From an uncultured Eubacteriales bacterium (GTDB lineage: Bacteria; Bacillota; Clostridia; Oscillospirales; Acutalibacteraceae): a stretch of 64,000 nucleotides of DNA. Each line of letters starts with the position of its first letter. The first letter of the stretch is position 1. Below the pieces are notes generated by a model, which was given only the letters and a program-made list of their open reading frames with translations, was not told where the DNA came from and did not search any database. This document shows positions 1-64,000 of this stretch, piece after piece. The translations under genes and the position numbers were made by a program. The stretch is from assembly GCA_900314795.1 (NCBI GenBank), contig OMWP01000010.1, positions 1 to 64,000 on the forward strand, given 5' to 3'.

Positions 1-115
1 TACAATTCCTCAGTCACCGTTCGGTGACAGCTCCTTTTCCCAAAAGGAGCCTTGGAAATCGGCTACTCATTTTTTATTCTATACTTTTTCGACAAGCTGC
101 TTTTTTATATCACTA
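1..115. repeat. Family C palindrome at the left edge
   Basis: CCTCAGTCACCGTTCGGTGA CAGCTCC ... AAAAGGAGCC at about 9-51. No gene. Confidence 0.7.
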
Positions 116-1363
116 TCATATTTCAATATGGCCGAACTCGTGTTTGTATTTAAGCTTACACATCACATAGAAGATGATGCCGAGCAGCGCCCATCCTCCG
201 ACATTGATGAATTCCTGCCATGTCAGGGCCGCGCCGGAGCCGGGGATCAGATACATCACGACCATAAAGCCCGACAGGACAGAGGCGGTAATACCGACAA
301 ATTTATAATGCTTGACCTTGAAGGGTCGGTGCAGCTCGGGTTCTTTCTTTCGCAGGATCACAAAAGACATCGAAACCATCAGGTACGCCAAACAGCAGGC
401 TAAGCTCGCCGCGTCGGAGATCCATACCAGCATCTGCTTACCGAAGAACGGCGCCGCTAATGATAATACACCGATGAGCAAGAGTGCGTTAGTAGGAGTC
501 TTATGCTTTTTGTGGAGCTTTGAGAATCTGCCGGGGATCATCTTAGATTCCGCCATCGAGAAAATGGCGCGACTGCCGCCGATCAAAAAAGAATTCCAGC
601 TGGTGATAACGCCGCACAAACCGCCGATGATCAGTACCTTTGCCATGACAGCGCTGTTGAACACCTTCTCCATTGCGAAGGCGGTGACAAGTCCCGAGCC
701 TTCCATTGCCGCGGCGATCTCCTCTTTATTGAGGGCGTAGCCGACAGCGAATACGACCAATCCGTAGAACACAACGGCACAAATGATCGACAGGAGCAGC
801 ACCTTTGCAATTTTCTTTAAAGGAACATTAATTTCCTCGGCAACCTGCGGGATCACATCAAAGCCGAACAAAAAGAACGGTGCGACGACCGCAACGGACA
901 GGATATTCTTGACTGAGCCGAAGCCCTCACCCACGATCACCTGTCCCTCAAGGTTATCGGGAGAACCATTGATCGCGGAAGCGACAACGAGAACGATACC
1001 GACATCAGCGATCACAACCGTCAGGATCGTTTGGAAGATCGATGCGGCTTTGATACCGAGGATGTTCAGCACGATGATGCCGATCGTAAAGAAGGAAGCG
1101 ACCGCAACACCGGTCACATAAACATCGGAACCGGCAACGGTGTATAGATAGCCCTGCGAGAACGACGGGAAGATATATTGGATGATCGTCGGAAGAGAAA
1201 CAGCCTCAAAACAAACAACGCCGATATAGCTTAAAATCAGCGCCCATGTACAGATAAATGAGCCCGTCGGACCGAACGCCTTGTGGCTGAACACATGCTC
1301 GCCGCCAACCATAGGCATCGCGGGCGTCAGCTCGGCATAGGTCAGGCCGACAAAAATTGCAAA
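116..1363 (-). pseudogene. 5'-truncated APC-family amino acid permease
   Basis: Remnant of an amino acid permease of the APC superfamily, an inner-membrane secondary transporter. The frame is open from about 1363 to the TGA at 116-118 and encodes about eleven hydrophobic segments. It begins inside what is normally the second membrane helix, with the family signature YAELTPAMPMVGGEHVF. The first 45-55 residues expected for the family are absent, including TM1 with its glycine-rich substrate-binding break. An in-frame TGA lies at 1364-1366, about 35 bases below the stop of the neighbouring glycosylase gene. An ATG at 1318 would open a 400-residue protein, but it has no ribosome binding site and would lack TM1. 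I read this as a gene truncated by a deletion or rearrangement. An assembly error at about 1366 is the alternative. The substrate cannot be told. Confidence 0.75.
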
Positions 1364-1401
1364 TCAGGGGGATTCTTATCGGTTACCCGATATTCAAAGG
1401 C

Positions 1402-1896
1402 TCATATATCCTTGATGATCCGCCACTCTCTTTCGAGCCTATCAATGGAGAAAGCGGCGTTCGCGGGACTGGTGGAAGGCAGCTTGACCGCCTCGATCCG
1501 CGTCACCGGATAGAGATACTTCATATAGAGCTTATGGGATGTCGCACCGTTGCAAAAGATCTTGTTGACCTTGCTGTGATCCAATATCACCGAAAGATCG
1601 TTCGGCACCACATCCCGGATCGAGCTGTCGGAGGAACCCGTGATGGTGCAGGAATGAATGGTATCCCACATCGCGATATGATGGCTCAGTACCAAGGACT
1701 TCTTCTCCTCTATCGTCTCAGGCACAGGTTCATCAAATAATCGCGCGATCAGTTTCCAGTAGCGGTTTTGCGGATGACCGTAGAAGAACATCGCTTCTCT
1801 GGATTTGACCGAAGGAAAAGAACCGAGGATCAATATCTTGCATTCTGCATCAAACAACGGTGGGATGGGATGGATGATATGTGTGGTAGCGGACAT
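1402..1896 (-). CDS. DNA-deoxyinosine (hypoxanthine) glycosylase, UDG family 6
   Basis: Base-excision repair glycosylase of the uracil-DNA glycosylase superfamily, family 6, whose members remove hypoxanthine made by adenine deamination. The N-terminal motif GSFPSVKSREAMFFYGHPQN (about residues 25-44) and the C-terminal motif LPSTSPANA (about residue 140) are the two diagnostic active-site blocks and both look intact. The 164-residue length is normal. An ATG at 1896 is preferred over a GTG at 1905 because AGGTG lies six bases before the ATG and overlaps the GTG. The gene stands alone between the permease remnant downstream and the tRNA genes upstream. The family assignment is firm; substrate preference (hypoxanthine or uracil) is inferred from family knowledge. 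Confidence 0.88.
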   Translation of the reverse strand: MSATTHIIHPIPPLFDAECKILILGSFPSVKSREAMFFYGHPQNRYWKLIARLFDEPVPETIEEKKSLVLSHHIAMWDTIHSCTITGSSDSSIRDVVPNDLSVILDHSKVNKIFCNGATSHKLYMKYLYPVTRIEAVKLPSTSPANAAFSIDRLEREWRIIKDI

Positions 1897-1982
1897 AAGA
1901 ATCACCTAAACATGTTGAGAATTTAAGAGCTTGACAAAAATGCTAAGCTCATGCAATATGAGAAACATCCATAATGATAAAA

Positions 1983-2011
1983 GAAAAAGCCCCGACACAA
2001 ATGTATCGGGG
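1983..2011 (-). terminator. Rho-independent terminator after tRNA-Cys
   Basis: On the minus strand a stem CCCCGATAC / GTGTCGGGG with a short loop is followed by CTTTTTCTTTT. It lies just below the 3' end of tRNA-Cys. Confidence 0.8.
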
Positions 2012-2021
2012 TGATCTTTGG

Positions 2022-2093
2022 AGGCGACACCCGGAATCGAACCGGGGAATCAGAGTTTTGCAGACTCGTGCCTTACCGCTTGGCTATGTCGCC
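2022..2093 (-). tRNA. tRNA-Cys (GCA)
   Basis: Full cloverleaf on the minus strand: acceptor GGCGACA pairs with TGTCGCC, the anticodon loop CTGCAAA gives GCA, and the T-loop GGTTCGAATCC is standard. No CCA is encoded. It has its own terminator and is separated from the other tRNA genes by a GGTCAGTGATCAGTGG-type repeat and a second terminator. Confidence 0.93.
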
Positions 2094-2099
2094 ATATGG

Positions 2100-2140
2100 T
2101 CAGTGGTCAGTGATCAGTGGTTAGTGGTCAGTTATTGTTA
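2100..2140. repeat. Short-unit TCAGTGGT repeat
   Basis: Imperfect iterations of the type GTCAGTGGTTAGTGATCA. Similar runs occur at about 48558-48593, 48648-48681, 51885-51939 and 55817-55850, always between genes. Function unknown. Confidence 0.7.
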
Positions 2141-2177
2141 ACTGCACACTAAGCGCCGATCATACCGCTGATTATTG

Positions 2178-2207
2178 AAAAAGGACTTAAACCAGTTAAG
2201 TCCTTTT
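2178..2207 (-). terminator. Terminator of the four-tRNA operon
   Basis: Minus-strand hairpin AAGGACTTAA / TTAAGTCCTT with T-rich 3' flank, directly after tRNA-Gly. Confidence 0.8.
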
Positions 2208-2218
2208 CACGTCTATGG

Positions 2219-2291
2219 AGCGGATGACGGGGCTCGAACCCGCTACCTCCACCTTGGCAAGGTGGCGCTCTACCAGATGAGCTACATCCGC
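2219..2291 (-). tRNA. tRNA-Gly (GCC)
   Basis: Acceptor GCGGATG pairs with CATCCGC with a normal T arm. Anticodon GCC lies in the loop between CACCT and AGGTG. It is the last gene of the Val-Asp-Phe-Gly cluster. Confidence 0.95.
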
Positions 2292-2300
2292 AAATATTGG

Positions 2301-2373
2301 TGCCTCCGGACGGAATCGAACCATCGACACGGGGATTTTCAGTCCCCTGCTCTACCAACTGAGCTACAGAGGC
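2301..2373 (-). tRNA. tRNA-Phe (GAA)
   Basis: Acceptor GCCTCTG pairs with CGGAGGC (one G-U), discriminator A. The anticodon loop CTGAAAA gives GAA. Third gene of the cluster. Confidence 0.95.
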
Positions 2374-2381
2374 AAAATTGG

Positions 2382-2455
2382 CGACCCGGATCGGGCTCGA
2401 ACCGACGACCTCTAGCGTGACAGGCTAGCGTTCTAACCAACTGAACTACCGGGCC
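2382..2455 (-). tRNA. tRNA-Asp (GTC)
   Basis: Acceptor GGCCCGG pairs with CCGGGTC, discriminator G as expected for Asp. Anticodon GTC in the loop CTGTCAC. Second gene of the cluster. Confidence 0.95.
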
Positions 2456-2464
2456 ATGGTATGG

Positions 2465-2537
2465 TGGGAACAACAGGGCTCGAACCTGTGACCCCCTGCT
2501 TGTAAGGCAGGTGCTCTCCCAGCTGAGCTATGCTCCC
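2465..2537 (-). tRNA. tRNA-Val (TAC)
   Basis: Acceptor GGGAGCA pairs with TGTTCCC, discriminator A. Anticodon TAC in the loop CTTACAA. First gene of the cluster, about 30 bases below the promoter. Confidence 0.95.
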
Positions 2538-2569
2538 AAACCGTTCGCCTCTTCATTTGCGACTCGTAT

Positions 2570-2598
2570 ATAATACTATATCTGAAAGAAAAAGTCAA
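2570..2598 (-). promoter_or_regulatory. Sigma-A promoter of the tRNA cluster
   Basis: Minus strand: -35 TTGACT at 2593-2598, 17-base spacer, -10 TATTAT at 2570-2575. Confidence 0.75.
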
Positions 2599-2617
2599 GG
2601 GGTTTTTCTAAATTTTC

Positions 2618-3493
2618 TTATTTTTTCTTTAACAATTCTTCCAGCTCGTTTTCAGTAAATGTATATCGTTTATTGCAGAATCGGCAATTTGCCTCGGCGC
2701 CGTGGTTTTCGTCGATCATCGCCTGTATCTCTTCCTTAGGCATGGAGGCGATCAGCGAGCGGATCTTCTCCTTGGAGCAGCCGCAGACATACTTGACCTC
2801 GAATTCATCGAGCACCTCGACCTCAAAGCCGTCGAGCGCCTGTTTGCACATATCGAGCGCGGAGAGTCCCTTTGCGAGCATGGTGGTGATGGAGTCGAGC
2901 TTTGCGACATTCTCTTCGATCTTGTCGATGGTAGCGTCATCGGCGCCCGGCAAAAGCTGGATCAGTAAGCCGCCCGATAACAGCACCTGAGAGCTGTCCT
3001 TGTCGATCAACACGCCCAGCGCGCAAACGGTCGGGATCTGCTCGGAGGTTGCGTAGTAGTTGGTGATATCCTCGGCGATCTCGCCCGATACGATCGGGAT
3101 TTTTCCGATATACGGCTCTCCCTCACCGAAATCCTTCATCACGCTGATAATGCCCGCGCCGACTGCCTGTGCGACATTCAGCTTGCCGTTCTCGTAATGA
3201 GCGGTCGGGCAATCGGGATTGGTAACAAAGCCCTTGACGTTGCCGTTGCTGTCAGCGACCGCCATGAACGCGCCCAGCTCACCGTCGCCCTCAAAGCGGA
3301 TATTCAGAGTCGATTTGGAGGATTTGAGCTGTGCGCCCATCATGGAAGCGGCAGAAAGCAATCTGCCCAGTGCGGCGGACGCCACGGGACTTGTATGATG
3401 GATGATACTCGCCTTATAGGCGATATCGGTCGAGTCGATCGCGGAGACCATCACGGCTCCGTCGGAGGTGATACATCTGATGATTTTATCCAT
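2618..3493 (-). CDS. hslO: Hsp33 redox-regulated chaperone
   Basis: Cytoplasmic holdase chaperone switched on by oxidation. The 291-residue protein carries the Hsp33 fold and, near its C terminus, the four-cysteine zinc switch written C-G-C and C-R-F-C about 30 residues apart. These cysteines release zinc and form disulfides under oxidative stress in characterised homologues. The start is placed at the ATG at 3493: AAAGGA lies 12 bases upstream on the minus strand, and the longer frame beginning at 3514 would begin inside that ribosome binding site. The gene is monocistronic, with the tRNA promoter immediately downstream and a palindromic repeat region upstream. Confidence 0.95.
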   Translation of the reverse strand: MDKIIRCITSDGAVMVSAIDSTDIAYKASIIHHTSPVASAALGRLLSAASMMGAQLKSSKSTLNIRFEGDGELGAFMAVADSNGNVKGFVTNPDCPTAHYENGKLNVAQAVGAGIISVMKDFGEGEPYIGKIPIVSGEIAEDITNYYATSEQIPTVCALGVLIDKDSSQVLLSGGLLIQLLPGADDATIDKIEENVAKLDSITTMLAKGLSALDMCKQALDGFEVEVLDEFEVKYVCGCSKEKIRSLIASMPKEEIQAMIDENHGAEANCRFCNKRYTFTENELEELLKKK

Positions 3494-3521
3494 ATTTAAT
3501 ATAATTCCTTTCAAACATGAT

Positions 3522-3645
3522 CGTAGGGACGAGCATTGCTCGTCCGGTGCCGCAGGAGCTTTCTCCCTCTATCCGGGGCCTCTTCCTTGTTTTATGTCCG
3601 TCATACCTGCATGGACGGGAGGAGCAAGCCCCTCCCCTACAAAAC
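3522..3645. repeat. Family B palindromic repeats
   Basis: Two copies of an intergenic palindrome: GTAGGGACGAGCATTGCTCG near 3523-3542, and GGGAGGAGCAAGCCCCTCCC near 3619-3638. Related copies lie at 27208, 29187, 29298, 37711, 37871 and 46111. They are non-coding. Confidence 0.75.
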
Positions 3646-3649
3646 TGAA

Positions 3650-4408
3650 TCATTCCCTGTTGATCGCATGCTTGATTCGTGCGACAAATACCGCACGGTC
3701 GCTGTCCTCTCGCAGAGGCTCAGTCGTCATATCGTGAAAGACCTTGATGTCCTCAAAGCCCGATTTCGTTAACATCTGTCTGAGGTCATCGATCTCATAC
3801 GCGCGCTCGCTGAAATGCTCACAGCTGCGGAAATAGCTCTCCCCTTCTCGCTCAAAGAGGTCGAGCTCGATGTTGACGATATTATTTTCTTTCAAAGAAT
3901 TTTGCCACACACAGAACACGCTGTCGGTATCATAAACAAAGGTATTGTTCGCCAAAATCTGTTGGTGCTTATAGACGGTGTTGACGTCAAACACAAAGGT
4001 ACCGTCGGGGTTCATAAACAGCGCCACGCGGTCAAACACCTTTTGCAGCTGTTCTTTGTCGGTGATGTGATTGAGGCTGTCTAAGGTGCAGACGCAGGTG
4101 TCGATGGTGCCGTACAGGTCGAGCTGTTCCATCTGCTGGCACAAAAACAGCACTTGGAGATCCGCATCATACGCTTTATCCATCGCCACACTGAGCATCT
4201 CGGCAGAGCCGTCGATACCGAACACATCCACTCCCCTGCGCTTTAATTCCAGCGTCAAAGAGCCGGTTCCGCAGGCAAGGTCAAGGGTCAAGCCCCAGTC
4301 GTGGTCATATAAAGATAAAACGCTCTGAATATAATCAGCGCGTTTTTTGTAATCCACATTGAAGGTCAGGTTGTCATAGAATTGGGAGAAATACCGATAC
4401 CCGCTCAT
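3650..4408 (-). CDS. Class I SAM-dependent methyltransferase
   Basis: Predicted cytoplasmic methyltransferase of 252 residues. Motif I, LDLACGTGSLTLEL, at about residues 42-55 is the SAM-binding glycine loop. It is followed by an acidic residue at the end of strand 2 (FGIDGS) and by a motif IV-like segment CTLDSLNHI. The C-terminal half contains beta strands typical of the YitW/Methyltransf_25 group, but the acceptor substrate is not evident. Its start codon overlaps the stop of the YerC-type gene by four bases, so the two are translationally coupled and share a promoter. Function beyond methyl transfer is unknown. Confidence 0.8.
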   Translation of the reverse strand: MSGYRYFSQFYDNLTFNVDYKKRADYIQSVLSLYDHDWGLTLDLACGTGSLTLELKRRGVDVFGIDGSAEMLSVAMDKAYDADLQVLFLCQQMEQLDLYGTIDTCVCTLDSLNHITDKEQLQKVFDRVALFMNPDGTFVFDVNTVYKHQQILANNTFVYDTDSVFCVWQNSLKENNIVNIELDLFEREGESYFRSCEHFSERAYEIDDLRQMLTKSGFEDIKVFHDMTTEPLREDSDRAVFVARIKHAINRE

Positions 4409-4707
4409 TCTTCTTCCTTTAAGCGCTCAAAAACGAGGGTGTAACCGCCCGCGTTCTCATAATCAAGCGAACGCTTCACACGGCTGATGGTCGCAGTAGA
4501 CGCACCTGTCGCCTCGACGATCTTGTTGTAGACCATGTTCTTGTCCAGCATCATCGCTACGGCAAAACGCTGGGATAATGCCTTTAGCTCAGGGATCGTG
4601 CAAAGATCCTTGAAGAACGCCTCGCATTCTTCCACGGTTTCAAGGGTCAATATCGCTTTAAACAGATCATTCGTGAATTCAGCATTGGGTTTTGCAGGCA
4701 TAGTCAT
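4405..4707 (-). CDS. YerC/YecD family TrpR-like DNA-binding protein
   Basis: Small 100-residue protein of the TrpR-related YerC/YecD family. The helix-turn-helix is recognisable at about residues 60-85 (EATGASTATISRVKRSL). The preceding ELKALSQRFAVA segment is the first helix of the Trp-repressor-like fold. Family members are putative transcription regulators with no established ligand. RBS AAGGAG precedes ATG 4707. First gene of a two-gene operon with the methyltransferase. Confidence 0.85.
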   Translation of the reverse strand: MTMPAKPNAEFTNDLFKAILTLETVEECEAFFKDLCTIPELKALSQRFAVAMMLDKNMVYNKIVEATGASTATISRVKRSLDYENAGGYTLVFERLKEEE

Positions 4708-4743
4708 ACTCCTTTTGTCCGATGTGACTTTTCTTGCTTTACT

Positions 4744-4772
4744 ATTTTAACACACGAAAACGCAAATGTAAA
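4744..4772 (-). promoter_or_regulatory. Promoter of the yerC-methyltransferase operon
   Basis: Minus strand: -35 TTTACA (4767-4772), 17-base spacer, -10 TAAAAT (4744-4749). Confidence 0.65.
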
Positions 4773-4821
4773 TAGAAATAAATATTTACTGCATCAATAT
4801 TTATACACGGTTTAAAGTGTG

Positions 4822-5012
4822 ATTAGCATATCGGTTGAGATCGCCACAATCCTGATGGATTTTGCAATGACTTTTCCGGTTGAGATTGCCACAATCCTGA
4901 CGGATTTCGCAATGACTTTTCCGGTTGAGATTGCCACAATCCTGCGGATTTCGCAATGACTATTTCGGTTGAGATTGCCGCAGGATGACGATCGTCATCC
5001 CTCGCAATGACG
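4822..5012. repeat. Four tandem copies of the family A repeat
   Basis: Four successive units beginning GGTTGAGATYGCC and ending GCAATGAC, spaced by about 45-50 bases. Each has a variable middle (ATCCTGATGGATTT, ATCCTGACGGATTT and so on). Each unit is a partial palindrome. This is the family scattered through the whole window; here it forms a small array between two convergently unrelated operons. The region carries no gene. Confidence 0.8.
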
Positions 5013-5020
5013 ATGGATAG

Positions 5021-5048
5021 AAAAACGCTCCTGAGAAACAGGAGCGCT
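5021..5048 (-). terminator. Terminator of the dnaG-rpoD-zincin operon
   Basis: Minus-strand hairpin GCGCTCCTG / CAGGAGCG followed by TTTTTCT, directly after the zincin gene. Confidence 0.8.
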
Positions 5049-5051
5049 GTG

Positions 5052-5429
5052 TTATTTGATGGTATATCCCTTTGATTCCAGATACTTGCTGATCTGCTCA
5101 TCATCGTAATACTCGAGATCATCTGCACCGGCGAGATACTCATTATGGTGTCTGAGCTCATGCACTAAGATCCGACGCAGGATCTCGCGGTATTCTTCGA
5201 GCGTTTTATTGACATAGGCACGGATGATGCTGCCGTAATAGATCTTGATAGACTTGCCCAGATTATCGCGGACATACACGCCGAGTATGTATAGATCATT
5301 GTTCTGCGCGTACCAGTGGTAGCGAACGCCGTCCTCCAGCACGATACCGCCGTTGAGTTCACGGTACAGCTCCTGCGGAAGGGTCTCGGCGATCTCATCG
5401 AGGATCGCGCCGCATTCTTCATACGTCAT
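5052..5429 (-). CDS. Zincin-like metallopeptidase family protein
   Basis: Small 125-residue protein with a single HExxH-type zinc-binding motif, HELRHHNE, at about residues 90-97, in the setting seen in the short cytoplasmic zincin family (metallopeptidase family protein, Zincin_1-like). A DLEYYDDEQ segment downstream could supply the third metal ligand. No signal peptide. The start ATG at 5429 lies four bases after the rpoD stop, so it is the last gene of the dnaG-rpoD operon, and the hairpin at 5021 ends the transcript. Substrate unknown; peptidase activity is inferred only from the motif. Confidence 0.7.
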   Translation of the reverse strand: MTYEECGAILDEIAETLPQELYRELNGGIVLEDGVRYHWYAQNNDLYILGVYVRDNLGKSIKIYYGSIIRAYVNKTLEEYREILRRILVHELRHHNEYLAGADDLEYYDDEQISKYLESKGYTIK

Positions 5430-5433
5430 AGGC

Positions 5434-6546
5434 TCAGTCTAAGAAGTCCTTGAGCTTTTTGGAGCGGGACGGATGACGGAGCTTTCTGAGCGCCTTCGCC
5501 TCGATCTGTCGGATACGCTCACGGGTGACATTGAATTCCTTACCGACCTCCTCGAGCGTGCGGCTTCTGCCGTCCTCCAGACCGAAACGCAGTCTTAACA
5601 CCTTCTCCTCACGAGGCGTCAGGGTGTCGAGCACCTCCATGAGCTGTTCACGCAGCATGGTATGGGAAGCGGCGTCGGCAGGTGCGGGCGCGTCATCATC
5701 GGGGATGAAGTCACCCAAGTGGCTGTCCTCCTCCTCGCCGATCGGGGTCTCGAGCGAGACGGGCTCCTGCGCCACACGCATGATCTCGCGCACCTTATCG
5801 ACAGGCATATTCAGCTCCTCGGCGATCTCATCAGCCGAAGGCTCTCTGCCGTTTTGATGCAGCAGCTGAGAAGAAACCTTCTTGACCTTATTGATGGTCT
5901 CGACCATATGGACAGGGATACGGATGGTACGCGCCTGATCCGCAATCGCACGGGTGATCGCCTGACGGATCCACCACGTCGCGTAGGTAGAGAACTTGAA
6001 GCCCTTGGTATAATCGAACTTTTCGACCGCCTTGATCAGACCGAGGTTACCCTCCTGGATCAGATCAAGGAAGTGCATACCGCGACCGAGGTAGCGCTTC
6101 GCGATGCTGACGACCAGTCGCAGGTTCGCCTCCGACAGGCGCTTCTTCGCGTTGACGTCGCCCTCGGAGATCTTGATCGCAAGCTCGACCTCTTCTTCCG
6201 GAGTAAGCAGCGGAACGCGTCCGATCTCTTTGAGATAGACCTTGACGGGATCATCGATCGAAATGTTGTCCGTCGCTTCCACGGTTGTGGTTTCACCGGA
6301 AGTCTCATCCTCTTTGGCATTGCCGCTGATATTGAGGTTGTCGATATTCAGATCCTCCTCGAGGTCGGTCTCGACAATCTCGATCCCGGCTGCTTCCAGA
6401 GAATCATAGAGTTTTTCAAGCTGTTCGGGGTCGATATCCATCTCGCCGATCGCGTCGAGGATATCTTTGTTGGTAATATTTCCCTTGGTCTTAGCGAGAT
6501 CGGTCAATTCCTTTAAAAGGCTCTTCTTATCTGCTGCTGCGGACAT
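5434..6546 (-). CDS. rpoD: RNA polymerase primary sigma factor (sigma-A)
   Basis: Housekeeping sigma-70 factor of 370 residues, the usual length in Clostridia. After an N-terminal region 1.1-like segment come region 1.2 ([17 protein letters not shown]), region 2.3-2.4 ([20 protein letters not shown], which melts and reads the -10 element), region 3 and region 4.2 ([20 protein letters not shown], which reads the -35 element). It lies directly downstream of dnaG, the conserved macromolecular-synthesis order of Firmicutes, with a zincin gene following. It fits the TTGACA/TATAAT promoters seen throughout the window. Confidence 0.97.
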
Positions 6547-6620
6547 CGGGTATCATCCTTTCCAAATTCAATGTCATAATGGGGAGCGTACGCTCCTTGC
6601 TGTTATCAACCGAAAATCGG

Positions 6621-8390
6621 TTATTCATGTTTATCTTTCAGACGAGAGAACAGATTGGTAAACTCGTCTTGTGTACTGTTGCGGATATCACTCTCGGTCG
6701 GCTTTGCCTTTTCATCGAGAATGATATTGATATATTCATCCAGCGCCTGTTGGGTACGCGGCAGATCGGCGCCCGAATTCACGATGCGCACGATCTTAGC
6801 CTGCTCGTCGTTGGTGAAGTCCAGCGACAGCGCTGTCATCGGATCTTGGTGTTTTATAATTCTTACAGAGAAATATTCAAACAGATTCCGATTGAAATCC
6901 GTCGTAAAATCCTCGGGTCGGAGCTTCTCATGGATATAAACGAGCTTATCGGGATTGTTCACCAAAAAGGCAATCAGATTCTCCTCTGCGGAGACAGCAC
7001 GCAAATTGGACGCATGCTGCGGGTTGATCCTGTCATCCCGCGCCGAGAGATTTTTTTGCAGCTGAGAGAACTCATTCTTGCGGCGGTAGCGCTCTTTGCG
7101 GCGCATCCCCTGCTTGACCTGCTCTAGGATCGAAGCCTTGGAAACGTCGGTCTCGTCGCTCAGGCGCGAGGCGTAGATATCGCGCTCCATGGGATTATCC
7201 AGCTCACAAAGCAGCTTGACGCCCTCGTTGAGATAACTGAGCTTGTCCTGCGGACTATTCATATCGTAGCGGGATTTGAGCTTTTGCATCCGATATTCCA
7301 TATCGTTGCCGCTGTTATCCAACACATTCTGAAAAGCGGCATGACCCTTATCGCCGTGACGGCGGATGAATTCATCGGGATCCTTGCCGTCGGGGATCGA
7401 GATCACCTTGACGACCAATCCCGCTCTGCGTAAGATATCGATCGCTCTGGCGGTCGCCTTTTGACCCGCTTCATCAGCGTCATAACAGATGATGACCTCT
7501 TTGCAGTAGCGCTTCATCAGCGCCGCCTGATCGGCGGTCAGCGCCGTACCGAGGGTGGCAACGGCATTGGTAAAGCCTGCCTGATTCAGCGAGATGACGT
7601 CCATGTAGCCCTCACAGAGGATCAGTGAATCGCTTTTGCTGTTCTTCGCGTTGTTCAGCGAAAAAAGGTTGAAGCTCTTATTGAACACCAAGGTATCGGA
7701 GGTGTTGAGATACTTGGGCTTTTGATCGGTCATGATACGCCCGCCGAACGCGATCACGTTACCGCGCACATCAATGATCGGGAACATCACGCGGTTATAA
7801 AAGCGATCAAGCACCGAATTACCGGAGCGGGATTTGAACACCAAATTCGCCGCGATCATCTCGTTTTCGGTGAATCCGCGGGAACGCAAATGATTTCCCA
7901 AGGCAAAGCGCTCATCGGGGGCAAAGCCCAGACCAAAATGGCGGATCGTACTGTCGGCAAGCCCGCGATTGCGCAGATACGCGAGTCCCTCGGCGCCCTC
8001 TTTCGACATCAGCTTGGCGTAAAAGAAACGCGCCGCCTCACGATTTGCTTCATAAATGCGGGTGCGCAGCTTGCTGACCGAGTCATCATAATCATCCTCG
8101 GGCATGGACATACCGGCACGTTCGGCAAGGAACTTGACCGCCTCCATATAGTCGAGGTTTTCGATCTTCATCACAAAGGTGATGATATCGCCCCCGACGC
8201 CGCATCCGAAACAGTAAAAAGAACCATTTTCCGTATAGATGTTGAAGGATGGTGTTTTTTCGCCGTGAAACGGGCATAATCCGACCAGATTCCTGCCGCG
8301 GCGCTTGAGCTGCATATAGGACGCCGCCAGCTCACCGAGATCGTTACGATATTTGATTTCACTGATAAATTCATCCGATAAACGTGGCAT
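6621..8390 (-). CDS. dnaG: DNA primase
   Basis: Makes RNA primers at the replication fork. The 589-residue protein has the N-terminal CHC2 zinc finger (CPFHGEKTPSF at about 39-49 and CFGCG at about 60-64). The TOPRIM catalytic core follows, with the acidic glutamate in LILCEGYMDV and the DxD-like block YDADEAGQKA, then a helical C-terminal domain for DnaB helicase contact. rpoD follows 74 bases downstream, which indicates one operon. The start ATG at 8390 has a modest AG-rich stretch upstream. No unusual feature seen. Confidence 0.97.
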   Translation of the reverse strand: MPRLSDEFISEIKYRNDLGELAASYMQLKRRGRNLVGLCPFHGEKTPSFNIYTENGSFYCFGCGVGGDIITFVMKIENLDYMEAVKFLAERAGMSMPEDDYDDSVSKLRTRIYEANREAARFFYAKLMSKEGAEGLAYLRNRGLADSTIRHFGLGFAPDERFALGNHLRSRGFTENEMIAANLVFKSRSGNSVLDRFYNRVMFPIIDVRGNVIAFGGRIMTDQKPKYLNTSDTLVFNKSFNLFSLNNAKNSKSDSLILCEGYMDVISLNQAGFTNAVATLGTALTADQAALMKRYCKEVIICYDADEAGQKATARAIDILRRAGLVVKVISIPDGKDPDEFIRRHGDKGHAAFQNVLDNSGNDMEYRMQKLKSRYDMNSPQDKLSYLNEGVKLLCELDNPMERDIYASRLSDETDVSKASILEQVKQGMRRKERYRRKNEFSQLQKNLSARDDRINPQHASNLRAVSAEENLIAFLVNNPDKLVYIHEKLRPEDFTTDFNRNLFEYFSVRIIKHQDPMTALSLDFTNDEQAKIVRIVNSGADLPRTQQALDEYINIILDEKAKPTESDIRNSTQDEFTNLFSRLKDKHE

Positions 8391-8544
8391 AAGCTCTCAC
8401 TTTCACCGACACCGACGCGTCGGTTTATCATTAACTTCTAAAGCATCATCTTTCACAATATCAGGGAATCACCATTAAACAGATCATCTTCCCCCGAAAA
8501 AACGTCACATTTATTAATTACGCAAATTCCCGCAAATACCCTTT

Positions 8545-9183
8545 TTATTTTTGAACTTTGTCAAAAAAATCTTTCTTACTCTCAGTCGCCGCAACCTTTC
8601 CCGAGGATTCTTCACTCAGCGCCTTATTAAAAGCGACAAGATCATCTTCGGGCAGATGGAAACGGACAGTAACCTCTTCGGTAAAATCCGAATCGTCAAT
8701 AGCGCCGTTGAATCTTGCGACAAGAGACGGGATCTTTCCGTATAAGGTATAAGAACAGCGCAGCTCACACACGGAGCATAGCTCCATCTCGCGCTCCTGT
8801 GCCGCGTCGATCGCAAGCTTTGCCGCCGCGGAATAAGCACGCACTAAGCCGCCCGCGCCGAGCAGTACGCCGCCGAAATAGCGGGTCACAACAATGACGC
8901 AGTCGGTGATATCGCGCTTGCGGATCGCGTCGAGCACCGGGATGCCCGCAGTACCCTGCGGCTCATTATCATCGCTGTAGCGCGACACGCCTTCATCCTT
9001 GATGACATAGGCGTAGACATTATGGCGCGCGTCCCAATGTTTGGTTTTGATCTCATTGATAAAGGCGATCGCCTCATCCTGCGTTGACACAGGCTTGCAG
9101 TAGCCGATGAAACGCGAGCGTTTCTCGACCAGTTCATCAGAGGCGAACGCTTTGACGGTTTTATATGTATTCATAAGCATCAT
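8545..9183 (-). CDS. YigZ / IMPACT family protein
   Basis: A 212-residue member of the UPF0029 (IMPACT/YigZ) family. The N-terminal domain carries the conserved segments RSRFIGYCKPV, DARHNVYAYVI and VVTRYFGGVLLGAGGLVRAY. The C-terminal half is the DUF1949-type ferredoxin-like fold. The family is linked to translation and GCN2-like control in eukaryotes, but the bacterial role is not settled. Three in-frame ATGs (9183, 9180, 9174) compete and none has a clear Shine-Dalgarno, because a family B palindrome (GACGAACAGTGCTCGTC) abuts the start. The gene stands alone. Confidence 0.88.
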   Translation of the reverse strand: MMLMNTYKTVKAFASDELVEKRSRFIGYCKPVSTQDEAIAFINEIKTKHWDARHNVYAYVIKDEGVSRYSDDNEPQGTAGIPVLDAIRKRDITDCVIVVTRYFGGVLLGAGGLVRAYSAAAKLAIDAAQEREMELCSVCELRCSYTLYGKIPSLVARFNGAIDDSDFTEEVTVRFHLPEDDLVAFNKALSEESSGKVAATESKKDFFDKVQK

Positions 9184-9360
9184 AGTCAGACGAACAGTGC
9201 TCGTCTATAGCAAAGAGATTTGCATAAACAGTAATGTGCTTCATCACTGAAGGGGATTCCCACAGTCGCAAGGACACGCATGTCCTCGCTCCCTCGGAAT
9301 GACAACGAATATAAGAACAGCAAAAATCGTTGATTCCTTATGGGAAGGCAATAACTAAGT

Positions 9361-9384
9361 AAGGCGGTACAACAGTACCGCCTT
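9361..9384 (-). terminator. Hairpin after rpmE
   Basis: AAGGCGGTAC / GTACCGCCTT stem with a TGTT loop on the minus strand, a few bases below the rpmE stop. The following ACTTAGTTATT is only weakly U-rich. Confidence 0.55.
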
Positions 9385-9397
9385 CAACTCATTTTCA

Positions 9398-9601
9398 TTA
9401 TTTCTCCATACCGAAACGCTTCTTGAAACGGTCAACACGGCCGCCTGTATCAACAAGCTTCTGTTTACCGGTAAAGAACGGATGGCACTTGGAGCAAATT
9501 TCAACACGGATATCCTTCTTGGTAGAGCCGGTCTCGATCACATTACCGCAAGCGCAGGTAATGGTAGTCTGGCCATAATTAGGATGGATCTTTTCCTGCA
9601 T
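9398..9601 (-). CDS. rpmE: 50S ribosomal protein L31, zinc-binding form
   Basis: Ribosomal protein L31 of 67 residues, starting at ATG 9601 where GAGGTG lies six bases upstream. A GTG at 9619 would place that motif inside the coding region. The zinc ribbon is complete, with CACG near residue 17 and [13 protein letters not shown] later, so this is the C+ type that binds zinc. The KRFGMEK C terminus is typical. It has its own promoter and hairpin. Confidence 0.95.
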
Positions 9602-9654
9602 TTCATTCACCTCTTTCACATAGCCATATTCGTGTAGCCATAATTAACATAGGT

Positions 9655-9683
9655 ATTATACACTAATAATCTTCAAAAAGCAA
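9655..9683 (-). promoter_or_regulatory. rpmE promoter
   Basis: Minus strand: -35 TTGCTT (9678-9683), 17-base spacer ending in GTG (extended -10), -10 TATAAT (9655-9660). Confidence 0.75.
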
Positions 9684-9725
9684 GTGTTTTTTCTAATTTT
9701 TTAATGTGATCTATAAAAAGAAATC

Positions 9726-10523
9726 TTATTGCGCGGCAAGATATTCCACATATCGGTCAAAATTCATATCCAAAGCACGCATATTAAAGGCATAAGTTTT
9801 GCCGACATAGCGGAATAGATGGGAGGAATACGAGATACCGCCCGCGTTCTCTTTATTAGGATAGCGCAGGATGAACCCATAGTCGACACAGTGGCGCGTC
9901 AGCCACGAATACGCCGGTGTATCGGCAAACTTTCCGTCAGTCTTGACGGTCAGATAGACCAAGAGTCCCGTCTGCTGTTCGCTCTCCCCTGCCGGCGGCA
10001 GTTCCTTTTTGACATGAGCCTCTGCCATGACCAAACTCGCCTTGGAATCCTTGCGGTATTTTTCGACCTCTTCCTTATAACGCTTAGCCTGATCCTCATA
10101 GGACACATAGCCCTCCACGACCATCAGGTCAAAACCCGCTTTTTTCGCGTCGGCGACCATGTTGTTCAGGCTGTCTGCCGCATCGGAAGCGATCTGAACG
10201 CCGCAGCTCTCCATGGTATCGGGCACAAAACTCTTATCGATCGGAGAGGCGGCGCTGACCGTTTTCAAAAACATAGGATTGGAGGAATGGGTGTCATCCT
10301 CGATATATTCCGATGGTGAGATAGGACTTTTCTCGCTGAGAGAATTCACATAAAACTTATACCCGAAAAAGATGCCGACGATCAAAACGGCAAGCATGAC
10401 CAGCGGAAGGATATACAACAAGGCGCGCTGGTTCTGTACCTTGTTTTCCTCCCGCGCCTGTTGTTCTTCCAGAACGCCGCGATTCACTTTTCCGAGTTTA
10501 AAGTTTCGTTGCTTCCTGCTCAA
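9726..10523 (-). CDS. M15 (VanY-like) D,D-carboxypeptidase homologue with degenerate active site
   Basis: Membrane-anchored 265-residue protein. A basic cytoplasmic N terminus is followed by one membrane helix (about residues 34-55) and an extracellular domain resembling VanY/DacB carboxypeptidases of family M15B. Family landmarks are visible but altered. The first zinc motif SxHxxGxAxD reads SEQQTGLLVY, so both the histidine and the aspartate ligand are gone. The later EPWHFRYVG block reads YSSHLFRYVG, so the catalytic glutamate is missing and one histidine remains. The surrounding DYGFILRYP and FRYVG segments are intact, so the fold is probably kept. I infer a cell-wall-binding pseudo-peptidase rather than an enzyme. 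It stands alone between rpmE and thrS. Confidence 0.75.
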   Translation of the reverse strand: MSRKQRNFKLGKVNRGVLEEQQAREENKVQNQRALLYILPLVMLAVLIVGIFFGYKFYVNSLSEKSPISPSEYIEDDTHSSNPMFLKTVSAASPIDKSFVPDTMESCGVQIASDAADSLNNMVADAKKAGFDLMVVEGYVSYEDQAKRYKEEVEKYRKDSKASLVMAEAHVKKELPPAGESEQQTGLLVYLTVKTDGKFADTPAYSWLTRHCVDYGFILRYPNKENAGGISYSSHLFRYVGKTYAFNMRALDMNFDRYVEYLAAQ

Positions 10524-10599
10524 TTTATCCTGCCTTTATCGGCCTCCTTCTTCAATAAGGAGGTGCAAAACTGAGGGTTGTCTATGAATGTTGATCAAC

Positions 10600-10687
10600 C
10601 CTCAGTCGCTTTGCGACAGCTCTCCGATGTATGGATTTTGTTACCCAAATCACAGATTTGGACAGAATCTCACCTTAGAAAAGAGAG
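10600..10687. repeat. Family C repeat interrupted by a family D hairpin element
   Basis: The palindrome CCTCAGTCGCTTTGCGACAG...GGGAGCC seen elsewhere is here split. After GACAGCTC comes a segment containing CCCAAATCACAGATTTGG (hairpin), and then the palindrome resumes with CTTAGAAAAGAGAGCC. Confidence 0.65.
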
Positions 10688-10689
10688 CC

Positions 10690-12633
10690 TTATTTGATTG
10701 CTTTTGTATCGATCTCTTCGCGCATCATGTCCTTGAACGCTGCTAAGGACATGGAGCCGAGATCACCGTCCTTGCGGTGACGGATGGAAACGGTATTATT
10801 TTCGATATCCTTGTCGCCGATGATGACCATGTACGGGATCTTCTGCACCTGCGCCTCACGGATCTTGTAGCCGATCTTCTCATTGCGGTCATCGACCTCT
10901 ACGCGCATGCCCATATCCTCGAGCTCCTTTGCGATCTCAAAGACACGGTCATGATGACGGTCGGCGATGGGCAGCAGCTTGACCTGTACGGGTGCAAGCC
11001 ACAGCGGGAACGCGCCTGCGTACTTCTCAATCAGCAATGCGAGGGTGCGCTCATAGCAACCGATAGAGGTACGGTGGATGATGAACGGATGCTTCTTCAC
11101 GCCGTCGCGGTCAACATATTCCATACCGAACTTTTCGGCGATCATCGGGTCGATCTGGATGGTGATCAGGGTATCTTCCTTGCCGAATACGTTCTTGATC
11201 TGGATATCGAGCTTGGGGCCGTAGAATGCCGCCTCACCGATACCGATCTTATAATCGATACCAAGGTCGTCGAGGATCTTGCCCATCATCCCCTGGACAT
11301 TGTTCCACTCTTCCTCAGTGCCGATGTACTTCTCACGGTCGTTGGGATCCCACTGGGAGAAGCGGTAGGAAACATCCTCATACAGACCCAAGGTCTTTAA
11401 GCAGGTGATGGCAAGGCTCAGGCAGTGCTCAAACTCGCCCTCGAGCTGCTCGGGGGTGCACATCAGATGACCCTCGGAAATGGTGAACTGACGAACGCGG
11501 ATCAAACCGTGCATCTCACCCGAAGCCTCGTTACGGAACAGCGTGGAGGTTTCGTTCAGTCGCATGGGCAGATCGCGATAGCTTCTGCCGCGGTTGAGGA
11601 ATACCTGATACTGGAACGGACAGGTCATCGGACGAAGCGCGTATACTTCATCATCGTTATCGGGGTCGCCGAGGATAAACATACCGTCCTGATAATGATC
11701 CCAGTGACCGCTGATCTTGTACAGATCGGACTTCGCCATGAACGGCGTCTTGGTGAGCTGCCAGCCGTTCTTCTGCTCGAGATCCTCGACCCAGCGCTGT
11801 AACAGCTGGATGATACGGGCGCCCTTGGGGAGCATGATCGGCAGACCCTGACCGATATAATCAACAGTAGTGAACAGCTCGAGCTCTCTGCCGAGCTTGT
11901 TGTGGTCGCGCTTTAAGGCTTCTTCTCTGCGGGTGATGTACTCCTCAAGCATGGAAGCCTTCGGGAAAGAGATACCGTATACACGGCAAAGCTGCTGATT
12001 CTTGGAATCACCGCGCCAGTAAGCACCGGTGCAGTTGGTGAGCTTGAACGCCTTGACGGGTGCGACAGACATCAGGTGAGGGCCGGCGCACAAATCGACG
12101 AATTCCGCCTGCTTGTAGAAGCTGATCGGCTCGCCCTTGTCAGCGTGCTCACTCGCGAGCTCTACCTTATAGGGCTCTCCGATCTCATTGAGGAAATCCA
12201 GCGCATCCTGCGGCGCTTTTTCAAAGCGGGAGATCTCGATGCCGGACTTGACGATCTTCTTCATCTCTGCTTCGATTTTAGCGAGATCATCGTTATCAAA
12301 GGGCTTCTCTACGTCAAAATCATAATAGAAGCCTTCATCGATGGACGGGCCGATCGCGAGCTTGGCTTCGGGGAACAGGCGCTTGACCGCCTGAGCGAGA
12401 ATATGAGAGGTCGTATGCCAGAACGCCTGCTTACCCTCATCGTTATCGAAGGTCAACAGCTCGACCTTGCAATCCGCTGTCAGCTCGGTGCGCAGGTCAC
12501 ATACCTTGCCGTCAATCAGCGCGGCACATACGTTTTTATACAGTCCCATCGAAATGGACTTGGCAATCTGAGCGGGCGTGATGTTCTCTTCAAACTGCTG
12601 CACTACGCCGCCCTTTAATTCTACATTGATCAT
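10690..12633 (-). CDS. thrS: Threonyl-tRNA synthetase
   Basis: Class II aminoacyl-tRNA synthetase charging tRNA-Thr, 647 residues. In order: N-terminal TGS domain; editing domain with HTTSH at about residue 78 and the C-AGPH pair (DLCAGPHL); catalytic core with the zinc cysteine in MTCPFQ and motif 3 (RTSIGCYERTLALLIE); anticodon-binding C-terminal domain. All landmarks are intact. Expression is controlled by the T-box leader at 12709-13025, whose specifier reads ACC (Thr), which confirms the assignment. Confidence 0.97.
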   Translation of the reverse strand: MINVELKGGVVQQFEENITPAQIAKSISMGLYKNVCAALIDGKVCDLRTELTADCKVELLTFDNDEGKQAFWHTTSHILAQAVKRLFPEAKLAIGPSIDEGFYYDFDVEKPFDNDDLAKIEAEMKKIVKSGIEISRFEKAPQDALDFLNEIGEPYKVELASEHADKGEPISFYKQAEFVDLCAGPHLMSVAPVKAFKLTNCTGAYWRGDSKNQQLCRVYGISFPKASMLEEYITRREEALKRDHNKLGRELELFTTVDYIGQGLPIMLPKGARIIQLLQRWVEDLEQKNGWQLTKTPFMAKSDLYKISGHWDHYQDGMFILGDPDNDDEVYALRPMTCPFQYQVFLNRGRSYRDLPMRLNETSTLFRNEASGEMHGLIRVRQFTISEGHLMCTPEQLEGEFEHCLSLAITCLKTLGLYEDVSYRFSQWDPNDREKYIGTEEEWNNVQGMMGKILDDLGIDYKIGIGEAAFYGPKLDIQIKNVFGKEDTLITIQIDPMIAEKFGMEYVDRDGVKKHPFIIHRTSIGCYERTLALLIEKYAGAFPLWLAPVQVKLLPIADRHHDRVFEIAKELEDMGMRVEVDDRNEKIGYKIREAQVQKIPYMVIIGDKDIENNTVSIRHRKDGDLGSMSLAAFKDMMREEIDTKAIK

Positions 12634-12658
12634 ATTGATCCTCTCCTTTAATCATAAT

Positions 12659-12701
12659 CGGTTGAGATTGCAACGGCATAAATGCCTCGCAATGACAATT
12701 C
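12659..12701. repeat. Family A repeat between thrS and its T-box terminator
   Basis: GGTTGAGATTGCAACGGCAT...CCTCGCAATGACAAT. Partial palindrome of the dispersed family. Confidence 0.75.
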
Positions 12702-12708
12702 ATAATAA

Positions 12709-13025
12709 AAAAGCCCTGCTATTTCCGAAGAAATAACAGGGCGTATTGACGCGGTTCCACCTGATTCAATATCGATCATCAACAAACTGATGTTGACGAT
12801 TGATATCCTCATTAATGCCTTAACGCGGCTCACGTCGCCCCATTTCCTGAGCGAGACATATCTCTTTCCATTCGTTGAGATTGCCGCGGCAAAAGCCTTG
12901 CAATGACAATTGATGAGATATGAGGGGTGGTATCCCGCTATGAGCGTGTCGTCTTACACCGACCGACGACTCTCTGTAACGCAGAAACAGCGGACATTGT
13001 CCCCTATTCAGGCTATTTAATTCAA
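12709..13025 (-). promoter_or_regulatory. T-box leader, Thr specifier (ACC), controlling thrS
   Basis: On the minus strand the leader has Stem I with the AGAGAG and GGTCGGTG elements. In the specifier loop, GCGGGAT is followed by the triplet ACC (12931-12929), then A. The antiterminator motif CAGGTGGAACCGCG follows, and then a terminator GCCCTG...CAGGGC with a T run. The ACC codon matches thrS. A copy of the family A repeat (12874-12910) sits inside a hairpin CATATCTC / GAGATATG between Stem I and the antiterminator. Confidence 0.92.
12874..12910. repeat. Family A repeat inside the thrS T-box
   Basis: GTTGAGATTGCCGCGGCAAA...GCAATGACAAT lies in the apical part of a leader hairpin, so it is transcribed as part of the riboswitch. 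Confidence 0.8.
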
Positions 13026-13030
13026 GAAAT

Positions 13031-13059
13031 AATATATCACCTTAATCAGCGGCTGTCAA
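13031..13059 (-). promoter_or_regulatory. Promoter of the thrS T-box transcript
   Basis: Minus strand: -35 TTGACA (13054-13059), 17-base spacer, -10 TATATT (13031-13036). Near-consensus. Confidence 0.8.
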
Positions 13060-13078
13060 TGGTTTGCCGCAAAAAAAT

Positions 13079-14479
13079 CTAAGCTAAATGAACGATTTTC
13101 AACTGACAGTAATACGCATCCAGTATATTGATCTCACCGTCAAAATTCACATCCGCAGAGGCGGTCTCTGCACCGTTGAGCTTCACCAAATACGCGATAT
13201 AACACTGGATCGTCGTCGCATCCATTACGTCAAGCTCACTGCTGCTGTCCACATCACCCATCACCGTATTGACTGTGTGATCTGAAAGAGCGCTGTTCGC
13301 CGCGGAGCCCTCTTCACAGCAAACGACCGCTTGAGGACATCCGCTGAGAGCTGACGCGCTGATATCGGTCGTCTGAGGTGAAACGGAGATCCCCTCTAAA
13401 GCGGTGCAACCGTCAAACGCATTATCATACAGCCGGGCTACGCCGTCGGACATCAGAACATATCGCATCGCGCTGCAGTTCTTGAACGCATTGTGAGAAA
13501 CTGTCAGGTTATCTCCGCACAAAGCAGCACTGCTGATCGCGGAATCACCGTTAAACGCGAGCTGACCGATATAGGATAAGCTCGCAGGTGTTTTGAACTG
13601 TTGCAGGCTCTTGCATCCTCTGAAAGCCCCGTCGCCGATCGTCACCAGACCCTCGGCATAATTGATGGTTTCCAATCCGGTACAGTCAGCAAACGCATAT
13701 GCATCGATCGCATAGACACTCTCGGGGAGAGTAACAGACTTTATCTTGGAGCTGACAAAGGCATGTGAAGCGATACGCTTGATCGAATCGGGGATCGCGA
13801 CCTCTGTATCGGTGCCCTGATAACGCAGCAGCACACCGTCGCCCACAACGGCAAAAGCATCTGCCTTACTCAGGTAAGGTGTACCGTCAAAGGCATATGC
13901 GCCGACAGCACTGAGCGTTGCAGGCAAATTGACGCTCTCCAATTTGGTACATCCGTAAAAAGCGCCCGTACCGACACTGACCAGACCCTCATTCGCAGTG
14001 AAGGACTTGAGATACTCACAGCGTGCAAAAGCATAGGAAGCGACCGAGGTACAACGCAACGGGATCGTAACACTTTCCGAAGTGCCGTTATACCACAGCA
14101 AAACACTGCCGAGCATCACATATTTCTCGGTAGACGCATCCAAATACGGTGTACCGTAAAACGCCATATCACCCACCTCGGTGATGCTGTCACCGGAGGT
14201 AACACTTTGCAGCGAGCTGCAGCCGTAGAATGCTCTGTCCCCTATCACACGAACAGAATCATTCAGCTTGATACTTTTTACTTTTTTATTATCGGCAAAC
14301 GCGGAATCACCGATCGCGGTGATATGGGAAGGTATGGTCACATCCGCATCGCTGCCGTTATACTTGAGCAGCACGCCGGATTGTATATCAAAATCTTCAT
14401 GTGCCGCCGCGGTCGGAAAAACAAAAAAAGGAGCAAGCAGCATTAAGCAAACCATGATACAACAACACAGTCTTTTCAT
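13079..14479 (-). CDS. Secreted BspA-type leucine-rich repeat protein with dockerin
   Basis: Exported 466-residue protein. A signal peptide (residues 1-25, ending FPTAAA) is followed by about ten BspA/TpLRR units of the form I(G)xxAFxGCxxLxxVxLPxxLxxI (for example AFYGCSSLQSV, AFADCTGLETI). The C terminus is a type I dockerin of two calcium-binding repeats, GDVDSSSELDVMDATTIQ and ADVNFDGEINILDAYYCQL. In Ruminococcus dockerins plug proteins into cohesin scaffolds, so this may be a cellulosome-like or surface-attached binding protein. No catalytic domain is visible. It is monocistronic, and ligand and partner are unknown. Confidence 0.85.
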   Translation of the reverse strand: MKRLCCCIMVCLMLLAPFFVFPTAAAHEDFDIQSGVLLKYNGSDADVTIPSHITAIGDSAFADNKKVKSIKLNDSVRVIGDRAFYGCSSLQSVTSGDSITEVGDMAFYGTPYLDASTEKYVMLGSVLLWYNGTSESVTIPLRCTSVASYAFARCEYLKSFTANEGLVSVGTGAFYGCTKLESVNLPATLSAVGAYAFDGTPYLSKADAFAVVGDGVLLRYQGTDTEVAIPDSIKRIASHAFVSSKIKSVTLPESVYAIDAYAFADCTGLETINYAEGLVTIGDGAFRGCKSLQQFKTPASLSYIGQLAFNGDSAISSAALCGDNLTVSHNAFKNCSAMRYVLMSDGVARLYDNAFDGCTALEGISVSPQTTDISASALSGCPQAVVCCEEGSAANSALSDHTVNTVMGDVDSSSELDVMDATTIQCYIAYLVKLNGAETASADVNFDGEINILDAYYCQLKIVHLA

Positions 14480-14518
14480 GCTATCATCCTCCTTTGATCA
14501 ATTAATGAATCCGGTAGT

Positions 14519-15637
14519 TTAGTCTCCCTTACTGGAGATATCCAGGATCAATTTGTCAATATCATCTAATCTGGATTCATAATCCTTCGGTCTGTCGTCT
14601 TCTTCAGGTACTTCCTGAACCTCAGTCAGATAATTCTCGACGTCATTCTTTGTTTCTTCGTTCTCTACATCATTTCTTTCTTGCGTATCCAAATACAAAT
14701 AGTCCTCGGTGTCACGATTCTCAAGCTGCGATGTTTCTTCAATACTATCGTTCTCATCCTCGGAAGTATTACTGGCAATGAAGCCCTCGACCTTTTCCTC
14801 AGCGATATTGACGACCGGAGCCTCTTCTTCTTTGACCAACGTCACACTGTCCTTATCACGAACATGCCGGGTCATCTCGATCAGGATGAATAAGATATAC
14901 AAACCGAACAGCAGCATCTCGAGGGGCTGCGCATTATTCAACACCTGTTCTGTATCAAAGCGAAATACCAGATGATACACACCGTACGGAATCATTGCCG
15001 CAACAGCGGGAAATCCGTAAACAAAGCAGGATTTAAGCGCGTTTTTGCTCTTGATCAACGCCAATACAACGGCATAGTTGAAGAAGAACAAAGTCGCAAA
15101 CATATAACAAATCAGCGAGCTGACATCCGCCAAGCGGATCGAGATCGTCGTAAACTGTACAAAACTGAGAACCATCCTCACACCGCAAAGGATCGCGGGG
15201 ATCGCGTTGATCAAAGAGAAGTTCTTTCCCTCTTTGTAACGGAAGGAATGATTCAAGCCGAGAATGATGAACACAACAGCGGACAGAAGTGATAAAACAG
15301 CACCTAAGGTCTCCAACAGGGAGATCCTGCCCGAGCTAAAGATCTGAAAAACAGTGAAGCCACCGTCTGCCGCCAACAGCAGTGACAGCAAGATGCCGAC
15401 GATTCCCGCGGGAAAGTTCTTTTGAGGCAGATAATACTTGGCGATCTTTTTGTCCAAAAGGACAAACAAGACAGCAAATAAGAAAATCAGCACACAAGCG
15501 CCGAGATAACAATATTCCATTTGTAAGGCGCTCAATCCCGGTATGCTTCCTTCCGGCATAAAACCCTGAGCGAGTTTAAAAAAACCGGCCGCCAAAAACA
15601 GCGGTACAAACGGAATCCAGGTTAGTTTGGATTTCAT
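14519..15637 (-). CDS. Multi-pass membrane protein with acidic cytoplasmic tail
   Basis: Unrecognised protein of 372 residues. About eight hydrophobic helices occupy the first 260 residues. They are followed by a roughly 110-residue hydrophilic tail rich in Glu and Asp (for example EEEAPVVNIAEEKVEGF and DSIEETSQLENRDTEDY) that ends KLILDISSKGD. The start ATG at 15637 is chosen because AAGGAG lies seven bases upstream. A longer in-frame start at 15694 has no such signal. It lies between the LRR-dockerin gene and the tandem DacF-like genes, all on the same strand but with gaps. No function can be given. Confidence 0.7.
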   Translation of the reverse strand: MKSKLTWIPFVPLFLAAGFFKLAQGFMPEGSIPGLSALQMEYCYLGACVLIFLFAVLFVLLDKKIAKYYLPQKNFPAGIVGILLSLLLAADGGFTVFQIFSSGRISLLETLGAVLSLLSAVVFIILGLNHSFRYKEGKNFSLINAIPAILCGVRMVLSFVQFTTISIRLADVSSLICYMFATLFFFNYAVVLALIKSKNALKSCFVYGFPAVAAMIPYGVYHLVFRFDTEQVLNNAQPLEMLLFGLYILFILIEMTRHVRDKDSVTLVKEEEAPVVNIAEEKVEGFIASNTSEDENDSIEETSQLENRDTEDYLYLDTQERNDVENEETKNDVENYLTEVQEVPEEDDRPKDYESRLDDIDKLILDISSKGD

Positions 15638-15827
15638 ATTCATACTCCTTATTTCAAACCTGATCCGATTATCTATGAGATATCGTCGGTTCAAGCAATA
15701 TATGATTTGATCGATAGATCGAAATAAACCGAAAAAGACCTATTTCGGCTACCATATATTGTATATGAAGGATCAAGGGCTGTCAAGTTAAGGTTTTGTA
15801 AATTATACGCTGCCGACATGAATCCAT

Positions 15828-15854
15828 AAAAAAACCGACGCGTTGCCGCGTCGA
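15828..15854 (-). terminator. Terminator after the dacF-like pair
   Basis: Minus-strand stem CGACGCG / CGCGTCG, GCAA loop, then a seven-T run. Confidence 0.85.
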
Positions 15855-15859
15855 TCTTT

Positions 15860-17191
15860 TTACTTGATTCTGTTTTTCTTGTTCTCACGTTTACGCTTCT
15901 TTGCATAAGAGGATGATACAGAAACGTAGATGATAAAAAGGATAACCACCAAACCTACCGCCATCAAAAACCACGGAGAGGTCAAAACACCTCTGATCGC
16001 GTCAGTCGTATACAAGATCGGGCTGACGTTAACATCGTCGTTCGATACCAGATTGATCTGTGTGAACGGTTCGTTTTTATAGTAGACGGTCGCCGTCGTG
16101 ATGATGTCGCCCTTTTTGATGGGCGCGCTGACAGGATCGGTGCTGTCGGGCGTGATGCGTATATCGCCTTCCGAATAACCCTGCGGCAAAATGACATTGC
16201 AGTCTGTCTGGGGCACCAACAAAATACTTTTGGTGTCCCACGCATGATCGACCTTCTGTTCACAGATCGGCGTATCCTTGGTCACCGGAGTGACAAAGGA
16301 AAGGTTCAAAAATGCCCATCGGAACATATCGGCAGCTTCTATCATACAGTACTGCTCGTTCTCTTCCTTACTCGCATCATACGGAGCATGCAGCGCGATG
16401 CACATGTAGGAGTAGCCGTCGTATACGGCGTTAGACACCAAGCAGCGCCCTGCCTGCTGAGAAGTTCCGTTCTTAACGCCGGTCGCATAGACATAGTAGT
16501 AATCACCGCCGCGGGCGGGATCGATCAGCATGTTGCTCGTGATAAAGGGAACTTCATCTTTTTCTTTTGCATAGTAAGTATTTGTATTACAGATTTTAGA
16601 AAACAGCGGTAAGCCCATCGCCTGTTTCGTGATCTTATACAGATCGCGCGCTGTCGTATAATGGTTCTCATCATGTGAGCCGAACGGATTGGTGAAATGG
16701 GTATCCGAACACTCGAGTTCCTCTGCCTTGGCGTTCATTTTATCCACAAAGGTCTGGATATTGCCGTCACCGATATAATCCGCCAGCACCATCGCAGCGT
16801 CGTCGCCGGTGGGCAGCATCAGCGCATAGAGAAGGTTCTCGACCGTTAAGGAGTCGCCTACATACCAATCGACGCCGGTACAAGACATTCCCTGCTCCAA
16901 TACACTGTCGATACAAGTTTGCTTGATCGGTATTTTCGTATCAAAATCATCAAAGTATTCCGCCGCGACGATATAAGTCATGATCTTAGTCAATGACGAG
17001 GGATAGCGTCTTGTATCCGCTTCTTTGGCAAAGACCTCCATCCCGGTATCCAGATTGACCATCAGCAGGGAATCGGAGAATTGCTCAACATCACAATCAA
17101 AGCTGAGCGCTCCGGCAGGAATCGATCCGAAACAGGCGAAAAGAACAACCATCGCTGTTATGACAGAAATCCATCGAAAGATTCTTTTCAT
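15860..17191 (-). CDS. Serine-type D-Ala-D-Ala carboxypeptidase (DacF/PBP5-like) with altered motifs
   Basis: Low-molecular-weight penicillin-binding protein of 443 residues (peptidase family S11), acting on cell-wall peptides outside the membrane. It has a signal peptide at residues 1-28 and a C-terminal membrane helix (about 405-425) before a basic tail. The nucleophile motif SxxK is intact (YPSSLTKIM). The second motif reads TGDD where SGN is usual, and the third reads KNG (GVKNGTSQQAG) instead of KTG. Activity is therefore plausible but uncertain. It follows a paralogue by three bases, so the two are one operon ending at the hairpin at 15828. Confidence 0.82.
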   Translation of the reverse strand: MKRIFRWISVITAMVVLFACFGSIPAGALSFDCDVEQFSDSLLMVNLDTGMEVFAKEADTRRYPSSLTKIMTYIVAAEYFDDFDTKIPIKQTCIDSVLEQGMSCTGVDWYVGDSLTVENLLYALMLPTGDDAAMVLADYIGDGNIQTFVDKMNAKAEELECSDTHFTNPFGSHDENHYTTARDLYKITKQAMGLPLFSKICNTNTYYAKEKDEVPFITSNMLIDPARGGDYYYVYATGVKNGTSQQAGRCLVSNAVYDGYSYMCIALHAPYDASKEENEQYCMIEAADMFRWAFLNLSFVTPVTKDTPICEQKVDHAWDTKSILLVPQTDCNVILPQGYSEGDIRITPDSTDPVSAPIKKGDIITTATVYYKNEPFTQINLVSNDDVNVSPILYTTDAIRGVLTSPWFLMAVGLVVILFIIYVSVSSSYAKKRKRENKKNRIK

Positions 17192-17194
17192 ACG

Positions 17195-18508
17195 TTAATC
17201 CTCCGTCAGCGTTTGATTGTTTGCGGCTTTCGGCGCTTGTGTAGATGATTGTGCAATAGAGCCCTGTACCGCAGACTCTGTCGGGAACTCAGCCTCCACC
17301 GCTTCGCGATGGGGCGTCAGACGGCGATAGACATAGCCGGTGAACCGTCCGAAATCGGACAGCATCCCCAAGCCCTCTTGAGTATTGGAGGACAGCGTGA
17401 TATCGTCGATCTCTTGCTCTTCATAATAGAGCTTTGCCCTGCCGATCGTCTGACCCGCAAGGAAGGGAGTCTTTACGGATTTCGGGATATCAAATTGATA
17501 GGTGAGCTTCGATTCGTCATATTCGTTGGGTAAGGTCTTGAACGCGGAATTGTCAGCATGCAGTCCCACCTTATAATCACCCCAATCGGTCTTGACAGAC
17601 ACATCGGACAAGGTATCCTCAGCGTTGAATATCTTGCGGTCGGAAAGATTCAGATACGCCCAAGAAGTCAGTTTACGCGCATCGGCAAAGACATTACGCT
17701 CGCTTTGATGCAATCCGAGCAAGCCAACAAAAAGGTAGGTTTTGCCGCGGTAAGTGGTGGTCAAAACAAGCTCCTCATAGGTTTCCTCGGTAAAAGAATA
17801 CATCGCGTCGTTGGTATAGCGGAAGTAGTACGGGCTGTTCTCGTTCAAAATCGACGCTTCCGCCTCAACCCGATACGTTTCCTCATCCATCCCTTGCGGC
17901 GTATATGCCTTATTCTTCATCACTGTGAGATAGAATTCGTTTTTGCGAACCTCCTGATAGAGCAAGTAGGTATCACGGCAGGTCGTATGCTGAGCACTGG
18001 TATTATTAAAGCCGGGACTGACATATGCCGTGCTCTTGAGTCCGAGCGTTGCGACACGCTCGTTCATTGCCGCGACAAAGGCATCCCTGTCGTTGTTGGT
18101 TGACAGATCAGCCAAAGCGTAGGCGGCATCACTGCCGGAGGTCAACAGCATGATCGCCATCAGATCTTTGGCGGTAAGAGTCGTATCGACAAAGCGGTCA
18201 AGGCAGCCGTCGGAATACGGCAGCGCGTCAATATAGGACTGCTCGACCTTGAAGGTGACCGTATCGGGATTGGGGATCATCTCATAGGCAAGCAGGAAGG
18301 TCATCAGCTCAGCCAAAGATCCCGCGTACCAGTTGGTATCGGGCTTTTGTGAAAAGACGACCGTGTCGGTATCGAGGTTCACCAAAAAGAGATCCGAGGT
18401 AGAGGTTTCGACCTTTGTTTCATACGAAGATGCAGGTATGATAAAACTGCTGACAAATATTGCAAAAATCAATATCGCAGAAATCAAAAATTTAATTCTT
18501 TTATTCAT
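17195..18508 (-). CDS. DacF-like paralogue lacking catalytic residues
   Basis: Exported 437-residue protein, clearly related to the gene three bases downstream (shared FLVNLDTDTVVFSQKPDT-like N terminus and the TSWAYLNLS segment). It has a signal peptide but no C-terminal membrane anchor. The SxxK motif reads SLAE, so the general-base lysine is replaced by glutamate. The second motif reads SGS and no KTG motif is present where expected. It is thus probably not a carboxypeptidase. I infer a non-catalytic partner or wall-binding duplicate of the downstream protein. First gene of the pair. Confidence 0.8.
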   Translation of the reverse strand: MNKRIKFLISAILIFAIFVSSFIIPASSYETKVETSTSDLFLVNLDTDTVVFSQKPDTNWYAGSLAELMTFLLAYEMIPNPDTVTFKVEQSYIDALPYSDGCLDRFVDTTLTAKDLMAIMLLTSGSDAAYALADLSTNNDRDAFVAAMNERVATLGLKSTAYVSPGFNNTSAQHTTCRDTYLLYQEVRKNEFYLTVMKNKAYTPQGMDEETYRVEAEASILNENSPYYFRYTNDAMYSFTEETYEELVLTTTYRGKTYLFVGLLGLHQSERNVFADARKLTSWAYLNLSDRKIFNAEDTLSDVSVKTDWGDYKVGLHADNSAFKTLPNEYDESKLTYQFDIPKSVKTPFLAGQTIGRAKLYYEEQEIDDITLSSNTQEGLGMLSDFGRFTGYVYRRLTPHREAVEAEFPTESAVQGSIAQSSTQAPKAANNQTLTED

Positions 18509-18643
18509 AGCATTTCCTTTAAATATATGTTATAATTGCTTTGAAGAAACAAAAAATTCTTGTATACAGTATTATTCTACACTATTTACGAGATGATATC
18601 AATCATAAAATTCATAAATTTACAAAGTTTTTGGAGGAACATT

Positions 18644-19291
18644 TTGATATACATTACAGGAGATACCCACGGTGATATCAATATATTCAACGAAAGAAGA
18701 CTCGGTCATCTGAAAAAGGGTGATTGCCTGATCATTACCGGTGATTTCGGATTTATCTGGGATAATTCTAAAGAAGAAATAAAGAACCTGAAAAAGCTCA
18801 CGAAAAAGAAGTATGATATCCTCTTCGTCGAGGGTGCTCACGAAAACTTTGAACGACTCAAGGAGTTTGAAGAAGTCCCCTTTCACGAGGGTACCGCGCG
18901 CAAAATTGCGGATAACATCTACTGTCTGAACCGCGGCGAACTCTATTTGATCGACGGATATACGATCTTTACACTTGGCGGAGGCTTGCCTCCCGAAATG
19001 GATGAGGCGGAATCTTCACCCTCTTTGCCGACAGATGAAGAGCTGGAATACGCCATTGTCAATATCGAGGAACAGCGTCACAGGCTCGATATCATCATCA
19101 CTCATGAAGCACCGGCATCCGTCAAACGGATGATCAACCGCAACGCCTCCATCAACGATTTGAATATCTTCCTCGATACCGTCATGCACAATACACTGTA
19201 TCAAAAGTGGTACTTCGGCAGTCTGCACGAGGACAGGCAGATCAGCAATAACCTGATCTGTGTGTTTGAGGATGTTTATCAAATCGGATAG
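18644..19291 (+). CDS. Calcineurin-like metallophosphoesterase
   Basis: Cytoplasmic phosphoesterase of 215 residues. Metal-binding blocks are GDTHGD (residues 6-11), TGDFGFIWDN, EGAHENF (the usual GNHE-type block with an altered lead) and ITHEAP near residue 155. The start is a TTG at 18644: GGAGG lies six bases upstream, and translation then begins MIYITGDTHGD as in relatives. An ATG at 18560 would add 28 residues with no family match. The substrate is unknown. It is divergent from the dacF-like pair and convergent with recG, with a hairpin between. Confidence 0.8.
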   Translation: MIYITGDTHGDINIFNERRLGHLKKGDCLIITGDFGFIWDNSKEEIKNLKKLTKKKYDILFVEGAHENFERLKEFEEVPFHEGTARKIADNIYCLNRGELYLIDGYTIFTLGGGLPPEMDEAESSPSLPTDEELEYAIVNIEEQRHRLDIIITHEAPASVKRMINRNASINDLNIFLDTVMHNTLYQKWYFGSLHEDRQISNNLICVFEDVYQIG

Positions 19292-19368
19292 CCGGATGAG
19301 ACAGCCTATATCAGTCGATTACAAATAGCATAAAAATACGGCGGGAGCAGGCCCCCGTCAAGAAAGTT

Positions 19369-19403
19369 GTCCGCAGCTCGTTACTGAGTTGCGGACATTT
19401 TTC
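19369..19403 (+). terminator. Terminator between the phosphoesterase and recG
   Basis: GTCCGCAGCTC / GAGTTGCGGAC stem followed by ATTTTT on the plus strand. The opposite strand also has a short T tract, so it may serve both convergent genes. Confidence 0.75.
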
Positions 19404-19404
19404 A

Positions 19405-21447
19405 TCAATTCATCGTATTTTCGGTTACGGCAAAAAGTCGGCGCATCTTTGCGCGAAGAGCTCTGAGAGAGTCATCGCTCAGATCGGGTGAGAATCGCAA
19501 CAAGACTTCTGCCGCTTCCTGACTTTGCGCCAGGGTCTCGGTATCGGAGAAATCGGCAATGTCCAGCTGCGGCAGACCGTGCTGACGGTTGCCGAAGAAA
19601 TCACCGGGGCCGCGGAGCTTTAGATCCATATCGGCGATCTCAAAGCCGTTGTTGGTGCGGCACATCACACCCAGCCGCTGTTCTGTATTCTCTCCCCTGT
19701 TGTCGGATACAAGAATACAATAGCTCTTGAACTGTCCTCTGCCGACGCGTCCACGCAGCTGGTGGAGGGTCGAAAGTCCGAATCGGTCGGCATTCTCGAT
19801 CATCATCACGGTGGCGTTCTTCACATCGACGCCGACCTCGACAACGGTCGTGGAGACAAGGATCGAGATCTCGTTTTTGGCAAATTGCGCCATGACTCTT
19901 TCCTTATCCTTCGCCTTCATCTTGCCGTGCAGGATACCGACGGAGATATCACGGAATGGACCGAGCATCAGCTCGGCGGCGTAATCATTGGCGTTTTTCA
20001 GTTCATCCACGCCCTCGCTCTCTTCGACCAAGGGACATACGATATAGCACTGTCTGCCCTCCTCGACCTGTTTCTTGAGGAAACCCAAGGCGCGGTCACG
20101 TTTATCGGTGCGGATGAAAAAGGTATCCACCTCGGTGCGGCCGGGCGGCAGTTCATCGATGATGGTGATATCCAGATCGCCGTAGATGATCAGCCCAAGG
20201 GTGCGCGGGATCGGAGTCGCCGACAGGACGAGTACATGGGGATGCTCCCCCTTTGAGGCGAGTCGGGCACGCTGCACGACGCCGAAACGGTGCTGTTCGT
20301 CGGTGATCGCACAGCCAAGCCGATGGAAAACCGTGCTCTCACTCACCAGCGCATGGGTGCCGATCACGATATCACTCTCGCCGTTCTCGATCCGCTCGCG
20401 GGTTTTCCGTTTTTCAGCCGCCGTCATGGAGCCGGTCAAGAGCTCAACACGGACGTCGGTATGCGCGAACATCTTGGAAAAGGTCTCAAAATGCTGCTGC
20501 GCCAAAATCTCGGTCGGCGCCATAAATGCCGCTTGAAACCCATTTTTGACGGTATGGTAACACACGGCGGCACATACGGCAGTCTTGCCCGATCCGACGT
20601 CGCCTTGGATCAGACGATTCATCGGTGAGGGCTTGTCACGCATATCACTGACACAGTCGGCTACCGCACGCTGTTGCGCACCGGTCAACGCAAAGGGTAA
20701 AGTTTCAATGAACTCCGGTGTATAATTGGTCGTCAAGTGCACCGCTGTCTGCTCACGGGACTGTGATTTCATCATCCGCATGCCGAGATTCAGCACCAAC
20801 AGTTCCTCAAAGATCAGGCGATGCCGCGCCTTTTCCATCGCGTTCAGATCGCTTGGAAAATGGACGTTGTTCAGCGCGTAGGACAGATCGCAAAGATCAT
20901 AACGCCTGCGGATATCGTCGGGCAGCGGATCATGGATCGTCTGAGGGAGCATCGACAGTGCCTCTTTAGCAGCGCGGATCATCATATGATTATTTAACCC
21001 CGCAGTGAGGTGATAGACGGGGGTGATCATATCGCTGTCGGTTACCTTGCAGAATTCGGGCGACACCATCTGGTAGCCGTATTTATCGTAGGCGACCTTG
21101 CCCATAAACAGATAGGTCTCACCGTATCGGAGCATGGACGAGATATACTTATTGTTGAAGAACACGAGGTTCAGGTAACCTGTATCGTCGCTGATACTCA
21201 GCTTCGCCATTGTGCGGCCGCCCGAGATACGGATCGTATTGACAGGGGTCGAGACCCTGCCGCGCACGACACACTTGGTTTCGGGTTGTACCGCGGCAAT
21301 ATCGGTGGTATCCGACCAGTTTTCATAAGAACGCGGATAATAAGAGATCATATCGCCGACGGTCTCAATGCCGAGCTTGCGGAACAAAGCGGCGCGCTTC
21401 TCCCCTATGCCGCTGAGTTTTGTGATCGGGACTTCATATAAAGACAT
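19405..21447 (-). CDS. recG: ATP-dependent DNA helicase RecG
   Basis: Branch-migrating helicase for stalled forks and recombination intermediates, 680 residues. It has an N-terminal wedge/OB domain (EKRAALFRKLGIETVGD), Walker A GDVGSGKTAVC, a DEQH box (TDEQHRFGV), motif III SATPIPRT, and the C-terminal helicase motifs up to QLRGRVGRG and the RecG-specific tail. All motifs are intact. Monocistronic as far as can be seen. A small inverted-repeat element lies 23 bases upstream of the start. Confidence 0.97.
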   Translation of the reverse strand: MSLYEVPITKLSGIGEKRAALFRKLGIETVGDMISYYPRSYENWSDTTDIAAVQPETKCVVRGRVSTPVNTIRISGGRTMAKLSISDDTGYLNLVFFNNKYISSMLRYGETYLFMGKVAYDKYGYQMVSPEFCKVTDSDMITPVYHLTAGLNNHMMIRAAKEALSMLPQTIHDPLPDDIRRRYDLCDLSYALNNVHFPSDLNAMEKARHRLIFEELLVLNLGMRMMKSQSREQTAVHLTTNYTPEFIETLPFALTGAQQRAVADCVSDMRDKPSPMNRLIQGDVGSGKTAVCAAVCYHTVKNGFQAAFMAPTEILAQQHFETFSKMFAHTDVRVELLTGSMTAAEKRKTRERIENGESDIVIGTHALVSESTVFHRLGCAITDEQHRFGVVQRARLASKGEHPHVLVLSATPIPRTLGLIIYGDLDITIIDELPPGRTEVDTFFIRTDKRDRALGFLKKQVEEGRQCYIVCPLVEESEGVDELKNANDYAAELMLGPFRDISVGILHGKMKAKDKERVMAQFAKNEISILVSTTVVEVGVDVKNATVMMIENADRFGLSTLHQLRGRVGRGQFKSYCILVSDNRGENTEQRLGVMCRTNNGFEIADMDLKLRGPGDFFGNRQHGLPQLDIADFSDTETLAQSQEAAEVLLRFSPDLSDDSLRALRAKMRRLFAVTENTMN

Positions 21448-21470
21448 ATCGCACCGCCTTTCCGTTAATA

Positions 21471-21670
21471 CTAAGTTTCATTAAAACACTTTAACATTTA
21501 TTGCGTTGCGTCGTCGCTCGCCGTTCTCGGTAAGCGTATCCAGTAGGTACGCTTTGACCTCGTATAACTTCGTTGTCCTCCTTGACAGGCGCCAGCCTGC
21601 CTGCGTCGTCCGCCTCGTTCTACGAAATTTTCCGTTATTAAATTTGTTAAAGCGTTTAATGGAAACTTAG
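21471..21670. mobile_element. MITE-like element with 27-bp terminal inverted repeats
   Basis: A 200-base element flanked by TA on both sides (21469-21470, 21671-21672). The left end CTAAGTTTCATTAAAACACT and the reverse complement of the right end CTAAGTTTCCATTAAACGCT continue to match through TTTAACA, about 27 bases with few mismatches. The interior holds hairpins and the motif CAGGCGCCAGC, and no open reading frame of note. Such ends and a TA duplication are typical of non-autonomous Tc1/mariner-IS630-type elements; the parent family is inference. Confidence 0.75.
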
Positions 21671-21726
21671 TATAATATAAACCTATTGTACTAAATTCGA
21701 ACATATATGTCAATCGCAAAATATAA

Positions 21727-21754
21727 GAAAGGCTGTTCCCGAAGAAACAGCCTT
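21727..21754 (-). terminator. Terminator after fakA-like gene
   Basis: Minus-strand stem AAGGCTGTT / AACAGCCTT followed by TCTTATATTTT. A family A repeat separates it from the stop codon. Confidence 0.75.
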
Positions 21755-21809
21755 GATGATTGATTGAGATTGTCACGCCTCGCAATGACAATATAGAAAT
21801 ATGCGCGTC

Positions 21810-23477
21810 TTACTCTACACTGAAAATGTAGTAGTAGATGGGCTGATCACCCTTGATGTAGGTGATGTCGACCTGATCGGCAAACTTGTTCTCGAGCATT
21901 TCGACTGCGGAAGCCGCTTCTTCCTCAGAGACGCCCTCACCGGAGATCAGGGTCACAAAGGACATTTCCTTGTTGATCATGGACTTAGCGAGCTTATACA
22001 GCGCCTTGTTCGGAGAAGAGGAGGTAACAGTGAGCTTACCGTTATCCAGACCGATGATCTCACCCTCTTTGATTCTTCTGGCACCGAACTCGGAGTCACG
22101 CGCCGCAAAGGTAACCTGACCGGTAGAGACATTCTTAGCCGCCTGGAGCATATTATCGACATTGGTCTCAGCGTCGGAATCGGGATCGAATACCAGCATC
22201 GCGGAGAGTCCCTGCGGGATGGTACGGGTCGGAACGATGATGACCGTTCTGTCCTCAACGATCGCGGCAGTCTGCTGAGCCGCCATGATGATGTTCTTGT
22301 TGTTCGGGAGCACATAGATGCACTTGGCAGGAGTTGCCATTACAGCCGCATAGATATCCTCGGTGGAGGGGTTCATGCTCTGGCCGCCGGATACGACGTT
22401 CTGACATCCAAGCTCATTGAAGAGATTGCACAGACCCTCGCCTGCCGCTACAGCGACAAAGCCGTATTCCTCGGTAGGCTCGGCGACAGTGAGCTCAGCC
22501 TTTTTCTCGACCTTCTCCTTCGCCTTTTCGTTCTCTTCCTTCGCCTTTCTGTGCTGCTCCTTCATATTCTCGATCTTCACGGTGAGGAGCTGACCGTATT
22601 CAAGACCGTGCTGGAGTGCGTCGCCGGGGGTCTCGGTGTGTACATGAACCTTGATGATCTCCTCATCCGCTACCATGACGATGCTGTCGCCGATGGTCTC
22701 GAGATACAGGCGGAGATCGTTAGGCTCTTTCTCACACTCGGTATTACGACCGACGATGAACTCGGTGCAATAGGTGAAGTTGATAACCTGGTCAAACTCA
22801 GCCGCAGCGGAACGGAAGAAATCATCCTCGATCTCGTTCTCATTCTCCTCTTCCTTCAGCTCAACGACTACGCCGTCGCGCAAAACAGAGAGCATACCCT
22901 CGAAGATGGTCAAAATACCCTTACCGCCCGCGTCAACGACGCCTGCCTTCTTGAGGACAGGGAGCATGGTGGGCGTCAGATCAAGTGCTTCAACAGAAGC
23001 GTCACAGACGATCTCCCACAGTACAGCGGGATCTTCCTCAGTATCGAGCGCCTCTAAGCCTGCCTCATAACCCATACGGGCTACGGTGAGGATGGTACCC
23101 TCGGTGGGCTTGGTGACTGCGTTATAAGCCGCCTCAACGCCCAGACCCAGTGCATGGATCAGGTCAGCGCCGGAAGCCTCCGCCTTGCCCTCCAGACCCT
23201 TGGAGATACCTCTGAACAACAGAGAGGTGATAACGCCGGAGTTACCGCGAGCACCGCGCAGCATAGCGGAAGCAGTCATCTTAGCAACTTCGGATACATC
23301 GGCAGGCTCCGCGTCCTTGAGCGCGTCGGCAGCCGCTGTGATCGTCATCGACATATTGGTACCTGTATCACCGTCGGGAACAGGGAAGATATTGAGGTCG
23401 TTGATTCTCGCCTTGATGGACGAGATGTTGTTCGCACCGGAAATAATCGCTTGTTTTAGAGTTTCACCGTTAATCAA
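21810..23477 (-). CDS. DAK2-domain fatty acid kinase (FakA/YloV family)
   Basis: Cytoplasmic protein of 555 residues resembling FakA, which phosphorylates FakB-bound fatty acids. The N-terminal DAK2 domain carries the nucleotide and metal motif NIFPVPDGDTGTNM (about residues 26-39) and GARGNSGV. The middle and C-terminal DegV-like regions are present (GGQSMNPSTEDI, YVLPNNKNI). An alanine- and lysine-rich linker lies at about residues 320-345. The start is taken as TTG 23477 because translation then begins MINGETLK as in relatives and AAAGG lies about 13 bases upstream. A longer frame from 23540 lacks a ribosome binding site. The asp23-like partner gene often found upstream is not here. Confidence 0.85.
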   Translation of the reverse strand: MINGETLKQAIISGANNISSIKARINDLNIFPVPDGDTGTNMSMTITAAADALKDAEPADVSEVAKMTASAMLRGARGNSGVITSLLFRGISKGLEGKAEASGADLIHALGLGVEAAYNAVTKPTEGTILTVARMGYEAGLEALDTEEDPAVLWEIVCDASVEALDLTPTMLPVLKKAGVVDAGGKGILTIFEGMLSVLRDGVVVELKEEENENEIEDDFFRSAAAEFDQVINFTYCTEFIVGRNTECEKEPNDLRLYLETIGDSIVMVADEEIIKVHVHTETPGDALQHGLEYGQLLTVKIENMKEQHRKAKEENEKAKEKVEKKAELTVAEPTEEYGFVAVAAGEGLCNLFNELGCQNVVSGGQSMNPSTEDIYAAVMATPAKCIYVLPNNKNIIMAAQQTAAIVEDRTVIIVPTRTIPQGLSAMLVFDPDSDAETNVDNMLQAAKNVSTGQVTFAARDSEFGARRIKEGEIIGLDNGKLTVTSSSPNKALYKLAKSMINKEMSFVTLISGEGVSEEEAASAVEMLENKFADQVDITYIKGDQPIYYYIFSVE

Positions 23478-23566
23478 CGTAAACACATCCTTTTTCCGTA
23501 CATCGTCAGCACCGGCTAACCAAGTGCGCAGGATGTACAAAATACTATTTGTTACAAACTTGTATT

Positions 23567-23595
23567 ATTATACACTAAAATGGTTCAAGAAGCAA
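23567..23595 (-). promoter_or_regulatory. Promoter of the fakA-like gene
   Basis: Minus strand: -35 TTGCTT (23590-23595), 17-base spacer ending GTG, -10 TATAAT (23567-23572). Same layout as the rpmE promoter. Confidence 0.7.
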
Positions 23596-23631
23596 GCATT
23601 TTGTATACAAAAAAGTAAGACAAAAATAGAA

Positions 23632-24405
23632 TTATATTAGTTCATATGACTGAGCAGCGGTGCATTTCCCGCTGTTGCGATCGATATCGAACACCGCGCA
23701 ATTGAGCTTGCAATCTCCCTTTGCCAGATCAAAGCGTTCGGGTAATTGCGTCGTAAAGCGTCGGAGGATGATCTCCTTCTTCACACCCAAGATACTGTCG
23801 ATCACGCCCGTCATGCCGACGTCGGTGATATAGCCCGTGCCCTCCGGCAGTACCTGGGCGTCACCCGTCAAAACATGGGTATGCGTGCCGAACACCGCGG
23901 ACACCCTGCCATCCAGATAAAAGCCCATCGCGCGTTTCTCAGAGGTCGTTTCGGCGTGGAAATCGACGATGATGATCTTCGCGTCGAGCTCTTTGAGGAT
24001 CTGATCCGCGCGGATAAAGGGATTTTCAAGGCTCGCGTCCATGAACTGCTGACCCATCAAATTGATCACGCCGATCGAGGTAAAGCCCATGTCGACCACC
24101 GCCCAACCGCAGCCCGGAGTAGCAGAGGTCGGATAATTGGCGGGTCGGATGATGTGGGGGTGTTCGTCGAGGAAAGGATAGACCTCCTTACGGCGAAAGC
24201 TATGGTTGCCGAGTGTGATGAAGTCCACCCCCGAGGTGAACAGATGCTCGGCGGATCGCGGGGTAATCCCGTTGCCGTCGGCGGAATTCTCACCGTTGCA
24301 GATCACAAAATCGATTTGCTGTTGTTGCTTGAAACGAGGCAAACGCCGGCGCAGGAATTCGCATCCTACAGAGCCGACAACGTCGCCGATACACATAATG
24401 CGCAT
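23632..24405 (-). CDS. YmdB-family metallophosphoesterase
   Basis: A 257-residue member of the TIGR00282/YmdB phosphodiesterase family, which in Bacillus hydrolyses cyclic nucleotides and affects motility and biofilm. The N terminus MRIMCIGDVVGSVGCEFLRR holds the first metal motif. CNGENSADGNGITP, TLGNHSFRRKEV, VDFHAETTSEK and FGTHTHVLTGDAQV follow in the canonical order, so all metal ligands appear present. Length is normal. It has its own promoter and lies between fakA-like and the sporulation genes. Confidence 0.93.
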   Translation of the reverse strand: MRIMCIGDVVGSVGCEFLRRRLPRFKQQQQIDFVICNGENSADGNGITPRSAEHLFTSGVDFITLGNHSFRRKEVYPFLDEHPHIIRPANYPTSATPGCGWAVVDMGFTSIGVINLMGQQFMDASLENPFIRADQILKELDAKIIIVDFHAETTSEKRAMGFYLDGRVSAVFGTHTHVLTGDAQVLPEGTGYITDVGMTGVIDSILGVKKEIILRRFTTQLPERFDLAKGDCKLNCAVFDIDRNSGKCTAAQSYELI

Positions 24406-24436
24406 GTTATCATCTTTCTATATCTAAGATAGATGC

Positions 24437-24465
24437 AGTATACCACAGAATCGGGAGAATTACAA
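24437..24465 (-). promoter_or_regulatory. Promoter of the ymdB-like gene
   Basis: Minus strand: -35 TTGTAA (24460-24465), 17-base spacer, -10 TATACT (24437-24442). Confidence 0.65.
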
Positions 24466-24598
24466 GGGCGTAACAAATGACAAAATGCCGCTGTTAGCCG
24501 TCCGTTTGAAAGGTATATTACTCTCCTATCTTTAGGCTTTTGATTTATAAAACTCCTGTCATTCTCGGTACGTCGGACACGCGTGTCGGCGCCGTACC

Positions 24599-25825
24599 CT
24601 ACAAATCTTTTTTCTCAGTCGGAGCAACATATGGCGTGAGATCGGTGTTTTCATCCGTGCCGATCGGCTCGCTTAAGGCAATATCTTCTACACAGGTGTA
24701 GGTCGCGTAGAGTGTGTATACACCGTCATTGTGCTTAAGCCGGTATTCGCGTGACTCGATCGTACAATTCTGTAAAGCAAAGGCTTCATATAATCGGGCT
24801 TCTTGCTGTAATAATTCTTCTGCGGAATTATCATCAAGAATCATCTCTTCCTCAGAGAGCGCATTGACATGATCCGTCACGACGCCGATCGGCAGAGTGA
24901 TGCCCAGCGGCGCAGGAACCTCTGTATCCGTATTCGATACGGCGCTCGGGGAATCGACCGCATTCACACGGTACGGCAGCCGCAATCCGAGGAACTCCAG
25001 CATTTGGCGCTCGGCGTCCTCACCGTTCGGCCGCAGCAGCTTCATCTGCTCCGACATCGAAAAGCTCGCCTGCCGCGTTGTACGCGCCATCACACGCGCG
25101 TCGGCGTGCACCAGTCGGTGAGTACCCTGCTCATCGGTTCGAATCCCGCTGACAATGAGCTGACCTTCGATCACGCCGGAGCCTTCCATCACCACGGTCT
25201 CCCCCTCCGCCGCCTCGATCCGCACGATCACGCCATCCGACTTTGCCTTGACGTTGCAGGGAGAATACACGTCCTCCACCTCGGGCGGCACAGCTTCTTC
25301 CTTGATCTCAACAGAGGCGTAAGAGCCTGTCATATTCACCGCCATCCAACCGATCTCATGCCGCTCGATCATCACATCGCGCGATAATTTCCGAACATCC
25401 AATGACGGCTTGAACGCGCCGATATACAGTCCGTGCTCCCGCAAAACATCATTCATCTGAGATCGGCTGACGGTCTCCAGCCCAGTGATATCGATGCTCC
25501 AAATGAACAGCGACATCACAAAGATCGAAAGGATAAACGCACATGCTCCGATCAAAATGCCGACACGCTCCCGATAGCGGAACAGCATTGTCGGCATGCC
25601 GTTCTTGCTGATGACCTGCAATCGCACACCCGCGCCGCGTGCCAAGGGTCGGATCCTGCGGTAATCCGAACGGTACATACAGGCCGTGAAGCGGCTATCC
25701 GATCGATGAACATTCCACAGGCGCACCCTGTGGCGAGAGGTGATGTTGATAAAGCGTTCCGGGTATTTTCCGCTGACGGAGAATTCGACCGATCCGCGCA
25801 CCATACGCAATAGATCTAACAGCAT
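24599..25825 (-). CDS. yqfD: Sporulation protein YqfD
   Basis: Sporulation protein YqfD of 408 residues, required for stage IV events in Bacillus. It has a cytoplasmic N-terminal domain rich in Arg, one membrane helix (about residues 88-112, ILIGACAFILSIFVMSLFIW), then an extracytoplasmic domain with the conserved SRSQMNDVLREHGLYIGAFK and GWMAVNMTGSYASVEIKE segments. It follows yqfC by three bases, the standard order in endospore formers. Its tail is long and acidic. Its presence supports an endospore-forming lineage, although sporulation genes persist in some non-sporulating Ruminococci. Confidence 0.92.
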   Translation of the reverse strand: MLLDLLRMVRGSVEFSVSGKYPERFINITSRHRVRLWNVHRSDSRFTACMYRSDYRRIRPLARGAGVRLQVISKNGMPTMLFRYRERVGILIGACAFILSIFVMSLFIWSIDITGLETVSRSQMNDVLREHGLYIGAFKPSLDVRKLSRDVMIERHEIGWMAVNMTGSYASVEIKEEAVPPEVEDVYSPCNVKAKSDGVIVRIEAAEGETVVMEGSGVIEGQLIVSGIRTDEQGTHRLVHADARVMARTTRQASFSMSEQMKLLRPNGEDAERQMLEFLGLRLPYRVNAVDSPSAVSNTDTEVPAPLGITLPIGVVTDHVNALSEEEMILDDNSAEELLQQEARLYEAFALQNCTIESREYRLKHNDGVYTLYATYTCVEDIALSEPIGTDENTDLTPYVAPTEKKDL

Positions 25826-25828
25826 AGG

Positions 25829-26089
25829 CTACACCGTAAAGCTCAGGCTCATAATAAAGCCGTCGATGATCAGCGCGGAATCCGAGATACAGCGCAAGTT
25901 CAGCTCACGCCCCGATACATTCACGAGCATGCCGCCCGTATTGATCCGCACGGAATCGGTTGAATATTCCAACACGCCCTTACTGCCCTCGATCAACAGC
26001 TCACGATTGCCGCTGAGCTCGATGCAAGGCGCGTTCAGCGTGGATAAAAAAGGCGGACGACGTTTTGATTCTTTCTGCTTTTCTTTCAT
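25829..26089 (-). CDS. yqfC: Sporulation protein YqfC (YabP/YqfC family)
   Basis: Small 86-residue protein of the YabP/YqfC family. The conserved core is LSGNRELLIEGSKGVLEYS followed by RINTGG and a short strand-rich C terminus. In Bacillus it is a mother-cell sporulation protein in the sigma-E regulon. Coupled to yqfD with a three-base gap. Divergent from a ylbJ-like gene, with only 55 bases between starts, so the promoters must overlap or face each other. Confidence 0.9.
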   Translation of the reverse strand: MKEKQKESKRRPPFLSTLNAPCIELSGNRELLIEGSKGVLEYSTDSVRINTGGMLVNVSGRELNLRCISDSALIIDGFIMSLSFTV

Positions 26090-26144
26090 TGTATCACCGA
26101 TTCATTTTATGAAGATGATCGCATATATATTATCGGTGAGCAAA

Positions 26145-27203
26145 ATGAAGATCAAAAAATTATTCTATTTCAGAAAAATAATCGTCATAATTCCGATTGC
26201 TGTCGGATGTGTGATCTGCTTGAAATATACACAGGAATGTGCCGACGGCATCAAAAAAGGGATCCTTTTCTGCATCGAGGTACTGGTGCCGTCGCTGTAT
26301 GCGTTCATGGCATTATCATCAGCGGTGATCCGCAGCGGCGTTGCCGTATCGCTCACAAAACCACTCGGAAAACTATCAAGATTTCTGTTCCGACTACCGC
26401 CGTCGGGATCAGCAGTCATCCTGTTGAGTATCCTCGGCGGCTATCCTGTCGGCGCTCGATGCTCGGCTATGCTCTTTGAGCAACGCAGTATCAGCCGCTC
26501 GGACGCGGAAAAGGCCGCCAATATCGCCGTATGCGCCGGTCCGGGATTTCTGATCAATTATATCGGAAGTGCTTTACTGGGCAACCGTCAGCTCGGGATC
26601 ATCCTGTTATGCGCCGAGATCACGGGAGTAGTGGTGACGGGTGTGATCGTGGGAAGGACGATGCGCTCGGCTCCCCTGCCCCATCCGCATCATACGACCG
26701 AGAATCCGTCACACAATCTGTTGATCGCATCCGTCACCGACGCATCGCGTGCGACCTTCCACATGTGCGGGATGGTGGTGATCTGCACAGCGATGATCGC
26801 AGTGATCGAAAAGATATCGCCCGATGAAAGAATCACGGATATCGCATCCGCTATCATTGAGATCACCGAAGGATGCCACAGGATGTGCGGGAGCTATCCG
26901 CTGTATCTGATCGCGTTCTTCATCGGATTCGGCGGGATCTCGGTACATTTGCAGGCGTATTCCGGGATGGGAGATCTGCACATCAACAAAGGATTATTTT
27001 TCCTATTTAGAATCATACAAGGAATAATCACTGCCGCCGCAGCATATAGTTATCTTATGATTTTTCCGGTGGATCAAGGGGTGTTCAACTCGACCGACAC
27101 AGAGTTGACTGTTGCCAAATCCGCTACGCTGGCAGGATCGGCGGCATTGGTGCTCAGCTCACTCTGCTTCATCGGATCGATACATCGGCGCAGGGAGCAG
27201 TAA
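26145..27203 (+). CDS. YlbJ-like sporulation integral membrane protein
   Basis: Multi-pass membrane protein of 352 residues similar to the SpoIIM-independent sporulation protein YlbJ and nucleoside-recognition (Gate) domain proteins. Visible landmarks are GVLPSLYAF-like (EVLVPSLYAFMALS), the Gate signature LSILGGYPVGARCSA, CAGPGFLINYIGS and the late GFGGISVHLQ block. About eight helices are seen. The start ATG at 26145 is chosen for GGTGAG four bases upstream; earlier ATGs lack a signal. It faces away from yqfC-yqfD and together they form a sporulation cluster. Confidence 0.85.
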   Translation: MKIKKLFYFRKIIVIIPIAVGCVICLKYTQECADGIKKGILFCIEVLVPSLYAFMALSSAVIRSGVAVSLTKPLGKLSRFLFRLPPSGSAVILLSILGGYPVGARCSAMLFEQRSISRSDAEKAANIAVCAGPGFLINYIGSALLGNRQLGIILLCAEITGVVVTGVIVGRTMRSAPLPHPHHTTENPSHNLLIASVTDASRATFHMCGMVVICTAMIAVIEKISPDERITDIASAIIEITEGCHRMCGSYPLYLIAFFIGFGGISVHLQAYSGMGDLHINKGLFFLFRIIQGIITAAAAYSYLMIFPVDQGVFNSTDTELTVAKSATLAGSAALVLSSLCFIGSIHRRREQ

Positions 27204-27207
27204 AATA

Positions 27208-27239
27208 GATGCGGGAGGAGCAAGCCCCTCCCCTACAGT
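27208..27239. repeat. Family B palindrome upstream of asnB
   Basis: GCGGGAGGAGCAAGCCCCTC CCCTACAG type palindrome between ylbJ-like and asnB. Confidence 0.75.
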
Positions 27240-27259
27240 ATGATTATTGGAGGTAACAT

Positions 27260-29134
27260 ATGTGCGGAATCGCAGGCTGGCTGGATCAAACAGCCGATCT
27301 CAATGAAAAGAAAGATGAATGTTGGAAGATGTCGGAGAGTCTGAAGCGACGCGGCCCCGATGAACACGGCGAGTACATCCGCCGTCACGCGGCACTGCTT
27401 CATCGAAGGCTGAGCGTCATTGATCCCGAGAACGGTCAACAGCCTATGAGTACGCTGTACGAGGGCGAGAAGTACACCATCGTCTACAACGGCGAGCTGT
27501 ACAATACCGATGAACTGCGGGATGAGCTGAAAGCGGCGGGCTTCGGGTTCGGCACGCACAGCGATACAGAGGTGCTGCTCAAGGCGTACTGCTACTATAA
27601 AGAAGCGTGCGCCGAGAAGCTCAACGGGATCTTTGCCTTTGCGGTGTATGAGGAAAACTCGGGCAGGCTCTTTCTCTGCCGCGACCGAGTCGGCGTCAAG
27701 CCGCTGTTTTACCACACCTATCGTGACGGTATTGTGTTCGGTTCAGAGATCAAGGCGATCTTCCACAGCGGGATGATCGCGCCGCAGGTGGATGAAGAAG
27801 GGCTGTATGAGCTGTTCTTCCTCGCTCCCGCGAGAACACCGGGCAACGGGATCTTCAAGGGGATCCATGAGCTTCTGCCCGGCGAATACGCGGTATATGA
27901 GAACGGCGAGTTGCAAAAATACCGCTACTATCGGCTCACGGCACATCCGCATGAGGACAGCGAAGCGCAGACGATCGAGAGGATGCGGCACCTGCTGACA
28001 GACGCGATCGAGCGGCAGTTGGTGTCCGATGTGCCGATGTGCTTCTTTCTGTCGGGCGGACTGGATTCAAGCATCATCTGTCAGACAGCTTCAAATTATT
28101 ATAACAGACGATCGGATCTGCTTCCGACATCAACGCGCCCTCTCGGTGAACGGTACGCGATCGACACCTATTCCGTCGAGTATGCGGACAATCGAAAGTA
28201 TTTTACCAAGACGCTGTTCCAGCCGAACGCCGATTTTGAATTTATCGACTTGATGGTACGGAGCACGGGCTCGCATCACCATGAGATCATCCTCGATAAC
28301 AAAGAGGTTCTCGAAGCGCTTTATCCCTCCGTCATAGCGCGTGATCTGCCCGGGTATGTCGACATCGACTCTTCCCTGTTGCTCTTCTGCAAGGAGATCA
28401 AAAAGGATTTTACCGTCGCGTTATCAGGTGAATGTGCCGACGAGCTGTTCGGCGGTTATCCGTGGTATCATAATCACGATATTCTTTTTGAGGACTGCTT
28501 CCCGTGGTCGAGAGAGCAAGCTATCCGCCGCAGCATCCTAAAGGACGGCATATTGCCAAAGGGTGAAAGCTATGTGCGGCAGCGGTATCTCGACACGATC
28601 CATGCGGTGGACAGTCTGCCGCAGGACAGCAAGATCGACAGACGGATGCGCGAGATGTTCGCCCTCAACTACTACTGGTTTATGCAATGCTTATTGGAGC
28701 GCAAGGATCGGTGCTCCATGTACTCGGGGCTCGAGGTCAGAGTGCCGTTCTGCGATTACAGGCTGATCGACTACGCCTACAACATGCCGTGGCAGCTCAA
28801 AGCCTACGGCGGCAGAGAGAAGGGCATCATCCGCAAGGCGTTTGAGGATATTTTACCGAGGGACATCGTCTATCGTAAAAAGAGCCCCTACCCCAAAACG
28901 CACAACCCGATCTATCAAAAACTGTGCGCGGAGAAAGTCGAAAGGATTCTCAACGATCCGACGCGGCGCATCAATGAGCTGATCGACTCAGACGGTGTTC
29001 GCGCGATCATAGAGCATCCCGAAAAGGTCACCTCACCATGGTACGGACAGCTCATGAAAGCGCCGCAGATACTGGCATACATCATCGAGATCGACTACTG
29101 GCTCGAGGAATACCATGTTAAAATCGATATGTGA
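27260..29134 (+). CDS. asnB: Asparagine synthetase, glutamine-hydrolysing
   Basis: Makes asparagine from aspartate, ATP and glutamine. The 624-residue protein begins MCGIAGWLDQ, so Cys2 is the glutaminase nucleophile. The class II amidotransferase domain includes RRGPDEHG and YNGELYNTDELR. The synthetase domain carries the PP-loop FFLSGGLDSSIIC at about residue 263 and SGECADELFGGYP at about 393. GGAGG at 27249 sets the start. The protein is slightly longer than the E. coli enzyme because of an insertion around residues 278-300. Stand-alone gene with no T-box visible. Confidence 0.95.
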   Translation: MCGIAGWLDQTADLNEKKDECWKMSESLKRRGPDEHGEYIRRHAALLHRRLSVIDPENGQQPMSTLYEGEKYTIVYNGELYNTDELRDELKAAGFGFGTHSDTEVLLKAYCYYKEACAEKLNGIFAFAVYEENSGRLFLCRDRVGVKPLFYHTYRDGIVFGSEIKAIFHSGMIAPQVDEEGLYELFFLAPARTPGNGIFKGIHELLPGEYAVYENGELQKYRYYRLTAHPHEDSEAQTIERMRHLLTDAIERQLVSDVPMCFFLSGGLDSSIICQTASNYYNRRSDLLPTSTRPLGERYAIDTYSVEYADNRKYFTKTLFQPNADFEFIDLMVRSTGSHHHEIILDNKEVLEALYPSVIARDLPGYVDIDSSLLLFCKEIKKDFTVALSGECADELFGGYPWYHNHDILFEDCFPWSREQAIRRSILKDGILPKGESYVRQRYLDTIHAVDSLPQDSKIDRRMREMFALNYYWFMQCLLERKDRCSMYSGLEVRVPFCDYRLIDYAYNMPWQLKAYGGREKGIIRKAFEDILPRDIVYRKKSPYPKTHNPIYQKLCAEKVERILNDPTRRINELIDSDGVRAIIEHPEKVTSPWYGQLMKAPQILAYIIEIDYWLEEYHVKIDM

Positions 29135-29495
29135 TTATGACCGTATGGGTAATTTGATTCATTCGGAAGTGTTATCGTGTGTTTGTAGGGGAGCGGCTTG
29201 CTGCTCCCGCGATACAACTTTTATTCATAGGAAGCCTCAATTGGGTAGTAGTGTCGTTTGCTTCGCACGAATCTGCATTTAATCAGTAGTGTTTCGGGAG
29301 GAGCAAGCCCCTCCCCTACAGATTCTCCCACTCAAGGCTCTCAACGATTACAGTGCTGTAACAATCGCAGAAAAAACGCACGATTTCAAAGAATTATCAT
29401 AGAATGTTAATAGATTAGTCATTTTTTGTTCTAAATAGCGACACAAACAGTTGTTATGATAGAGTCAACATCAAATGACGAAAGGAAGTGGCGGA
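29135..29495. other. Non-coding stretch with two family B palindromes
   Basis: Between asnB and the PAP2 gene. It contains family B palindromes at about 29187-29213 and 29298-29321 and, near the end, an extended -10 like TGTTATGAT at 29448-29456 that could start the PAP2 transcript. No gene or RNA seen. Confidence 0.6.
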
Positions 29496-29999
29496 ATGAA
29501 AGGCGAAAGCTATAAGAATGTAAACGCGTATTTTTCACAGACAAAAGCGCGCAATACCACCATCAAGGCATTACATGATATTCTGCCGCTCGTGATGTAT
29601 ATCTTCTATCCGATCCAGCTGTTAACACTGGCGATCAACGAGGGCATCGGCAGTGAGCTGTTCCTGAAATTCACACTCATTCCCCTATGTACGCTGATCC
29701 TGATCTCCGTGCTGCGGCTGATCATCAACGCGAAGCGTCCGTATGAGGTGTATGATTACACGCCCGCGGTCAACAAGAACACTACGGGAAAGAGCTTTCC
29801 CTCACGCCATACCGTGAGCGCTTTCATCATCGCGATGGCGTTCCTCTATGTCAACACAAATCTCGGGATCATCATGCTGTGTCTGGCGACCGCGATTGGC
29901 TTGACGCGTATTCTGTCAGGCGTGCACTTCGTCCGCGACGTTGTAGGCGGCGCCGCGATCGGCATTTTCATCGGCATCATCGGATTCTTTATCTTTTGA
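29496..29999 (+). CDS. PAP2-family membrane phosphatase
   Basis: Integral-membrane phosphatase of 167 residues, type 2 phosphatidic acid phosphatase fold, acting on lipid phosphates or undecaprenyl pyrophosphate. All three signature parts are present: KRPYEVYD (motif C1, KxxxxxxRP-like), FPSRHTVSAF (C2, PSRH) and GVHFVRDVVGG (C3, SRxxxxxHxxxD-like with RILSGVHFVRD). Four to five helices. The ATG at 29496 has GGAAG nine bases upstream; the ATG at 29475 lacks a site. Exact substrate unknown. Confidence 0.88.
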   Translation: MKGESYKNVNAYFSQTKARNTTIKALHDILPLVMYIFYPIQLLTLAINEGIGSELFLKFTLIPLCTLILISVLRLIINAKRPYEVYDYTPAVNKNTTGKSFPSRHTVSAFIIAMAFLYVNTNLGIIMLCLATAIGLTRILSGVHFVRDVVGGAAIGIFIGIIGFFIF

Positions 30000-30069
30000 T
30001 AATCAATTAGTTGAGATTGCCACGTCGTTGAACACGCGTGTGCGCTCCTCGCAATAACAATATAATAAA

Positions 30070-30105
30070 GAAAAGCGTGGGCAGTTCATTTTGCTCACGC
30101 TTTTT
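30070..30105. terminator. Bidirectional terminator between PAP2 and YbhN-like genes
   Basis: AAAGCGTG...CACGCTTTTT hairpin lies between two convergent genes and has A/T tracts on both sides. A family A repeat lies just before it (30007-30061). Confidence 0.75.
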
Positions 30106-30106
30106 G

Positions 30107-31216
30107 TTATGATGCTGTTTTCTTCCCTTTTCTTTTCGGCTCGATAAAATGGACGATGATATGGTGCACCAGCGTCACGATCCCCGCAAAGATAAAGCTG
30201 ATATAGAAGTTGATACCTCGGGTGATGACCATCGTGGAATTGAGTAATACCACATTACTGATGACCATTTTGAACACGCTGTTGAAGATCGCTTCACTCG
30301 CGCCGACCGCTCCGGGAAGCGGAATACAATAGGAACCGAACCAACAGAACGCCTCAAGCGCATAGATATCGATGACATTGATCTTCACACCGGCAAGCTC
30401 CGGGATGTTGTACAGTGCACCGTAAAACACCAGTACGCCGATGGAGATATAGGTGATTCGCTCAGCGAAATTGAGCAGGAACGATCCGACCAGCGCCTTT
30501 TTATCATGATTGAGGAGCTTGATCGAATTTTTGAAACGCTTGACGGAAGCATCGATGCGTCCGAGATACTCTTCCCTATCCTTGATGATGCGGAAGAACG
30601 CACCGATCTTGACGAGCCATGTGGCGATCTTCATGACCGTTTTCTCAGACACCATGATGATCACGTACACAGAGAGGAACAAGAGCTGTACAAGCAACCC
30701 GATGACGATACAGACCTTGACGATCCATGAATCGATGTTGAAGAACAGGTTTGGTCTGACGATGAAAGTGACCAAAGCCAACGCCATCAATGACGCGGTA
30801 TACATCAGGAGATTGACGGATAAAATCGCCGTGGTGTGCGAGATCGGGATCTCGTCCTTGACCATATAATATGCCGAGGCGGGTTGTCCGCCTGTAGCCG
30901 AGGGTGTGATCGCCGAAAAATAGATATCAGCCGCGGCATAAGAGTAGTTCTTTAAGGGCCCCTTTTTATAGCCCAGCGCGCGTGACAGAACACCGATACT
31001 CATACCCTTGAAGCCGATATTCATCACCATGCAGAATATTGCGCCGAGCAAGAACGGCCAATGGATCTTGCTGACAAATTCGCCCAGTGATTGCAGCGAG
31101 AATCCGTCGTTGTTATGGAAGATGATGAAGAAGGTGAATCCGATCAGCAACAACAAAACAGCGACATTGATCAACTGCTTCTTCAAACTGGGCTTTTTTG
31201 TTTGCATCGGACACAC
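30107..31216 (-). CDS. YbhN/MprF-like flippase-domain membrane protein (UPF0104)
   Basis: Polytopic membrane protein of 369 residues from the lysylphosphatidylglycerol synthase transmembrane / UPF0104 family. About eight helices. Conserved family blocks are SAITPSATGGQPASAYYM (about 103-120) and YCIPLPGAVGASEAIF (about 302-317), which line the presumed lipid pathway. There is no catalytic aminoacyl-transferase domain, so it is not a full MprF. The role is likely lipid or isoprenoid-linked transport, unproven. Monocistronic; the ATG has GGAGGTG upstream. Confidence 0.85.
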   Translation of the reverse strand: MCPMQTKKPSLKKQLINVAVLLLLIGFTFFIIFHNNDGFSLQSLGEFVSKIHWPFLLGAIFCMVMNIGFKGMSIGVLSRALGYKKGPLKNYSYAAADIYFSAITPSATGGQPASAYYMVKDEIPISHTTAILSVNLLMYTASLMALALVTFIVRPNLFFNIDSWIVKVCIVIGLLVQLLFLSVYVIIMVSEKTVMKIATWLVKIGAFFRIIKDREEYLGRIDASVKRFKNSIKLLNHDKKALVGSFLLNFAERITYISIGVLVFYGALYNIPELAGVKINVIDIYALEAFCWFGSYCIPLPGAVGASEAIFNSVFKMVISNVVLLNSTMVITRGINFYISFIFAGIVTLVHHIIVHFIEPKRKGKKTAS

Positions 31217-31387
31217 CTCCTTTGCCGCGTGCGACAGTGATCTTATGACTGTGTCACAGTGACGAAGCAGTCAGCCACAGTGTAAGCACAATCACTCATT
31301 GCGTTTCTATATATTTTACCTTAAAACGCCGCAAAGGTCAAGTTACAATAAATGCATACCCATATCATTACGGTGAATAATATTCCT

Positions 31388-31870
31388 ATGACGATACGGG
31401 AATTACTCAGTGAAAATAGAATCGAGATCGGCGCGGAGCTGTACTCTAAGGATGAAGCGCTGGATGAGCTGATCCGCCTGCAAAAGAAGGGCGGCACGAT
31501 CCATAATCCGAGGGCATTGAAGCGAGAGATCGTGGAGCGTGAGCGCAAGGGCAATACCGCCGCGGGATGCAGGATCGCGATCCCCGACGTAGCGCACAGC
31601 GGCTCGGCAAAAACCGCGATCAGCGCGGTCACGGTCAAGGATGGAATCGATTACGGCGCACCCGACAAGCGCAAGGTCAAGCTCCTCTTTATGATTGCGG
31701 GAAAAAGCGGGAGTGATGAGCATCAAAGGGTCAAAGAGCAGCTGCTAAGGCTGTTGTCCGACCCTGCCTTTACCGCACAATTATGCGCGGCTCCCGATCA
31801 AAAGTCATTCTTAGCCTTGATCGATCGCAAAGAGAATAAGCAACCGAGAATAAATCCGAACACGCTGTAA
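31388..31870 (+). CDS. PTS EIIA (fructose/nitrogen type) homologue without the usual active-site His
   Basis: A 160-residue protein of the PTS EIIA type 2 / PtsN fold (MTIRELLSENRIEIG start as in relatives, GCRIAIPD block, FMIAGKSGSDEHQRV block). The phosphoacceptor normally reads IAIPH; here the position is Asp (IAIPDVAHS), and a His occurs three residues later. The second conserved His (DEHQ) is kept. The last nine residues (QPRINPNTL) are encoded by the left end of an inverted-repeat element, so the original C terminus was replaced. The start is uncertain: ATG 31388 is chosen by homology, and ATG 31352 is possible. Confidence 0.7.
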   Translation: MTIRELLSENRIEIGAELYSKDEALDELIRLQKKGGTIHNPRALKREIVERERKGNTAAGCRIAIPDVAHSGSAKTAISAVTVKDGIDYGAPDKRKVKLLFMIAGKSGSDEHQRVKEQLLRLLSDPAFTAQLCAAPDQKSFLALIDRKENKQPRINPNTL

Positions 31871-32102
31871 ATGACAATATTTCGGAATAATTCGGCTTAT
31901 CAATCTTGGCAGGCGCCAGCGCGTCCTCGCGGGCTGCGCTTATTGGTAACGGTCAGGTATGACCGTTACCGTATCGCTTCGCCGCTCGTCCTTTCCCCAA
32001 AAAGCAGGCTTTTTGGGACCCTGACGGGTTCGCGAGGATTTTAACAAAGAGCGGGCGGAAATATGCCCGTCAAAACCGGGTTCGGATTTGTTCTCGGTTG
32101 CT
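31839..32102. mobile_element. MITE-like element inserted in the 3' end of the EIIA-like gene
   Basis: A 264-base element between TA dinucleotides (31837-31838, 32103-32104). Left end AGCAACCGAGAATAAATCCG and reverse-complemented right end AGCAACCGAGAACAAATCCG continue to match for about 22 bases with one difference. The interior has hairpins GGTAACGGTCA / TGACCGTTACC and CCCAAAAAGC / GCTTTTTGGG and the motif CAGGCGCCAGC, which is shared with the element at 21471-21670. No transposase frame. Confidence 0.75.
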
Positions 32103-32116
32103 TAAGCATGCAAAAC

Positions 32117-32153
32117 AGCCGCTGCGGTAACGTCCGCAACGGCTGACTTTTTG
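32117..32153 (+). terminator. Terminator downstream of the MITE-like element
   Basis: AGCCGCTGCGG / CCGCAACGGCT stem followed by GACTTTTTG. It probably serves the EIIA-like gene, and on the other strand the amidohydrolase gene. Confidence 0.7.
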
Positions 32154-32173
32154 AACAATATTCGAAATTAGAA

Positions 32174-32983
32174 TTATATTGATAAACCATAAAGCTTCTT
32201 GGCATTCTCGCTGAGGATCAGCTTCATCTCGTCATCGGAAAGTCCGAGGTTGAAGAACATCTCCAGTTCGTCCTTGGGATGCCACATCGGGTAGTCCGTG
32301 CCGAACAGCACCCTGTCAGCACCGTAACGGCGGATGATCTCTGCTGTTTTGTCGAGCGGTACCCACGCCATCGTAGAGGAACAGTCAACATAGAGATTCG
32401 GCGTGCCCGCAAGCGCTAAGCTCGCTTCTTCCCAGAGTGACCAGCCGCCCATATGCGCGCCGATGATGGTCAGGTTGGTGTAGGTCTCCAGAATCGGGAT
32501 CAGACGATTCGTGTTGGAGAAATCATAGCGCTTATCGCCGGTGTGCATGAGGATCGGCAGACCGAATTCCTCGCACAGCTCATAGATTTTCAGACAGCGA
32601 TAATCATCGATCTTGAACTGCTGGATATCGGGATGGAGCTTGACGCCCTTTAACCCTAAATCTACTAAGTGCTGTACATCCGCGCGCTGATCCTCGCTGT
32701 CGGGATGGAGCGTGCCCAGACCCGTGAGCTTACCATTTGAGCTTTTGACAGTATCGGCAATGAAATGATTGATGGACTGCACCTGCTTGGGGGTCGTCGC
32801 GACAGACTGCACCAAAGCATGATCGATACCAACGTCAGCGTTGATTTTCAAAAGACTGCGCGCAGTCCCGTCACACTTGGCGACGGTGTCATAAAAGGTA
32901 TCGGTGCCCGCGACCGCCTTTGCGGCGATCTTCTCGGGATAGATATGGCAGTGGGAGTCGATGATCGTAAATCCGTTTCTCAT
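32174..32983 (-). CDS. Amidohydrolase family 2 (TIM-barrel) protein
   Basis: Metal-dependent hydrolase or decarboxylase of 269 residues, amidohydrolase-related family 2 (ACMSD-like). The N-terminal metal motif is IDSHCHIYPEK, with GVKLHPDIQQF, LPILMHTGDK, IIGAHMGG and LFGTDYPMW (the last aspartate) following in the usual order. So the metal site is intact. The start overlaps the stop of the upstream ligase fusion gene by four bases, which places both in one pathway. Likely cytoplasmic. Reaction unknown. Confidence 0.82.
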   Translation of the reverse strand: MRNGFTIIDSHCHIYPEKIAAKAVAGTDTFYDTVAKCDGTARSLLKINADVGIDHALVQSVATTPKQVQSINHFIADTVKSSNGKLTGLGTLHPDSEDQRADVQHLVDLGLKGVKLHPDIQQFKIDDYRCLKIYELCEEFGLPILMHTGDKRYDFSNTNRLIPILETYTNLTIIGAHMGGWSLWEEASLALAGTPNLYVDCSSTMAWVPLDKTAEIIRRYGADRVLFGTDYPMWHPKDELEMFFNLGLSDDEMKLILSENAKKLYGLSI

Positions 32984-35505
32984 GCCGTCACCACGCTGTT
33001 TGCCTTATGCAGACCGAGCTTTTCAACCGCGTCCTCACGCATTTTGTACTTGAGGATCTTACCCGCGGCGTTCATCGGGAAGCTGTCGACAAAGTCAATA
33101 TAACGCGGTACCTTATGACGCGCCATGTTCGCGGCGATATAATCCTTCATCTCCTGCTCGGTCATGGTCTCACCCTCCTTGAGGATGATGCACGCCATGA
33201 TCTCTTCGCCGTAGTTTTCATCGGGAACGCCGATGACCTGTACATCGGAGACCTTGGGATTGGTGTAGATGAATTCTTCGATCTCTTTGGGATAGATATT
33301 CTCACCACCGCGGATGATCATATCCTTCAGACGACCGGTGATCTTATAATAGCCGTCCTCAGTCTTGCAGGCAAGGTCACCTGTATGGAGCCAGCCATCC
33401 TTATCGATAGCCTCGGCAGTCTCCTTGGGCATCTTATAATAGCCCTTCATGATATTATAACCGCGCGCAAGGAACTCACCGTTGACGTTCGGAGGACACT
33501 CCTCCCCTGTCTCGGGATCGACGATCTTGCACTCGATCTCGGGCAGTTCCTTTCCGACAGTGTTGACGCGCACTTCGATGCTGTCCTCGGTCGAGCTCAT
33601 GGTACAACCCGGAGAAGCCTCGGTCTGACCGTAGACGATGGTGATCTCGGTCATGTGCATCTTGTCGACGACCTCGCGCATCTTATCGATCGGACAGGGG
33701 GAACCCGCCATGATACCTGTGCGCATATAGGAGAAGTCGGTTTTCGGGAAATCAGGATGCTCCAAGAGAGAGATGAACATCGTGGGAACGCCGTGGAAGG
33801 CGGTGATATGCTCGTTGTTGATGCACGCCAATGCAGGCTTGGGGCTAAAATACGGCAGAGGCAGGACGGTAGCGCCGTGGGTCATGGAGGCGGTCATCGC
33901 CAGTACCATGCCAAAGCAATGGAACATAGGCACCTGGATCATCATGCGGTCGGCAGTGGAAAGATCCATGCGGTCGCCGATATTCTTACCGTTGTTGACG
34001 ATATTGTAGTGGGTCAGCATGACGCCCTTGGGGAAGCCGGTGGTACCCGAGGTGTACTGCATGTTGCACACATCGTCCTTATCCACCTGCGCCGCCATGC
34101 GATAAACCTCGCTCTTCGGCGTTTTGGCGGCATATCCCATCGCCTTTTCCCAGGTCAGACAGCCCTTCTGCTCAAAGCCGACGGTGATGACGTTGCGAAG
34201 GAACGGCAGGCGCTTTGCGTGGAGCTGTTCTCCCTCTTTGACATGTTCGAGCTCGGGACACAGACGGGCGATGATCTCGCCGTAGCTGGTGTCCTTCGCA
34301 CCCTGCGTGATGATCAGCGTATGGGTATCGCTCTGTTTGAGCAGATACTCCGCCTCGTGGATCTTATAGGCGGTGTTGACGGTGACCAGTACCGCGCCGA
34401 GCTTGACGGTCGCCCAGAAAGCGATATACCACTGCGGCACGTTACTCGCCCATACCGCAACATGAGAGCCCGCCTTGACGCCCAGTGAGATCAATACACG
34501 GGCGAATTCATCGACGTCGTCACGGAACTCGGTATAGGTGCGGGTGTAGTCGAGAGAGGTGTATTTGAACGCGAGCTGATCGGGGAACTCCTCGACCATG
34601 CGGTCAAGCACATCGGAGAAGGTCGCGTCGATCAGCGTTTCTTTTTTCCAGACGAACTTACCGGTGTGGCGGTTATTCCAGTACAGCGCGGATTCATTCT
34701 TGGAGGTATCGGCGAACTGCTTCATGAAGCTGATAAACTGGGCGAAGATGATATCCATATCATCCAGATCTGGCTCCCAGGTGGGATCCCACACCAGCGA
34801 GATAAAGCCGTCGTAGTTGACGGAGCGCAGCGCCTTCATCGTCTCGGTGATGGGCAGATCGCCCTCGCCGACCAAGCGGTATTCAATGCCGTCGTCAGTC
34901 TTGACAGCGTCGTTGAGGTGAACATGACGGACATACGCGCCGAGATTAGAGATGATCTTGGCGGGGCTCTCCCCTACGGTGAAGTAGGCGGCGGACATAT
35001 TCCACAGCGCCGCGACATAGTCGGACGCGAAGTATTCGAGCGTATCGCGCAGAAGCGCGGTATCCGCATACAGACCGCGGGTCTCGATCAAAAGCGAGAT
35101 CTTATCCTTCTCAGCGTCGGGCAGAATGGTCTCGATCAAGTGCTTTGCATTATTGACCGCCTTGTCTACATCCTCATGCGCTTCCGCACGCAGGCGGATG
35201 TTGGGGATACGCAGATTGGCGGCGATCCGCATACAGCGCTCGATCTCGGCGAATGCGGCATCGAACTGATTTTCGTCAGCAATATCGTTGATCACGTCGA
35301 TACAAGGCAAGCTCAGGTTGCGGTCGTATAGCATGCGTAATGTCGCCGCGGCGGAATAATCCTGGAATACGCCGCTCTTCTCTGAGAACGCGGCATTATC
35401 AATATTATGGGGCTCGATGCCCTCGAATTTGAAATACTCGGCGGCTGAGCAAAATTCTTCAAAAGAAATATCATGCCAGCCTTTGGTAGAGAATGAAAAT
35501 TTCAT
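32980..35505 (-). CDS. Fusion: TIM-barrel (xylose isomerase-like) domain plus acyl-CoA synthetase
   Basis: An 841-residue two-domain protein. Residues 1-270 match the sugar-phosphate isomerase/epimerase (AP endonuclease 2-like) TIM barrel: MKFSFSTKGWHDISFEEFC, IRLRAEAHEDV, LLIETRGLYADT, HVHLNDAVK. Residues 280-835 form an AMP-binding acyl-CoA synthetase with the P-loop YTSGTTGFPKGVMLTH (about 498), VYGQTEASPG, GWLHTGDLA and the C-terminal lysine region AAGKILKYKMRE. Both parts appear complete in one frame with no sign of frameshift. The amidohydrolase gene overlaps downstream. The acyl substrate is unknown. The neighbourhood (LeuA-like, IlvE, 2-oxoacid oxidoreductase) points to branched or aryl acids. 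Confidence 0.85.
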   Translation of the reverse strand: MKFSFSTKGWHDISFEEFCSAAEYFKFEGIEPHNIDNAAFSEKSGVFQDYSAAATLRMLYDRNLSLPCIDVINDIADENQFDAAFAEIERCMRIAANLRIPNIRLRAEAHEDVDKAVNNAKHLIETILPDAEKDKISLLIETRGLYADTALLRDTLEYFASDYVAALWNMSAAYFTVGESPAKIISNLGAYVRHVHLNDAVKTDDGIEYRLVGEGDLPITETMKALRSVNYDGFISLVWDPTWEPDLDDMDIIFAQFISFMKQFADTSKNESALYWNNRHTGKFVWKKETLIDATFSDVLDRMVEEFPDQLAFKYTSLDYTRTYTEFRDDVDEFARVLISLGVKAGSHVAVWASNVPQWYIAFWATVKLGAVLVTVNTAYKIHEAEYLLKQSDTHTLIITQGAKDTSYGEIIARLCPELEHVKEGEQLHAKRLPFLRNVITVGFEQKGCLTWEKAMGYAAKTPKSEVYRMAAQVDKDDVCNMQYTSGTTGFPKGVMLTHYNIVNNGKNIGDRMDLSTADRMMIQVPMFHCFGMVLAMTASMTHGATVLPLPYFSPKPALACINNEHITAFHGVPTMFISLLEHPDFPKTDFSYMRTGIMAGSPCPIDKMREVVDKMHMTEITIVYGQTEASPGCTMSSTEDSIEVRVNTVGKELPEIECKIVDPETGEECPPNVNGEFLARGYNIMKGYYKMPKETAEAIDKDGWLHTGDLACKTEDGYYKITGRLKDMIIRGGENIYPKEIEEFIYTNPKVSDVQVIGVPDENYGEEIMACIILKEGETMTEQEMKDYIAANMARHKVPRYIDFVDSFPMNAAGKILKYKMREDAVEKLGLHKANSVVTA

Positions 35506-35534
35506 CGGTAATCACATACCTTTCGTCATAATTA

Positions 35535-35668
35535 GCCTCCCTTTCCTAAGGGAGGTGCCGCAAAGCGGCGGAGGATTGCACTAAATCAAAACCAACAGTA
35601 ACTATGTGAGATACTTTGACAACCCTCAGTCACCTTACGGTGACAGCTCCCTTAGAAAAGGGAGCCTA
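35535..35668. repeat. Family C palindromes
   Basis: Two copies in opposite orientation: GGCTCCC-type at the left (CCTCCCTTTCCTAAGGGAGG) and CCCTCAGTCACCTTACGGTG...GGGAGCC at the right, between the fusion gene and the LeuA-like gene. Confidence 0.75.
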
Positions 35669-35672
35669 TTTA

Positions 35673-37043
35673 TTAATCCTCTTCGTAGACGATCTTGTTG
35701 ACGGCGTTGATATACGCGCGGATGGACGCGCCGATGATATCGGTGGAAAGACCGGTACCGGAATAGATGCGTCCCGCAACACGCAGACGAACCAGCGCAT
35801 TACCCATGGCTTCTTTCTCCTGCGTGACGGTCTGGATAGAGAAATCGTCCAGCTCAAAGCGTCTGCCGATGATCTGCTCGATCGCGTGGAACGCCGCGTC
35901 GATGGGGCCGTCGCCGATGGCGATCCCCTGTACGGTCCTGCCCTCGCGGTTCAACGCAATCTGGGCGGAGGAGCTGATCCGGTTGCCGCTGTTGATGACA
36001 TAATTCTCGAGCGTGTAGGTCTCGGGCACCTGCAAAGCGGCTGACGCGACGATCGCGTCAAGCTCTTTGATACCGACGCTCTTCTTGCGCGCGATACGGC
36101 GGAACTCCTCATAGACCTTCTTGACGTCCTCATCGGAGAGGTCATAGCCGATCTTCTCGATATTCTCGCGGACGGTATCGACGGTATCGTTGAGAGACAG
36201 ACGAATGCCGTCATCGGTGATCTCGCGGGTCACGACGGTACGCGTCTTACCGCTGATGATCCACTCGATCTGGTCGATGGTGCGGAGCAGCTCGGTGGTG
36301 CGGATATCGGCAGAAATGCCGTAGTTCTCACGAATATCCTTGATCAGCGAGCCGAACTCACGCAGGGGCGTAGCCTCGCCGCCGATAGAGGTCTTGACGC
36401 AGGCAGCGCCGTTCTTGACCGCTAAGATTGCCGCGGCAGTGGCGACGCCGTTTTTATTGTTGCATTTTACGCCGACAGGCACATCTACATCCTCGGTGAC
36501 GCGAACAACAAACGCCGCAAAATCATCGGGCAGCAGGATCGCCGCGTCATCACACAAAGTGACCTTGGTCGCGCCGGCATCGACTGCGGACTTGACTGCT
36601 TCTTTGAGGAACGCTTCTTCGGCGCGGGTCGCGTCAACAGCGGTGAACTCAACGTCATCGCAGACGGATTTTGCCTTTTCAACCATCTTCTTCACATAAG
36701 CGCACATCTTGGGCTGTTTGATGTGCAGGGTGTATTCCATGATAGACGCGGTCATGGGCAGCTCAACACGAATACGCGGACGTGCCGCAGTAGAGAGCGC
36801 GTCAGCCGCACGGTCGATCGCGTCGGGTGATGACGCTGCCGCAACAGACAAAACGCTGCCCTTGACAAAGGAAGCCGCTGTGCGCACCAGCAGGCTCTCG
36901 GCTTTGGCGGTGCCGACCTCGGGAAGCTCTACGGCATCCACACCCAGTCGCTCCAGCTTGCGCGCGATCTCGAGCTTTTGCTTGAATGATAAGGTCGATT
37001 TTTCATCGGATAAGGTTGTGTCTGCAATCTTGATGTGATTCAT
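35673..37043 (-). CDS. LeuA/homocitrate synthase-like protein with altered catalytic site
   Basis: A 456-residue relative of 2-isopropylmalate synthase. It has an N-terminal HMGL-like TIM barrel, then a C-terminal LeuA regulatory (leucine-binding) domain from about residue 335 (ALQVPETYTLENYVINSGN; ALVRLRVAGRIYSGTGLSTD). The barrel is degenerate. DTTLRDGEQ reads DTTLSDEKS, so the catalytic Arg is gone. HxHND reads KCNNKN (VGVKCNNKNGVATA), so both metal-binding histidines are gone. GERAGN reads GGEATP. Normal Claisen condensation is therefore unlikely. A Leu-type T-box leader controls it. I infer a leucine-responsive pseudoenzyme, a partner subunit, or an enzyme with changed chemistry. Confidence 0.75.
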   Translation of the reverse strand: MNHIKIADTTLSDEKSTLSFKQKLEIARKLERLGVDAVELPEVGTAKAESLLVRTAASFVKGSVLSVAAASSPDAIDRAADALSTAARPRIRVELPMTASIMEYTLHIKQPKMCAYVKKMVEKAKSVCDDVEFTAVDATRAEEAFLKEAVKSAVDAGATKVTLCDDAAILLPDDFAAFVVRVTEDVDVPVGVKCNNKNGVATAAAILAVKNGAACVKTSIGGEATPLREFGSLIKDIRENYGISADIRTTELLRTIDQIEWIISGKTRTVVTREITDDGIRLSLNDTVDTVRENIEKIGYDLSDEDVKKVYEEFRRIARKKSVGIKELDAIVASAALQVPETYTLENYVINSGNRISSSAQIALNREGRTVQGIAIGDGPIDAAFHAIEQIIGRRFELDDFSIQTVTQEKEAMGNALVRLRVAGRIYSGTGLSTDIIGASIRAYINAVNKIVYEED

Positions 37044-37105
37044 AACAATTCCTCGTTTCGTATGTTAATAGGGTATATCCTGATAGATTACGATATCATT
37101 AGCGG

Positions 37106-37226
37106 TAAGAGTCCTCGCAGTAGCTCTCAGCCAATCATCGTTCGCAGGCTTGAACGCCCACTCCGATTCTTGGGAGAGCCTTGCGTGGGAGTTGTTAGCC
37201 AAATCGTAGATTTGGACAACTCCTCA
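37106..37226. repeat. Family D hairpin element
   Basis: A segment containing AGCCAATCATCG...CAGGCTTGAA...TGGGAGTTGTTAGCCAAATC and hairpin CCAAATCGTAGATTTGG, ending ACAACTCCTCAAA. A related copy is at 46126-46216, and a shorter one at about 10630-10672. Confidence 0.65.
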
Positions 37227-37560
37227 AAAAAAGTCCCCGAGGTCACTGACCTCAGGGACGAAGTTACTTCGCGGTACCACCCTGTTTACCGTAATACAAC
37301 GGTCACTCTAAGGCTCTGACAAGCCCTCTGCCATGATAACGGGACAATCCGTAGTCGGTTAGTAAATCTATCGGTTGAGATTGCCACAGGCTGACACGCG
37401 TGGCAAGCCTTCGCAATGACAATCAATAGTAGTTCACCGACTCTGCTCCGAAATGAGACTCGCTCCTGCTGTCCTGTTATCTTTCACCGACCGATAACTC
37501 TCTGAAAAGACGTTCTGTAAAAGCGATAATTTCATCAACGCATTTATGTGGTTATTCAAC
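37226..37560 (-). promoter_or_regulatory. T-box leader, Leu specifier (CTC), controlling the LeuA-like gene
   Basis: Minus strand: AGAGAG and GGTCGGTG elements of Stem I; upper helix TCGCT:AGCGA; specifier region GT-CTC-A-TTTCGGAGC with the codon at 37457-37455; antiterminator CAGGGTGGTACCGCGAAG; terminator GTCCCTGAGGTC / GACCTCGGGGAC with a T run (37226-37260). A family A repeat is inserted inside the hairpin AGTCGGT / ACCGACT. The Leu reading rests on alignment with the other leaders here. Confidence 0.87.
37373..37423. repeat. Family A repeat inside the Leu T-box
   Basis: CGGTTGAGATTGCCACAGGC...CGCAATGACAAT with the core GACACGCGTG. Located in an apical hairpin between Stem I and the antiterminator. 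Confidence 0.8.
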
Positions 37561-37567
37561 TTTAAGT

Positions 37568-37596
37568 AATATAGCACAATGTCAAAGAATTGTCAA
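37568..37596 (-). promoter_or_regulatory. Promoter of the Leu T-box transcript
   Basis: Minus strand: -35 TTGACA (37591-37596), 17-base spacer, -10 TATATT (37568-37573). Confidence 0.8.
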
Positions 37597-37909
37597 GCGC
37601 TTTAGTGCGTGAAAATATCGTTTTGTTTTATATCACAATCGGGATGTTTTCGGTCGCAAAAAATATGGTGTTTTTGACAGATTTACTATTCAGAGATCAT
37701 CCATCTTACCGTAGGGACGAGCATTGCTCGTCCGAGAATGACGGGCGTCACCTTTATCGAAAATGGATAGATAGGATAATAGCGTTTTCTGCCATGCGGA
37801 CGGTCAATGACCATCCCTACTAAAACACGTATTTGCTTCTCGTTTCGATAACGAATATTGGATATGTTTCGGCGGGAGCAAGCCCCCGCCCTACTGTATT
37901 CCTTCACAC
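37597..37909. other. Non-coding stretch with family B palindromes
   Basis: Between the Leu T-box promoter and the ilvE terminator. Family B copies at about 37711-37735 (GTAGGGACGAGCATTGCTCG) and 37871-37895 (GGCGGGAGCAAGCCCCCGCC). No gene seen. Confidence 0.6.
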
Positions 37910-37936
37910 AAAAACGGCAGGGTCTCCCCTGCCGTT
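37910..37936 (-). terminator. Terminator after ilvE
   Basis: Minus-strand stem CGGCAGGG / CCCTGCCG, GAGA loop, then TTTTTGTG. Confidence 0.85.
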
Positions 37937-38000
37937 GTCGGTTACTATTTCGTTAAGATTGGACGCAAGCGTCTTTTCTCACAACAATAATCAAACGCAA

Positions 38001-39065
38001 TCAGATCTCGACTGTCCAGCCGAACTTGTCCTCTACCTCACCCCACTGGATGCCGGTGATGGAATCATAGAGGTGCTGAGAGAGCTTGCCGATCTCGTTG
38101 TTGTTGATAATGTACTTGTGATCCTTGTAGCACAGCTCACCGATCGGAGAGATAACAGCCGCGGTACCGCAGCCCCATGCTTCTTCCAGAGTGCCGTCGG
38201 TCATCGCCTGAGCCAGCTCTTCAACAGAGAGCAGACGCTCAGAGACCTCGAGACCCTCGCTCTTGAGGAACTCGATGCAGGATTTTCTGGTGATACCGGG
38301 CAGGATGGAACCGGTCAGCTTGGGTGTGACGATCTCACCATTGATCTTGAACATGACGTTCATCGCGCCGACTTCCTCGATATACTTGCGCTCAACGCCG
38401 TCGAGCCACAGCACCTGAGAATAGCCCTGCTGCTCAGCGCGCTCGCCTGCACGGTTGGAAGCCGCGTAGTTACCGCCGCACTTCGCGTAGCCTGTACCGC
38501 CGCGTACCGCACGGACGTCCTGATCCTCGATCATGATCTTGACGGGGTTCAGACCTTCCTTGTAGTAGGAGCCGACAGGAGAAGCGATGATGATGAACTC
38601 CGCGTTATGGACAGCGTGAACGCCGAGGCTCTCATCGTTACCGAACATGAACGGACGCAGATACAGAGAAGTGCCCTTATCGGACGGCGTCCAATCCTGC
38701 TCTAAGCGGACGAATTCGACCAATGCCTGCATGAAGTCATCCTCGGGCATCTGAGGCAGGCAAAGACGCTCAGCGGAATTGTTCATACGACGGATGTTCT
38801 CGATGGGTCTGAACAGCTGAACCTTGCCGTCGGCGCGGCGATACGCCTTTAAGCCCTCAAAGATCTCGGAGCCGTAGTGCAGAACGGTGGAAGCGGGATG
38901 GATGGAGAGGTTCTCAAACGGCACAATACGGGGATTGTGCCAGCCCTCTTCGCTGTTCCAGCTCCAGCGGAACATGTGGTCGGTAAAAATCTTACCGAAA
39001 CCGAGTGCGGAAGAATCGGTAGGCTTCGCCTTCGGATTCGGGTTTAATGTAACTTTGATATCCAT
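38001..39065 (-). CDS. ilvE: Branched-chain amino acid aminotransferase
   Basis: PLP enzyme of fold type IV that interconverts 2-oxoisovalerate, 2-oxoisocaproate and 2-oxo-3-methylvalerate with Val, Leu and Ile. The 354-residue length is that of the long (BCAT-type) branch. Recognisable blocks are HYGSEIFEGLKAYR, LYLRPFMFGND, GGTGYAKCGGNYAAS (catalytic lysine), KYIEEVGAMN and the late GCGTAAVISPIG. GGAGG precedes the ATG at 39065. It lies 256 bases below the 2-oxoacid oxidoreductase genes in the same direction, as the last step of the proposed branched-chain acid salvage route. Confidence 0.95.
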   Translation of the reverse strand: MDIKVTLNPNPKAKPTDSSALGFGKIFTDHMFRWSWNSEEGWHNPRIVPFENLSIHPASTVLHYGSEIFEGLKAYRRADGKVQLFRPIENIRRMNNSAERLCLPQMPEDDFMQALVEFVRLEQDWTPSDKGTSLYLRPFMFGNDESLGVHAVHNAEFIIIASPVGSYYKEGLNPVKIMIEDQDVRAVRGGTGYAKCGGNYAASNRAGERAEQQGYSQVLWLDGVERKYIEEVGAMNVMFKINGEIVTPKLTGSILPGITRKSCIEFLKSEGLEVSERLLSVEELAQAMTDGTLEEAWGCGTAAVISPIGELCYKDHKYIINNNEIGKLSQHLYDSITGIQWGEVEDKFGWTVEI

Positions 39066-39094
39066 GATTATTCCTCCTTATCATATCATGAGCA

Positions 39095-39320
39095 GGGTGC
39101 TTCCAAGCCTTCCCCTTGGGGGGAAGGTGGGCTTTTCGACTCCTCAAGAGTCGAAAAGGTCGAATGAGGGGCTGACTTTTCCACTGAATGTCCGTCTTCA
39201 GTGAGGCTGCTCTCACTATGTCTTTAAGAACTCCACTCTTTGAATCATTGATCTATCGGATGAGTGATCCCCTCATCCGTCACCCTATGGGTGACACCTT
39301 CCCCCCAAGGGGAAGGCTTT
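39095..39320. repeat. Inverted pair of family C-like repeats between the oxidoreductase genes and ilvE
   Basis: Left copy GCCTTCCCCTTGGGGGGAAG (39100-39119) with an adjacent hairpin TTTTCGACTC / GAGTCGAAAA. The right copy is its reverse complement (CCTTCCCCCCAAGGGGAAGG, near 39297-39316) with a hairpin GTCACCC / GGGTGAC. Both continue into a GATGAGGGG-type tail. The pair could form a very large hairpin. Confidence 0.75.
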
Positions 39321-39321
39321 T

Positions 39322-39858
39322 TTATTCAAACTCCGCGCCCATTTGAATCGCCTTGAAGTTGACGTCCTTCATGTTGGCACGCTTTGCGGAAATGACCTTG
39401 TCGAGAGCAGCACGGATGCCGTCTTCGGTATAGTCGCCGGTCTCCTTGAGGAGCTTACCGACGATGATCATGTTGGCGAGGTTGCCGAGCTTCTCATCGG
39501 AAGCCATGCGGGTCGCGGGAATGTAAAATACTTTGACATCGTCACGCTCGACCTTGCGCTCGATCAGTGTGGAATCCGCGAAGATCATACCGCCGGGAAC
39601 AACCTTATCCTCAAATCTGTCGAGAGAGGGCAGGTTCATCGCGACGAGGATGTCGGGGTTCGAAACGATCGGAGAGCCGACAGGTGTATCGGATACGATG
39701 ACGGAGCAGGACGCTGTACCGCCGCGCATCTCGGGACCGTAGGACGGAAGCCAACTTACCTGCTTATCCTCGATCAGACCCTTGTAGGCGATGAATTTAC
39801 CGGCGAAGAGGATACCCTGACCGCCGAAACCGGAGAATAACATATTTTTAGCACTCAT
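39322..39858 (-). CDS. 2-oxoacid:ferredoxin oxidoreductase, gamma subunit
   Basis: Gamma subunit (178 residues) of a four-subunit 2-oxoacid:acceptor oxidoreductase. It has the family start KNMLFSGFGGQGILFAGKF, the GPEMRGGTASC block and SNPDILVAMN. It shares one base with the beta-subunit stop region, so it is co-transcribed with beta, alpha and delta. In such complexes this subunit helps CoA binding. Whether the complex is KOR (2-oxoglutarate) or VOR (2-oxoisovalerate) cannot be read from the sequence. The ilvE neighbour and the acyl-CoA synthetases favour branched-chain substrates. Confidence 0.9.
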   Translation of the reverse strand: MSAKNMLFSGFGGQGILFAGKFIAYKGLIEDKQVSWLPSYGPEMRGGTASCSVIVSDTPVGSPIVSNPDILVAMNLPSLDRFEDKVVPGGMIFADSTLIERKVERDDVKVFYIPATRMASDEKLGNLANMIIVGKLLKETGDYTEDGIRAALDKVISAKRANMKDVNFKAIQMGAEFE

Positions 39859-40616
39859 TATTCTGCCTCCTTCTCTTCTGCGGAGCGATCCTTATAAACG
39901 CCCAGAGGATAGTAAGGCAGCATATCGCTCTCGATCCACTCCAGCGCCTGCTTGGGGGTCATGCCCCAGTTGGTCGGGCAGGAGGAAACGACCTCGACAA
40001 GAGAGAAGCCCTTGCCGTCGATCTGGTTCTGGAACGCCTTTTTGATCGCCTTCTTCGCGTTTCTGACGTTCTTGACGTTGTTGACGGTAACGCGCTCGAG
40101 GTACTCGGGGCCTACCAGCTCAGAGAGCATCTCGCAAACCTTGATCGGATAACCGCAAGCCTTGGGGTCACGGCCGTAGGGAGAGGTCTGGGTGACCTGA
40201 CCGACCAGAGAGGTCGGCGCCATCTGACCGCCTGTCATGCCGTAGATCGCGTTGTTGATAAAGATAACAGTGATATTCTCGTTACGAGCCGCCGCGTGAA
40301 CGGTCTCAGCCATACCGATGGAAGCGAGGTCGCCGTCACCCTGATAGGTGAAGACGATGTTGTTCTCGGGATCGGCACGCTTGACGCCGGTTGCGACAGC
40401 CGGAGCACGGCCGTGAGCCGCCTCGATCATATCACAATTGAAATAGTTATAAGCCATAACGGAGCATCCTACGGGGGCGATACCGATGGTCTTGCCCTCG
40501 ATGCCCAGCTCGTCGATGACCTCGGCTACCAGACGGTGTACGATACCGTGGGTACAGCCGGGGCAGTAATGCAGCGGCACATCAATGAGTGCATGCGGTT
40601 TCTCAAATACAGCCAT
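39858..40616 (-). CDS. 2-oxoacid:ferredoxin oxidoreductase, beta (TPP-binding) subunit
   Basis: Beta subunit of 252 residues. The start is the ATG at 40616, which overlaps the alpha-subunit TAA by one base (TAATG). A longer frame to 40712 would run inside alpha and begins with unrelated Arg-rich sequence. Thiamine pyrophosphate site: GDGDLASIG followed by NNAIYGMTGGQ, the GDG-(x)n-NN motif. The N-terminal LHYCPGCTHGIVHR carries the Cys pair typical of KorB/VorA. It provides the carbonyl chemistry of oxidative decarboxylation or reductive carboxylation. Confidence 0.92.
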   Translation of the reverse strand: MAVFEKPHALIDVPLHYCPGCTHGIVHRLVAEVIDELGIEGKTIGIAPVGCSVMAYNYFNCDMIEAAHGRAPAVATGVKRADPENNIVFTYQGDGDLASIGMAETVHAAARNENITVIFINNAIYGMTGGQMAPTSLVGQVTQTSPYGRDPKACGYPIKVCEMLSELVGPEYLERVTVNNVKNVRNAKKAIKKAFQNQIDGKGFSLVEVVSSCPTNWGMTPKQALEWIESDMLPYYPLGVYKDRSAEEKEAE

Positions 40617-41680
40617 TACTTGATACCTCCGTTTACTTCTTTGATCGCATTGAGCACCTGCTCGGGATCGGGGATCATACCGCCGGCGCGGTTGCACAGG
40701 GTCACGGGGCACTTACTCTCGGTGGCGAGCTGTACGTCCTCGATCATCTGACCCATGTTCAGCTCGACCGAGATGAATGCCTTTGCGTGCTCGGCAGCCT
40801 TCTTGAAGGGAGCCTTCGGGAACGGCCACAGGGTGATCGGACGGATCAAACCGACCTTGATGCCGAGCTTGCGCGCTTCATCAACCGCGTTCTTACTTAC
40901 ACGAGCCGCGATACCGAACGCCGCGATCACGATGTCGGCGTCATCGACCTTGTATTCCTCATACATGGTCTCGTTCTCTTCGATGACCTTATAGCGATCA
41001 TAACGCTTGAAATTGAGCTCCTCGAGTTCCTCGGGAACCAGAGAGAGGGAGTTGACGATATTGTGCTCACGCTCCATCTTGGTGCCGGTGGTTGCCCACG
41101 GCTTTTCGGGAGCGGGCTTGACCTCGAGGTCATCGATGGAAACGGGCTCCATCATCTGACCCATGGTACCGTCGGCGAGGATCATGGCGGTCATGCGGTA
41201 GGTATCCGCCAGCTCAAAGCCCTTGACGGTCAGCTCCGCCATCTCCTGTACGGACGCGGGAGCGAGGACGATCATGTGATAGTCGCCGTGACCGCCGCCG
41301 CGGGTGGACTGGAAGTAGTCGGACTGGGAGGGCTGGATGCCGCCGAGACCCGGACCGCCGCGCTGTACATTAACGATCAGCGAGGGCAGGTCGGAGCCTG
41401 CTAAGTAGGATAAACCTTCACCCTTCAGCGATACGCCGGGAGAGGAAGAAGAAGTCATCACGCGTTTGCCCGCGGACGCCACGCCGTATACCATGTTGAT
41501 CGCGGCGATCTCGGACTCTGCCTGCAGGAAGGTTCCGCCGACCTTGGGCATAACCTTCGCCATATAGGCAGCTATCTCGGTCTGAGGGGTGATCGGGTAA
41601 CCGAAGTAATGCAGACAGCCCGCCTTGATAGCGGCAGCGGCGATCGCTTCGTTACCTTTCATCAAAATCTTATCTGCCAT
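40616..41680 (-). CDS. 2-oxoacid:ferredoxin oxidoreductase, alpha subunit
   Basis: Alpha subunit of 354 residues. MKGNEAIAAAAIKAGCLHYF with GYPITPQTEIAAYMA near the N terminus is the PFOR domain I signature. Later come ATSSSSPGVSLKGEGLSYLAG-like residues (SSSPGVSLKGEGLSYLAG) and the domain II block KVGLIRPITLWPFP. The alpha subunit sets substrate specificity in this family. The pocket residues cannot be assigned by eye. Order delta-alpha-beta-gamma is standard for VOR/KOR operons. Confidence 0.92.
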   Translation of the reverse strand: MADKILMKGNEAIAAAAIKAGCLHYFGYPITPQTEIAAYMAKVMPKVGGTFLQAESEIAAINMVYGVASAGKRVMTSSSSPGVSLKGEGLSYLAGSDLPSLIVNVQRGGPGLGGIQPSQSDYFQSTRGGGHGDYHMIVLAPASVQEMAELTVKGFELADTYRMTAMILADGTMGQMMEPVSIDDLEVKPAPEKPWATTGTKMEREHNIVNSLSLVPEELEELNFKRYDRYKVIEENETMYEEYKVDDADIVIAAFGIAARVSKNAVDEARKLGIKVGLIRPITLWPFPKAPFKKAAEHAKAFISVELNMGQMIEDVQLATESKCPVTLCNRAGGMIPDPEQVLNAIKEVNGGIK

Positions 41681-41689
41681 CGTTTTTCA

Positions 41690-41896
41690 TCACCTTTCTA
41701 CCTTGATAATACAGTCGGGGCACATCATGTAGCAGGAAGCACAACCGATACAGGCGTCCATATCGGTGCACTCTACGGGATGATGACCCTTCTTGTTGAT
41801 TTTGTCTGTGGCGATCTGCAAGATCCCTTTGGGACAAGCATCCACACACAGCGCACAACCCTTACAGTTGTCGGTCTTGAATGTTAGTTTTGCCAT
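41690..41896 (-). CDS. 2-oxoacid:ferredoxin oxidoreductase, delta (2x[4Fe-4S]) subunit
   Basis: Ferredoxin-like subunit of 68 residues with two complete cluster motifs, CKGCALCVDACPKG and CIGCASCYMMCPDC. It passes electrons between ferredoxin and the catalytic subunits. The second of two in-frame ATGs (41896) is favoured because AAGGG lies nine bases upstream; ATG 41902 is only three bases from it. First gene of the oxidoreductase operon, nine bases before alpha. Confidence 0.92.
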   Translation of the reverse strand: MAKLTFKTDNCKGCALCVDACPKGILQIATDKINKKGHHPVECTDMDACIGCASCYMMCPDCIIKVER

Positions 41897-41902
41897 ATAC
41901 AT

Positions 41903-42188
41903 TTTCCCTTCTTTATAATAAATAATTATTATGTATGGTTATTTCGCTTGAATAACAAGAACCTAATAGATAACATCAACAGCAACAGGAAAGATGATGA
42001 TTCTGTTGTAGGGTACGGCATTTATGACGTACCGCACGGCAGAAGGTTTCAGATCGATCATGTTTATTCGACAGATACATCTATCGGCTGTTTCGGTACG
42101 TCGACAAGCGCCGTACCCTACAGAGCGTTACCAAATACTGAAATCTTGAGGTCAAACATAAACTGCTTTCTCTCAGTCGCAATCGGCA
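41903..42188. repeat. Intergenic region with a GTAGGGTACGGC palindrome
   Basis: Contains TGTAGGGTACGGC at 42007-42019 and GCCGTACCCTACA near 42109-42122 as inverted ends of a roughly 115-base segment, with an inner TGACGTACCG / CGGTACGTCGA pair. A related end (GCCGTACCCTAC) is at 24590-24602. No T-box or riboswitch is recognisable before the oxidoreductase operon. Confidence 0.6.
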
Positions 42189-42851
42189 TCATATCGGCTT
42201 CTTTTGCAGCTTCAAGCGGAATAATGGGCTGATTTTATCCTTGAGATCATCATAAAGATGATCCTCGACGGTGGTGAGCACCAGCGGCAGGTTCGCGAGG
42301 CTTGCGACTTCCTCCGCGTACTTCACAGAGGAAAGAACATCATCCGCGGATGTCTCAACCGCTAAGTTCGAATTGTTGATAATGCCCGTGAACGGGATGC
42401 CGCACGCCGCTTCGATCTCGCGCATGACCTCGATGGTGGACTCCGCGTCGGGCGTCAGGGGGCGGAACTTGTTGACGACCATCAGCATTTCATAGTCATT
42501 CTCAGTGCGGATCGCGTCGCGCAGTCTGCCGAGCGCGTAGGCTCCTCTATCGTCGCCGCCGATATCCATGATCACGCTCAGCGTTTTGTCATCGGTGATC
42601 GAATACAGGTCGGCGGGCATGGATGGCAGATCCACGTTGGAGGACGCGAAATCGGAGCAGATCAGGCGAATGCCGTGCTCCTTGAATTCATCCTCACTGT
42701 CCTTACTGCGGAAATAGGGATTGACGATATCGAGGTCGGCGATGGCGACATGATCCCGCTTTGTGGCGAGGTCAAGCGCCATATTGACAGCGATATTGGT
42801 CTTTCCCGAGCCGTAGTGACCGCATAGTATAGTTAATCGTTTGTAGGTCAT
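42189..42851 (-). CDS. MinD/ParA-like P-loop ATPase
   Basis: Cytoplasmic ATP-binding protein of 220 residues. The deviant Walker A motif CGHYGSGKTNIAVN lies at about residues 10-23, followed by AIADLDIVNPYFRS (switch I-like) and MDIGGDDRGA (Walker B-like). The rest resembles the SIMIBI class but not MinD itself, as no membrane-targeting helix is seen. It is transcribed between the first HTH-cupin-ligase gene (140 bases upstream) and the oxidoreductase operon. It might be a maturation or regulatory ATPase for one of them; that is inference only. Confidence 0.75.
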   Translation of the reverse strand: MTYKRLTILCGHYGSGKTNIAVNMALDLATKRDHVAIADLDIVNPYFRSKDSEDEFKEHGIRLICSDFASSNVDLPSMPADLYSITDDKTLSVIMDIGGDDRGAYALGRLRDAIRTENDYEMLMVVNKFRPLTPDAESTIEVMREIEAACGIPFTGIINNSNLAVETSADDVLSSVKYAEEVASLANLPLVLTTVEDHLYDDLKDKISPLFRLKLQKKPI

Positions 42852-42865
42852 TAAAACCTCCGGAT

Positions 42866-42991
42866 TTTGAAGTTGAAAGTTGACAGTTGAAAGTGGAAAA
42901 ATGTGGGAAACACTCGCGTTTTGATTGATATGGAATTCATTTGAGGGCGAAGCCCTCCCTTAACTTTCCACTTTCCACTTTCCATTTTCCA
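42866..42991. repeat. GTTGAAAGTTGACAG / CTTTCCACTTTCC repeat
   Basis: Low-complexity inverted pair: GAAGTTGAAAGTTGACAGTT at the left and CTTTCCACTTTCCACTTTCC at the right. A longer version is at 45318-45505. Together they bracket the first ligase gene. Confidence 0.7.
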
Positions 42992-45277
42992 CTATAAAAG
43001 ATTTCTCTGAATCTTACCGCTGGTGGTCTTGGGCAGGCTATCCTTAAAGACGACGATACGCGGATATTTATACGGAGCGGTATGGGTCTTGACGTAGTCC
43101 TGGATCTCCTTCTTCAGCTCCTCGGTGCCATCGGTGCCCTTGACGAGCACGATGGACGCCTTGACGACCTGACCTCTTACAGGATCGGGCGCGGGAGATA
43201 CACCGCATTCGAGGACATACGGCAGTTCCATGATGACCGATTCGATCTCGAACGGTCCGATACGGTAGCCCGAACTCTTGATAACGTCATCCGCGCGACC
43301 GACATACCAGAAGAAGCCGTCCTCATCACGCCATGCGAGGTCGCCGGTATGATAATAGCCGTTGCGCCAGTTCTTGCGGGTGGAGTCGACGTCGTTGTAA
43401 TAGTACATTGCCAGACCGCAGGGCATTTTCTCAGCAATATTGATACAGATCTCGCCGGGCTCACCGTCGGGCACGTCGTTGCCGTCCTTGTCGAGCAGGT
43501 GGATGTCATAGATCGGAGAGGGCTTGCCCATCGAGCCGATCTTATGCGGCGCGCCGATCATATTGCAGATGATAACGGCGGTCTCGGTCTGACCGAAGCC
43601 CTCCATGATCTGCAAGCCGGTGAGCTTCTCAAACTGGTTGTACACCTCGGGATTGAGCGCCTCACCCGCGGTGGTCATACGCTTGACGGAGGAGAAATCG
43701 TATTTGCTGATATCCTCCTTGATCATCATGCGCAGCATGGTAGGCGGCGCGCAGAAGGTGGTGATATGGTATTTGGCGAACATCGGCAGGATGTCGTCGG
43801 CATGGAAGCGGTCAAAGTCATAGACAAACATCGGCGCTTCACACAGCCACTGTCCGTAGAGCTTGCCCCATGCCGCCTTTGCCCAACCGGTGTCGGAGAT
43901 GGTGAAGTGCAGACCGTCGGGGTCGACATTGTGCCAGAAATGCGCGGTCATAAAGTGACCCAGCGCGAGCTTGTAGCTATGCGCGGCGATCTTCGGATAA
44001 CCGGAGGTACCCGAGGTGAAGTACATCAGCATGATGTCGTCGCCGCAGGGAGTGCTCTCCTTGCGCTCAAAATGAGAGGAGAACAGCTTATATTCTTCAT
44101 CAAAGTTGCGCCAGCCCTCGCGCACACCGTTGACCATGATGCGCTTTAATTGCGGATAATTCTCCATCGCTTTCTCGACCTCCGCGGCGGAATAGCCGTC
44201 GCCGGTACAGACGATAGCGGAAACGCCAGCCGCCTTGAAGCGATATTCGAGGTCGTGCGCCTGGAGCTGGTTGGTCGCGGGGATCGCGATCGCACCGAGC
44301 TTATGCAGACCGATGATCGCGAACCAGAACTGATAATGACGTTTGAGGATCAGCATAACGCGGTCGCCCTTGCGGATGCCTAAGCTCTTGAAATAGTTCG
44401 CGCACTGGCAGGACGCGTGGCGGATATCGGTAAAGGTGAAGCGGTGCTCCGTTTTGTCGTTCGCGACATGGATCATCGCGAGTTTATCGGGATCTTTATA
44501 GGAAATGGCATCGATGACATCGAAGCCGAAGTTGAACTTGTCCTCATTCTTGAAGGTGACCTTGGTGGGCGTGCCGTTCTCGTTGACCTCGTAGTCGACG
44601 AACTTTTTCCAGACACGCTCCTTGGTATCGGTATTCTCCACCTTCGCGGCAGCGATCGCCTTGGTAGTGGTCAGCTCGGGGATCGGCTCACCCTTGGGGT
44701 TGAGGACGATCGCGTAGAAGATACAATCCTGCTCGCCGACTGCCATCTCACCGTGAGGGGTGTTGGAATCAAAGTAGATGGTATCGCCGGGGCCGAGAAT
44801 CTCCTTATGATCGCCGACCTGCACCATCAGCTGTCCCTCGATGACGATATCGATCTCCTGACCGTCATGAGTGGTCAGCTCCATCGGCTTTGTCTGCGCC
44901 TCGGGATTATACTTGCTCTTGACATACAAGGGCTCCGCGATACGGTTCTGGAACGCGTAAGCGAGGTTATAATAGGTCATGCCGTGCGCCTGACTTACCT
45001 TTTGACCGAGTCCGCGACGGGTCACGGTATAGGATTTCAGGTTCGGGGAAATACCCTCGATGATCTCGGTGACGTTGACGTTCAGCGCCTGAGAGACGCG
45101 GTAGATGAACGCGAAGTTCAGATCCTGCTTGCCCGATTCACACGCGATGTACTCATCCTCGGTGACGTCGGTAAACGCCGCCATCTCGGCGATGGTCTTG
45201 CCCTCGAGTTCGCGCAGTTCGCGAATTCGGGTCGCCATTTCTTTTATTTTTTGATCTATGGTCGTTAGATTCTCCAT
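42992..45277 (-). CDS. Fusion: XRE HTH + cupin + acyl-CoA synthetase (copy 1, Val T-box)
   Basis: A 761-residue protein with three parts. Residues 12-72 form an XRE-type helix-turn-helix (IRELRELEGKTIAEMA, YIACESGKQDLNF). Residues 120-205 form a cupin (DGQEIDIVIEGQLMVQVGDH, GPGDTIYFDSNTPHGEM). Residues 245-761 are an acetyl/medium-chain-type acyl-CoA synthetase (P-loop YFTSGTSGYPKIAAHS, GFGQTETAV, YHTGDLAWRDEDGFFWYVGR, catalytic lysine near the end in TTSGKIQRN). It makes an acyl-AMP, then an acyl-CoA. A T-box with a GTA (Val) specifier precedes it. I infer isobutyrate or a related branched acid as substrate, feeding the oxidoreductase and IlvE downstream. The fused regulator suggests a DNA-binding enzyme. 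Confidence 0.88.
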   Translation of the reverse strand: MENLTTIDQKIKEMATRIRELRELEGKTIAEMAAFTDVTEDEYIACESGKQDLNFAFIYRVSQALNVNVTEIIEGISPNLKSYTVTRRGLGQKVSQAHGMTYYNLAYAFQNRIAEPLYVKSKYNPEAQTKPMELTTHDGQEIDIVIEGQLMVQVGDHKEILGPGDTIYFDSNTPHGEMAVGEQDCIFYAIVLNPKGEPIPELTTTKAIAAAKVENTDTKERVWKKFVDYEVNENGTPTKVTFKNEDKFNFGFDVIDAISYKDPDKLAMIHVANDKTEHRFTFTDIRHASCQCANYFKSLGIRKGDRVMLILKRHYQFWFAIIGLHKLGAIAIPATNQLQAHDLEYRFKAAGVSAIVCTGDGYSAAEVEKAMENYPQLKRIMVNGVREGWRNFDEEYKLFSSHFERKESTPCGDDIMLMYFTSGTSGYPKIAAHSYKLALGHFMTAHFWHNVDPDGLHFTISDTGWAKAAWGKLYGQWLCEAPMFVYDFDRFHADDILPMFAKYHITTFCAPPTMLRMMIKEDISKYDFSSVKRMTTAGEALNPEVYNQFEKLTGLQIMEGFGQTETAVIICNMIGAPHKIGSMGKPSPIYDIHLLDKDGNDVPDGEPGEICINIAEKMPCGLAMYYYNDVDSTRKNWRNGYYHTGDLAWRDEDGFFWYVGRADDVIKSSGYRIGPFEIESVIMELPYVLECGVSPAPDPVRGQVVKASIVLVKGTDGTEELKKEIQDYVKTHTAPYKYPRIVVFKDSLPKTTSGKIQRNLL

Positions 45278-45317
45278 AAGATACCTTCCTTCCGTTCGTT
45301 CTCATAACACTCATACA

Positions 45318-45505
45318 AATGGATAGTTGATAGTGGAAAATGGGAAATTGCGGGAAACGCTTCGCGTTTTGGAAGTTGAAAGTTGACAGTTGAAAATGGA
45401 AAGTTTCGGGTCGCTTCGCTCCGAATTATGATAGTATTTTACACTTTCCACTTTCCACTTTCCATTTTCCACTTTCCACTTTCCACTATCCATTTTCCAC
45501 TTTAA
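45318..45505. repeat. Long version of the GTTGAAAG / CTTTCCAC repeat
   Basis: ATAGTGGAAAATGGGAAATT ... GAAAGTTGACAGTTGAAAAT at the left, and four or more tandem TTTCCACTTTCCAC units at the right, between the ligase start and the T-box terminator. Confidence 0.7.
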
Positions 45506-45508
45506 ATT

Positions 45509-45878
45509 AAAAAACGCTCATCCCAAAGTCATCACTTTGAGACGAGCGCATAACACCCGCGGTACCACTCAAATTGCAGGCTGATATCTCAGCACTGCCA
45601 CTCTCAGGGTCTGTATTTCTCAATCGTCATTGCGAGGAGACGGCAAAACCGCCGACGCGGCAATCTCAACCGATCAAAAGGGAATGACAATTGATATGCT
45701 AACCCCTATGCATTTACGCAGCAATCACGGAGGAGGTCTAATCATATCATAGGATACTTTCTTCTCCCCGGCTCAGAAGCTACAAACACGGAATCCATCA
45801 TAGGAGCTTGCACCAACCGCTCTTTCTCTGAATGATGAGAGAACCGCGCCCTCTTCGTCATAGCCTTTAGCTCGTCTA
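45509..45878 (-). promoter_or_regulatory. T-box leader, Val specifier (GTA), controlling ligase fusion copy 1
   Basis: Minus strand: Stem I with GGCTATGACGAAGA, an AGAGAAAGAGCGGTTGGTG apical element, upper helix GCGCGG:CCGTGT, then TT-GTA-G-CTTCTGAGCC with the codon at 45783-45781. Stem IIA/B (GTGATTGCTGCGTAAATGC), antiterminator TGAGTGGTACCGCGG and terminator CGCTCGTC...GATGAGCG with a T run follow. The four-base unit after the codon pairs with GAAG, as in well-known leaders. A family A repeat follows Stem IIA/B. Confidence 0.85.
45621..45674. repeat. Family A repeat inside the Val T-box
   Basis: CAATCGTCATTGCGAGGAGA ... GACGCGGCAATCTCAACCGAT. Opposite orientation to the copies in the Thr and Leu leaders. 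Confidence 0.8.
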
Positions 45879-45907
45879 ATCATATCACATGATTCTGTTT
45901 TTGTCAA
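45879..45907 (-). promoter_or_regulatory. Promoter of the Val T-box transcript
   Basis: Minus strand: -35 TTGACA (45902-45907), 17-base spacer, -10 TATGAT (45879-45884). Confidence 0.8.
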
Positions 45908-45934
45908 TAGATAAATGTATGGAACGTCGGATAG

Positions 45935-46235
45935 AATTGTAGGGGTCGTCGGACACGCGTGTCCGACGACCCGCATGGCAGAAGCGATTGTTGCCTATCT
46001 ACCGTTTTCGATATCAGAAACGCCCGTCATGCTCGGGATGTCGCAAGCGTCATCCCCTACGGTAAATACTTCATCTGCTGCGCATTTAACTGACATCGCT
46101 CGGAAATGTTTCGGGAGGAGCACAGTGGCGCTTAGCCAATCACAGGCTTTGCCTGTTCTTGGAGCGCTGTTGCATGGGAGTTGTACACCAAATCAAAGAT
46201 TTGGACAACTCCTCAAAGCCCCTCCCCTACATTAC
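45935..46235. repeat. Non-coding stretch with nested palindromic repeats
   Basis: GTCGTCGGACACGCGTGTCC GACGAC palindrome at about 45948-45973. Then a family B palindrome, GGGAGGAGCA...GCCCCTCCCCTAC (46111-46230), is split by a family D element (46126-46216) carrying CCAAATCAAAGATTTGG. Confidence 0.7.
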
Positions 46236-46242
46236 ATTATTA

Positions 46243-48507
46243 TTACAGCTTATTGCGCTGGATCTTGCCGCTGATCGTCTTGGGCAGGCTGTCCTTGAAG
46301 ACGACGATACGCGGATATTTATACGGAGCGGTATGGGTCTTGACGTAGTCCTGGATCTCCTTCTTGAGCTCGTCGGTACCCTCGGTTCCCTTGACGAGCA
46401 CGATGGACGCCTTGACGACCTGACCTCTTACAGGATCGGGCGCGGGAGATACGCCGCACTCGAGGACATAGGGCAGCTCCATGATGACAGACTCGATCTC
46501 GAACGGTCCGATACGGTAGCCGGAGCTCTTGATGACGTCATCGGTTCTGCCGACATACCAGAAATAGCCGTCCTCATCACGCCAAGCGGTATCACCGGTG
46601 TGATACATGCCGTCGTGCCACGCCTCTTTGGTGGCTTCTTCATTATTATAATAGCCCTTGAACAGACCGCAGGGAACGCGTTTGTCGGTGCGGATGATGA
46701 TCTCACCGGGCTCGCCGTCGGGAACAGGATTGCCGTCGGGATCAACGATATCGATGTCATAGCCGGGGATGGGCTTACCCATCGAGCCGAGCTTGGGGGT
46801 TGTACCGAAGAGGTTGCCGATGGTGAGAGTGGTCTCGGTCTGACCGAAGCCCTCCATGATCCTCAAGCCCGTCGCCTTGCGGAACTGGCGCCAGACCTCG
46901 GGGTTGAGCGCCTCGCCTGCCGTTGTCATATGAGTGATGCTCGACAGATCGTACTTGCTCAGATCCTCCTTAATCATCATGCGCAGCATGGTAGGCGGCG
47001 CGCAGAAGGTGGTGATGTTATATTTTTTGAACATCGGCAGGATGTCGTCCGCGTGGAAGCGGTCGAAGTCGTAGGTGAAGACCGCACCCTCACTGAGCCA
47101 CTGACCGTAGAACTTGCCCCATAACGCCTTACCCCAGCCGGTGTCGGAGATGGTGAAGTGCAAGCCGTCGGGGTCAACGCCGTGCCAGTACTTGGCGGTG
47201 ACATAGTGACCGAGCGCATATTTGTAGCTATGGTTGGCGATCTTCGGATAGCCTGTCGTACCCGAGGTAAAGAACATGACCATGGTGTCGTCGCCGCAGG
47301 GGGTCTCGACCGTGCGATAATAATGGGTGGAGTACATCTCAAACTCCGCGTCAAAGTCATGCCAGCCCTCTCTGGTGCCGCCAACCATGATCTTGGTTTG
47401 TAAGGTCGGAGAGGTCTTCTGCGCTTCATCGACGGAATCGGCAACCAGACCGTCGGCAGTCGCGACGATCGCGGAAACGCCCGCAGATTGGAAACGATAC
47501 TCAAAGTCATGCGCCAACAGCTGGTTGGTCGCGGGGATCGCGATCGCGCCCAGCTTATGCAGCGCGAGCATGCTGAACCAGAACTGGTAATGGCGCTTTA
47601 ACACCAGCATGACACGGTCGCCCTTCTTGATGCCGAGGGACTTGAAGTAGTTCGCCGCCTGATTGGAACGGCGCTTCATATCGTTGAAGGTAAAGCGGCG
47701 CTCGACCATGTTCTTATCCACATGGAGCATCGCGAGCTTATCGGGTGTGTTATTCGCGATCGCGTCAACGCAGTCGAACGCAAAGTTGAACTTATCCTCA
47801 TTGCGGAAGCTGATCGCCTTGAGGCAGCCGTTCTCATCCTCGAGGGTGCGAACGAACTGACCCGTGATAGCGGATTTTTGCTTGACATGCGCCTTCATGA
47901 CCTCGTCATCGCGCTCCTCCGCCTCTTTCTCACCGGGCAGGATGATGGCGATGAACTTGACGTCCTCGCCGCCGATCGCGATCATGCCGTGAGGCGTGGA
48001 GGAATTATAGTAGATGCTGTCGCCCGCAGCGAGCTCCTCAAAGTTGTTGCCGATCTGGATCTTCATCTTGCCCGACAGGACAAAGTCGAATTCCTGTCCC
48101 GCGTGCTTGGTGAGGTGGATCGGCTTATTCTGCAGGCTCTCGTTATAGTCGTACTTACAAAAATACGGCTCGGCGATCTTGTTCTTGAACATCGGCGCGA
48201 CGTTGACGATGGAGATACCCTCCTCCTCGGCAGTCTGTCTGCCGCCGCCGCGACGGGTCACGGTGTAGCTCTTGAGTCGTGCGGACTCACCCTCCAAAAT
48301 ATCGGTGATGCCCAGTCCGAACGCCAACGCGCACTTGTGGATAAAGGTGAAGGGAAAATCCTCGGTACCGTTCTCATACGCCTTGTACTCAGAGACGGAT
48401 ACCTCGGTTTTCTCCGCCATTTCCTCAACGGAGAAGCCGCTGATCTCGCGCATTTCTCGAATACGCTTAGCGACCTCGACGAGTTTTTCGTTATCTACAA
48501 CTGACAT
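46243..48507 (-). CDS. Fusion: XRE HTH + cupin + acyl-CoA synthetase (copy 2, Ile T-box)
   Basis: A 754-residue paralogue of the 42992-45277 gene with the same three parts. The HTH is at about residues 8-68 (IREMREISGFSVEEMAEKTE, YENGTEDFPF), the cupin at about 118-200 (AGQEFDFVLSGKMKIQIGNN, GDSIYYNSSTPHGMIAIG), and the synthetase follows (FFTSGTTGYPKIANHS, GFGQTETTL, YHTGDTAWRDEDGYFWYVGR, final TISGKIQRNKL). The last 100 residues are almost identical to copy 1, while the HTH, cupin and acyl-pocket regions have diverged. The start at 48507 follows GGGAGG by eight bases; the longer frame to 48561 lacks a site. The leader specifier is ATC (Ile), so 2-methylbutyrate is the inferred substrate. 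Confidence 0.88.
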   Translation of the reverse strand: MSVVDNEKLVEVAKRIREMREISGFSVEEMAEKTEVSVSEYKAYENGTEDFPFTFIHKCALAFGLGITDILEGESARLKSYTVTRRGGGRQTAEEEGISIVNVAPMFKNKIAEPYFCKYDYNESLQNKPIHLTKHAGQEFDFVLSGKMKIQIGNNFEELAAGDSIYYNSSTPHGMIAIGGEDVKFIAIILPGEKEAEERDDEVMKAHVKQKSAITGQFVRTLEDENGCLKAISFRNEDKFNFAFDCVDAIANNTPDKLAMLHVDKNMVERRFTFNDMKRRSNQAANYFKSLGIKKGDRVMLVLKRHYQFWFSMLALHKLGAIAIPATNQLLAHDFEYRFQSAGVSAIVATADGLVADSVDEAQKTSPTLQTKIMVGGTREGWHDFDAEFEMYSTHYYRTVETPCGDDTMVMFFTSGTTGYPKIANHSYKYALGHYVTAKYWHGVDPDGLHFTISDTGWGKALWGKFYGQWLSEGAVFTYDFDRFHADDILPMFKKYNITTFCAPPTMLRMMIKEDLSKYDLSSITHMTTAGEALNPEVWRQFRKATGLRIMEGFGQTETTLTIGNLFGTTPKLGSMGKPIPGYDIDIVDPDGNPVPDGEPGEIIIRTDKRVPCGLFKGYYNNEEATKEAWHDGMYHTGDTAWRDEDGYFWYVGRTDDVIKSSGYRIGPFEIESVIMELPYVLECGVSPAPDPVRGQVVKASIVLVKGTEGTDELKKEIQDYVKTHTAPYKYPRIVVFKDSLPKTISGKIQRNKL

Positions 48508-48684
48508 GGTGTTTCCTCCCAATCGATGTTTATATGAAAAAGTATGATGACTATGATACAAGTGGTCAGTGGTTAGTGATTAGTGGTCAGAATCTCAGGT
48601 CGCTTCACTCCGAAAAAAAATAATCGGGTACGGGCAGAGCCCGTCAACAACTGTTCACTGTTCACTGAAAACTGTTCACTAAAC

Positions 48685-49026
48685 AAAAAACGCCCGTCTC
48701 AACATTGAGACGAGCGTGAAAAATCACATCCGCGGTACCACTCAATTTGCAGTATTGCTACTGCCACTCTCAGGATCGATATAAATTGTCATTGCGAGGC
48801 ATTTGACACGCGTGTCGAGCCGTGGCAATCTCAACCGATATGAATCCCTATGCCTTTACGCAGCAATCACGGGGAGTATCTACTCAGCATACGAATGTAT
48901 CACTTTTCGGGCTCCCGGCTCAGAAGCGATGGGTACTCAGGCTCATTCTATCGGCTCACACCAGCCGCCGACTCTCTGAAAAAACAATGCCTTGACCGTC
49001 TTCGTCACAGCCTTTATTAATTGTCT
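48685..49026 (-). promoter_or_regulatory. T-box leader, Ile specifier (ATC), controlling ligase fusion copy 2
   Basis: Minus strand: GGCTGTGACGAAGA, AGAGAGTCGGCGGCTGGTG apical element, then GTACCC-ATC-G-CTTCTGAGCC with the codon at 48930-48928. Stem IIA/B (GTGATTGCTGCGTAAAGGC), antiterminator TGAGTGGTACCGCGG and terminator CGCTCGTCTCAA / TTGAGACGGGCG with a T run follow. Closely similar to the Val leader except at the codon and Stem I middle. Confidence 0.87.
48784..48840. repeat. Family A repeat inside the Ile T-box
   Basis: AATTGTCATTGCGAGGCATT ... CCGTGGCAATCTCAACCGATA with the core GACACGCGTGTC. Same site and orientation as in the Val leader. Confidence 0.8.
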
Positions 49027-49032
49027 GTTAAA

Positions 49033-49061
49033 AATGTATCACAATTATGCAAAAAAGTCAA
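49033..49061 (-). promoter_or_regulatory. Promoter of the Ile T-box transcript
   Basis: Minus strand: -35 TTGACT (49056-49061), 17-base spacer, -10 TACATT (49033-49038). Confidence 0.75.
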
Positions 49062-49091
49062 TATCGGCAATATGCCGATAAAGTCAAAATG

Positions 49092-49979
49092 TCACTCTGA
49101 TATTTTAGTTACTTTTTCTCTGCTGAGAATATAATTCAGCACCGCCATCGAAATGATGATGACATAGCCGACGACACTCCAGATATCGGGCACCTGCTGG
49201 AACACGATCAGGCTCATCAGCGACGCGAAAATGATCTGGCTGAAATCATAGACGGAAATCTCCTTGGCGGGCGCGTAGGTATACGCCGCGGTGATGGAGA
49301 ACTGCGCGAGCGCCGCGCTGACACCGGCACTCAGCAGATACACCCACTGCAACGCCGTCATCGGGACATAGCCCGCGATCATGATCGGTGTGACGATCAG
49401 GGTGGACGCCGTCGAGAAGAAGAACACGATAAACGGGTTGCTCTCCCCCATCAATCCAAGCTTGCGCACACACCCGTAAGCCGCTCCCGCGCATACGCCG
49501 CCTAAGAATCCCACCAATGCGGGGATGAAAGCAGCGTTGGCAAAGCTGGGCTTGATGACGAAGATCGTACCGAATAACGCGCCGCCGAGGATCAGCCATT
49601 GATAGAGCTTCGGGCGCTCATGAATGAAGATAAATGAGAAGATCACCGCGAAGAAGGGCGACATCTTATTGAGGATGGACGCATCGGACAGCACCAGCGT
49701 CTCGAGCGCATAGTAATTGCAGACCACGCCTGTCAAGCCAAATAACGTCCGCAATACCAGGAACTTCCAGCTGCCCTTGACAGTCGGTCGCAGGGGTGCT
49801 TTATTCTTCAAAAGAACAATAAAAGCGATCACCGACGCCATCGCGTTGCGGAAAAACACCTTTTGGAACACAGGCAGCTCATCGCCGCTGAGCTTGACAA
49901 ACATATTCATACAGGCGAAGAAAAACGCCGATAAGATCAGAAGCAGGATTCCTTTGGTTCTTTTACTCACTTTATCCAT
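49092..49979 (-). CDS. DMT-superfamily (EamA) transporter
   Basis: Inner-membrane transporter of the drug/metabolite superfamily, 295 residues, with ten hydrophobic segments in two EamA halves. Typical landmarks are FFRNAMASVIAF in helix 2, ILNKMSPFFAVIFSFIFIHE at the end of the first half and QIIFASLMSLIVFQQVPD in the second. The substrate cannot be deduced; many relatives export amino acids or metabolites. It sits above the Ile T-box promoter on the same strand but has its own separate transcript. Confidence 0.88.
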   Translation of the reverse strand: MDKVSKRTKGILLLILSAFFFACMNMFVKLSGDELPVFQKVFFRNAMASVIAFIVLLKNKAPLRPTVKGSWKFLVLRTLFGLTGVVCNYYALETLVLSDASILNKMSPFFAVIFSFIFIHERPKLYQWLILGGALFGTIFVIKPSFANAAFIPALVGFLGGVCAGAAYGCVRKLGLMGESNPFIVFFFSTASTLIVTPIMIAGYVPMTALQWVYLLSAGVSAALAQFSITAAYTYAPAKEISVYDFSQIIFASLMSLIVFQQVPDIWSVVGYVIIISMAVLNYILSREKVTKISE

Positions 49980-50149
49980 CTCGCATCATACAATAATAAC
50001 GGTTATAACGAGTTGATCTCGCAACCTTTTTCTATTGTAACACAAGTATGAATGATTTTCAAATCATGTTGATCTTTGATTGTCGGAATAAAACGCGGCA
50101 AACTGTCAAAGATAATGGCAGATGAAACAAATTCAGGAGTGTGAAGAAA

Positions 50150-50497
50150 TTGCATATCAAACGCGGCGATATCTATTATGCCGATCTCAGTCCGGTGGTC
50201 GGATCGGAGCAGGGCGGTGTACGACCCGTGCTGATCATCCAGAATGATGTGGGGAATCGCTACTCCCCCACCGTCATCGCGGCGGCGATCACCAGTAAGA
50301 CAGATAAGACAAAGCTGCCCACGCATATCCCGATCGAAGCGCGTGACTGCGGCTTATACAAGGACAGCGTTGTCTTGCTCGAACAGGTTCGTACATTAGA
50401 TAAACGCAGACTCAGAGAGAAGATGGGTTCTGTCAACGTGCAGTCGATGAAGCAGATCAATCAGGCGCTGTCGGTATCCTTCGGGCTGATTGGATGA
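50150..50497 (+). CDS. MazF/PemK-family endoribonuclease toxin, no antitoxin beside it
   Basis: A 115-residue protein of the MazF (NdoA) type. The start [20 protein letters not shown] and the blocks [20 protein letters not shown] and [13 protein letters not shown] match mRNA interferases of Firmicutes. TTG 50150 is chosen because AGGAG lies ten bases upstream, and the alternative GTG at 50141 touches that site. In Bacillus the antitoxin ndoAI directly precedes the toxin. Here the 170 bases upstream hold no frame and the next gene is divergent, so the toxin is solitary. Confidence 0.88.
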
Positions 50498-50529
50498 CGC
50501 GGAGGCGCGTGCGCATCTTTTCCGTTATC

Positions 50530-50602
50530 GACTTTGAATTGGTTGAGATTGCCACAGTCCCGACACGCGTGGACGCGCGCGTCAAGGGCTTCGCAATGAC
50601 GA
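50530..50602. repeat. Family A repeat downstream of mazF
   Basis: GGTTGAGATTGCCACAGTCC ... GACACGCGTGG...GCTTCGCAATGAC. Confidence 0.7.
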
Positions 50603-50604
50603 AT

Positions 50605-50650
50605 AAAAAAGAATCCCGAGGACAAAGCCGTGCGGCTCCGTCTTCGGGAT
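50605..50650 (-). terminator. Terminator after metK
   Basis: Minus-strand stem ATCCCGAAGAC / GTCCTCGGGAT with an inner AGCCG / CGGCT pair, then TCTTTTTT. Confidence 0.8.
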
Positions 50651-50664
50651 CGATTATTTCTCTA

Positions 50665-51846
50665 TTATGATGCAAGCGCCTTTAAGAGCGCGTCAGTCTT
50701 GTCGGTATTCTCCCAGCGGACGCCAAGCTCCTCGCGACCCATATGGCCGTATGCCGCCAAGGGCGCGTATTGTGTATTCAGCAGATCGAGCGTGCGGATG
50801 ATGGACGCTGGACGCGCGTCAAACACCTTGTTGACAGCAGCGGCGATCTGCTCATTGGTATATTGCGAGGTACCAAAGGTCTCAACCATGACCGACACGG
50901 GCTTTGCCACGCCGATCGCATAGGCGAGCTGTACCTCCGCCTTCTTCGCGATACCCGCGGCTACGATGTTCTTCGCGATATAGCGCGCGAAATACGCCGC
51001 GCTGCGGTCAACCTTTGTCGGATCCTTACCCGAGAAAGCGCCGCCGCCGTGACGCGCGTAACCGCCGTAGGTATCGACGATGATCTTTCTGCCGGTCAAG
51101 CCGGAATCGCCCTCGGGACCGCCGATGACAAATCTGCCGGTCGGATTGACAAAGATCTTGGTGCTGTCATCGATCAGATTCTCGGGGATGATGGGACGGA
51201 TGACCTGCTCGATCAGGTCTCTGCGGATGGTATCGAGAGAGGTCTCCTCGTCATGCTGAGTCGACACGACAACGGTGTCCACACGCTTGGCAGTGTCGCC
51301 GTCATATTCGATGGTGACCTGTGTTTTGCCATCGGGGCGCAGGTACGGCAGGGTGCCGTCCTTACGCACCTGTGTGAGGCGCTTTGCCAGCTTATGCGAC
51401 AAGGAGATCGCCAGCGGCATGAGCTCGGGTGTTTCATCACAGGCATAGCCGAACATCATACCCTGATCGCCCGCGCCGAGCTGATTCTCAGCGGCCTCCT
51501 CACCATCCTTGAGCTCGTAGGAAGCGTTGACGCCCATCGCGATATCGGGGCTCTGCTGATCCAAAAATACATTCACATCACAGGTGTGACCGTCAAAGGT
51601 CGCCGCCTTGCTGTCATAGCCAATCTCGCAGACAGCGTCACGGATGACCTGCTCAAAATCGACATCAGCGGTCGTGGAGATCTCACCCATCACATTGATG
51701 CGGCCTGTCGTAGCCGTTGTCTCACACGCGACATGCGCGTTTTTGTCCTGCGCCAAGATCGCGTCAAGGATGGAATCGGACACACGGTCGCACACCTTAT
51801 CGGGATGACCCTCGGTGACGGATTCAGATGTAAATAAATATGACAT
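50665..51846 (-). CDS. metK: S-adenosylmethionine synthetase
   Basis: Makes SAM from methionine and ATP. The 393-residue protein starts [20 protein letters not shown] and contains [16 protein letters not shown], the P-loop-like [20 protein letters not shown] and [16 protein letters not shown], all intact. A SAM-I riboswitch with a near-consensus promoter lies upstream, giving feedback by the product. Monocistronic with a terminator. Confidence 0.97.
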
Positions 51847-51941
51847 AATCGTACCTCATTTCCATATTATACTAAACAGCACTGATCACAAATCACTGAC
51901 CACTAGTCACTGACCACTAATCACTGACCACTGATCGCTAA

Positions 51942-52070
51942 AACAAAAACTCCGCACGGGTTACCGTACGGAGCGCTTAACTCATCTTTCGGTAAACCCG
52001 CAGGATTTAGCACCTTACTCACGCAGGTTGCCGGACTTCACAGGGCCTGTCCCTCAGTCGCTCTTGATAA
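51942..52070 (-). promoter_or_regulatory. SAM-I riboswitch (S-box) upstream of metK
   Basis: Minus strand: CTTATCAAGAGCGACTGAGG then GGACAGGCCCTGTGAAGTCC and GGCAACCTGCGTGAGTAAGG, with AAATCCTGCGGG, are the conserved P1-P4 elements. The terminator CTCCGTACGGTAACCCGTGC GGAG plus TTTTTGTTTT closes it. Product-controlled transcription termination of metK. Confidence 0.95.
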
Positions 52071-52094
52071 GTGATCAGTTATTCAGCTTTCAAG

Positions 52095-52123
52095 ATTATA
52101 ATACCATCGACAGCATATGTCAA
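52095..52123 (-). promoter_or_regulatory. metK riboswitch promoter
   Basis: Minus strand: -35 TTGACA (52118-52123), 17-base spacer, -10 TATAAT (52095-52100). Perfect consensus. Confidence 0.88.
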
Positions 52124-52150
52124 GGTATTATGGTTCATTATCGCGAAAAG

Positions 52151-52444
52151 TTACGCGATCTCCTCCAGAGAACAGCCGCAATCGATAGAATGCTTGACTC
52201 TGTCCCGAACCTCAGCGCGCTTTGCGTCGTTGAAGCGGTCAACGGTACCGACAAGATAACCGGTGATACGGCGGATACGCTCGAAGGGGACGTTGTCGTA
52301 GGTGTAGCTCATATCAACATACTCACCGTCTACAGTGAAGGATACGGAGGTGATCACCTTGTCGGGATTCTTCTCCTTGAGCTGCTGTACATACGCGTTG
52401 ATTTCTGCTTTTGAAAGGCTGCCGCCTGTGACTGTTACTGTCAT
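52151..52444 (-). CDS. Stand-alone NrdD-type glycyl-radical domain protein
   Basis: A 97-residue protein. Its second half, RRITGYLVGTVDRFNDAKRA followed by EVRDRVKH, closely resembles the extreme C terminus of class III ribonucleotide reductase NrdD. The E. coli enzyme there reads RRVCGYLGSPDARPFNAGKQ then EEVKRRVKH, with the radical on the glycine of GY. The catalytic barrel and the CxxC zinc motifs are absent, and the first 55 residues look like a small alpha-beta lead-in. The start ATG at 52444 has GAGGAG six bases upstream. A probable NrdR box lies in its promoter. I infer a spare glycyl-radical domain, by analogy with GrcA for pyruvate formate-lyase. A degenerate paralogue is the alternative. 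Confidence 0.75.
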   Translation of the reverse strand: MTVTVTGGSLSKAEINAYVQQLKEKNPDKVITSVSFTVDGEYVDMSYTYDNVPFERIRRITGYLVGTVDRFNDAKRAEVRDRVKHSIDCGCSLEEIA

Positions 52445-52481
52445 AATAAACTCCTCATTTCCTAAAGATTCTTTGATTTCA

Positions 52482-52497
52482 ATACAATATATGCGGT
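52482..52497. promoter_or_regulatory. Possible second, weaker NrdR box
   Basis: ATACAATATATGCGGT matches 12 of 16 positions of the NrdR box pattern ACACAATATATTGTGT. Its centre is 53 bases (five helical turns) from the strong box upstream. Confidence 0.4.
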
Positions 52498-52528
52498 GTA
52501 AACACACTTTATCTTGATTGCAATTAGA

Positions 52529-52557
52529 ATAATAGCACAATATATTGTGGTTTGCAA
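52529..52557 (-). promoter_or_regulatory. Promoter with an NrdR-box-like palindrome in the spacer
   Basis: Minus strand: -35 TTGCAA (52552-52557), 17-base spacer, -10 TATTAT (52529-52534). The spacer holds the perfect 14-base palindrome CACAATATATTGTG (52536-52549), which matches the core of the NrdR operator. A repressor bound here would cover the promoter. Confidence 0.75.
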
Positions 52558-52893
52558 GTAACAAAAGGGTATTTTTCAGTTACAAAGTTTTAACATATTT
52601 TGTACTTTCTCCCGATAGGGGCGCTATATATAGTATTGTACAGCATAAACGTATATTTATAATGCGTATAGAGAATAATAAAATATAAATATATATTCAC
52701 ACACAATCGTTAATTATGAAATGAATATCCCCGTTACAAGCAACAGGCGATTCAACCTTTTTATTGGTTGAGATTGCCACAGGGCGCAATTCAGATCGTC
52801 ATTACGAGGAGGAACCTCGTTCCGGCGCGGCAATCTCAGCCTTAACGATTGCGCCCTTCGCAATGACAAATCATGATTCAGGGAGGGATCACA
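52558..52893. other. AT-rich non-coding stretch with an inverted family A repeat pair
   Basis: 52560-52740 is AT-rich with no recognisable gene or RNA. From 52764 to 52869 two family A copies face each other (GGTTGAGATTGCCACAGGGC ... and GGCGCGGCAATCTCAGCC ... TTCGCAATGACAA). Confidence 0.6.
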
Positions 52894-53016
52894 ATGATCG
52901 GATTCATCATCGGGCTGATGCTCGGCGGCTTCTTCGGCGTTGCGCTTATGGCGCTGATGCAGATTGCCTCAGACGCGGATGACAGGGCGGGAATACGCAG
53001 CAAACAGAATCATTGA
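52894..53016 (+). CDS. DUF3789-type single-pass small membrane protein
   Basis: A 40-residue microprotein. It has one hydrophobic helix with glycine-rich face, MIGFIIGLMLGGFFGVALMA, then a short charged tail SDADDRAGIRSKQNH. GGGAGG lies seven bases before the ATG and a hairpin terminator follows the stop. Very similar short proteins, described as DUF3789, are common in gut Clostridia and often linked to mobile elements. The function is unknown. It is well supported as a gene by the RBS and terminator. Confidence 0.75.
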   Translation: MIGFIIGLMLGGFFGVALMALMQIASDADDRAGIRSKQNH

Positions 53017-53024
53017 ACAGCAAA

Positions 53025-53059
53025 GGAGCAGCCCGGCCGGACTGCTCCTGATTATTATT
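53025..53059 (+). terminator. Terminator after the DUF3789-type gene
   Basis: GGAGCAG / CTGCTCC stem with a GC-rich inner part, then TGATTATTATT. Confidence 0.65.
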
Positions 53060-53105
53060 CGACTGTGATTGCCACATCCCCTAACGGAGATTCGCAATGA
53101 TAGGA

Positions 53106-54005
53106 TTATTTATCCGTCACCATTTCCTTGACGGAGGTGGCGAGGGACGCGATGTTCTGCATATCGGAGGGGATGATCAGCTTGGTTGCCTGACCGTCGG
53201 CCACCTTCTGCAGGGCTTCAAGCGATTTGAGCTCGATGACCTTCTCGCTCGGGTTTGCTTCACTGAGCATGCGCAGGGAGTCGGCATATGCCTTTTGAAC
53301 CGCTAAGATCGCCTGTGCTTCACCTTCTGCCTCACGGATCTTACTTTCCTTGACGGCGTCTGCCTTGAGGATCGCGGATTCCTTTAAGCCTTCGGCAACG
53401 AGGATCTGGGAGCGCTTCTCACCCTCTGCATCGAGGATGCGGGCACGGCGCTCACGCTCCGCCTTCATCTGCTTCTCCATGGCATCCTGGATCTCACGCG
53501 GAGGCAGGATGTTCTTGAGCTCAACGCGGATCACGCGGATGCCCCACGCGTCGGTGGCTTCATCGAGGATGATACGGATCTTGTCGTTGATGGTGTCGCG
53601 CGAGGTCAGGGTGGAGTCGAGCTCCAGGTCACCGATGATGTTGCGCAGGGTGGTGGCGGTCAGGTTCTCGATCGCACTGAGCGGACGTTCTACACCGTAG
53701 GTATAGAGCTTGGGATCGGTGATCTCAAAATACACGACGGTGTCGATCTGCATGGTGACGTTATCGCGGGTGATAACCGGCTGGGGCGGGAAATCCACGA
53801 CCTGCTCCTTGAGCGATACACGCTTGGAGATCCTGTCGATGAACGGCACCTTCAAGTGCAGACCCGTGCCCCATGTCTGATGATACGCGCCGAGACGCTC
53901 GATGACAAAGGCGTGCGCCTGGGGAACGATCTTGATGTTGCGCGCGATGATGATGATCACAGCCAGTGCGATCACAGCAAGGACGATGAATGATACGATT
54001 GACAT
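53106..54005 (-). CDS. SPFH/Band 7 membrane protein (QmcA/stomatin-like)
   Basis: Membrane-anchored scaffold protein of 299 residues. An N-terminal helix (residues 4-22) is followed by a Band 7 domain (KIVPQAHAFVIERLGAYHQT, KVPFIDRISKRVSLKEQVVD, TATTLRNIIGDLELD) and a coiled-coil region rich in Ala, Glu and Arg (about 180-255). No protease domain. It is encoded directly after an NfeD gene, the typical stomatin-NfeD operon, thought to organise membrane microdomains. Confidence 0.92.
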   Translation of the reverse strand: MSIVSFIVLAVIALAVIIIIARNIKIVPQAHAFVIERLGAYHQTWGTGLHLKVPFIDRISKRVSLKEQVVDFPPQPVITRDNVTMQIDTVVYFEITDPKLYTYGVERPLSAIENLTATTLRNIIGDLELDSTLTSRDTINDKIRIILDEATDAWGIRVIRVELKNILPPREIQDAMEKQMKAERERRARILDAEGEKRSQILVAEGLKESAILKADAVKESKIREAEGEAQAILAVQKAYADSLRMLSEANPSEKVIELKSLEALQKVADGQATKLIIPSDMQNIASLATSVKEMVTDK

Positions 54006-54065
54006 GATACTTTCCTTTCTCCATGATACATGGATATATAGTTCTTATTTCTTATTTCTTATTTC

Positions 54066-54503
54066 TTAGCTCTTAGTTATACTGACGATCAGCTTGACGC
54101 CCTCGATCGCGGTGACGGTGACATCCTCGCCCTCTTTGATCGGCTGACCGTCCGCACTGCGTGCCGTCCACTTCTCGTTATCGACCTTGACCAGTCCCTT
54201 GGCACGGGCGTTGTCGATATCCTGCAGGACGATGCCGTGCTTGCCGATATAGCGGTCGGCGTTGGTGGCCTCCGGGCGTTTTTGCTTCATCCGTTTGACG
54301 ATCGGTCGGGTCACCGCGAGAGCGATCGCCGTCACGACGACGAACACGATCAACTGTATCGTTAGTTTATCCGTGAACAGCGAGGTGATACATGCCGCCA
54401 CGCCGCCGATCGCGAACCATAACGATACCAGCTGGACGGTACACGCCTCCAGCACGCCCATCACGATCGCGATCACCAGCCATATGATTGTCATTGTACT
54501 CAT
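54066..54503 (-). CDS. NfeD-family membrane protein
   Basis: Short NfeD (NfeD1b) of 145 residues: about three helices in the first 80 residues, then a soluble OB-fold domain (IGKHGIVLQDIDNARAKGLV, KVDNEKWTARSADG, IKEGEDVTVTAIEGVKLIV). Partner of the SPFH protein 60 bases downstream in the same transcript. No ClpP-like protease domain. Confidence 0.92.
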   Translation of the reverse strand: MSTMTIIWLVIAIVMGVLEACTVQLVSLWFAIGGVAACITSLFTDKLTIQLIVFVVVTAIALAVTRPIVKRMKQKRPEATNADRYIGKHGIVLQDIDNARAKGLVKVDNEKWTARSADGQPIKEGEDVTVTAIEGVKLIVSITKS

Positions 54504-54621
54504 AGTCTACCTCCAATAGAAGAATCCGAACGGGGGTCAGCACAGGAACCGACGCCTGCGATGGATCGGGATAAAGAGCGGAATCGGGATAGTACGCCCG
54601 CGGCGAAAGGGTCGAAACAAA

Positions 54622-54933
54622 TTAAACATCATGATCCTTGAATAACGCCTCCTTATTCTCCTCTGCCTTTTCAACAGGGGCATTCTGTCTGTCGGCACGT
54701 TTCGCGACGAAGAACGAGATCATCAGCCCGATGAATACGGGGATGAAGATGACCATCATCAGTCGGTTGCCCGTAAAGATCGAGATCATCATCAGCACGA
54801 AGGTGATCACACTCAGCACCGCGCTGACGGTTGTAAAAGTGGATTTCTTCTGTGACCCGAACACGTCCTTGATCTGGTTGGCGTTGGCTGCTACGGGTCT
54901 GTTCTTCATAAAATCGGTTTGATTGTTTTCCAT
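54622..54933 (-). CDS. Small two-helix membrane protein
   Basis: Unrecognised 103-residue protein. A hydrophilic N terminus (ENNQTDFMKNRPVAANANQI) is followed by two membrane helices (about 38-58 and 62-80) and a charged C-terminal tail (KRADRQNAPVEKAEENKEAL). The ATG at 54933 has AAGGTGAGG directly upstream and follows the DUF1836 gene by five bases, so the two form an operon. Function unknown. Confidence 0.7.
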   Translation of the reverse strand: MENNQTDFMKNRPVAANANQIKDVFGSQKKSTFTTVSAVLSVITFVLMMISIFTGNRLMMVIFIPVFIGLMISFFVAKRADRQNAPVEKAEENKEALFKDHDV

Positions 54934-54938
54934 GATCC

Positions 54939-55490
54939 TCACCTTGATTGCGGCAAATCACCGATCTGCTGTGCGTACAACGCATCTGCGGATCGCTTAT
55001 ATTGATTTGCCATATATGTGGTTGCCATCACTGTCAACGCCGTAGTCAGCTTTGCGGAATCAGTGGTCTTGACGCTGTTATCGAGGAACACCGCGACTCT
55101 CTGCCCTATTTGATCGGGCGGGGTAAGCTTTTCAGATAGCTCCTGCGCGATATCACAGAACAGGTCATACAACGCCTCTTCCGTAATGATATCATCGCTC
55201 TCATCATCGGCGTCGCCGTTGACATAGCGGAGCAGTTCACCGACGCGATCGATCTGCATACTCTCTCTAAGCTGAGCGATCAGCAGGATGCGCGCCAAGT
55301 GGCGTTCACGATACTTCTTCCCCACCGGATGCGGTACATAACCGCGCTTGATCCAGTTCTGGATCGTTGACGGCTCCAGCGCGCTCAATGTGCAGACCTG
55401 GCTGAGTGTCAGTCCGTCTGTCGCACGGATCAGCGGCAGGTATTCCGCAATTCTGCACGGTTGTCGGTCATTTGGATTATCTATCATCAC
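54939..55490 (-). CDS. DUF1836 helix-turn-helix protein
   Basis: A 183-residue protein of the DUF1836 family, which begins with a MerR-like helix-turn-helix: LTLSQVCTLSALEPSTIQNW then IKRGYVPHPVGKKYRERHLA at about residues 27-68. The rest is helical (LARILLIAQLRESMQIDRVG) with an acidic loop. Presumed transcription regulator; no ligand or target known. First gene of a pair with the small membrane protein. Confidence 0.82.
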   Translation of the reverse strand: MMIDNPNDRQPCRIAEYLPLIRATDGLTLSQVCTLSALEPSTIQNWIKRGYVPHPVGKKYRERHLARILLIAQLRESMQIDRVGELLRYVNGDADDESDDIITEEALYDLFCDIAQELSEKLTPPDQIGQRVAVFLDNSVKTTDSAKLTTALTVMATTYMANQYKRSADALYAQQIGDLPQSR

Positions 55491-55883
55491 GCGACCTCCT
55501 TATTGGGTTTGTTTGATTATATCACAGGTTCATGTGACTGTCAATAGTTTTCATAAGATTATTTTAGGAAATTTTTGGTTGTATTTGTTGAGATTGCCAC
55601 ACCGCCTGACGGCGATTCGCAATGACATTTGATTGAGGTTGAGAGCAACACAGCTTTTAGCAACCCTCAGTCTGCTTCGCAGACAGCTCCCTTAGGAAAG
55701 GGAGCCTTTTGACCCCTCGCAATGACAATTTTGAATCAACTGCCCCATCGCAAACACGAAAGCGTCCGCCGAACACTTAACCCTCGCACAAATCTGACGG
55801 CGCATTTGACTCTTCAAAACCAATCACTGACCACTGAACACTAATAAAAGAAAAGCCCGCCAATCATGACGGGCATTGTACGT
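55491..55883. other. Non-coding stretch with repeats of families A, C and TCAGTGG
   Basis: Family A copy at about 55586-55626, family C palindrome CCCTCAGTCTGCTTCGCAGA...GGGAGCC at 55663-55707, a partial family A copy after it, a short TCAGTGG-like run near 55823, then the lipoprotein terminator. No gene seen. Confidence 0.65.
55845..55874 (-). terminator. Terminator after the DUF4854 lipoprotein
   Basis: Minus-strand stem GCCCGTC / GGCGGGC followed by TTTTCTTTT. Confidence 0.8.
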
Positions 55884-56387
55884 TTATTCAAAAGTTCTCT
55901 CGGTGATGACAGCGTTATCGCCGTTGCGGTAGACGACCTTTACCTTGGGATTCTCAACATCAACATAGGTTTTAAGCGTGCCGGCAACAGAGGTAAAGGT
56001 GGAACCCTTTTCCTCCAGCGCCTTATCCAGTCCGGATTTGAGCTCGGCAACATCGTTCTCATCATAAGTCTTTGTAAAGCTGTAATCATAGACCAGCGTA
56101 TCATCGCCTTCCGCATAGACCGACATTTGCATATCATCGGTCTTGTTGGATTCGATGGTGGAGTTAATCTGCGACTGCACCTCGGGTGTATCCAGGTATT
56201 CTTTAACGGTCGCGTATGTCTTACCGGATGTCTTGGCGTCGGCTTCAGCAGCCCGGGTCGCTTCAAGGGGCGTTGCGGCGGATGACGCTGAATCGGAAGT
56301 GGCGCCGGGATCATTCTGCTTCTTTGAGCACGCCGCCAAACCGACGCAGAAGAGCGCGATCAGCAATACACAAACAATTCTTTTCAT
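55884..56387 (-). CDS. Lipoprotein, DUF4854-like
   Basis: Exported lipoprotein of 167 residues. The signal peptide ends in the lipobox VGLAAC (lipidated Cys at residue 20). A Ser/Ala-rich linker leads to a domain of about 110 residues with the pattern YATVKEYLDTPEVQSQINST ... ETFTYDYSFTKTYD-like (DTLVYDYSFTKTYDENDV) ... VKVVYRNGDNAVITERTFE, as in the DUF4854 lipoproteins of Clostridia. Function unknown. Monocistronic. Confidence 0.75.
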   Translation of the reverse strand: MKRIVCVLLIALFCVGLAACSKKQNDPGATSDSASSAATPLEATRAAEADAKTSGKTYATVKEYLDTPEVQSQINSTIESNKTDDMQMSVYAEGDDTLVYDYSFTKTYDENDVAELKSGLDKALEEKGSTFTSVAGTLKTYVDVENPKVKVVYRNGDNAVITERTFE

Positions 56388-56471
56388 GGGTAGCCTCCAT
56401 TTATTTCATTGTTTTACGTCCATAGTCTAACACAAACGATCTGTTTATGCAAGCTCTTGACCGAAATAACC

Positions 56472-57362
56472 CTATTGATAATCAAATCCGCTGTTCTCCC
56501 CTATCGGCTGATCCAGCAGCTCGGGGTGAGCGCAGATATAATGGATCAGTTTCAGACTGCGGGCAAAGTAGAAGCCGTCGCCGATCCGCTCATCGAGCGT
56601 CGCGCCGATATCGCAAACCTTGCGGATCTCTTTTGAGCCGTCGGGCATGAGGCGTTCTTCGTCATGGATCGTACCGATGGTGACCATGATGCTGTTGGTG
56701 CCGTAGTTGTTGAGATGATGATAGACGGCGGGGCACTTGATCGATCCGAGGTTAGAGAGCAGGACGGTCGCATAGTGCGGATCGCCCTCGGTCAGCGCCG
56801 CGGGATTCTTGCCCCAGAAATCGAGCCATCGCACGAGCTTGCAGATCAGCATGACGATCGGACGAGGGAATGCCGCTACCTTGTCGAGCAGTTCATCAAC
56901 GCCCGCTTTTTTATTGCCGCGTGAACGAACCTTTTTGACCTTGTTGACGACCATCTGACTGACGTTGTCAACGGTGTCGGTATCCTTGGGGACAAAGAAC
57001 AGGAGCGCTTCCTCCGCATGATCCTCAAATGCCAGCTTCGCGACAAATGCCACGCTGATATCAAAGCGCTCATACATGCGCCGTCCCTGCACAAAGCGGT
57101 TCATCAGGGGGCGTTCTCTGACCATCTTGGCAACCGCCGCGATCACACAGTGGAAGAAGGTGGTTTTCAGATCGGGGTGCTCGAGGTTCTTTTGCTCGAC
57201 GAACTTTACCATTTCGGTGACGTCGATCGTATCGTGCAGATACACCTCGCTGTCGGTGCGCTTCGGCCACAGGCTCGCGATGATCGTCTGCATACCGGTC
57301 GCCTTAACGCGTCTGCCGTCGCGGCGATCGCCCCATTTTCTCTTATATTTTGTCCTTGCCAT
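56472..57362 (-). CDS. Stand-alone 2-oxoacid dehydrogenase E2-like acyltransferase domain
   Basis: A 296-residue protein with the chloramphenicol acetyltransferase / E2 catalytic fold and no lipoyl or subunit-binding domain. The front half has FFHCVIAAVAKMVRERPLMN and the back half LLSNLGSIKCPAVYHHLNNY and TIGTIHDE. Where E2 enzymes have DHRxxDG the sequence reads LDERIGDGFYFARS, so the catalytic His is Glu while the DG is kept. Activity as a CoA acyltransferase is therefore doubtful or of a different kind. It is the third gene of an operon with an acyl-CoA ligase and an MBL hydrolase. Confidence 0.72.
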   Translation of the reverse strand: MARTKYKRKWGDRRDGRRVKATGMQTIIASLWPKRTDSEVYLHDTIDVTEMVKFVEQKNLEHPDLKTTFFHCVIAAVAKMVRERPLMNRFVQGRRMYERFDISVAFVAKLAFEDHAEEALLFFVPKDTDTVDNVSQMVVNKVKKVRSRGNKKAGVDELLDKVAAFPRPIVMLICKLVRWLDFWGKNPAALTEGDPHYATVLLSNLGSIKCPAVYHHLNNYGTNSIMVTIGTIHDEERLMPDGSKEIRKVCDIGATLDERIGDGFYFARSLKLIHYICAHPELLDQPIGENSGFDYQ

Positions 57363-57387
57363 AATTTGCTTCCTCTTTTAAACTATC

Positions 57388-58167
57388 TTATATCTCATAA
57401 GTCTTTCCGCGCTTCAACGCCGCGGCGGGGATGCCGTGACGCAGCAGCCTTGCGGTAAAGTTCACCGTATCGACATGGGACGACATCGGCGGGAAGGTGT
57501 TGTCATAATGATCGAGATAGACCCTCTTCGGTTGGAGCCTGTTGATGATCGGCACCACCGTGCGGGCGGGGTTGGAAGTCCCCTGGAACGGCAGGATCAA
57601 CACATCGGCGCCGGTCGGATACACGGTATCGAGATCGAGCCCCATACTGCCCAAAAGCTGGATGCGCTTGCCCTCGGCTTCGATCTCATAAAAGAGCGTC
57701 TCACCGTTCTCCGCGTAAATGCGGTTGAGCTTAACCAGCTCCATCAGCCGCTTGAGATGGAAAAAGGAATCCGGCTTGAGCAGGGTTTTCAGTATGATGC
57801 CAAGATCGAAACGACAGTGTTTGCCCTGAAAAACGCGGATGGTAAAGCTGCCGAGCCTAAAGGTCGCGCCGGGGATGATCACACGGAGCTGTTCGCGTTC
57901 CATGCTGCGCTTCATCAGGGTTTTACAGGGCGCACTCGTGGCGTAGATCAGCGTATCGGAATCCTTGTACAATCGCGGGATATCAATGATATGATCAAAA
58001 TGGCCGTGGGTCACCAAAACGGAATCCGCGGTACGGTATTTGATGGCGTGCAGTTTTCTGCGGCAGGTGGTCTCATGCAGCGGGATGGTCAAAAAGGGAT
58101 CGAAAGCGATCCGATAACCGTCGGACTCGAGCAGGATCGATGCGGTTCCGTGCCAACTCAGTTTCAT
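57388..58167 (-). CDS. MBL-fold metallo-hydrolase (UlaG/RomA-like)
   Basis: Cytoplasmic hydrolase of 259 residues in the metallo-beta-lactamase superfamily. It begins MKLSWHGTASILLESDGYRI and carries VTHGHFDHI (HxHxDH-type zinc motif). A second His-containing block is GKHCRFDLG, and VYLDHYDNTFPP is near the C terminus. So the metal site looks complete. The start overlaps the ligase stop by four bases. The substrate may be an ester or thioester, judging only from its neighbours. Confidence 0.82.
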   Translation of the reverse strand: MKLSWHGTASILLESDGYRIAFDPFLTIPLHETTCRRKLHAIKYRTADSVLVTHGHFDHIIDIPRLYKDSDTLIYATSAPCKTLMKRSMEREQLRVIIPGATFRLGSFTIRVFQGKHCRFDLGIILKTLLKPDSFFHLKRLMELVKLNRIYAENGETLFYEIEAEGKRIQLLGSMGLDLDTVYPTGADVLILPFQGTSNPARTVVPIINRLQPKRVYLDHYDNTFPPMSSHVDTVNFTARLLRHGIPAAALKRGKTYEI

Positions 58168-59849
58168 GATTTTTCCTCCTCTTCGGCGTTTGCCTCTTCT
58201 TCCAGTTTTCGATAGGCGACCTTGCCGACCAGCGTTTTGGGCAGTTCATCGCGGAAGATGATCTCCTTGGGCAATGCATACTTGGCAACATGCAGTGCGA
58301 GTTCATCCATAATCTTCTGCTTTAACTGCTCTGTCGGCTCGACGCCGTCATGCAATACGATATAGGCGCGTACCCTTTGGATACGGCGGGGATCCCTGAC
58401 GCCGATGACACAGCTGTACGCCACCTCGTCCATGCCGTCGATGACGTTCTCGATCTGACCGGGATAGACGTTGTAACCGTTGGTGATGATCATGCGCTTG
58501 ATACGCTGTTTGAAATAGACATAGCCGTCCTCGTCCATGGAACCGAGGTCACCCGTATAGAGCCAGATGTTGCCGTCGGCGAGCGTTCGCAATGTCTTTG
58601 CGGTCTCTTCGGGATTCTTCAAATACCCCTTCATCAGGGTGGGGCCGCGCAGGATGATCTCGCCCTCTTCCCCATACGGCAGTACGTCATCGGTGCCGGG
58701 GCGGACAATCTGATAGACCATATCGGGGAACGGCAGTCCGATGCTGTTCTCACGATATTCATTCGTCGGGGTCAGACAGCTTGCGGTGACACATTCGGTC
58801 AAGCCGTAGCCCTCGCGCACCTGGATAGGGGCGTTGTGCTCATGGAGGAAGGTATCGATCTTGCGCTTGAGCTCAACGGAAAGGGAATCACCGCCGCAGA
58901 ACATCCCGAGCAGATAAGACAGGTCTTTGCCCTCCAACTCAGGCAGATGTAACAGTGCTTCAAATATCGTGGGGACGCCCGCGATGAAATTGGGCCTTTT
59001 CTGTAATAACGCCTTGGCGTAGGTATGTTTATTGAAGGTCGGCATCAGCATGCACAGTGCGCCGAAGACCAGACCGACATGGATGTTGATGCCCAACCCA
59101 AAGCCGTGGAACATCGGCATACAGCTGAGCAGCCTCATGCCGCGTTTCGCATCAAAATTCAGCGCCTCAAAGCCCTGCATGGCGAGCGCGTTGAAGTTGA
59201 AGTCGGTCAGACAGATACCCTTGGGAAATCCCGAGGTGCCGCCGCTGTAGAGAATGACCGAGGTGCGATCTTCTTCAAACGGTTCGATCCCGACGGAATC
59301 GACTGTATCAGCGCCCTTCAGGAAATCCTTATATAACATGCCGTAATCGATGTTCGGATACTTCAGATAATCCTTGCCCTTTTTGATAAAGTAGGCGACC
59401 GACAGGAAGAAGGGCAGTTCCTCCTGCATACGGCAGACGATCTCCTTCACGGGGTGATCGGCGTTTTCAATCGCGTTCTGCACCGTCTCACAGAACAGAT
59501 CGACCGTGACGATCGCTTTGCTCTCGCTGAGGTTCAGATAATAGGTGATCTCATTCTGCGCGGACTGGGGATGGATCATGTTGGCGATCGCGCCGATGCG
59601 GTTCAAGGCATAAAAGCACTCCACTGTCTGCGGGATATTCGGCAGGCACAACGTCACCGCGTCGCCCTTTTGGATCCCCAGTGCCTTGAACGCCTTGGCG
59701 CAGCGCTCGATCCGCCGGATCAGCTCGCCGTAGGATATCAGCTTACCGTAGAACTCCAGGGCGTTATCCTTCGGATTGATATTCGCGCAATTCTCCACCA
59801 TCTGATACATCGTCAAGCGGGGATAATCGATCATATAGTTTTCGTTCAT
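58164..59849 (-). CDS. Acyl-CoA ligase (AMP-binding), long-chain type
   Basis: Class I adenylate-forming enzyme of 561 residues. Motifs are ILYSGGTSGFPKGICLT (P-loop), REGYGLTECVTASC (A5), LYTGDLGSMDEDGYVYFKQR (A7-A8) and PKTLVGKVAYRKL (A10 with the catalytic lysine). The early FYGKLISYGELIRR segment matches FadD-like ligases. First gene of an operon with MBL hydrolase and E2-like genes. This is the fourth AMP-binding enzyme in the window and the least related to the HTH-cupin pair. Substrate unknown. Confidence 0.9.
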   Translation of the reverse strand: MNENYMIDYPRLTMYQMVENCANINPKDNALEFYGKLISYGELIRRIERCAKAFKALGIQKGDAVTLCLPNIPQTVECFYALNRIGAIANMIHPQSAQNEITYYLNLSESKAIVTVDLFCETVQNAIENADHPVKEIVCRMQEELPFFLSVAYFIKKGKDYLKYPNIDYGMLYKDFLKGADTVDSVGIEPFEEDRTSVILYSGGTSGFPKGICLTDFNFNALAMQGFEALNFDAKRGMRLLSCMPMFHGFGLGINIHVGLVFGALCMLMPTFNKHTYAKALLQKRPNFIAGVPTIFEALLHLPELEGKDLSYLLGMFCGGDSLSVELKRKIDTFLHEHNAPIQVREGYGLTECVTASCLTPTNEYRENSIGLPFPDMVYQIVRPGTDDVLPYGEEGEIILRGPTLMKGYLKNPEETAKTLRTLADGNIWLYTGDLGSMDEDGYVYFKQRIKRMIITNGYNVYPGQIENVIDGMDEVAYSCVIGVRDPRRIQRVRAYIVLHDGVEPTEQLKQKIMDELALHVAKYALPKEIIFRDELPKTLVGKVAYRKLEEEANAEEEEKS

Positions 59850-60028
59850 GTATTTGCCTCGTTAATATTTGCAATATTAAATATATGATAAACAAAATTG
59901 CAAATAATGTCAATCAATTCGAGGGAATCCGATACCGAAAACGCCCTTTGCTTGACTTATCAAACAGAAAGTATTATGATGTATACGCCGAGCCATTCAA
60001 TCTACTTCGGCACGAAAGGAATCCTAAC

Positions 60029-61225
60029 ATGAAACTCGATCCGATAGTCATATCGTTACTGGACACCGATCTGTATAAATTCAATATGGATCAGGTTATT
60101 TTCCATAAGCACACTGATCTGTGCGGTAAATACTACTTTAAATGCCGCAATAAGGACGTGAGATTCACACAGGAGATGCTCGACGAGATCAACTCCCAGA
60201 TCGACCATCTGTGCACCCTGCGATTCAGAAAGGATGAGCTGGATTATCTGCGCTCCATCCGCTTCATCAAAAACGACTATGTGGAGTTCCTGAGACTGTG
60301 GCGACCGATCCGCGAATATGTCACCACCGAGCTGAGCAAGGACGGCGAGCTGTCGATCATCGTAGACGGCCCCCTGTTCTCGGCGATGCAGTTCGAGATC
60401 CACCTCTTAGAGATCGTCAACGAGGTCTACTTCCGCATGTCATACGATTATGACACCCTCTTGAAATCCGCCGAGGAAAAGCTCAACGCGAAGATCGAGG
60501 CGCTGAACAACGGCACCTACACCTTCAAGTTTGCCGAATTCGGCTGCCGCAGACGACTCTCGCGCGAGTGGGAGGACGTCGTGGTGCGCCGACTGTCCAC
60601 CGAAACCGACAAATGTATCGGCACCTCCAACGTCTACCTCGCGATGAAATACAACCTCACCCCCATCGGCACCTATGCGCATGAGTTCGTGCAGATGTAC
60701 CAGGGCATCGACCGCTATCCCCTCGCCTACACCAACCATTACGCCATGCGCGACTGGTATGACGAATACGACGGCGACAACGGTACCGCCCTGACCGATA
60801 CCATCACCACCGACCTGTTTCTGATGGACTTCAACCGCTCCATGGTCAACAACTACAACGGTGTGCGGCACGATTCGGGCGATCCGTATGAATGGGGCGA
60901 GAAGATCATCAAGCACTACGAGAGCTACGGCGTTGATCCCCGGACAAAGCTGCTGCTGTTCTCCGACGGTCTGGATTTTGACCGCGCGCAAAAGCTCTTT
61001 GACTACTTCAAGGACAGAGCCAAGGTCAGCTTCGGCATCGGCACCTTCTGCTCTAACGATACCTGTGCCGAGCCGCTGAACATCGTCATCAAGCTCCAAT
61101 ACGTCAACGGCAAGCCAGTCGCAAAGCTCAGTGATAACCCCGAGAAGAGCATGTGCCACGACGCGGATTACCTCAAATACCTCAAGCGCTCCGTCGCCTT
61201 CCGTCTGAAAAGAGAAACTTTATGA
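60029..61225 (+). CDS. pncB: Nicotinate phosphoribosyltransferase
   Basis: NAD salvage enzyme joining nicotinate and PRPP, 398 residues. MKLDPIVISLLDTDLYKFNM is the classical N terminus, followed by FAEFGCRRRLSREWEDVVV and GTSNVYLAMKYNLTPIGTYAHEFVQM (written here in two parts: GTSNVYLAMKY, GTYAHEFVQ). GVRHDSGDPYEWGEK and GIGTFCSND complete the PRPP/phosphate site. ATG 60029 is chosen for AAAGGA about nine bases upstream. A longer frame from 59885 adds 48 residues with no family match. Divergent from the ligase operon. Confidence 0.95.
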   Translation: MKLDPIVISLLDTDLYKFNMDQVIFHKHTDLCGKYYFKCRNKDVRFTQEMLDEINSQIDHLCTLRFRKDELDYLRSIRFIKNDYVEFLRLWRPIREYVTTELSKDGELSIIVDGPLFSAMQFEIHLLEIVNEVYFRMSYDYDTLLKSAEEKLNAKIEALNNGTYTFKFAEFGCRRRLSREWEDVVVRRLSTETDKCIGTSNVYLAMKYNLTPIGTYAHEFVQMYQGIDRYPLAYTNHYAMRDWYDEYDGDNGTALTDTITTDLFLMDFNRSMVNNYNGVRHDSGDPYEWGEKIIKHYESYGVDPRTKLLLFSDGLDFDRAQKLFDYFKDRAKVSFGIGTFCSNDTCAEPLNIVIKLQYVNGKPVAKLSDNPEKSMCHDADYLKYLKRSVAFRLKRETL

Positions 61226-61340
61226 TCGGTTGAGATTGCCACGGCATGAACGCCTCGCAATGACAATGATAATCGGTTGAGATTGCCACGGCATGAACGC
61301 CTCGCAATGACAATGATGATCGGTTGAGATTGCCGTGGAA
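61225..61340. repeat. Three tandem family A repeats
   Basis: Two identical 44-base units (ATCGGTTGAGATTGCCACGG ... GCCTCGCAATGACAATGAT) and a partial third, between pncB and its terminator. Confidence 0.85.
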
Positions 61341-61381
61341 ATGTTTTTCATTCCATGCATCGACGATCAAGCACAGATGAA

Positions 61382-61412
61382 AACCCCGCCTTTTTCGGCG
61401 GGGTTCGTTTTA
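61382..61412 (+). terminator. Terminator after pncB
   Basis: AACCCCGCC / GGCGGGGTT stem, TTTTT loop side, then CGTTTTATTT. Confidence 0.8.
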
Positions 61413-61560
61413 TTTCTCTCCGTTGTGCGAGATCAAACGCACAAAACGTCACGAAAGACATCAGGCAAGGATCAGCAAAACGATTCTCTTCATCGTGATT
61501 ATCTCTCTTTTCTTGTTCGAAGAGTCAACACCACTATCATCACAGCAGGCAGGTAGAGAA

Positions 61561-61980
61561 TTACCGCTTTCTGAAAACATACTTCAAGCGGAAGATAACG
61601 CGTTTGATCGGCATAAAGTCACTGTATACATGTGCGTAGAGGCGCTTTTTGGGGCTGTAGACCGAGATGGTCTCACCGTCACGAATGATCTCGGTGAGCA
61701 CACCGATAATATGCCGATCGGTAATACCCGACTCCACTCCCACGCGATTGTCACCGCAGATCAGGTAATCATCCTTGCGCACCTTGATGATACGATGCAG
61801 GACATACTGACCGCTGTCGCGCTTATACAGCGGGATATCCAGCCGTTTTAACGGCAGCTCGGGTCGTTTGATGACCAGCAGATCGCGCGGTTGGATCAGC
61901 GGATACATGCTGTCGCCGACGTTGGTATAGATCAGCTCGCCTTTTTCGGCAAGCACCTCTTCAAAACTGGATTTACTCAT
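61561..61980 (-). CDS. S26-type signal peptidase-like protein next to a PqqD gene
   Basis: A 139-residue protein with the S24/S26 serine peptidase fold: the nucleophile motif VGDSMYPLIQPRD at about residues 20-32, the partner segment YVLHRIIKV at about 65-73 (His rather than Lys, as in S26B/SipW-like enzymes), and ICGDNRVGVESG near 83. There is no N-terminal membrane helix, but the C-terminal segment SDFMPIKRVIFRLKYVF may associate with the membrane. The start overlaps the PqqD stop by eight bases (ATGAGTAA). Likely cleaves a leader or signal peptide; the target is unknown. Confidence 0.75.
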   Translation of the reverse strand: MSKSSFEEVLAEKGELIYTNVGDSMYPLIQPRDLLVIKRPELPLKRLDIPLYKRDSGQYVLHRIIKVRKDDYLICGDNRVGVESGITDRHIIGVLTEIIRDGETISVYSPKKRLYAHVYSDFMPIKRVIFRLKYVFRKR

Positions 61981-62233
61981 CGATGGCTCCGATCGCGCGC
62001 AGTCTTTTGATAACATCGGCGATATCCGCACGCATATCTTCCTCATCACCGTCGTATTTTTCTTTTAAAGAATCAAGAATCTTTTCTTCCGTTGTATCTT
62101 CCTTTAAGCAGCTCAATATCGTATCCACTGTTTTATTGCCCTGCACCAGACCGTGAAAGCTCGCTTCTGCGGTCGGCACTAAGAGGGTCTCATCTCCGAT
62201 ATTGTGTACGATAAATTCGTTTTTCAGTTTCAT
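61973..62233 (-). CDS. PqqD-family peptide-binding protein (RRE domain)
   Basis: An 86-residue PqqD-like protein. The fold is the winged-helix RiPP recognition element, with the start MKLKNEFIVHNIGDETLLVP and the block GNKTVDTILSCLKEDTTEEK then a helix ending RLRAIGAIDE. PqqD proteins present precursor peptides to modifying enzymes. The coupled downstream gene is an S26-like peptidase. No radical SAM enzyme, cyclase or obvious precursor peptide is present nearby, so the pair is an orphan or part of a dispersed system. Confidence 0.82.
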   Translation of the reverse strand: MKLKNEFIVHNIGDETLLVPTAEASFHGLVQGNKTVDTILSCLKEDTTEEKILDSLKEKYDGDEEDMRADIADVIKRLRAIGAIDE

Positions 62234-62306
62234 GATGTCACTTCCCGTTGGTAATTGCTATTATCATACATGATAATCGATCAAGATACAAGACTATTTT
62301 AAAAAT

Positions 62307-63302
62307 CTATCCCAGCGCCGAATGATAGAAAGACAACACTGTATTGATAAAACTCGGGTCAAGTTGGTTGCTTTTTGCCATATCGACAGGGGTATCCTCC
62401 GGGTGATCGGCACGATAGCGGAGCGCGTTCTCCGACAGCCAGATCCCGCTGTGACCGCTGCGTAACGGCTCGTCATACACGGTGAGGTTGATTCCGGCTT
62501 GATCGGTTTTATCCAGAGTCGTACTCAGCCGCTGAGAGAGCGGGACTCGTTCGTCATCAGCGCCCTCAAACACGGCTACCGGTGCCGACGCATTTTCGAT
62601 GCGATCAGATACACAAGGCATATCGCCGAACAACAGGCGGTTTTCCAACAGCAAAAACGGATATTCGATATCGGCAAGGAAGCCGACATAAGGTCGCGCG
62701 GATTCACGCATCAGCTGTACGGGGTTTTCAAAGCCCGATATGATGACAGCCGCTTTGACGCGATCATGATCCATACCGGTCGCCGCCGCATAGCCTCCGG
62801 CGGAATGACCGTACAACAGGATCGGAAGGGATGACAAACGCTCATCCTCTTCGGTGTATCGCAGTGCCGCTTGCAGATCGAGCGCGGGTTGTGATAAGCC
62901 GCCTTTCCCGCTGCCCTCACTCTCCCCTACGCCGGTCGCGTCATAGCACAACACACCGTAACCGTTGTCAACAAACGCCTTCATCTCAGAAAGATGCGCT
63001 GTGCCGCCGTCGCCGAAGCCCGCCGCGATCACCACAAGCGCCTTGGGAGCATCGGGCGCAAAGTAATATCCGGTCAGCATATTGTTACCGGAGGGGAACT
63101 CGACCTTTTGATAGGGATAACCGGCAGATTCCATTTGTGAATAGGAATAGGAAAATTCACTCGGCGTATCACTGCGCGGGAACGCCGTATGAAAGAAGAT
63201 CACGGTCACGATCATCGAGATCGCCGAAAATGATAACACAAAGATCAAAAGAGCCAAAAGCACCCGTTTCACATATCGGTTTCGTTTACTATGTAACTGC
63301 AT
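62307..63302 (-). CDS. Membrane-anchored alpha/beta hydrolase
   Basis: Serine hydrolase of 331 residues. An N-terminal basic stretch and membrane helix (about residues 14-38) anchor it, with the catalytic domain probably outside. The nucleophile elbow is YGHSAGGYAAA (Ser near 168), the acid is likely in FEGADDERVPLS, and the His in RSGHSGIW. CYDATGVGESEG precedes the elbow as in BAAT/Hydrolase_4 proteins. ATG 63302 is chosen for AAAGGAG 13 bases upstream; the longer frame to 63452 is unsupported. Substrate unknown. Confidence 0.85.
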   Translation of the reverse strand: MQLHSKRNRYVKRVLLALLIFVLSFSAISMIVTVIFFHTAFPRSDTPSEFSYSYSQMESAGYPYQKVEFPSGNNMLTGYYFAPDAPKALVVIAAGFGDGGTAHLSEMKAFVDNGYGVLCYDATGVGESEGSGKGGLSQPALDLQAALRYTEEDERLSSLPILLYGHSAGGYAAATGMDHDRVKAAVIISGFENPVQLMRESARPYVGFLADIEYPFLLLENRLLFGDMPCVSDRIENASAPVAVFEGADDERVPLSQRLSTTLDKTDQAGINLTVYDEPLRSGHSGIWLSENALRYRADHPEDTPVDMAKSNQLDPSFINTVLSFYHSALG

Positions 63303-63383
63303 TGCCGCTCTCCTTTCATATAGTATTATCTGTTGCGGATCCATCATGCATGGTGCGCATCCGGGTATTCTTATAGGATGAAA

Positions 63384-63412
63384 CAGCCCGCACCACGGGG
63401 TGCAGGCTGAGA
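63384..63412 (-). terminator. Hairpin after the Pro/Gln-rich membrane protein
   Basis: Minus-strand stem AGCCTGCACC / GGTGCGGGCT followed by GTTTCATCC. Weak T tract, so only a likely terminator. Confidence 0.5.
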
Positions 63413-63423
63413 TCGATTTTTGA

Positions 63424-64000
63424 TTATAAAGATAATAAAGCGCCGAAGGCAAACAGGTAAATGGTATAATATACTGTCAGAATGATACCGAACACCAGAG
63501 CGATAACGCCCAAAACCTTACCGGTGACTCTGCGACCGTTGGTGGGATAACCCGCCGCGTCAAACCTCTTGGCTCTGCTGATCGCGATCGCGCCGAAGAT
63601 GATGCCCAAGATCGAGCCGATCGGGAACCATGCTAAGATGATCGCCGCAATTCCGAACCCGAGAATACTCTTTGACAATGACTGAGACTCGGGAGTAACA
63701 CCCTGCTTAGGCTGTGCATATTGCGGCTGGCCATACTGCGGCTGAGCATAGGTAGGCTGACCATATTGCGGCGGTATCGGCTGAGCCTGCATCGGTTGCG
63801 GTTGGGGTTGTGCAACCTGCGGCTGTACCGGTCGGGAGCTCTCATACTGAGGGCGCATCGGCTGAGGCGCTGTCGGCGGCTGGACAGGTTGAGGCTGCGG
63901 TTGTGCGTACTGCGGTGGAATAGGCTGAGAGGTTTCGTACTGCGGTCTCATCGGCTGAGGCTCTGTCGGCGGCTGAACCGGCTGCGGCTGTATCGGTTGC
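63424..64000 (-). CDS. DUF4190-like membrane protein with Pro/Gln-rich repeats, cut by the window edge
   Basis: The 5' end lies beyond the window. The visible part has repeats of the type QPQPVQPPTAPQPMRPQYES (the unit recurs about every 36 residues, and PQYGQPTYAQPQYGQPQYAQ follows). Two membrane helices come after (about GFGIAAIILAWFPIGSILGI and IALVFGIILTVYYTIYLFAF), with RAKRFDAAGYPTNGRRVTGK between them, as in DUF4190 proteins. The frame is open to base 64000, so the ATG at 63951 is not the true start. Role unknown; the repeats suggest a flexible cytoplasmic or wall-facing tail. Confidence 0.8.
   Translation of the reverse strand, partial: QPIQPQPVQPPTEPQPMRPQYETSQPIPPQYAQPQPQPVQPPTAPQPMRPQYESSRPVQPQVAQPQPQPMQAQPIPPQYGQPTYAQPQYGQPQYAQPKQGVTPESQSLSKSILGFGIAAIILAWFPIGSILGIIFGAIAISRAKRFDAAGYPTNGRRVTGKVLGVIALVFGIILTVYYTIYLFAFGALLSL

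Follow-up and report, generated by a model that had tools for sequence, protein, structure and literature searches.

Putative T-box-controlled salvage of branched short-chain acids into isoleucine, valine and leucine in an uncultured Acutalibacteraceae bacterium

Rumen bacteria make branched-chain amino acids by reductive carboxylation of branched acids, and short-chain branched acids serve them as growth factors. We know of no description of how these bacteria control their use of such acids, nor, to our knowledge, has an amino-acid-specific RNA control of branched-acid activation been described. T-boxes usually govern aminoacyl-tRNA synthetases, biosynthesis genes and transporters, and it is established chemistry that AMP-forming ligases favour formation of the CoA ester. 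Isobutyrate and 2-methylbutyrate are precursors of valine and isoleucine (PMC7356843). The closest relatives of the ligases described here are MacsMa of Methanosarcina acetivorans (PDB 3ETC), which prefers 2-methylbutyrate (PMC10455477), and MbcS of Staphylococcus aureus, which provides fatty acid synthesis with the activated forms of 2-methylbutyrate and isobutyrate and has isovalerate as a poor substrate (PMC10026030).

The window analysed here (64,000 nucleotides; contig OMWP01000010.1, positions 1 to 64,000) carries all the features of the locus on its minus strand. T-box leader 1 (48703..49017; RF00230, 77.4 bits, E 1.4e-15), with an AUC (Ile) specifier and a terminator at 48690-48717, precedes ACS1 (46243..48507), whose start we place at ATG 48507 after a check of the frame (the listed ORF begins at TTG 48561). 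T-box leader 2 (45535..45870; RF00230, 67.8 bits, E 4.1e-13), with a GUA (Val) specifier, a promoter-like site matching at 11 of 12 positions (45907-45879) and a terminator at 45514-45549, precedes ACS2 (42992..45277). As an earlier note on this DNA had described, these are two acyl-CoA synthetase fusions each behind a T-box, both with an HTH-cupin-AMP-ligase architecture, ACS1 being of an Ile-type (predicted 2-methylbutyryl-CoA synthetase) and ACS2 of a Val-type (predicted isobutyryl-CoA synthetase). They are followed by a CbiA/ParA-type P-loop NTPase gene (42189..42851; PF01656), to which we assign no role and which is present in 28 of the 28 loci showing VorB (in one locus set). The four-subunit 2-oxoacid:ferredoxin oxidoreductase reported in the same note was recovered as VorD, a 70-aa ferredoxin-like subunit recognised from its sequence (41690..41902), VorB, a 3-methyl-2-oxobutanoate dehydrogenase subunit above the NF005507 cut-off (40616..41680; 546 against 399 bits), the TPP-binding VorA (39858..40616; PF02775), likely starting at ATG 40616 within an ORF listed up to 40712, and the gamma subunit VorC (39322..39858; PF01558), the last two matching 2-oxoacid oxidoreductase families below their cut-offs. 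The branched-chain amino acid transaminase IlvE (ilvE_II; 38001..39065), also named in that note, scores 402 bits with TIGR01123 against a cut-off of 250. T-box leader 3 (37251..37547; RF00230, 111.4 bits), with a CUC (Leu) specifier, a promoter-like site (37596-37568, 11/12 match) and a terminator at 37233-37259, precedes LeuAx, a LeuA-like probable pseudoenzyme (35673..37043; PF00682, PF08502), and ACS3, a TIM-barrel-acyl-CoA ligase fusion (32980..35505; PF01261, PF00501, PF13193). The LeuA-like gene had been claimed to stand behind a third T-box, which the CUC leader bears out, the gene itself lying just outside the interval given for it; the third ligase (32980-35505) and the lost catalytic residues of the LeuA-like protein had been overlooked.

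These leaders share with described T-boxes the Stem I with its specifier, the T-box sequence, the terminator and a fitting codon, but the genes behind them encode acyl-CoA ligases and a LeuA-like probable pseudoenzyme. Using the covariance model, only leader 3 exceeded the RF00230 gathering score of 93, leaders 1 and 2 falling below it, all three with E <1e-12. The UGGN sequence GUGGUACCGCG is common to all of them, and antiterminator pairing was seen only as in the Rfam alignment. A terminator search combined with folds located one terminator after each leader (12, 16 and 12 pairs). They have the most pairs among 20 terminator-like sites detected between 32500 and 50100, against 14.6 such sites in shuffled sequences. 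Six further T-boxes in the genome have specifiers that fit their genes. A tRNA-Val(UAC) is encoded at 2462-2537 and a tRNA-Leu(GAG) is present in the genome; no tRNA-Ile was found among its 39 tRNA matches, and the assembly of 67 contigs may lack it. No description of T-box control over acyl-CoA ligases was found in the open-access literature searched, in agreement with the earlier note, which had considered such control undescribed, and a PHROGs search found nothing.

When sought in relatives, the T-box/ligase pair recurred, with fitting codons at all readable leaders. Eighty of the loci compared are the best of 581 confirmed stretches, and because of this choice near relatives are over-represented; 9 duplicates were removed; some leaders may come from genomes already counted beyond those duplicates, and the codon counts ignore shared descent. 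Among full-length genes in the matches listed, our script read AUC in 96 of 116 ACS1 leaders (plus one misread), a Val codon in 64 of 72 ACS2 leaders (56 GUA, 8 GUC) and a Leu codon in 35 of 50 LeuAx leaders (30 CUC, 5 CUG). For the ACS1 leader of locus L057 it returned ACA where ATC (AUC) is read by eye. Twelve of the 42 leaders that the script left unread have a Stem I match and show by eye 7 AUC, 2 GUA and 3 CUC, all fitting; 30 of 238 leaders in the matches listed remain unread, 9 truncated by contig ends and 21 without a Stem I match, the latter at genes that each have at least 800 bases upstream. Rfam detected no T-box at L153, L162 and L176, nor before ACS1 at L190. A first version of the script had produced a spurious plus-strand TCC site in the window and overlooked the leaders of AlaS and ThrS; at L051 it gave wrong codons for two leaders (by eye GTA and CTC), both of which the wider script reads. 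Split HTH-cupin/ligase pairs were left out of the full-length counts and of the ACS1 genome list; those with an AUC leader are at L086, L099 and L102, in genomes G007, G114 and G142, all of which keep cimA, and at L086 the split head scores as ACS2 yet has an AUC leader, the ligase scoring as ACS1. The prediction that a synthetase answers to the tRNA for the amino acid it helps to make fits at every readable specifier codon. One record among the best 80 of 581, Erysipelotrichaceae bacterium NK3D112 (L151), is labelled neither MAG nor uncultured; it carries the complete set, its leaders reading AUC, GUC and CUG.

This gut-type bacterium, whose genome is 99.75% complete, seems to be without the usual genes for valine, isoleucine and leucine synthesis: IlvB, IlvC and IlvD had no match in its own genome, and CimA, IlvA (sought by TIGR01127 alone) and LeuC had none over cut-off. 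Across 150 genomes of the family, ilvC occurs in 3 of 23 genomes with ACS2 versus 82 of 127 without it (p 4.6e-6), cimA or ilvA in 9 of 42 with ACS1 versus 80 of 108 without it (p 6.4e-9), and LeuC in 2 of 21 with LeuAx versus 82 of 129 without it (p 4.3e-6). These Fisher tests ignore shared descent, LeuC in other genomes was scored by a proxy (three or more domain matches), and LeuAx was counted only for the 21 genomes whose retrieved loci show it, more being suggested by another search. A second match in G075 (C39) and a partial match in G065 were not retrieved, which leaves G075 counted for ACS2 alone and G065 for neither ligase.

The best PDB match of ACS1 is 3ETC (623 bits; second-best 348), and MbcS (NF047394) is the best NCBIfam family of both ligases, with ACS1 (445 bits) and ACS2 (420 bits) far under the curated cut-off of 850, so that the equivalog test is not met. 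Gly555 aligns with Trp414 of E. coli Acs, meeting the MacsMa-type criterion, and Trp441, invariant in 10 sequences, aligns with the MacsMa-type alternate pocket Trp of 3ETC, taken to be Trp259 via an offset of one. The pocket Gly and Trp of MacsMa and MbcS are kept here, whereas the window ligases differ in their fusion to HTH-cupin, their Ile- and Val-types, their position behind T-boxes and their scores under the MbcS cut-off. The catalytic Lys of AMP-forming ligases is retained in the ACS proteins. Nine positions part the Ile- from the Val-type, eight of them in the HTH-cupin heads; the sole catalytic-domain position to do so at 85% is 459 (Gly459 of ACS1, equivalent to Ala466 of ACS2), aligned to the pocket residue Val310 of E. 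coli Acs. In the matches listed it is Gly in 96 of 97 Ile-codon proteins, with Ala in the exception (L059), and all 64 Val-codon proteins have Ala there. A quick tree gave two codon changes and three changes of residue 459. In this tree Ile had also changed to Val a second time, independently, at L083; we reject this and claim the Ile/Val split as one event since holding the Val-type together raised the log-likelihood by 49.8.

LeuAx shares with 2-isopropylmalate synthase LeuA the fold and the LeuA_dimer regulatory domain (PF08502, 106 bits), but it lacks the metal-binding His residues and the GERAGN loop, and it adjoins an acyl-CoA ligase. In the window protein RDGEQ is replaced by S-D-E-K-S, in which the Asp may be kept, and the two metal His by K and N. 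Neither TLRD nor H-x-H-N/D was found in any of 43 LeuAx proteins; in the alignment 3 have an Asp two residues after T-L, 11 the Arg, one His202 and one His204. The regulatory motifs persist (G-x-G-P/A-x-D in 38/43 and S-T/S-D-I/V in 42/43). Leucine might still be made by this LeuA-like gene from 2-oxoisovalerate, only isoleucine and valine coming from acids and ACS3 doing other work, as the fold, the regulatory domain, the Leu T-box and the possible Asp of the RDG motif would allow. The loss of the metal His in the window protein, the absence of H-x-H-N/D from all 43 proteins and the lack of LeuC (none over cut-off in the own genome, no sign by the proxy in 19 of 21 LeuAx genomes) make this scarcely probable, and LeuAx was rejected as a working synthase. 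The LeuA-like gene of the earlier note retains its fold and Leu T-box, but is probably no synthase. It is more likely that the leucine branch consists of the third ligase behind it, ACS3, which adjoins LeuAx in relatives and is the predicted isovaleryl-CoA synthetase. For LeuAx itself the most likely role is to bind leucine and regulate this branch, which is a weaker inference.

The whole set might also serve catabolism, with IlvE and VorDBAC degrading branched amino acids to acids with a gain of ferredoxin electrons, since 2-oxoacid:ferredoxin oxidoreductases of the Vor kind can, as is established, run oxidatively. We find this very hard to credit: T-boxes that switch on at amino acid shortage have the wrong sign, the AMP-forming ligases keep their catalytic Lys, and the standard synthesis genes were not found in the own genome. 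In the matches listed, vor genes lie downstream of ACS1 in 78 of 115 loci and of ACS2 in 63 of 72, and 34 of the 46 loci without them end at a contig edge. This arrangement, together with Ile, Val and Leu codons in the T-boxes and the anti-association of the modules with the standard branches, speaks against a main role of the ligases in priming membrane fatty acid synthesis with branched CoA esters, the amino acids being imported. Such a role would resemble that of MbcS, the top NCBIfam match of both ligases, which in S. aureus acts on 2-methylbutyrate and isobutyrate; its poor use of isovalerate (PMC10026030) is a further point against it, and we judge this explanation unlikely.

We consider it quite probable that the locus serves to make isoleucine, valine and leucine from branched short-chain acids in three branches, each under the control of a T-box of its own. 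The missing standard genes, the kinship with 3ETC and the separating residue agree with this reading, which the earlier note had advanced in outline. The sequences show the leaders and their codons, the order and conservation of the genes, the missing standard genes and the separating residue; the ligase substrates, the direction of VorDBAC and the induction are inferred. At a shortage of isoleucine, valine or leucine, the uncharged tRNA would pair with its own leader (AUC, GUA or CUC), letting transcription pass the terminator so that the corresponding ligase is made. ACS1 would then activate 2-methylbutyrate (Ile), ACS2 isobutyrate (Val) and ACS3 isovalerate (Leu), and VorDBAC, using reduced ferredoxin, would carboxylate the resulting CoA ester. 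The 2-oxo acid so formed would be aminated by IlvE to the amino acid. As the vor-ilvE genes lie behind ACS2, valine shortage would raise them too. Acids, oxidoreductase class and transamination are the same as in reductive carboxylation by rumen bacteria; what sets the window apart is that an RNA specific to each amino acid would control activation. Points against the model include the scores of leaders 1 and 2 under the gathering score, the lack of biochemistry and the standard genes kept in some carriers.

The LeuA-like protein without metal His is a candidate leucine sensor. That it acts as such for ACS3, while ACS1 and ACS2 sense their own end products through their HTH-cupin heads, is possible though somewhat doubtful; if true, each branch would be under double control, tRNA charging acting on the RNA and the end product on the protein. 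Gly459/Ala466 provides a one-residue specificity hypothesis for these ligases, and the T-box codon a tool for predicting the acid that an acyl-CoA ligase activates. Tests in culture may be possible, as NK3D112, labelled neither MAG nor uncultured, has the whole set. For branched-acid salvage, the locus gives both the genes and an RNA code naming the likely substrate of each ligase.

The three T-box leaders and their genes lie on the minus strand, ordered from 49017 down to 32980 as T-box(AUC)-ACS1, T-box(GUA)-ACS2-NTPase-VorD-VorB-VorA-VorC-IlvE and T-box(CUC)-LeuAx-ACS3. ACS1 (46243-48507) and ACS2 (42992-45277) are HTH-cupin-acyl-CoA ligase fusions, VorDBAC is a four-subunit 2-oxoacid:ferredoxin oxidoreductase, IlvE a transaminase, LeuAx (35673-37043) a LeuA-like probable pseudoenzyme and ACS3 (32980-35505) a TIM-barrel-ligase fusion. 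The T-boxes that the earlier note had placed before both synthetases and the LeuA-like gene were confirmed by Rfam matches (E 2.5e-24, 1.4e-15 and 4.1e-13, two of them below the gathering score), by terminators and by specifier codons. A terminator with a T run follows each leader; these three have the most pairs among the 20 terminator-like sites in 32500-50100, where shuffles give 14.6 sites, and they fold more stably than shuffled sequences, by 2.5 to 5.9 standard deviations. Promoter-like sites with 11/12 matches occur upstream of leaders 2 and 3, the region holding 26 promoter-like sites vs 15 in shuffles. The gaps at 45340-45490, 42880-43000 and 48560-48680 are filled by short repeats, GTGGAAAGT-like or of similar kind. 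The small P-loop NTPase gene (42189-42851) was present in all 28 VorB-showing loci of one fetched set, and a SAM riboswitch (51979-52073) lies upstream of an apparent metK, identified by eye.

T-box specifiers, the codons paired by tRNA, lie at a fixed distance 5' of the Stem I kink-turn GAGC, and the Rfam T-box consensus agrees with this spacing rule. The source genome has ten T-box matches at E up to 1, corresponding to the three of the locus, six others and one fragment (E 0.76), which was set aside. The six others precede cysE, alaS, pheS, trpE, thrS (T-box at 12734-13020) and a TrpB-like enzyme, all over the NCBIfam cut-off, with the codons UGC, GCU, UUC, UGG, ACC and UGG, respectively. 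Our script read the Cys, Phe and both Trp codons, a simpler rule (which gave several candidates for some leaders) the Ala codon, and Thr was read by eye. The same codon rule gave AUC for ACS1, GUA for ACS2 and CUC for LeuAx; the first two fit the proposal that each synthetase is tied to the T-box of the amino acid it feeds. tRNA-Val(UAC) and tRNA-Leu(GAG) were found in the source genome, and no tRNA-Ile among its 39 tRNA matches.

Relatives were taken from stretches of a 150-genome family sample and from the best 80 of 581 loci of a genome collection. Codons were counted for full-length genes over 162 sources (those best 80 of 581 included, 9 duplicates dropped), with gene type set by score to the window proteins, independently of the codon. 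Over these sources, the script read AUC in 96 of 116 ACS1 leaders (19 unread and one, L057, misread but AUC by eye), GUA in 56 and GUC in 8 of 72 ACS2 leaders (8 unread), and CUC in 30 and CUG in 5 of 50 LeuAx leaders (15 unread). A Stem I profile built from the leaders already read, its codon positions masked, matched 12 unread ones, which by eye carry 7 AUC, 2 GUA and 3 CUC, all fitting their gene; of the rest, 9 were lost to contig ends, and 21 genes with at least 800 bases upstream gave no Stem I profile match. Since two Val codons and two Leu codons are used, these counts suggest that amino acid identity is the conserved property of the specifiers. The T-box/ligase pair of the earlier note recurs in relatives, with Ile codons before ACS1 and Val codons before ACS2, although not in all loci: L153, L162 and L176 carry the same ligase genes without any T-box detected by Rfam, the sole Rfam T-box of L190 lies behind ACS1, and L089 shows one at the start of ACS2. 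Some relatives therefore run these genes without a T-box of their own, and another control must act at L153, L162 and L176. In other genera (L084, L085, L087, L099-L103 and others) the HTH-cupin head is encoded on its own, directly before the ligase gene; an AUC T-box accompanies the split pairs of L086, L099 and L102, and none was read for most others of that set. The split pair of L085 lies just behind a stretch that, by eye, ends a gene for leucyl-tRNA synthetase; a CTC T-box is found some 3.5 kb upstream.

The ligases retain, by alignment, the equivalent of E. coli Lys609, the catalytic Lys. The best PDB match of ACS1 is 3ETC (623 bits; the next scores 348), the structure of MacsMa, which is reported to prefer 2-methylbutyrate (PMC10455477). 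MbcS is the closest NCBIfam family of both ACS1 and ACS2, yet they fall far below its cut-off; its reported substrates are 2-methylbutyrate and isobutyrate, with isovalerate a poor one (PMC10026030). Nine positions separate 97 Ile-codon from 64 Val-codon proteins at 85% or more, eight of them between 9 and 110, within the HTH-cupin head, and one, 459, in the catalytic domain, being Gly in the Ile-type and Ala in the Val-type with L059 as lone exception. Among 26 proteins without codon call, the 18 of ACS1 class have Gly and the 8 of ACS2 class Ala. Position 459, also Gly in 3ETC, corresponds in the alignment to E. coli acetyl-CoA synthetase Val310, presumably an acyl-pocket residue, a role for which our literature search found no supporting paper. 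A larger side chain (Ala) with the smaller acid would be as expected for the Val-type. Because the data need no more than one switch, the Ile/Val split is taken as a single event maintained across many genomes, not as repeated convergence. L059, alone among the Ile-codon ligases in having Ala at 459, belongs to a genome of 1.1 Mb (G022) in which a single ligase match and no match to ilvC were found; it may serve both acids. ACS1 and ACS2 DNA is 95% identical in one 50-codon stretch near the 3' ends, 89% just before it and 54-61% over the first 250 codons; this unevenness suggests gene conversion.

The source genome (2.53 Mb, 67 contigs, 99.75% complete) has no match to IlvC, IlvD or IlvB and nothing over cut-off for CimA or IlvA (TIGR01127); its two LeuC matches share one 663-aa frame, of aconitase length, and both its LeuA matches are LeuAx. 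Over 150 genomes, ACS2 and ilvC were anticorrelated (both 3, ACS2 only 20, ilvC only 82, neither 45), as were ACS1 and cimA or ilvA (9, 33, 80 and 28, in the same order) and LeuAx and LeuC (2, 19, 82 and 47); these tests take no account of shared descent. Exceptions are G056, G133 and G148, with ACS2 and ilvC together, and G007, G114 and G142, which have both cimA and a split Ile-coded ligase pair.

The Leu branch of the earlier note held only in part: its T-box (CUC) is present, but LeuAx has lost the metal His, and a third ligase lies behind it. LeuAx keeps the LeuA fold; its RDGEQ position reads S-D-E-K-S, the Asp possibly kept, both metal His are replaced, by K and N, and no GERAGN loop is left. 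TLRD and H-x-H-N/D are absent from all 43 LeuAx proteins, 3 of which keep an Asp two residues past T-L; as aligned, the Arg is kept in 11 proteins, His202 in one and His204 in one. Conservation is higher in the regulatory domain than in the catalytic one (mean majority 0.74 vs 0.55). LeuAx might be a leucine sensor, a tentative reading. By script, ACS3 follows LeuAx in 39 of the 50 loci; it does so too in L107 and L153, where the frames overlap, and the remaining 9 have <1500 bases left downstream. ACS3 retains its ligase motifs, its TIM-barrel head being weakly conserved by comparison (0.53 vs 0.81, 38 sequences). Given the lost catalytic residues of LeuAx, the adjoining position of ACS3 and its kept motifs, the Leu T-box most likely serves this third ligase, for isovalerate. 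That substrate, inferred only from the T-box, the absence of LeuC and the logic of the pathway, is itself somewhat favoured. In Geobacter, a Leu T-box is reported to precede a real leuA (PMC2700814).

Among the papers listed by our open-access literature search, none described T-boxes in connection with acyl-CoA ligases, with ferredoxin oxidoreductases or with isobutyrate. For rumen cultures, isobutyrate and 2-methylbutyrate are reported as precursors from which Val and Ile are made (PMC7356843). The analysis confirms what the earlier note observed and supports its interpretation, with a correction to the Leu branch. We hold amino-acid-specific control of the ligases to be highly probable, and have good confidence that the Ile and Val branches use 2-methylbutyrate and isobutyrate as proposed.
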